Positions 1 to 18,783 of a stretch of 18,783 nt of DNA are shown in pieces. The position numbers and the translations under genes were made by a program. Every line of letters starts with the position of its first letter. The first letter of the stretch is position 1. The notes below the pieces were generated by a model. That model was not told the DNA's origin and did no database searches. It saw only the letters and a list, made by a program, of their open reading frames with translations. The DNA comes from Nitrososphaerales archaeon TH5894 (GTDB taxonomy: Archaea > Thermoproteota > Nitrososphaeria > Nitrososphaerales > Nitrososphaeraceae), in the NCBI GenBank assembly GCA_014523485.1, contig JAATVK010000173.1:1-18783 (forward strand), in the 5' to 3' direction.

Positions 1-2
1 CA

Positions 3-191
3 ACCAAAATTATGTATAGTGCATTCTTATCTTATTCTCAGTTGAAAGAATATCTTGCATTATTACTAGAAAAAGAGCTACTTGAATATTATTCTGACAC
101 ACAGACTTATAAAGTGACTTCAAAAGGAACTCATTATTTATCAATACATAGACAACTAAATGATATGATAGTTACTGCTAGCCAATATTAA
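3..191 (+). CDS. Winged-helix transcription regulator, C-terminal part
   Basis: The open frame enters from the left window edge and stops at 189-191, giving the last 62 residues of a protein. The pattern runs from a helix (MYSAFLSYSQLKEYLALLLE) to a short turn, KELLEYYSDTQTYKVTSKG, then THYL and a closing helix. This is the recognition helix plus wing of the archaeal ArnR1/HTH_45-like winged-helix proteins, where 'Y.VT.KG..YL' marks the wing. I infer DNA binding and transcription control; the target is unknown. A run of nine T residues (217-225) follows the stop and could end transcription. The N-terminal part lies outside the window, so length and start cannot be judged. Confidence 0.75.
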   Translation, partial: TKIMYSAFLSYSQLKEYLALLLEKELLEYYSDTQTYKVTSKGTHYLSIHRQLNDMIVTASQY

Positions 192-216
192 CTAAATATT
201 ACAAACTATCATTTTA

Positions 217-225
217 TTTTTTTTT
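217..225 (+). terminator. T-run behind the winged-helix gene
   Basis: Nine consecutive T residues lie 26 nt after the stop codon at 191. Archaeal RNA polymerase commonly stops at such U-tracts without needing a hairpin. No strong stem is visible before it. Confidence 0.4.
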
Positions 226-366
226 GATACTATTGCAAATATAAAGGTAAGAAGGTTTCTTTTATGCAATTAATATTCAACAATAGCTCCTTGTGATATC
301 TATTTCTAGGCTTTTAGATACGAAACTATAAATTTTGTCTTAATCAATTAATATATATTTCTTGAA

Positions 367-936
367 ATGTCAGTATATTTCTGTTTTTATGATCTTTCAA
401 TTCGAGAACAAGAAGTAATTTATACTCTTTTACGCAAAACATTCTCTGTTATAGAAAAAAAATTATCATTTGATGATATGGCGAGTCAACTTCCAAATTT
501 TCTTTCAATTACTGATTATTCAATTACATTTATCGAACTAATTTTTCCAGTTAAATTTAATAATTATCTCTTTCAGACGATTTCAGTTGCACACTGGAAT
601 TCTATTAAAAGTATAATAAAAGATATAAAACATAGACAAGTAAATAAACCTGTTATATGTATTTTTAAATTTAAAGGTAATACAAACCAAACAGATTTTA
701 ATATTAATTTTTCTATAACGAATAGTTCAGTTCATTCATTCGAGATTGCACTAGAAAAAATAGAATATCTTGTAGATATAGTACCTACACAATTAAGTTC
801 TTTACCACCTAATACTATTGAAGTTTTTTATTTGTATGATGAATTATCCTCTAAATGGATTCCCTATCAGGCCAAAAGCATTGCACAAAATTGTGTCAGT
901 ACATATATTTATAAAAATGGTTTATGGGAAGGATAA
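367..936 (+). CDS. Hypothetical protein, 189 aa
   Basis: An intact ORF of 189 residues. I do not recognise a family. It has no signal peptide and no membrane helix, and is rich in Ile, Phe, Asn and Ser, with alternating strand-like and helix-like stretches as in a soluble alpha/beta protein. The first third (IREQEVIYTLLRKTFSVIEK) is helical; the end (IEVFYLYDELSSKWIPYQAK) is strand-rich. A possible TATA element (ctataaat, 326-333) lies about 37 nt before the ATG, which would give a short leader. It ends 59 nt before the tRNA-Ser gene, on the same strand. Base composition matches its surroundings. The function is unknown; it may belong to the chromosome side of the tRNA integration site. Confidence 0.7.
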   Translation: MSVYFCFYDLSIREQEVIYTLLRKTFSVIEKKLSFDDMASQLPNFLSITDYSITFIELIFPVKFNNYLFQTISVAHWNSIKSIIKDIKHRQVNKPVICIFKFKGNTNQTDFNINFSITNSSVHSFEIALEKIEYLVDIVPTQLSSLPPNTIEVFYLYDELSSKWIPYQAKSIAQNCVSTYIYKNGLWEG

Positions 937-995
937 TAAATTAATATGTCTTTATTTTTTAAACAATACTACTCCTTACAAATACTTATGTTTGA

Positions 996-1079
996 GCGGG
1001 GGTCGCCTAGCCTGGTAGGGCGTGGGATTGCTAATCCCATGTTCGGAAGAACTCGTGGGTTCGAATCCCACTCCCCGCG
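996..1079 (+). tRNA. tRNA-Ser(GCT)
   Basis: All arms fold by eye. The acceptor stem is GCGGGGG (996-1002) with TCCCCGC (1072-1078), one G-U pair. The anticodon stem is TGGGA/TCCCA around the loop TTGCTAA, anticodon GCT at 1030-1032. A long variable arm with stem GTTC/GAAC and the T arm GTGGG-TTCGAAT-CCCAC follow. The discriminator base at 1079 is G, as expected for serine, and the large variable arm is a serine trait. CCA is not encoded. Length is 84 nt and no intron is seen. It reads AGC/AGU serine codons. A broken integrase starts about 200 nt downstream, and copies of this 3' end recur to 12.87 kb, so it appears to be an integration target. Confidence 0.97.
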
Positions 1080-1284
1080 CTTCAAATGTGGGTTCTACAA
1101 AAACGAATAAGAATAAGCGAACAGATTATGTCTTTAGGACAAACAAAGATAAAAAGGAAATGACTCTCTCTGCAAAAATCACACATACAAATTAATCATT
1201 CTTCTACTTGTACTAATGATATAGAACATTAGAAAGAAGAATAGATTCTATAACAAAGTTATTATCTAAACCATATTTCAATAA

Positions 1285-2345
1285 GATTTTGAAAAGTTAT
1301 CAAAAAAGAATTTAGACAATGCAAATATTATTTGTGACTATATTATTGCAGAACAAACAGAAATAAACATAAAAGATTCAACAAAGGAGGGTAAAATCAA
1401 AATTCTGGTTTGGCTATCAAATCATTTCCAAGATAAAAAAACTTATAGAAATATGACAAAGCATGATGTTCTAGAATATTTAAATACACTTATAAGGTCT
1501 CCTATTGAAGATCCGACACAAAATGGATTGGTAGTTATAATAGGCGACAAATGATTTTAAACAAATTTTTTAAATGGTTATACAATCCCTTTCAATCTGA
1601 TCATAAACAGAAAGAAACTCCTGAATGTATGCAAGGAATAAAAAAACTGTCTAGAAAAAACAATACTTCTTACAAACCTGATGATATTTGGGAATCATGT
1701 GACCATGCTATCTTTTTGAAATATTGTCCACTAAAAAGAGATCGTTGTTATCATGCTATGGCTATAGATATGTCTGCAAGACCTCATGAGATTTTAAATC
1801 TTCGTATTAAGGATATTAAATTCTATGTTAATGACGAAGGAAGTTAGAATTACCAATGGAAAAACTGGTTCCAGAACTGTTCCTTTGATTGACTATCTGC
1901 CATATTTGAAAGAATATTTGTCGTCATCACTATCTTCATCTGATGAAAATCATCATCCAACTAGTTCTAATTCTAATTCGTGGCTTTTTGTCTCTACCGG
2001 AAATAATCATGGTTTTAAATTATCGTACGATGGTTTATCAACTCGCTATGGATACTATAGAAAGAAATATTTTCCATCACTTTTGAGCGATGAAACTATA
2101 CCAAATTCTGATAAAGCATTAATAAAAAATATGCTTACAAGCCTTGGAATCTCTATGTATTTAGACATTCAGCCTTAACAGAAAAGAGTCAATATCTAAC
2201 AGAAGCGGTTTTGAGATCTCATGCTGGATGGACTATGTCTAGTAAAATGCCTCTTTATCTTTTTATATCTAAACATAAAATTGAAAGTATTTTGTTTACC
2301 TATCTTGGAATTATTCTATTCTTGAAGTTCCTAATATTAAACTAA
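1285..2345 (+). pseudogene. Tyrosine recombinase/integrase, multiply frameshifted
   Basis: Three frames must be joined to read one protein. Frame 1 (1285-1521) carries the N-terminal SAM-like domain (NMTKHDVLEYLNTLIRSP) and ends at DPTQ. One base is missing in an A-run near 1521, after which frame 3 continues KWIGSYNRRQMILNKFFKWL to about 1840, with DMSARPHEILNLRIKDI holding the first catalytic Arg. A small net deletion near 1840 moves to frame 1 (EVRITNGKTGSRTVPLI, Lys region). Another one-base loss near 2140 leads to frame 2 with YVFRHSALTEKSQ, LRSHAGW (Arg-His box and third His) and a damaged tail after KMP, where the catalytic Tyr context is altered. No usable start was seen; a stop precedes 1285. 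It is a member of the archaeal XerA/integrase superfamily, now dead, lying just behind tRNA-Ser as integrases of tRNA-targeting elements do. Confidence 0.9.
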
Positions 2346-2713
2346 TAATTTAATTTTTGATGGCTTTTGACTAATTGACAAGAATGACTATAATTTATTA
2401 CAGATGGATCTGTCTCTCTATACAACAACTTTTTTTTAATAATAAAGAAAAATTTTCATTTTTCATTGTTTCCAAAAGGCTTAATATACAAATAAAATAC
2501 TTTCATCAATTTTTTTACAATAGAATTATTAAATAAATTTCTTAATAGTCCTAGTAAATATCTATTTGCTAATAAATATTTTAATATTAAAGGATAGAAC
2601 CCACATCTAGTGGATAAGGGTTCGAGTTCCACTTCCTGCGTTTCGTATGTGATGGAATTTTAAAAAAGAACAAACAGATAGAATTATTATTGATTGAATC
2701 ATTAAAAACTAGG
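2346..2713. other. Intergenic: T-run and tRNA-fragment copy
   Basis: No gene is seen. There is a T8 tract at about 2430-2437, behind the dead integrase, and the first tRNA-3'-end-like copy at 2597-2643 (listed separately). The rest is featureless AT-rich DNA. Confidence 0.6.
2597..2643 (+). repeat. Degenerate tRNA 3'-end copy (att-like) no. 1
   Basis: GGGTTCGAGTTCCACTTCC at 2618-2636 followed by TGCGTTTCG resembles the T arm plus acceptor end of tRNA-Ser (1057-1083), with a few changes. The next bases, TATGTG, also match the ATGTG behind the real tRNA. The preceding GAACCCAC (2598-2605) resembles the 3' side of an anticodon stem of a serine tRNA. No 5' half exists, so it is not a functional tRNA. 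It closes a 1.6-kb stretch holding little but the dead integrase. Confidence 0.6.
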
Positions 2714-3619
2714 TTATTTGAAGAATTCTGAAATATCAGTCTGTCTTGGCTTAGAATATTGTTGTTGTTGTTTATATGTTCTATAATTTTGTTGATTTTC
2801 GTTCCTAAATATTTCAGTAGAAGATAATTTGTAATCTAAAATAGGAAATGATCTTATATGATCTTTCAAATTCATCATATCTGCAAATAACTTTGCAGTC
2901 ATTGGACCAAAACCAGCATAGTGATTGTTTGCAGCGATTATTGCCATCTTCATATCATTTACCTTTCTATCAACATCTTCCAAGATCTTGGACCAGAGTT
3001 CCATTTCTTTTGTTCTGTCTTTATTTATTTTACCGAAGTCTCTTTCATTGATGCTCCTATCTCCTATTAATCTCAAATATACAAAATCAGTAGTTAAAAT
3101 TGGAGGAGTAATAAGAATATCTTGCTGACTCCAGACAAGACAATAGTTTCTTTCTTTAAGAACATTGTAAAAAAGTTCATTGAACCAACTATGATGTCTA
3201 ACCTCTATTGCATATCTAAAAGAAGGATCTAACTGGTAACGTAGATTCTTAATCAAATCTAATCCTTCAGCAATTTGTAAAGATGGAGGTAACTGAATCA
3301 GAAATACAAGTATTTTATCATATAGTTGTTCCATCGTATCATAAAACTGTTCTATATCCTTTTCTACATCTTTAAGATGTTTATCATGAGTTATAACTTT
3401 TGGAAATTTAACAGCAAATTTAAAATTTTCTGGCGTTCTTTTATTCCAGTTGTTAACTATAAACTTGGAAGGTATTTTATAAAAAGTAGAATCAATTTCG
3501 ACAAAATCAAAAATTTTAGAATAGTATGAAAGCCAATATCTATTATCTAGATCTTCTGGGTAAAATGATCCTTTCCATCCATCGTAACTCCATCCAGAAC
3601 ATCCTAGATAATATTCCAA
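2714..3619 (-). CDS. DUF72 (YecE-like) TIM-barrel protein with C-terminal PIP box
   Basis: A full-length 301-aa member of the DUF72 family (PF01904). Family marks are GCSGWSYDGWKGSFYP (6-21), EIDSTFYKIPS (41-51), FAVKFPKVITHDK (68-80), QLPPS (109-113), YAIEVRHHSW (136-145), YLRLIGDR (181-188) and NNHYAGFGPMTAKLF (231-245). The family forms a TIM barrel of unsettled activity; links to nucleic-acid repair have been suggested. The last residues read QTDISEFF then K, a perfect QxxIxxFF PCNA-binding motif (Q293, I296, F299, F300) after a Gln/Lys-rich linker. This suggests tethering to the sliding clamp (inference). The start is TTG at 3619; no ATG lies near, and the family begins at this point. 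A TATA-like element (3651-3660 on the reverse strand) fits a ~10-nt leader. A decayed copy of its start is at 14270-14346. Confidence 0.93.
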   Translation of the reverse strand: MEYYLGCSGWSYDGWKGSFYPEDLDNRYWLSYYSKIFDFVEIDSTFYKIPSKFIVNNWNKRTPENFKFAVKFPKVITHDKHLKDVEKDIEQFYDTMEQLYDKILVFLIQLPPSLQIAEGLDLIKNLRYQLDPSFRYAIEVRHHSWFNELFYNVLKERNYCLVWSQQDILITPPILTTDFVYLRLIGDRSINERDFGKINKDRTKEMELWSKILEDVDRKVNDMKMAIIAANNHYAGFGPMTAKLFADMMNLKDHIRSFPILDYKLSSTEIFRNENQQNYRTYKQQQQYSKPRQTDISEFFK

Positions 3620-3991
3620 TATCTTATTTTATCACTGGAAAGCAAAAACTATTTTAAAAAAATATACTAGTTTTTTGTTCTATATTCTGTAACTATTTTG
3701 AACCTTGTGTGATAAGTGATTAATTTTTTAAAGAAGAGACAATACTCCCTCCATTTTTAGAATTGCTTCTATAAATTACAAATGCGTTAGCAAATCTAGT
3801 AATTTAAAAATTCTAGATGGTTTAAGGATTCACAAATACTTGATTAATATTTTATTAGAAGAAAAGTTGAACTGTGATTAATTTTCTGAATTTGCTTGAT
3901 GCAGATAAAATTTAGATAGATAGAGAGAGATAGATTATTTCATCTGAGAAATTCTATAACCTATAAGTATGAAGAATTTTGATAAACTAAC
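3620..3991. other. Divergent intergenic region, DUF72/DoxX
   Basis: No gene is seen. It holds the promoters of the two divergent genes: TATA-like bases near 3651-3660 for the reverse strand and tataagta at 3962-3969 for DoxX. A short GATA/GAGA-type simple repeat lies at 3910-3934. Confidence 0.5.
3962..3969 (+). promoter_or_regulatory. TATA box of the DoxX gene
   Basis: tataagta is centred about 27 nt before the ATG at 3992, the spacing expected for an archaeal promoter whose transcript starts at or next to the start codon (leaderless). Confidence 0.5.
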
Positions 3992-4453
3992 ATGTTACAA
4001 TCTAAAATAATAGAATTTGCACCACTTCCTCTTAGAATAATAGCAGGTGTAGGATTTATGATACATGGTCTTCCAAAAATCCTCGACATTGGAAAAACTC
4101 AAGGTTCCTTTATGAATATGGGTTTACCTCAAGACTTGGCTATCTTGATAGGACTATTAGAATTCATTGGCGGTTTGGTTATTTTGTTAGGTTTCTTAAC
4201 AAGAATTGCGGCAGGATTACTAGCAATAGAAATGATAGGTGCTATTCTATTAGTGAAATTGTCAAAGGGGTTTATTGATGGGTTCGAATTAGATTTATTG
4301 TATCTTGCTATAATGATAAGTTTGTTGATAACTGGACCTGGATTTTTGTCTATAGAAAGAAATCTTCTTAAAAGAGAAATGTTCCCAAAATCACCTAAAT
4401 ATTCAACATCATCATCAACAACAACAACACCAAATGACAAAGAAAACAGATAG
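3992..4453 (+). CDS. DoxX family membrane protein
   Basis: 153 residues with four predicted membrane helices: about 12-30 (PLRIIAGVGFMIHGLPKIL), 47-65 (LAILIGLLEFIGGLVILLG), 68-90 (RIAAGLLAIEMIGAILLVKL) and 101-121 (LLYLAIMISLLITGPGFLSI). The opening LPLRI-GxxF-hHGLPKI, the central G-E--GGL-LLLGFLTR-AA and the closing L--L--GPG--S-- are DoxX family signatures (PF07681). The family sits in the cytoplasmic membrane. Some members accompany thiosulfate:quinone oxidoreductase or redox stress systems, but the role of this one is not shown by context. The tail is a hydrophilic Ser/Thr-rich stretch. The ATG fits a leaderless start behind the TATA box. Convergent or operon partners are absent, since 950 nt without genes follow. 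Confidence 0.92.
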   Translation: MLQSKIIEFAPLPLRIIAGVGFMIHGLPKILDIGKTQGSFMNMGLPQDLAILIGLLEFIGGLVILLGFLTRIAAGLLAIEMIGAILLVKLSKGFIDGFELDLLYLAIMISLLITGPGFLSIERNLLKREMFPKSPKYSTSSSTTTTPNDKENR

Positions 4454-4656
4454 AGAAATATAACGAAACAAGATAGGAAATAATTTTATTCTCTTGTTTG
4501 AATTTCTTTGAATACTTTCTTTTTCTTAGATAATCGTTTATGGCTTCAACCATCGGATCAATTAATCTTTAATTATTATTGCTAAGTGTTTCAGATCTCC
4601 ATAATTGCCTTTGGTAACCTAATAGATTAACCATTTGAAAAGTTGAATCAAACTGA

Positions 4657-4746
4657 GACAGGAGGAAAGCAAGCAATATATGGTGCAAAATCTTAGATAG
4701 ACAATCGGATGTAAAGTAGGTAGGCTCGCCGTTCCCCTACTTTTAA
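4657..4746 (+). ncRNA. Putative structured RNA element, copy 1
   Basis: A stretch alignable with 7923-8018. Shared blocks are CAGGAG, AGCAAG.AATA, GGT..AAAATC, TTAGATAGACA and AAAGTAGG...CTCG, in the same order and spacing. Copy 1 ends in a hairpin AAAGTAGG/CCTACTTT (4713-4720 with 4736-4743) followed by a short T-run, as for a terminator. Upstream, both copies also share TAGATTAA and Asn/Gln-codon-like AACCAA bases. No ORF is conserved between them, so a non-coding RNA or a decayed small repeat are the two readings. Strand is judged from the terminator-like end. Confidence 0.45.
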
Positions 4747-5096
4747 GAATGTCAAGAAAGATAATTTAATACATGATGATTTACTCGCATAACTTTATCG
4801 AAAAATATGAAGAATCATCTAACGTATTCCAGATCCTGTGATTTGACTGAATTCTCTTTAAATTAAAGAATAATATTATAATTTTACAATCTAATTTAGC
4901 AATACTATGTTAGCAAGTGTTGCTAAGAACTTAAAGATAAAGATAGTTTTTACTTAGAATGTTATAGTTAATTATTTATTTTTTATAAATTAATTAATTA
5001 CGTGAGTGAAATAATTATTATTCAATTCTCCAAAAGATAGTTTCACAAGTCATAAATATTTCAGTAGACAGATACCATCACCTATCGTCACCCACC

Positions 5097-5153
5097 GTCA
5101 TCGTCTGAATGTATATCTCTAAACCAATTCACCAAATTTGTTCAGGCTATGAC
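5097..5153 (+). repeat. CTATG-family hairpin A1
   Basis: Left arm GTCATCGTCTGAA (5097-5109) pairs with TTCAGGCTATGAC (5141-5153), 12 of 13 positions including one G-U, loop about 31 nt. The right arm and its flank (TTTGTTCA.GCTAT.ACAATTAAT) recur at 6396-6418 (hairpin A2), and less fully at 7103-7118. Confidence 0.6.
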
Positions 5154-5245
5154 AATTAATAAAATTATCTCAAATTTTTAAATAATATGTTTGGCAAAAT
5201 CAAATACAAACAAAACAAACAAAAAGTACAGGCAATTTCGTACTA

Positions 5246-5293
5246 TCATAGCCTCCTTTCTATTATTGTAATTTATCATTAGAAGGCTATGGC
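5246..5293 (+). repeat. CTATG-family hairpin B1 with T-run
   Basis: CATAGCCTCCT (5247-5257) pairs with AGAAGGCTATG (5281-5291) and is followed by GCTTTTTAA, so it looks like a terminator for a transcript from the left. It lies 112 nt before the 5405 gene and belongs to the same family as hairpins at 6519, 6683 and 7207. Confidence 0.6.
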
Positions 5294-5376
5294 TTTTTAA
5301 AATAAGTTATTGAATTTTGTTATCATCATCATCAATATGCAATTTCTGAATATGTTCTAAATAAGTAGTATAATTA

Positions 5377-5384
5377 TTATATAT
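5377..5384 (+). promoter_or_regulatory. TATA box of the 5405 gene
   Basis: ttatatat is centred about 25 nt before ATG 5405, so the mRNA is probably leaderless. The box, the following ATATTTAAC and the first codons are nearly the same as at 8507-8545, showing that the two promoters share an origin. Confidence 0.6.
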
Positions 5385-5404
5385 GATATTTAACAATAAT
5401 TGAT

Positions 5405-5824
5405 ATGGAATCAAAAAACTATGCAATAGCAATTTCGTTAATTCTTGCATTTGTTTTAATTACAGCAACAACAACAGGAATACCAACAACATCATTTAAA
5501 AATGTGTTAGCACAAGTCGAAAATGGTAGTTTACAAGATGAGAACATAGGAATGTCTCAAGAAGGAATGTCTCAAGATCAAACTAGTGAAAGTGAATCTA
5601 CAGCATTTAATCCAGAAGAAATTATCAAAAAAGAAGCAAGGGGACTAGGAGATGCTGACCTTGGGGAAGTTCAAGAAGTTACAGGAGAATTCATAGTAAC
5701 ACAAAAAGGTACTGTAGACAAAGATGTATTCTATATTCCTACAAATTTAGTAGACCATTTTGATGGCAGTACTGTCTTTTTTACGGTAACTGAAGAAGAA
5801 GCAAAACAATACAAAAGGGATTAA
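5405..5824 (+). CDS. Secreted protein with PRC-barrel-like domain
   Basis: 139 residues. Residues 1-36 are a signal peptide: short charged start MESKNY, hydrophobic core AIAISLILAFVLIT, and a probable cut after VLA-36. A polar linker (37-72) with GMSQ motifs follows, then a compact domain (73-139) with GLGDADLGEVQEV, GEFIVTQKG, KDVFYIPTNLVDHFDG and TVFFTVTEEEA. That layout (strand, strand, 'YIP..LV..FDG', 'F.VTEEEA') resembles PRC-barrel/DUF2171-type small beta domains. It should act outside the membrane; a ligand is not evident. The promoter and signal-peptide DNA are shared with the gene at 8536, which carries a different mature part. I am confident about secretion and less sure about the domain name. 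Confidence 0.8.
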   Translation: MESKNYAIAISLILAFVLITATTTGIPTTSFKNVLAQVENGSLQDENIGMSQEGMSQDQTSESESTAFNPEEIIKKEARGLGDADLGEVQEVTGEFIVTQKGTVDKDVFYIPTNLVDHFDGSTVFFTVTEEEAKQYKRD

Positions 5825-6015
5825 ATTTTATTAAAAATTAATTCATTTTTATTTAACTATAGGATTATAATTTAATTTCTAACGACAATTTATTAAAATA
5901 TTAGAAAATAATAATTATCTATACAATGGAAAATATTCTTATTCATAATCTATTTGTAGATATTGTAAAATGTTATAACTTAATTTGTTAAATATTTTGT
6001 CGTCAAATATTATTT

Positions 6016-6336
6016 ATGGAAAATATTATTGAAAGTTTTGCAGAAAGATTAGGAATTGAACCTAATGTTGCAAGACAAAGTATTTCAATAACATGTCGAT
6101 ATTTTATTCTAAATTCAGAACCAATCAAAGCAACAGGTCTTTTATCAATGCTACCATCAAGTTTAACAAATTTGTTTTCTACTGATGAGAAAAACGAAAG
6201 CAAGACAAATCTAGAAAATATTCCTCCGGAGGAAGTTATTGAGAAAATATCGAATGAATGCTTTAACGGTGATAAACAAAAAGGAAAAAAGGTATATGAA
6301 GAAGCAATAAAACTAATTAAAAGTAAAATCTGGTAA
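6016..6336 (+). CDS. Hypothetical small helical protein, 106 aa
   Basis: A soluble, helix-rich protein without signal peptide. The first half (ESFAERLGIEPNVARQSISI... ILNSEPIKATGLLSMLPSSL) has the rhythm of small bacterial DUF2267/DUF2780-like proteins, in which a helix is followed by a 'LP..L..L' turn; this similarity is weak and by eye only. The second half (PPEEVIEKISNECFNGDKQKGKKVYEEAIKLIKSKIW) is amphipathic helix with basic residues. A TATA-like element ttaaatatt (5988-5996) lies 24 nt before the ATG, consistent with a leaderless mRNA. The 12-nt start ATGGAAAATATT also appears at 5926, where the frame is short. The function is unknown. Confidence 0.75.
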   Translation: MENIIESFAERLGIEPNVARQSISITCRYFILNSEPIKATGLLSMLPSSLTNLFSTDEKNESKTNLENIPPEEVIEKISNECFNGDKQKGKKVYEEAIKLIKSKIW

Positions 6337-6350
6337 AAAACAAATTTTTT

Positions 6351-6412
6351 TCATAGTCTAGATATGCTAATCCTATACACCAAATCATCATGTAGTTTGT
6401 TCATGCTATAAC
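6351..6412 (+). repeat. CTATG-family hairpin A2 behind the 6016 gene
   Basis: TCATAGTCTAGA (6351-6362) faces GTTCATGCTATAAC (6399-6412); pairing is partial. It begins 15 nt after the stop codon at 6336, directly behind a T-run (6345-6351). The right arm and downstream ACAATTAAT match hairpin A1. Confidence 0.5.
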
Positions 6413-6518
6413 AATTAATTTGTCTTCAAGTCTTATATAGTATAATTAACAGATTTCTATACTTGAATTGGATCGTCATCCATTCAGTCCAAAGAAAGAA
6501 AGATTCACACAAACCCTG

Positions 6519-6586
6519 CCATAGCCTTCTAAATTCGCTCCTACTACATTCTACTTCTTGTACCAAAGAAGAGTAGAAGGCTATGG
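6519..6586 (+). repeat. CTATG-family hairpin B2
   Basis: A perfect 12-bp stem: CCATAGCCTTCT (6519-6530) with AGAAGGCTATGG (6575-6586). Inside it a second stem can form between CTACTTCTT (6551-6559) and AAGAAGAGTAG (6567-6577). The sequence after it (ATTATCTCCAATTCTTATATAG) matches the flank behind hairpins A1 and A2. Confidence 0.7.
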
Positions 6587-6682
6587 TTTGAATAAATTAT
6601 CTCCAATTCTTATATAGAATATTAGTAATTTATTTACACCTATAATAGGATAGGAAATAAAAACAAAACACCTTCAATAATT

Positions 6683-6728
6683 CCATAGCCTTCTATTATT
6701 GATAGTCCTTGATAGTAGTAGGTTATGG
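6683..6728 (+). repeat. CTATG-family hairpin B2' with T-run
   Basis: CCATAGCCTTCTA (6683-6695) pairs with TAGTAGGTTATGG (6716-6728) with one G-U and one mismatch, followed by six T. It lies 97 nt after hairpin B2 and 79 nt before the 6807 gene. Confidence 0.6.
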
Positions 6729-6806
6729 TTTTTTAATCGTTCTGAAGAATTAGAACCAAATATTTATTAACAAGGTTTTTGATCGGAAAAGACAGATTAT
6801 ACGAGA

Positions 6807-6992
6807 ATGAGTAACACCATAAAAGAAGAACAATGTTATTACGCAACTTATGTCAATTCAATGGGTCATCCAGCAGAGAAGGAATGTTCTAACCCTGCTA
6901 CAAGACATGTTGAAAATAAGAATACTTCGCAAAGTTTTCCTGTGTGTGAAGAACACTATCAACTCGTATCAAAAAAGCAAACAGAATCATAA
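6807..6992 (+). CDS. Small Cys/His protein, putative zinc-binding, 61 aa
   Basis: 61 residues with C10, H21, C27, H34, C47 and H50; the end FPVCEEHYQ carries C-x2-H, and ECSNPATRHVE sits in the middle. The order Cys ... Cys ... CxxH resembles short treble-clef or 'C..C..C..H' zinc modules that read incoming small-ligand or RNA sites, but I do not recognise a named family. It is cytosolic, with no signal peptide. A TATA-like tatttatta (6761-6769) is centred about 42 nt upstream, which would leave a leader of about 16 nt without a strong ribosome site. It stands alone between CTATG-family hairpins. Zinc binding is inferred from residue spacing only. Confidence 0.7.
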   Translation: MSNTIKEEQCYYATYVNSMGHPAEKECSNPATRHVENKNTSQSFPVCEEHYQLVSKKQTES

Positions 6993-7056
6993 TTGCAAAC
7001 TCCTAAATTATACTATCATTGGGTATTAATTACACTTCATAGGAAAACAAGTCATA

Positions 7057-7116
7057 TTGTCATAGTCTGGACTTGACAACAACGTTGCTTGCAGCAGTAT
7101 CTTCAGGCTATGACAA
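7057..7116 (+). repeat. CTATG-family hairpin A3
   Basis: TTGTCATAGTCTGGA (7057-7071) pairs with the reverse-complementary bases ending TTCAGGCTATGACAA (7102-7116); all 15 positions pair if two G-U pairs are allowed. The loop is about 30 nt. It is the best A-type hairpin and lies 64 nt behind the 6807 gene. Confidence 0.7.
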
Positions 7117-7206
7117 TTTTATAAATATGAATAAAAATATCAAATTATTATATATTATATTGGACAGATATTAAACACCACTCTATCAAGAAAAATATCC
7201 ATAGCA

Positions 7207-7274
7207 GCCATAGCCTTTCTTTCTATCTAGGTCATTGTTCCTTTATGATAGTAGTAGTAGTAGTAGGCTATGGC
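7207..7274 (+). repeat. CTATG-family hairpin B3
   Basis: GCCATAGCCT (7207-7216) pairs perfectly with AGGCTATGGC (7265-7274). The loop contains a (TAG)n simple repeat (about 7249-7265). It lies 91 nt after A3 and 116 nt before the cupredoxin gene. Confidence 0.65.
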
Positions 7275-7359
7275 ATTTAACTTCTAAAAAATGGTTGTGG
7301 TTGTTGAAATCTTGCCACAATTATTTTAAAGTAAGAGTTAAATTAATTAGATAGAATTT

Positions 7360-7369
7360 CTTATAAATT
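7360..7369 (+). promoter_or_regulatory. TATA box of the cupredoxin gene
   Basis: cttataaatt is centred about 25 nt before ATG 7390, implying a leaderless mRNA. TTATAAATT followed by CTTCAC and ATGAAAATTTTT recurs at 9222-9252, so this gene and the 9241 gene share promoter ancestry. Confidence 0.6.
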
Positions 7370-7389
7370 AGACTTCACCATCACATGCA

Positions 7390-7773
7390 ATGAAAATTTT
7401 TATTTCAAGTTTGATTATAGTAATGACAAGTATAATACTAGTCATTGGGTTTTTATTGAATCCAACAACAATGACAACAACTATACCTGTCTTTTCTCAA
7501 ATGGATTCAGTATATATAACACCTGGAGCAGCCGATCCAAACAATGACCAATCATTTGTACCTCAATTTATCAGCATGCCAATAAAAAGTATGGTTTCTT
7601 GGACAAACGATGATTCAATACAACACACTGTAACTTCAGATGAAGAAGGACTGTTTGACTCAGGTCCAATACCTCCAGGAAGGGTATGGGATAATGCATT
7701 TGATTCTCCAGGAGAATTTGGCTATCATTGTGCAATCCATCCATGGATGACAGGTAGAGTTATGGTTGGCTAA
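7390..7773 (+). CDS. Secreted amicyanin/plastocyanin-like type 1 copper protein
   Basis: 127 residues. A signal peptide covers about 1-36 (hydrophobic IFISSLIIVMTSIILVIGFL, then TIPVFSQ). The remainder is a cupredoxin: MVSWTNDDSIQHTVTSD with copper ligand H79, then DSPGEFGYHC-x2-H-x2-M with C114, H117 and M120, ending GRVMVG. The C-x2-H-x2-M spacing is that of amicyanin, tighter than in plastocyanin (C-x2-H-x4-M). It should bind one copper ion and shuttle electrons outside the cytoplasmic membrane. Such proteins are plentiful in ammonia-oxidising archaea, where copper carriers replace cytochrome c. No lipobox is seen, so it is either free or held by an uncleaved signal. It is monocistronic with its own TATA box. 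Confidence 0.95.
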   Translation: MKIFISSLIIVMTSIILVIGFLLNPTTMTTTIPVFSQMDSVYITPGAADPNNDQSFVPQFISMPIKSMVSWTNDDSIQHTVTSDEEGLFDSGPIPPGRVWDNAFDSPGEFGYHCAIHPWMTGRVMVG

Positions 7774-7922
7774 TCAATCTTTTATTATTAATAAAAATCC
7801 TATTTATTTTTTCACAATAAACATCTATCAATTAATTATTTGTTGAAGAAAATTTAATTGTCTAGATTAATTTCTTTAACAATTTATGAACCAACAGCAG
7901 CAGGATATACAGGCAGGATATA

Positions 7923-8018
7923 CACAGGAGAGCAAGAAATACACGGTATAAAATCATTAGATAGACATTCTAGGTTGGAAAGTAGGCTCGAGTTTAGGGA
8001 ACTAGGTACCTAAACTTT
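7923..8018 (+). ncRNA. Putative structured RNA element, copy 2
   Basis: Paralogous with 4657-4746 (see that entry for the shared blocks). Here the end is a different hairpin, AGTTTAGG (7991-7998) with CCTAAACT (8009-8016), containing the perfect palindrome TAGGTACCTA (8003-8012). Stem bases differ from copy 1 while a stem at this place is kept. It sits between the cupredoxin gene and the convergent gene ending at 8034, so the hairpin could also terminate both. A short tandem duplication (CAGGATATACAGG type) precedes it at 7901-7927. Confidence 0.45.
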
Positions 8019-8033
8019 GTATCCATTACTTAA

Positions 8034-8363
8034 TTACAAATTAGAAGTTAAATTACTGGTTAATTTTTTTGTCTCACTAAATATTATCTGGGCTACATAA
8101 TCATCTATTCCTAATATTGCTGCAATATGGGAAGGTCCATTCTCTAATATTCTTTCAACCGTAAAACCAGCATCCTGTAAAATCTCAATCAATCCTTTTG
8201 AAATTTCTACGAGTTCTAATCTTTCATCTTTTACATGTGTTATAGTTGGTGATGACAATTGTGAAGGTAATGATAATGGAAAATCTTTTGTTGTAAATAT
8301 TATGGGTTTAGTCGTCTTTTCCTCAATCATTAGTTGATCGTCACTATCAAAATTGCCCTCCAT
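8034..8363 (-). CDS. Small helix-hairpin-helix-type protein, 109 aa
   Basis: I start the gene at ATG 8363 (MEGNFDSDD); a longer reading from TTG 8384 adds only seven hydrophobic residues and is unlikely. A TATA-like ttaaatata on the reverse strand (about 8388-8396) then fits a leaderless mRNA. The first half is acidic and disordered. The second half, KGLIEILQDAGFTVERILE then NGPSHIAAILGIDDYVAQII, matches the paired helices of the RadA N-terminal/HHH_5 fold (L-x-x-AGF-T-x-x-I-L, then I-A-x-I-L-GI). Such folds bind DNA backbone or proteins. There is no catalytic domain, so an adaptor or small DNA-binding role is inferred. It converges on RNA element copy 2. Confidence 0.7.
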   Translation of the reverse strand: MEGNFDSDDQLMIEEKTTKPIIFTTKDFPLSLPSQLSSPTITHVKDERLELVEISKGLIEILQDAGFTVERILENGPSHIAAILGIDDYVAQIIFSETKKLTSNLTSNL

Positions 8364-8506
8364 AATAATAATAAATATAAACAAAGTTATATTTAAGAGA
8401 TCTATATTTTCTATTTAGATAGCAATAGTAATAGTAATGCACTTATTTCACTAATAAAGATTGTATAGAGACAAATATCTTGACATATAGATTATTTCTC
8501 TAATCA

Positions 8507-8515
8507 TTATATATA
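8507..8515 (+). promoter_or_regulatory. TATA box of the 8536 gene
   Basis: ttatatata lies 25 nt before ATG 8536. Together with the next bases (ATATTTAAC) it matches the promoter at 5377-5393. Confidence 0.6.
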
Positions 8516-8535
8516 ATATTTAACTAAAAGTGATA

Positions 8536-8790
8536 ATGGAATCAAAAATTTATTCAATAGTAATTTCCTCATCAATTCTTGTATTTGCTTTAATTGCAGC
8601 AGGAATATCAACACCAGCATTTGCACAAGAGGATGATACAGGAATGACACAAGGTGAAGATATGGGTGATATGAATGGAGATATGGGTGGTATGAACCAA
8701 AGTCAAGGAAATGATACCGGAATGGTTCAAGGTCAATCTAATGAAGCAAAGAATGATGGAAATAACGAAGAAGAAGGAGACGACGAGTAA
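8536..8790 (+). CDS. Secreted Met/Asp/Gly-rich small protein, 84 aa
   Basis: ATG 8536 is chosen over GTG 8530, because it matches the start of the paralogous gene at 5405 and the TATA spacing. Residues 1-30 are a signal peptide ending STPAFA, cut before QEDD. The 54-residue mature part is low-complexity: D, E, G, N and Q with six Met (M37, M43, M46, M50, M53, M63) in patterns such as GDMNGDMGGM, then an acidic tail (EEEGDDE). It has no Cys and no fold. The signal peptide and GM(S/T/V)Q motifs are shared with the 5405 protein, but the PRC-like domain is absent. Met-rich spacing recalls copper-binding segments of exported metal proteins; this is inference from composition alone. Confidence 0.75.
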   Translation: MESKIYSIVISSSILVFALIAAGISTPAFAQEDDTGMTQGEDMGDMNGDMGGMNQSQGNDTGMVQGQSNEAKNDGNNEEEGDDE

Positions 8791-9240
8791 AATATAGAAT
8801 TTTAAACAATTCTCTTTAACATTTTTAATCTTTATTTATTTTTTTGATTGCATCTCATCTTCCCAGATAACAGTCAATTTATTAGACAAGTTAGCAATAA
8901 CATCCATCATCATCTTCTTTCATTTTGTCGATAGTTGACAGTAGAAACCCCATGTGATGAATAAGGGTTCGAATCCAACTCATCTTTTTAGATAACTCTG
9001 ATGAGAATTCTCCTTATCTCAATTAAACAATTGAAAACAGATTTGCATTAAGATTCTTGAATTAATGTTTTATAACTATTATATCGATAATGAAATTTTA
9101 TTTTAATAATTTAGTAAATATAAATAATAAAAAATATTATTCTGTAGCAATTACTAATAAAATATTGTAGAAATTTTATTCTTTTAATTTTTTAAAAAAT
9201 TTATTTTATTTAATATAATATTTATAAATTGCTTCACAAT
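8791..9240. other. Intergenic with tRNA-fragment copy
   Basis: No gene is seen. A T-run (8837-8843) follows the 8536 gene. A tRNA-T-arm copy is listed at 8949-8981. From 9050 to 9240 the DNA is almost entirely A and T, including the promoter of the next gene (taatataata at 9211-9220, about 25 nt before ATG 9241). Confidence 0.5.
8949..8981 (+). repeat. Degenerate tRNA 3'-end copy (att-like) no. 2
   Basis: GGGTTCGAATCC at 8965-8976 is the T-arm core, preceded by CCCCATGTGATGAATAA, like the preceding parts of the copies at 2597 and 9930. The acceptor part after it is changed (AACTC). No 5' half exists. Confidence 0.5.
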
Positions 9241-9720
9241 ATGAAAATTTTTGTCATATCAAGTTTACTAATACTATTATTACTTTCATCTACATTCTTG
9301 CTACCTTCTTTAACTCCAGTTAAAGGACAAGAAAGCATTACTATCAATTGTTCATTTGAAAATGCCAAATTGACTAAAATAGGTCATTCTCTTGAAGAAG
9401 ATAGAGAAGAAATGAGAGAAAATTATAAACGATATGGTGATTCTGCATTAAATGCTTTAAACCCATTATCTGAAGAAATGGCAAAAATAATTAAAACAAA
9501 TTTAGAAACAGAAATTCTTATGGAAAAAGTAAAAACAGATCCAAGTATAGAATATACAAATTGTTCTCATCTTGATGCTGTTGAAATAGAATTAATTACT
9601 ACATTAAAACAAGGTGAAGACGAATGGAATCGATATTGGAATAATCAAGAAGCGGATTTCGGTAAAAATGAAACCAAACAGATAAAGGAATACATTAAAT
9701 TACATATTCATAATGAATAA
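9241..9720 (+). CDS. Secreted hypothetical protein, 159 aa
   Basis: ATG 9241 is preferred to the TTG at 9229: it begins a typical signal peptide (MKIFVISSLLILLLLSS, cut about VKG-29) and matches the first codons of the cupredoxin gene at DNA level. The mature part is helical and charged, with C37 and C108 as the only cysteines, possibly a disulfide outside the cell. Helix stretches include SLEEDREEMRENYKRYGDSA and TLKQGEDEWNRYWNNQ. There are no known motifs, and I do not recognise a family. It is expected to be an extracytoplasmic helical-bundle protein. A run of tRNA-fragment copies begins 70 nt after it. Confidence 0.75.
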   Translation: MKIFVISSLLILLLLSSTFLLPSLTPVKGQESITINCSFENAKLTKIGHSLEEDREEMRENYKRYGDSALNALNPLSEEMAKIIKTNLETEILMEKVKTDPSIEYTNCSHLDAVEIELITTLKQGEDEWNRYWNNQEADFGKNETKQIKEYIKLHIHNE

Positions 9721-9790
9721 GATGAATAAATATTAATCGTAAATCTTAAATTATAATACATGAAGTCTCAACAATCAAGACATCGAACCG

Positions 9791-9809
9791 AAGTTTCGAA
9801 TCCCATCCC
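9791..9809 (+). repeat. Degenerate tRNA 3'-end copy (att-like) no. 3
   Basis: AAGTTTCGAATCCCATCCC resembles the T loop, T stem and acceptor start of tRNA-Ser. The preceding GAAGTCT block (9762-9768) is shared with the copy at about 12700. Pairing of the T stem is lost, so this is a remnant. Confidence 0.45.
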
Positions 9810-9914
9810 ATCCACACTAATCGTATTTTTTAAAATAATAAAGCAACATTATTAAATTGAATATCTATTATAATATCAGTTTTTAATTGTATATACCACT
9901 AATATAGAAACAAT

Positions 9915-9963
9915 AAATTATAAAAACAAGAACCCCAAGTGTACCTTATGGGTTCGAATCCCA
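9915..9963 (+). repeat. ~50-nt direct repeat with tRNA T arm, left copy
   Basis: The 49 nt here match 12806-12855 with one base change and one missing C. The last 15 nt (9949-9963, TGGGTTCGAATCCCA) are identical to the T arm of the tRNA-Ser gene. Beyond 9963 the two copies part: the acceptor-like end is kept only in the right copy. Together with the right copy it brackets the segment 9964-12805. Confidence 0.85.
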
Positions 9964-10013
9964 ATCCGAATTCATTTATTTAATATCCATTCTAATTATT
10001 TGAAATAGTTAGT

Positions 10014-10682
10014 TTATGGAAGTATAGTAAAACTAAATGGTTGAACTACTTGACCTTTTAATGATGTTGCCTTTAGAAAACCTTCTGGTTTGACTTCTAT
10101 ACTATATGATAAAATGGCAGTTCCATTTGTTTCCCCCTCCGCCACGGCTTTATATTGTTTACCTGTTCCACTACTTTCTTGAACTGTAACTTTATCTCCT
10201 AGTTCTAGTACTGTTGGTAAAACTCTATTCATACATTGTGGAACTATTATTTCTTCTACGTTATTATAAAAGTTTGTAGAGAAATCAGAATTACAATTTC
10301 CTGCAATAATTGTTACATTAAATGGTAATGTATTTACTACAGTAGCATTTACCTCAAATATGCCACCTACTTTAACTTGATTTGGAACAGTAATTATATT
10401 TTCCAGTTTAACACCAGTAACTAATTCATTTACTAAATCATTTAGTGTTGGAATTGCTAAAGTTGTTTGTGTTTTTGGAACTTCTTTGATTTCTTTGGAA
10501 GGACTAAAATTTAACCATTTTTGTAAAAATGATTCTTTTTCTTGTTGCGAAGAAAAATTTAAAGATGTTTGATAATTACTACTATTTTTTAAATTTTGTT
10601 GCTCTGCAAACAAAGAATGAGTATATGTATTAAAAATTACTAAAACAATTGATAACAAAATGACTAGAAAAAAATAATTCAT
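10014..10682 (-). CDS. Secreted beta-sandwich-like hypothetical protein, 222 aa
   Basis: A signal peptide is at 1-26 (FFLVILLSIVLVIF ... HSLFA). A Ser/Asn/Gln/Lys linker runs to about residue 95. The rest has strand-like alternation: VKVGGIFEVNATVVNTLPF, NVTIIAGNC, TVLELGDKVTVQ, YKAVAEGETNGTAILSYSIEV and FSFTILP. This is typical of an Ig-like extracellular domain, with two cysteines (C130, C150) able to bond. No enzyme motif is present. A TATA box (ctatataag on the forward strand at 10705-10713) is centred 27 nt before the ATG, so the mRNA is leaderless. It lies downstream of the 420-aa secreted gene on the same strand but with its own promoter, inside the direct-repeat-bounded segment. The function is unknown. 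Confidence 0.75.
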   Translation of the reverse strand: MNYFFLVILLSIVLVIFNTYTHSLFAEQQNLKNSSNYQTSLNFSSQQEKESFLQKWLNFSPSKEIKEVPKTQTTLAIPTLNDLVNELVTGVKLENIITVPNQVKVGGIFEVNATVVNTLPFNVTIIAGNCNSDFSTNFYNNVEEIIVPQCMNRVLPTVLELGDKVTVQESSGTGKQYKAVAEGETNGTAILSYSIEVKPEGFLKATSLKGQVVQPFSFTILP

Positions 10683-10704
10683 TAAAATATCTCAATTAAA
10701 GTTA

Positions 10705-10713
10705 CTATATAAG
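10705..10713 (-). promoter_or_regulatory. TATA box of the 222-aa secreted protein gene
   Basis: Read on the reverse strand as cttatatag, centred about 27 nt upstream of the ATG at 10682. Confidence 0.6.
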
Positions 10714-10830
10714 CATATAGATATTATGGACTAATATGATGTATAAAAAATTTATTTTAGTGGATAATTATGTCAAGTAACATAGTTAATCAAATAATAT
10801 GTAATTAGTATATAAGATTCAATTGTACAG

Positions 10831-12093
10831 TTATGGTGTGAACGTTCTAAAGACACCACCCTCTTCCAATTGTTTAATTTGTATACCATCTTCATGCTGC
10901 ACCGAATCTACTCCATAAACTCCGTCACTATTAGAACGTGCGCTAATATATAATTTAATTCCATTATGTTCACCTAGATAAAACCCAGTATGACCTCCAT
11001 TAGACCATACATCACCCATTTGAGGATTATTTACAACAACAAAATGTGGAATGGTTTTCTTTGTATCGCCCCAATGTCCTGCTTGATATGGAAAATATTT
11101 TCCTGGTGCTTGCTCGGCCTCAATAACTGGAAAAGTTATTCCAGTAGCAAGAAATATTACTTCTGCAACATAGGCATTACATTTATTCTGACTAGAAGGA
11201 ACAGTCACATAACATGGTGCAGACATATCTAGATCGTTTTCACCTAATGGATCTAAATTCCATTCACCCCATTTATTACCGGGGTCTTCTATCCATAATC
11301 TTAATGATTCTAATGTTATTTTTAATGGTATGGACATAGTCTCACTGTGACTCGCAGCATCCAATCCTTGACGGTAAAATTTGTTTGAAAATTCATTTAT
11401 TGCATTGGCAAATTCAACATCATCTTTAATTGATATTAATTCTGATGCCACTGCTGCACCCTTCAAATCATTTAACTTATCGGAAATCTGATGAATTAAT
11501 TTGGTTAGTTCCTTGAAATCGTAAATCTTGCTATGTAGAACACAACCTTCTAGATCAAGATCATCCATCTGACCATCCGCATCATTATCAATATTATCGC
11601 CACAGATATCTGCTATAGATACCCCTCCTTCATCAGTATCAGTTACTGCATTTTCTGAACTTGCAACATCTTCAGGTGTAGCTATCTCTCCTTCTTCTCC
11701 TGTTGCTGTTGTTGTTCCATCTTCAGCCCCTACTTCTCCTGTTGCTGGAACACAGCCTTCTAGATCAAGATCATCCATCTGACCATCCGCATCATTATCA
11801 ATATTATCGCCACAGATATCTGCTATAGATACTCCTCCTTCATCAATTACTGAATTTTCTGGCTCTATACCACTATCTTCAGGTGCAGACACCTCTCCTT
11901 CCTGGAATTCCTGAGCATACACGTCCTGATTAGATAAAACCTGTGCTCCTATTACCCCTACCAGTAACATAATCATAATATTACTACAAAATAATTTAGA
12001 AAACAAATTTAGTCTAAAAAAATGTTCTTTACTCCTGCTATCTATTTCTGTTACAATGTCATGAGATTTTATTTTACTATATCTATGATGCAA
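10831..12093 (-). CDS. Secreted protein: two MopE-like acidic repeats plus NlpC/P60-like domain
   Basis: 420 residues from TTG 12093; ATG at residue 40 is an alternative. A hydrophobic stretch (38-60, MIMLLVGVIGAQVLS ... VYAQ) is the export signal, with an unusually long 37-residue front if TTG is used. Residues 84-115 and 154-185 are identical repeats, CGDNIDNDADGQMDD-type, with the DNxxDNDxDGxxD spacing of the MopE/thrombospondin-3-like metal-binding motif and flanking Cys. A helical stretch (190-270) leads to the C-terminal domain (290-420). C305 in NKCNAYVAEV, GDVW (360-363) and H368 in GGHTGFYLG match the NlpC/P60-CHAP order of nucleophile Cys and His; the third residue is unclear. The family usually cuts peptidoglycan amides or peptides. 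It divides into a calcium- or copper-binding stalk and a likely extracellular hydrolase. The substrate is unknown. Confidence 0.82.
   Translation of the reverse strand: MHHRYSKIKSHDIVTEIDSRSKEHFFRLNLFSKLFCSNIMIMLLVGVIGAQVLSNQDVYAQEFQEGEVSAPEDSGIEPENSVIDEGGVSIADICGDNIDNDADGQMDDLDLEGCVPATGEVGAEDGTTTATGEEGEIATPEDVASSENAVTDTDEGGVSIADICGDNIDNDADGQMDDLDLEGCVLHSKIYDFKELTKLIHQISDKLNDLKGAAVASELISIKDDVEFANAINEFSNKFYRQGLDAASHSETMSIPLKITLESLRLWIEDPGNKWGEWNLDPLGENDLDMSAPCYVTVPSSQNKCNAYVAEVIFLATGITFPVIEAEQAPGKYFPYQAGHWGDTKKTIPHFVVVNNPQMGDVWSNGGHTGFYLGEHNGIKLYISARSNSDGVYGVDSVQHEDGIQIKQLEEGGVFRTFTP
11538..11635 (-). repeat. In-gene repeat, copy nearer the C terminus
   Basis: 98 nt repeated at 11748-11845, exactly 210 nt (70 codons) away, with two differences. 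It encodes the acidic DxDNDxDG motif. Near-identity at silent positions points to a recent duplication or ongoing conversion. Confidence 0.9.
11748..11845 (-). repeat. In-gene repeat, copy nearer the N terminus
   Basis: Partner of 11538-11635; only two of 98 nt differ, neither changing the core motif. Confidence 0.9.
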
Positions 12094-12140
12094 AATGTTT
12101 GCTCATTAAAGTGAAGTCCTCCTCTTTTATTTAAGAATAT

Positions 12141-12479
12141 TTGATCTTACATAACCTGAAATATGTTAGCATTGCGTGGATATATAGATATAAGAAAAAT
12201 AAACGGAGATACATCGTTACTACAACTGAAAAAGGAGACGAAATCTGTAACCGATTATTAATTGAACTGATCACCTTTGCGAAACTTTCAGATATTGCTC
12301 CAAAATTATTAGAGCCAAATCTTTCAATCGAGCACTACAAAGTATCAAAAGGTATAAGAAGTGCTTTTCTCAGAGAAAATGCAAATCTACACATGGTAGC
12401 CGAAAGACTAACTGATAATATTTTAGAAATCAATTCTCATTTTAATGATGAGATCAAGGGTATCGATGATGAGCTATAA
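12141..12479 (+). pseudogene. Winged-helix regulator, probably 5'-truncated
   Basis: The ORF of 112 aa begins only with TTG 12141. The part YKKNKRRYIVTTTEKGDEICNRLL is the wing plus last helix of an archaeal winged-helix regulator, normally preceded by some 50 residues with helix-turn-helix. Here that part is replaced by the short stretch MILHNLKYVSIAWIYR, which has no such fold, in DNA also used by the divergent 420-aa gene. The remaining helix (ELITFAKLSDIAPKLLEPN, then long helix to the end) looks intact. I call it a remnant. Alternatively it is a short protein that uses only the dimer helix. It lies just inside the right copy of the 50-nt direct repeat. Confidence 0.5.
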
Positions 12480-12689
12480 TTCAATTACATTTAATACAAA
12501 TAAAATATGGAACGGATTGTCTTAGAGAATCAAAGATTATTTAGGGTATTTTTGTTTTAGACTTAAACAAAACTTTAACAAAGATTTCTATTTATTTATT
12601 ATTAAATAGTTTCTTGTATTAAAGCTATTTGTCATATAAATAAATTGAAATCAAAAAATAATATATTTAAATTGGATAGAGAAAATCAA

Positions 12690-12715
12690 TGAAGTCTTCC
12701 AATCCCAATCCCCTC
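12690..12715 (+). repeat. Degenerate tRNA 3'-end copy (att-like) no. 4
   Basis: ATGAAGTCTTCCAATCCC then AATCCCCTCC resembles the T-loop to acceptor end of tRNA-Ser and shares the ATGAAGTCT start with 9760-9768. It is short and weak; its place before the strong copy at 12806 mirrors the pair at 9791/9915. Confidence 0.35.
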
Positions 12716-12805
12716 CATAACAATTCAGGATTTCTAATCATATAAGTAAAATAGTGACTCATATGTATTTGTCTTGAAAGTTTACATTTACTATTATTGT
12801 TAATT

Positions 12806-12867
12806 AAATTATAAAAATAAGAACCCCCAAGTGTACCTTATGGGTTCGAATCCCACTCCCCGTGCTT
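12806..12867 (+). repeat. tRNA-Ser 3'-end copy (attR-like) and right direct repeat
   Basis: Bases 12841-12862 are identical to 22 nt of tRNA-Ser(GCT) at 1056-1077, covering the T arm and most of the acceptor strand; the next five bases (TGCTT) differ at one position from the tRNA flank (CGCTT). Bases 12806-12855 repeat 9915-9963. No tRNA 5' half precedes it, so it is not a gene but the kind of partial copy left at the far end of an element inserted in a tRNA. Confidence 0.85.
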
Positions 12868-13017
12868 ATCTTGGAATTTCCTATACAAATGTTATAAGAT
12901 TTAATACGATACTTAGCCTTAGATAAACAAGAGAAAAAAGAAGGAGGAGATGAATGATATTTTACTCCTATACAGAAAACAATTCATTATAGATTTTGAC
13001 TTAAATAGAAATGATGT

Positions 13018-13335
13018 ATGATTATTGCTCTTTCAAATAGTTATGAGATAATTCAATATTTGCATATGGTATCAAATGATAAAAATATATACTTATCAGA
13101 TAAAATTTTTGCAGATGAGAATATCATGTTTGGAACATTGAAAATTAAGTTCCTATTAATCATTGGTGTATGCTCTGGAAGTCCTAGAAACCAAAAGACA
13201 ATATCTCAAAAGGTGGAAGGTTGTTTTTGATCTCACTCCCCATCTTCTCATACCTATAACAAAAAAACCAATATTTGTACAAAGTGTGGCGTGAAATTAA
13301 ATTATTATCAGCATGTATATCTTTTATATTTTTAA
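13018..13335 (+). pseudogene. Small Cys-rich protein remnant with in-frame stop
   Basis: A 70-aa frame (13018-13230) ends at TGA 13228, but the same frame continues without another stop to TAA 13333. That extension reads SHSPSSHTYNKKTNICTKCG then VKL, with a C-x2-C knuckle preceded by His residues, as in zinc ribbons. The break therefore seems to split one small zinc-type gene. The first 50 residues have no recognisable domain and may be unrelated. GATCTCACTCCCC (13231-13243) looks faintly like another tRNA end, but is inside this frame. The call is tentative. Confidence 0.3.
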
Positions 13336-13743
13336 AAACCTTTCTAAAAATATTAATTAGGTCATAAATTTCATGAAAATTATGATGATTTATTAACGTA
13401 GACTAATTTATTATTTATTTAAGGTAATAGGGCAGTATGATCATAATAATATTGACATTCATAACAAATTTATTTTTTCGTTACTATGAGCTTTTTTCTA
13501 ACTATCAAGTTTAACAAATATGTTTTCAAAGAATGAAAAACAAGAATTTAAGGTTGCCAACATAATTTACAATAATTAGTCAATCTAATAATAAGAAAAA
13601 TCTAGTCAAAAGTAAATAATTTTCCTTTTTGAGCAAGACATGGCTTTTACTAATTAAGTTAAAATTCAGTCGAACTCAGTAATTAATAAAATATTTTGGG
13701 ATTATTAAGGATAAAGATAATAAGTTAAAAAACAATCAAAGAT
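13336..13743. other. Intergenic, nothing recognised
   Basis: No ORF, RNA fold or repeat stands out. A T-run (13481-13487) and AT-rich DNA before the next gene are all that is seen. Confidence 0.5.
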
Positions 13744-14004
13744 ATGGATGAAAATTTAACTGAAAGAAAAAAAAGATTAGAGAAAGAATTGGATAGTAAA
13801 GTATCCAATGATTATCAAGAATTCATAAACAAATCAAATGATTTTTTACAACAATCACGAGAAAATACTAAAAAATATTATCAAGATTTACTTTCTAGAG
13901 AATTAGATTCAATGGAAAATGCTATAAAATCTGGAAGTACATTACAAGCAATGAGTCATAGGCTAACAGCAAATGTTTATGAATCAATTCTTCAGAATAC
14001 ATAG
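13744..14004 (+). CDS. Small coiled-coil hypothetical protein, 86 aa
   Basis: Charged and fully helical: LTERKKRLEKELDSKVSNDY, then FINKSNDFLQQSRENTKKYY, DLLSRELDSMENAIKSG, and a last helix LQAMSHRLTANVYESIL. Heptad spacing of Leu, Val and Phe suggests a coiled coil or small helical bundle. There is no signal peptide and no cysteines. The ATG is the only good start, and a clear TATA element is not seen. No named family is recognised. It is flanked by gene-poor DNA on both sides. A structural or adaptor role is possible, but nothing in the context supports a specific one. Confidence 0.65.
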   Translation: MDENLTERKKRLEKELDSKVSNDYQEFINKSNDFLQQSRENTKKYYQDLLSRELDSMENAIKSGSTLQAMSHRLTANVYESILQNT

Positions 14005-14111
14005 CCAGCATGTGATTTTATATATATAATAATAACTCGGATTTTAAGAGTTCTCTGATTTTATGTTTATAATCAAAGATTAGTTTTTTAATACATGATT
14101 CAATTAACCAG

Positions 14112-14243
14112 ATGATTTATTTCTTGAAAAGAGTTAGAGGAAACATTAATGAAGATAAAAATTTAGACTATCATAATAGACTTCCTAATCTTATAATAAA
14201 TAAGATGGTCGAATTACAAATTGAAACATACAATAGATTCTAA
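14112..14243 (+). CDS. Possible small protein, 43 aa
   Basis: ATG 14112 to TAA 14241 encodes a basic, mostly helical peptide (MIYFLKRVRGNINEDKNLDY ...). It has no family, no clear promoter and no ribosome site, and only ends shortly before the DUF72 remnant. It could be a real microprotein or chance; codon use is like its neighbours. Confidence 0.25.
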   Translation: MIYFLKRVRGNINEDKNLDYHNRLPNLIINKMVELQIETYNRF

Positions 14244-14255
14244 ATAAGCAAAAAA

Positions 14256-14346
14256 GATAAAATCGCTCTTCCATTCACCGTACCTCCATCCTGAACAACC
14301 TAGGTAATACTACACTATCTTACTTTAACCTAAGAAAGCAAAAACT
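14256..14346 (-). pseudogene. Decayed copy of the DUF72 gene start
   Basis: Bases 14270-14346 align without gaps to 3574-3650, the first codons and leader of the DUF72 gene, with 15 mismatches in 77 (81% identical). Read on the reverse strand it gives YYLGCSGWRYGEWKSDF, against YYLGCSGWSYDGWKGSF in the intact gene. The start codon position is GTG followed directly by a TAG stop, and resemblance ends after about 18 codons. The rest of the gene is absent. Confidence 0.85.
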
Positions 14347-14401
14347 TTTCTACAACTAATTTTTAATAGTTATTAAGATTTCAAAGGATACTTTGAAATA
14401 G

Positions 14402-14445
14402 TAGGTCTAATAATATAACAATATAGGTCTAATAATATAACAATA
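14402..14445 (+). repeat. Two tandem copies of a 22-bp unit
   Basis: Unit TAGGTCTAATAATATAACAA plus TA occurs at 14402-14423 and 14424-14445, identical. It lies just upstream of the 14507 gene, in its promoter zone, so it could change promoter spacing or protein binding; copy number may vary between strains. Confidence 0.9.
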
Positions 14446-14506
14446 ATAAAATTGTATAAATTTCAATTCTTTCTAATTGAAAGAAAGAGAGAGGAACAAT
14501 AAATTA

Positions 14507-14824
14507 ATGCCAATAATATCCAAAACCAAAAGCGTCTATAACTCTGGAATATTGGAAATTAAAAACAACAACTTAGAAGAAGGCATAGAGTGTTTTAGTC
14601 AATGGTTGTCAATTGAAGAAGGAAATAGCGAAGATGGTAACAAGAATGTTCAATTAATCCTTATCGTATTTGAAAAGATGAATAACAAATTGTTACTTCA
14701 TGATAATTTTCACAAATCCGATATTGAGATTATTTTCACCGATGGTGTACCATTCTGTACTTTATGTCGTACTGATGATTGTGCACATTCAGGTTTTGCT
14801 ATATGTGCAAAACAAAATCTTTAA
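14507..14824 (+). CDS. Small protein with C-terminal Cys/His cluster, 105 aa
   Basis: I start at ATG 14507 (MPIISKTKS); a purine-rich AGAGAGAGGAAC lies 9-20 nt before it. TTG 14477 would add ten charged residues made of that same purine tract. The first part is helical and may form one TPR-like pair (SVYNSGILEIKNNNLEEGIE, CFSQWLSIEEG). The middle is a strand/helix stretch, VQLILIVFEKM. The end has FCTLCRTDDCAHSGFAIC, with C84, C87, C92, H94 and C100 as likely zinc ligands (C-x2-C-x4-C-x-H-x5-C). No named family is recognised. It is cytosolic and alone on its strand. A metal-bound protein- or nucleic-acid-binding role is inferred. Confidence 0.75.
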   Translation: MPIISKTKSVYNSGILEIKNNNLEEGIECFSQWLSIEEGNSEDGNKNVQLILIVFEKMNNKLLLHDNFHKSDIEIIFTDGVPFCTLCRTDDCAHSGFAICAKQNL

Positions 14825-15152
14825 AATACTGTAAGAATTACCTGAATTAAAAATTAGGATAATCATTGAGTTGGATATTTAGAAGTATTTTTATGTATTT
14901 TATTATTGGAAATACAACAAATTTGAGTGCTCTAAATATTGCCTAAATATACTAATTTTCCTGTTTATGTTATTGTTGGTATTGAATAATATTGAAATCT
15001 GCCTTACGTATGTTAGTAAAACTGTTAGTAGTAACGAACCAATTTCCAAACAAATATACTTATAGAATCTAAATTACCTAAGTTATAAAATATGTGCTCT
15101 TTTATTATAAAATATAGGTTATTATAATTATAAATTATTTAATAGTTCGTGG
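14825..15152. other. Intergenic between convergent genes
   Basis: No gene. No stable hairpin was found. AT-rich T-tracts near both gene ends would suffice as archaeal terminators. Confidence 0.5.
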
Positions 15153-15992
15153 TTACAAAAAATCAGTAATTAAATAATTTCTACTATCTTTAAGTAACTT
15201 TTTAATTTGTTTTTTCTTAGTTTTTTCTGAAGGTAACTTAGAAAAATTACAAAATTGTTTCAAAAAATCTATTTCTTCTTTTAACAAAAAATTTATATTT
15301 AAATTTTCTTCTGATCTGAAAAGATAGTTAAATACAAGTTTCTGATTAATTTGTTCTAAAGTTATAAGGCTATGATATATTTTAACCATGTCTGATATTT
15401 TATTAGTTATATTATCGTTTATTAGCAATTTCATAAAACTTCTCTTTGGGATATTAAATATGCCATTCATTATAGATCTATTAAATATAGATAATATTTC
15501 AAAGTAGTCTTCTTTTCCACTATATCCTATTATTGTTGTCGGAAGAAGTTTTAATATTTGCAAATTTCTATTTAGAATATATTTTTTGTCTATTACTAAA
15601 TATGATCTACCAAATGTAAGAATGGCATTTAATATTTGATTAGGAAGTCGCTCATCGAGCACATCATTATCGGATTTTATCTCAACGGGTATAAATGTTA
15701 TATTTTCAATTCTACATTTCTCTAGTTTAGAGAATTCAGTAAATTGCTGTGATCTCATAAGAATATTATGTTGAATGTCATATTCTAAATCAAAATATTC
15801 ATAAGTAGTCTTCTTTTGTTTATTTTCTTTATTAATCAATGCAATTACTAAATCAAAATTACGAAAATATCCTTCCTCCTTGATCTTAATCTCATGAGTT
15901 TGAGAATTTAAAAAAGGTATAAGATGGTTATTATTGATATGACCATTTTTAACTGAGCTCTTAAATAATTTCTTGAGTTCCAACTGATTCAT
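15153..15992 (-). CDS. PD-(D/E)XK nuclease-like protein, 279 aa
   Basis: The core of a restriction-type nuclease fold is seen: a strand with D47 (FRNFDLVIAL), then the strand IPVEIKSDND with E104-x-K106, giving the D...ExK triad. The helix DERLPNQILNAILTFGRSYL and strand LVIDKK follow, as in the MmcB/phage-type nucleases, where 'ExKSD.D.L.RLP.Q' is typical. The N-terminal helix (LELKKLFKSSV) holds a possible conserved acidic or basic residue. The second half (150-279) is helical, ends in a Lys-rich stretch (KTKKKQIKKLLKDSRNYL), and may bind DNA. The ATG at 15992 has a TATA-like ttattattt 25-30 nt upstream. No methylase, helicase or specificity partner is beside it, so a solitary repair- or defence-type DNase is possible; activity is inference. 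Confidence 0.78.
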   Translation of the reverse strand: MNQLELKKLFKSSVKNGHINNNHLIPFLNSQTHEIKIKEEGYFRNFDLVIALINKENKQKKTTYEYFDLEYDIQHNILMRSQQFTEFSKLEKCRIENITFIPVEIKSDNDVLDERLPNQILNAILTFGRSYLVIDKKYILNRNLQILKLLPTTIIGYSGKEDYFEILSIFNRSIMNGIFNIPKRSFMKLLINDNITNKISDMVKIYHSLITLEQINQKLVFNYLFRSEENLNINFLLKEEIDFLKQFCNFSKLPSEKTKKKQIKKLLKDSRNYLITDFL

Positions 15993-16356
15993 AGGTATTA
16001 AAATAAAACAATCAGATAAATAATAATATGTCTACCGATCAAGTTTTTGTTCTAATTCTCTATCTACCGTAAATATATCAGATTCTGATTTGATTAATGT
16101 ATTTAATATTCTCTATGTGAATAGTATAATATATCTTATGTAAGTTATGGATAGTGACAGCTTATAATTATTTGTATATTTTTATTCTATTATGTCTTTT
16201 TGAATATTTTAGAACTATTATTTCAGAATTTCTAGATAATATAAGAGTAATTCTATAAATATTTTGATTGGAAATAACTTCTATTTATTATATTTATAAT
16301 TTAAAAATATTAATACTATAAGAGATATAAACATTGATAATTATAATAGGATAGAA
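15993..16356. other. Divergent intergenic region
   Basis: No gene over 30 codons. It holds the promoters of the nuclease-like gene and the 56-aa membrane peptide gene. Confidence 0.5.
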
Positions 16357-16527
16357 ATGGTATCATTAGAAACAGGAATTGCATTAATTATAATAGGAAT
16401 AATTTTATTAGTTTTGAATAGGTTCGTTCCCTCTCTTCCAGCAAGACTATTGTACATTATAGGATCTATTGTTATAGTAATTGGAATAATTATGGTTATA
16501 CTATATTTTGTATTTGGAATATTGTAA
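16357..16527 (+). CDS. Two-helix membrane peptide, 56 aa
   Basis: ATG 16357 to TAA 16525. Two hydrophobic helices: about residues 6-22 (TGIALIIIGIILLVLNRF) and 33-55 (YIIGSIVIVIGIIMVILYFV), separated by a short loop with RFVPSLPARL. The Pro/Arg loop is typical of short hairpin membrane peptides, which can sit beside or regulate larger membrane proteins. AGGAT six to ten bases before the ATG is a plausible weak ribosome site. It is very AT-rich in codon use, like its neighbours. No family is recognised; a longer homologue elsewhere might clarify it. The coding call rests on the two regular helices and the absence of stops. Confidence 0.65.
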   Translation: MVSLETGIALIIIGIILLVLNRFVPSLPARLLYIIGSIVIVIGIIMVILYFVFGIL

Positions 16528-17594
16528 TGAATTTCAATATTATAAATAAATTCATCTATTTCATATTTATAAAAAATTAGTGAACTATGAATATAATAAG
16601 TAATTTTATAAATAATATTATATATGATAAAGAAAAATTAAATATTAATGATTAAAGTGTTTATTAAAACATTTCAAATAATATAATATATAACTTATTA
16701 TGGAAACAAATTTAAACCTTTAATATAAATTTATACTAATTTAATAAAGCCCAATAAATTTTTTAGTTAACATTATAGTAAATACGAATTTTCTATTTTC
16801 CTGATCAAATTCTATATTTCGTTCTGATTATATGATTGGTTCCAATATTAGCTTTATCATTCATGAAAGTTATACGAATATTTTTTCTTGTACTGTGAAT
16901 CACTATTATTTAATCAATTAAATTTATAATAATCGAAATTAACTTTTGTATGTTGCTGGTTTTTAATAATTAGAATGATATTCTATCTATAATCATTTCT
17001 ACAAATGTATACTATGGTAATATTTATTTAGATATGTATTATTGAAAATTCATCATTTTATTAATATTGCAAAAAAAGTTATATTAATTTCCCAGAAACT
17101 TAAAAGAATCTACATCATATAATATAGGTTATATAATATATATAAAAAAATATCGATACCTAGAACAAAATGAAATATTATACACATGATATATTTTTTA
17201 CACTTAAGTGAACTAGTTAAATTGAATGTATATTATTACTACTATATCATCTGATATTTCTAAAGTATATCAATATGAAGGCAGTAAAATATCATTTAGT
17301 TCTTAAGAAGAACAAACGATATATAAGAAAAAATATAAAACAAATTAATCTTCTATAGCTATTAATGTTCTATAAGTGCTCTTCAATAGGAACTACGCAT
17401 ATTAATTTCAATATCCAATAACTTTAAACAATGATTTTTATTGTGGGAGGTGTGGATATGGTAATATTTAGAAAATAATTGAATTAAATCTATTCTTGAT
17501 AGTTATCAATAATAATAGTTTTTCCTGCTAATTTACTTGTGACTTTTATTACAGTACTAACTTAACTATAAAACCTAATGTGATTGCAGTATGA
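16528..17594. other. 1.07-kb gene-free AT-rich region
   Basis: No ORF above 30 codons on either strand and no tRNA-like fold. It holds two touching perfect palindromes, CACTTAAGTG (17201-17210) and AACTAGTT (17211-17218), and a GTTCTTAAGAAGAAC inverted repeat (17300-17314). Nothing else is recognised. It separates accessory from core genes. Confidence 0.5.
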
Positions 17595-18005
17595 TTGTTA
17601 ACTTCTTTTAGATTTTTCAAATCCCTTATCATTAGACAATACATTTTTAAATTACATTATTTTATATATATATATAAGGAAGGATTAGATTTAGGCAAAA
17701 GAAAAGTTTTGAATGAGGCGGCATTAAAAGAGCTTGTTATGCCTCATGAAGGAGAAATGTTTGGAAGAGTTATAAAACTCGTAGGAGGCGATAATGTTAT
17801 TGTCAAATGTAATGATGGTAAAGTACGTACATGCCGTATTCGAGGTAAGATAAAAAGACGAATGTGGATAAGAGAAAATGATCTAGTACTTCTTGCACCT
17901 TGGGATTTTCAATCTGACAAGGCAGATATAATTTGGAGATATATTGCGGCTCATGCTGATAAGTTAGAACAAGAAGGACATTTAAAAGGTTTAATAAATA
18001 ATTAA
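17595..18005 (+). CDS. eif1A: Translation initiation factor aIF1A
   Basis: Conserved archaeal eIF1A/aIF1A: GKRKVLNEAALKELVMP, then OB-fold with GEMFGRVIKLVGGDNVIVKC, GKVRTCRIRGKIKRRMWIRE and VLLAPWDFQSDKADIIWRY. It binds the small ribosomal subunit at the A site and helps 43S-like complex formation and start-codon choice, in the cytosol. Family homology starts at 17694 (Gly of GKRK), but no ATG, GTG or TTG lies next to it. The only upstream in-frame start is TTG 17595, adding about 33 odd residues, while a TATA tract (17662-17676) and a GGAAGG ribosome-like site (17678-17683) fall inside that extension. TTG 17709 is in frame but drops the basic GKRK tail. I keep 17595 and flag it. It converges on hisF. 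Confidence 0.95.
   Translation: MLTSFRFFKSLIIRQYIFKLHYFIYIYKEGLDLGKRKVLNEAALKELVMPHEGEMFGRVIKLVGGDNVIVKCNDGKVRTCRIRGKIKRRMWIRENDLVLLAPWDFQSDKADIIWRYIAAHADKLEQEGHLKGLINN
17662..17676 (+). promoter_or_regulatory. Probable TATA tract of the aIF1A gene
   Basis: An alternating (TA)n tract lies just before GGAAGG and the first conserved codons. If it is the TATA box, transcription starts near 17695, too late for the TTG 17595 start. Confidence 0.45.
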
Positions 18006-18099
18006 TAAATGCGAGTTAATTTAATTTTTAATTAATCTTCTTTAATATTAGATCTGATAATATAAATAGATAATTTATAATAACAAAATCGATTTTATA
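18006..18099. terminator. Convergent terminator region, aIF1A/hisF
   Basis: 94 nt between stop codons of opposing genes; T-tracts such as TTTAATTTTTAATT serve the forward strand and AT-rich tracts the reverse. No hairpin with more than six pairs was seen. Confidence 0.35.
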
Positions 18100-18783
18100 T
18101 CATATTCTTACGTATATATTATTTCTTTTTAAAAATTGTTTTACTCTTTTAATAGTAGACTTCTTATAATGAAATATAGATGCTGCTAAAGCTGCATCTA
18201 CCTTTGTTTTTTGGAAAACTTCCAACATATGTATTGGTTTGCCACATCCTCCAGAGGCTATGACTGGTATATTTAATTTTCTACAAATAATTTTGTTCAA
18301 TTCTAAATCATATCCTTCTTCAGTTCCATCTGCATCAATACTTGTTAAAAGAACCTCCCCTGCCCCTAGTTTTTCTACCTTTCTAGCCCATTTTATGGCA
18401 TCTATACCTGTTCTTTCTTTTCCTCCATATATCATAACTTCAAACCAATAAGGTTTATTTTGTTTCAGTTTATACTCATAATTATCTTTTAGAGTTTCCT
18501 TAGGATCAATCTCATAATAATTTTTTTTAACATCTATTGCTACTACTATACATTGTTTTCCAAAAATAGACATTAATTCTGTGATTAATTCTGGATTTTT
18601 TATAGCAGATGTATTTATTGAAACTTTATCAGCTCCACTTAATAAAATATCTCTAGCATCTTCTAATTTTTTGATACCTCCACCTACAGTAAAGGGTATG
18701 TCTATAACTCTAGCAACATTTCGAACTACATTTTTAATAATGTCTCGTTTCTGTTCTGAAGCAGTTATATCTAGAAAAACAAG
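18100..18783 (-). CDS. hisF: Imidazole glycerol phosphate synthase cyclase subunit HisF, 5' end outside the window
   Basis: 227 codons are open to the window edge, so about 25-30 N-terminal residues, including the KGR phosphate site and catalytic Asp11 region, lie beyond 18783. The remainder shows the whole HisF barrel: LVFLDITASEQKRDIIKNVV, IPFTVGGGIK, GADKVSINTSA, IVVAIDVK (second catalytic Asp), TGIDAIKWARKVEKLGAGEV, LTSIDADGTEEGYD and PVIASGGCGKP, then AALAASIFHY. HisF uses ammonia supplied by HisH to turn PRFAR into imidazole glycerol phosphate and AICAR in histidine synthesis. The C-terminal KKSTIKRVKQFLKRNNIYVRI is normal. A start at 18573 inside the gene would be wrong, since family homology continues upstream. 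A his operon probably lies past the edge. Confidence 0.96.
   Translation of the reverse strand, partial: LVFLDITASEQKRDIIKNVVRNVARVIDIPFTVGGGIKKLEDARDILLSGADKVSINTSAIKNPELITELMSIFGKQCIVVAIDVKKNYYEIDPKETLKDNYEYKLKQNKPYWFEVMIYGGKERTGIDAIKWARKVEKLGAGEVLLTSIDADGTEEGYDLELNKIICRKLNIPVIASGGCGKPIHMLEVFQKTKVDAALAASIFHYKKSTIKRVKQFLKRNNIYVRI

Follow-up and report, generated by a model that had tools for sequence, protein, structure and literature searches.

Why should an archaeal tRNA gene be followed, over some 12 kb and on one strand, by repeated partial copies of its own 3' end? The stretch of DNA analysed here (18,783 nucleotides in all, hereafter the window) contains a single tRNA, tRNA-Ser(GCT) at 996–1080 on the plus strand, as identified by both ARAGORN and Rfam, behind which a first-pass annotation had listed six 3' fragments and a dead integrase. 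We conclude that the window probably contains a decayed, tRNA-anchored gene-cassette array built by T-arm integrases, and that, with similar probability, a whole family of such arrays exists to which this one belongs.

Upon scoring against the 24-nt 3' end of tRNA-Ser(GCT), GGGTTCGAATCCCACTCCCCGCGC, all six fragments were recovered on the plus strand, matching at 19 (position 2618), 17 (8965), 16 (9792), 18 (9950), 17 (12694) and 23 (12842) of the 24 bases, and the 22-nt identity previously reported at 12841–12862 was correct. In 100 dinucleotide shuffles, searched on both strands, a mean of 1.09 positions (maximum 4) reached at least 14/24 and the best match was 16/24, and hence five of the six fragments lay above every shuffle, with that at 9792 level with the top one. 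Other places at 14/24 or more were found at 11249 (+), 13222 (+) and 6063 (−), and within the tRNA itself at 1036 (−). Four of the fragments carry an upstream arm at a fixed distance (AACCC-N15-GGGTTC, the core being the T arm) and thereby resemble attachment sites. The window fragments are more than tRNA debris. Upstream bases shared by two copies had been likened to the anticodon-side part of a second serine tRNA; these bases are an arm. Searching the whole MAG (87.5% complete) with 12806–12870 gave the GC-rich arm only at the two window copies and at no tRNA of the MAG, the remainder being 14–18-nt AT-rich matches, which leaves the second serine tRNA unsupported. The accompanying suggestion of more than one donor holds in another sense, as arms of classes A and B are found alongside tRNA-Val-like cores.

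The window can be laid out, all on the plus strand, as a row of sites and units. The anchor tRNA, with its T-arm core at 1057–1070, is followed at 1081–1098 by a left, integrase-side arm, which is the class B right arm inverted (17/22 against class B, register offset 0), and by a dead tyrosine integrase at 1229–2315, having nine stops between 1234 and 2142 and aligning by tblastn in pieces with the L082 integrase (longest piece 42% identity). Site 1 (2592–2643; PWM 38.7, R1 E 9.4e-6) has a class B right arm, a T-arm core at 2618–2631 and a degenerate tRNA 3' end, site 2 (8939–8978; PWM 34.5) a class B arm with its core at 8965, site 3 (9924–9967; PWM 42.2, R1 E 4.1e-7) a class A arm with its core at 9950, and site 4 (12816–12867; 23/24, PWM 55.0) a class A arm, core and near-complete Ser(GCT) 3' end, each of the four being a training site for the PWM. 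The two armless fragments each lie about 150 nt ahead of an armed site: the tRNA-Val-like T-arm core remnant at 9791–9811 (16/24) opens a gene-free mini-unit, as seen in the mini-unit alignment, and the core remnant at 12690–12715 (17/24 at 12694) precedes site 4; a similar unit, with an armless core shortly before an armed site, is found at L077 in genome G002. A possible decayed outermost core lies at 13222–13245, where 14/24 compares with a best match averaging 10.9 (95% limit 12) in 1000 shuffles of its 500-nt stretch and is unexceptional on the scale of the whole window.

Between these sites, the segment 1080–12840, earlier proposed as a single outer element, resolves instead into at least four site-bounded units. 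Unit 1 (2632–8964, +; 6.3 kb) has seven ORFs of at least 80 aa, including genes for DUF72 (2714–3619) and DoxX-like (3992–4453) proteins, unit 2 (8965–9949, +) is a single-gene cassette with an ORF at 9229–9720, and unit 3 (9950–12841, +; 2.9 kb) has three ORFs (10014–10682 and 10831–12093 on the minus strand, 12141–12479 on the plus strand). A PHROGs search with 10 window ORFs gave only one match, of unknown function.

Comparison with relatives supported the proposed hot spot of repeated insertions. Their tRNA-Ser(GCT) lies in an equal upstream context and the downstream flank, with IF-1A and a His_biosynth gene, is conserved; the distance from tRNA to flank is about 2.1 kb in G011, 16.5 kb in the window and 33 kb in G004, and the content behind the tRNA differs at this one locus. 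In the window this flank (13330–18783, unstranded), which ends in the IF-1A and His_biosynth genes, is syntenic in pieces with contig C8 of G003, the synteny starting only near 13330. A junction of 1080 with 12863, as had been predicted, was indeed found in two relatives, with the tRNA 3' end directly meeting sequence like window 12863–12936 in G011 and 12863–12897 in G001. That junction is, however, itself a left end: what follows 12862 has the appearance of an older integrase element's left end (12863–12936, +, from these local alignments, the one in G001 being shorter). Behind the junction G011 retains an integrase N-terminal remnant (47.5% identity over residues 37–76), while in G001 the left end is present and an integrase remnant was not found. 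The mirrored-arm-like sequence and the remnant in G011 led us to reject these junctions as virgin empty sites.

Across six congeneric genomes, a model of arm plus core gave 118 sites (48 of them its training sites) in 69 scanned loci, and none in reversed sequence. Up to 150 candidates per genome were scored in the genus-wide search, and because the scanned loci were picked for holding model, pattern, tRNA or integrase matches, the site densities are not genome averages. ARAGORN tRNAs contained none of the 118 sites, and neither of two arm patterns was found in viral contigs. Reading the T-arm matches as T-loop look-alikes, arisen by chance or driven by codons, would suit the fragment at 9792, by itself no better than the best shuffle; for the armed sites this is already disfavoured by the shuffled and reversed controls, and with 5 of the 118 sites inside ORFs of at least 80 aa we regard it as scarcely credible. 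The arm and core could also be a dispersed repeat or hairpin, with breakpoints arising from homologous recombination or assembly breaks, as it is a repeated motif and, of the six genus genomes, five are split into at least 220 contigs. Against this stand the near-uniform orientation (the same in 57 of 58 neighbouring site pairs), the anchoring at tRNAs with mirrored arms, and the site clusters also seen within long contigs or in genomes made of one contig (G025, G026 and G004); single-contig genomes of genus g2 show same-strand clusters, one of them 6.6–9.5 kb behind tRNA-Val(TAC). Homologous recombination, moreover, works poorly on repeats as short as about 40 nt, which further weakens that explanation, and we hold it to be very improbable.

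Integrases were found behind several tRNAs. At 16 of 28 loci a T-arm core on the same strand was followed, no more than 260 nt on, by the start of integrase similarity, 10 of these cores being ARAGORN tRNAs, and for the other 12 integrases an upstream T-arm core was not recognised. The open integrase frames adjoin the tRNA, the gene lying whole beside attL and not being split on integration. PF00589 exceeded its cut-off in L082 and L075 and fell just below it in L073 (26.8 versus 27.1), matches to recomb_XerA_Arch were weak (27 bits versus a cut-off of 220), and searches of plasmid and phage records returned only five distant archaeal integrases, at 27.6% identity or less. The seemingly 5'-less tRNA-Ser genes in L070, L082 and L083 were, when read by eye, tRNA-Ser(CGA) with two introns that ARAGORN had missed. 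Certain arm classes have a mirror image at the integrase-bearing loci of tRNA-Ser(GCT), Ser(CGA) or Val(TAC): 9 of 19 left ends scored 15–18/22 for the class assigned, with 5000 random comparisons giving 15/22 at the 99.9% level and a maximum of 17/22. Mirror arms of class A were weak (12–14/22), classes C, D and E are hardly separable in this way, and the left ends of L076 (class E) and L192 (class G) reached 15/22 for a class having no other support. At L068 and L071 the left end has a mirror arm, and integrase similarity was absent beyond the tRNA and first bases.

The sites also mark where genomes cease to align. Between-genome alignments (HSPs) ended at sites in 93 cases and crossed them in 4, the pairs being non-independent in this count as in the side-sharing, interval, class and dN/dS counts below; random points gave 32% HSP ends (maximum of 200 draws 53%) and random intergenic points about half (51%, maximum 74%). 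When site pairs on different contigs were compared, same-contig pairs being excluded, those with a homologous side shared upstream only in 38 cases, downstream only in 27 and both in none, and the seven pairs scored as the same on both sides in an earlier count were overlapping neighbours on one contig. Gene-end controls shared both sides in 13/73 and 20/75 cases, and control gene ends in the same contigs were often discordant too. Pairs sharing the downstream side tended to share the arm also (0.72 versus 0.53 in random pairs). An attempt at fine crossover mapping placed the exchange no more finely than the conserved core.

A plainer explanation would be tandem accretion, in which successive complete elements entered one tRNA and later lost the integrase and most genes, in a CIME-like manner, so that the fragments are attR and no cassettes were exchanged. 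Archaeal arrays from a re-used integration site are known, as described in the portions of PMC6563490 considered here, integrases lie behind several tRNAs, and dead ones are found beside the tRNA and within one interval (L137). That interval is, however, the only one of 57 site-bounded intervals (median 1.4 kb between neighbouring sites in the six genomes) with integrase similarity, and of 60 cassette-gene comparisons with a defined dN/dS, 49 gave a value under 0.5, many of them at high dS. Among 47 neighbouring pairs, 31 combined different arm classes, a match of 7/10 bases or better to any of three tRNA 3' ends follows the core at only 49 of 118 sites, and one unit recurs between different neighbours: the window cassette 8965–9950 is found in G002 (L077) at 91.6% identity over 813 nt. 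As one core locus compared with G002 has 93% identity over 686 nt, a similar divergence, this implies relocation and not recent transfer. Weighing against cassette exchange, a search for the same cassette present and absent at one site between two genomes found zero triples, and neither excised circles nor units moving between strains were observed. On balance, we consider simple accretion unlikely, and prefer the gene-cassette array.

The observed sites, arms, orientation, class mix, site breakpoints, integrase-poor units and integrases behind tRNAs may then be read together as follows. A tyrosine integrase directly behind the tRNA 3' end would recombine DNA within the T arm, at a full site composed of the T-arm core GGGTTCGARTCCC between two inverted arms at fixed distance, and the right arm would remain at the far end of every inserted unit. 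Integrase-bearing elements would rebuild the tRNA 3' end, whereas short integrase-less units would keep the right arm and core only and could enter, swap and vanish at internal sites, presumably moving in trans through a circular intermediate. Such gain, exchange and loss would yield same-strand cassette rows with sites as junctions between unrelated neighbours, and Ser(GCT)-, Ser(CGA)- and Val(TAC)-type units could share one row since many tRNAs have this T-arm core. As the window integrase is dead, its own row would probably stay immobile unless an integrase acted on it in trans. More tentatively, and as a possibility that we rate below even chances, the Nitrososphaeraceae may own an independently built integron-like system, in which several integrase classes, acting at mirrored-arm T-arm sites, insert, excise and shuffle short cassettes lacking an integrase, the cassettes sharing rows that follow tRNA-Ser and tRNA-Val genes. 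If so, tRNA genes would be platforms for cassette capture, widespread soil archaea would gain a defined route to acquire and swap small adaptive genes, a simple motif would make their cassette pool searchable, and a tRNA-derived counterpart of integrons would be at hand for asking how ordinary tRNA integrases give rise to cassette systems.

With regard to known systems, CIMEs are att-bounded units without recombinase genes, and by that definition they differ from the present rows, which combine several arm classes with gene-free mini-units. An integron site of the attC type carries a GTTRRRY box, and at that core position 107 of the 118 sites have C, not a purine. Integrons, including archaeal ones (Ghaly 2022, PMC9668308, in the parts drawn upon), resemble these arrays in their rows of integrase-less cassettes, a site at the cassette end and an integrase at one end of the row, but use attC and IntI, whereas here the sites derive from T arms and the anchor is a tRNA; their mostly one-way cassette ORFs also contrast with the unbiased orientation found here (47 on the strand of the site, 51 opposite). 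Integrated elements of thaumarchaea (Krupovic 2019, PMC6563490, same portions) are from the same phylum and likewise target tRNA 3' ends, including those of intron-containing tRNAs, but are described as discrete elements, and the Discussion of that paper states that thaumarchaeal counterparts of bacterial classes, e.g. mobile integrons, cannot be ruled out. Tycheposons, as presented in the relevant part of PMC10872708, are alike in general layout, with a tRNA and a tyrosine recombinase with cargo. Related arrangements, in the excerpts used, are the bacterial additive flexible genomic islands, whose direct repeats come from a tRNA, in 'Ca. Actinomarinales' (PMC7771536) and 'Ca. Methylopumilus' (PMC10872708), which share the tRNA anchor, the cassettes or variable islands and the repeated tRNA pieces. 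What such islands and accretion entail is found here also: an anchor tRNA with an integrase (dead in the window), tRNA 3' direct repeats bounding units, and varying locus content. Those islands are bacterial, and their accounts, in these same excerpts, are given without arms, site classes or an integrase family behind the tRNA; the archaeal, multi-class and mirror-armed form is the new part.

The window, which is contig C117 of the TH5894 MAG (2.36 Mb in total), carries one tRNA gene, tRNA-Ser(GCT) at 996-1080, and the six T-arm/acceptor fragments that the first-pass annotation had listed on the tRNA strand were borne out, with matches at 16 to 23 of 24 positions. In 100 shuffles the best match was 16, with a mean of 1.09 positions scoring at least 14 on both strands. 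The dead integrase reported behind the tRNA was also confirmed; it is what is left of a tyrosine integrase gene, broken by 9 stops. Since an integrase search of this genome (MAG 87.5% complete) gave broken or distant copies only, the array of the window is probably dormant.

The fragments of the window and those of relatives shared one grammar, namely AACCC, 15 bases, GGGTTC and the remainder of the T arm, with 20-nt arms standing in place of the tRNA 5' half, and they look like attachment sites, here composed of an upstream (right) arm and a T-arm core. A weight matrix built from 49 sites and used on 69 loci (710 kb) from six genomes of the genus identified 118 sites in 60 of the loci, 48 of them training sites; none of the 118 lay within an ARAGORN tRNA, and the reversed sequence of the same loci yielded no site with that matrix. 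Arm classes A, B, C, D, E, G, H and I accommodated 106 of the 118. A whole-genome model search at E<=0.05 gave 106 matches, found in all six genomes and including 19 in TH5894, and a family-wide search at E<=0.001 with stricter filters gave matches in 25 of 70 genomes and in none of the 18 genomes of another genus, g18. Ten further stretches were scanned at a threshold of 9 (reversed control, 0), revealing in the single-contig genome G025 four same-strand sites at about 77.7 to 84.9 kb and three more behind tRNA-Val(TAC) (scores 10-33), a cluster of three in G026, also a single contig, and one pair in opposite orientation in locus L230 (scores 10.5 and 50.1). At several unit heads (L120 186, L119 1605 and L126 128, and also L128 5000, L134 6814 and L124 11145), CCCAATCCGAGAAT or a close variant took the place of the tRNA 3' end; a unit of this kind would be unable to rebuild a tRNA.

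The integrase-side (left) end behind a tRNA can bear an inverted copy of a right arm in fixed register, with offset 0 in all 11 significant comparisons of 75 made. This mirror arm matched its assigned class at 15-18 of 22 positions in 9 of 19 left ends tested, where 5000 random places gave a 99.9% level of 15 and a maximum of 17. Five of these nine were class B (the window, L067, L070, L071 and L082), one was class C (L191, after tRNA-Val(TAC)) and three were class D (L199 and L210, both after Ser(CGA), and L137, where the left end lies at an array site). Mirror arms of classes C, D and E overlapped (17-18 for several), class A left ends were weak (12-14), and the left ends of L076 and L192 scored 15 for other classes. 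Of the 28 integrase loci, 16 had a T-arm core on the same strand no more than 260 nt before the start of integrase similarity; this core belonged to an ARAGORN tRNA in ten (Ser(GCT), Val(TAC), Arg(CCT), Thr(GGT) and Ser(GGA)), to the Ser(CGA) type in five and to an array site in one, and in the remaining 12 loci no such core was recognised upstream. In L068 and L071, integrase similarity past the tRNA and its first bases was not found. At first sight L070 (about 7400), L082 (about 9640) and L083 (about 9412) seemed to hold a tRNA fragment lacking the 5' part, a reading rejected when a tRNA-Ser(CGA) with a 5' exon and two introns, missed by ARAGORN, was read there by eye. Stop-free integrase relatives occurred in L073, L075, L076 and L082, with open frames 509-517 codons long that may in part overlap the tRNA, and related integrase loci bear the labels Nitrosocosmicus, Nitrososphaerales or Nitrososphaeraceae.

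Between-genome alignments ended within 45 nt of the core at 93 site instances versus 4 that ran through, whereas on the same contigs ends were seen at 32% of random points (200 draws, maximum 53%) and 51% of random intergenic points (maximum 74%). Of all 463 alignment ends tested, 56 fell within 45 nt of a core, with 3.5% expected. Comparing 300-nt halves of site pairs on different contigs, we found 38 alike on the upstream side only, 27 on the downstream side only and none on both, whereas at control gene ends both sides were common in 13 of 73 and 20 of 75. Control gene ends were discordant too, so the islands are generally unstable, yet the sites stand out strongly from these controls. Past the core, for example, the head of window unit 8965 matched that at L077 3717 at 75-100% in 20-nt steps, while the arms upstream were of class B and class A, respectively. 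One tail shared by L070, L142 and L146 from three genomes was conserved at 85-100% in 20-nt steps as far as the core, beyond which came three different sequences. Such junctions are unlikely to stem from loss of similarity alone, because identity at the one core locus compared was 88-96% in G003, G001, G002 and G005 and 77% in G004.

Neighbouring sites within 15 kb lay on the same strand in 57 of 58 pairs, the sole exception being L148 7545(+)/7639(-), 94 nt apart. The median length of the 57 same-strand intervals was 1,397 nt; of these intervals, ten measured 66-166 nt and held no ORF of at least 80 aa, and the 46 of at least 400 nt (median 2,187) held none in 7 cases, one in 12, two in 13 and at least three in 14, without orientation bias (47 vs 51). 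Integrase similarity was seen in one of the 57, and neighbours shared their arm class in 16 of 47 pairs and differed in 31. The cargo was diverse, with 93 Pfam families from 98 scanned ORFs and none in more than two ORFs among the 25 families listed, and cassette genes compared with homologues on other contigs gave a dN/dS under 0.5 in 49 of the 60 cases where it was defined (in two more it was not); window gene 9229-9720 against L077 gave 0.73, at low divergence. Gene-free mini-units of about 80-170 nt, running from a Val-like or similar core to an armed site, recurred across several genomes (window 9792-9950 and 12694-12842, L077 6310-6150, L134 3324-3452, L118 2179-2096), some being alignable between them. 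Several array contigs encode members of a family of proteins of about 450 aa, membrane-like by eye, at 24-79% identity (L077 1027-2376, L134 4383-5723, L126 309-1616, L149, L150, L153, L145). In the window, a 127-aa ORF (7390-7773) is cupredoxin-like by eye, with Copper-bind and Cupredoxin_1 matches under curated cut-offs, and a 420-aa ORF (10831-12093) has the acidic stretch ADICGDNIDNDADGQMDDLDLEGC duplicated. The unit gene for DUF72 (2714-3619) has partial similarity in the downstream flanks of G001 and G003 (L068 8135-8579, L174 5389-5491), and further relatives occur around tRNA-Ser(GCT) in G006 and close to the Val(TAC) array of G004.

As to the outer element, the first-pass annotation had looked to a relative for a precise empty site. 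The joint between the tRNA 3' end and 12863 does exist in G011 and G001, where sequence like the window from 12863 onward directly follows the tRNA. In G011 an integrase N-terminal remnant comes next, which makes the joint look like an older element's left end. Synteny of the window flank with G003 starts near 13330, and the oldest right end may be a weak core at 13222; it matches 14 of 24, as do two other places in the window besides the tRNA and the six fragments. Further out, a 157-aa His_biosynth ORF (18100-18573) spans just profile positions 118-226 of 228, its G011 counterpart having 272 aa. In the mechanism that we favour, integrase elements would insert into the T arm of tRNA genes and restore the 3' end, the far end of each would retain right arm and core, and integrase-less units with right arm and core would come and go at internal sites. 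That these integrases carry out the recombination, that they act in trans and that circles form is what we infer.

Among the literature matches listed (e.g. the best 15 of 820), with subscription papers and preprints largely outside scope, none described arrays of this kind in Nitrososphaerales. Additive islands of bacteria that carry direct repeats of tRNA (PMC7771536, PMC10872708) and thaumarchaeal elements at tRNA 3' ends (PMC6563490) have already been described. The latter paper placed mobile integrons among the bacterial classes undetected in archaea and considered thaumarchaeal counterparts possible, and archaeal integrons with IntI/attC were reported later (PMC9668308).
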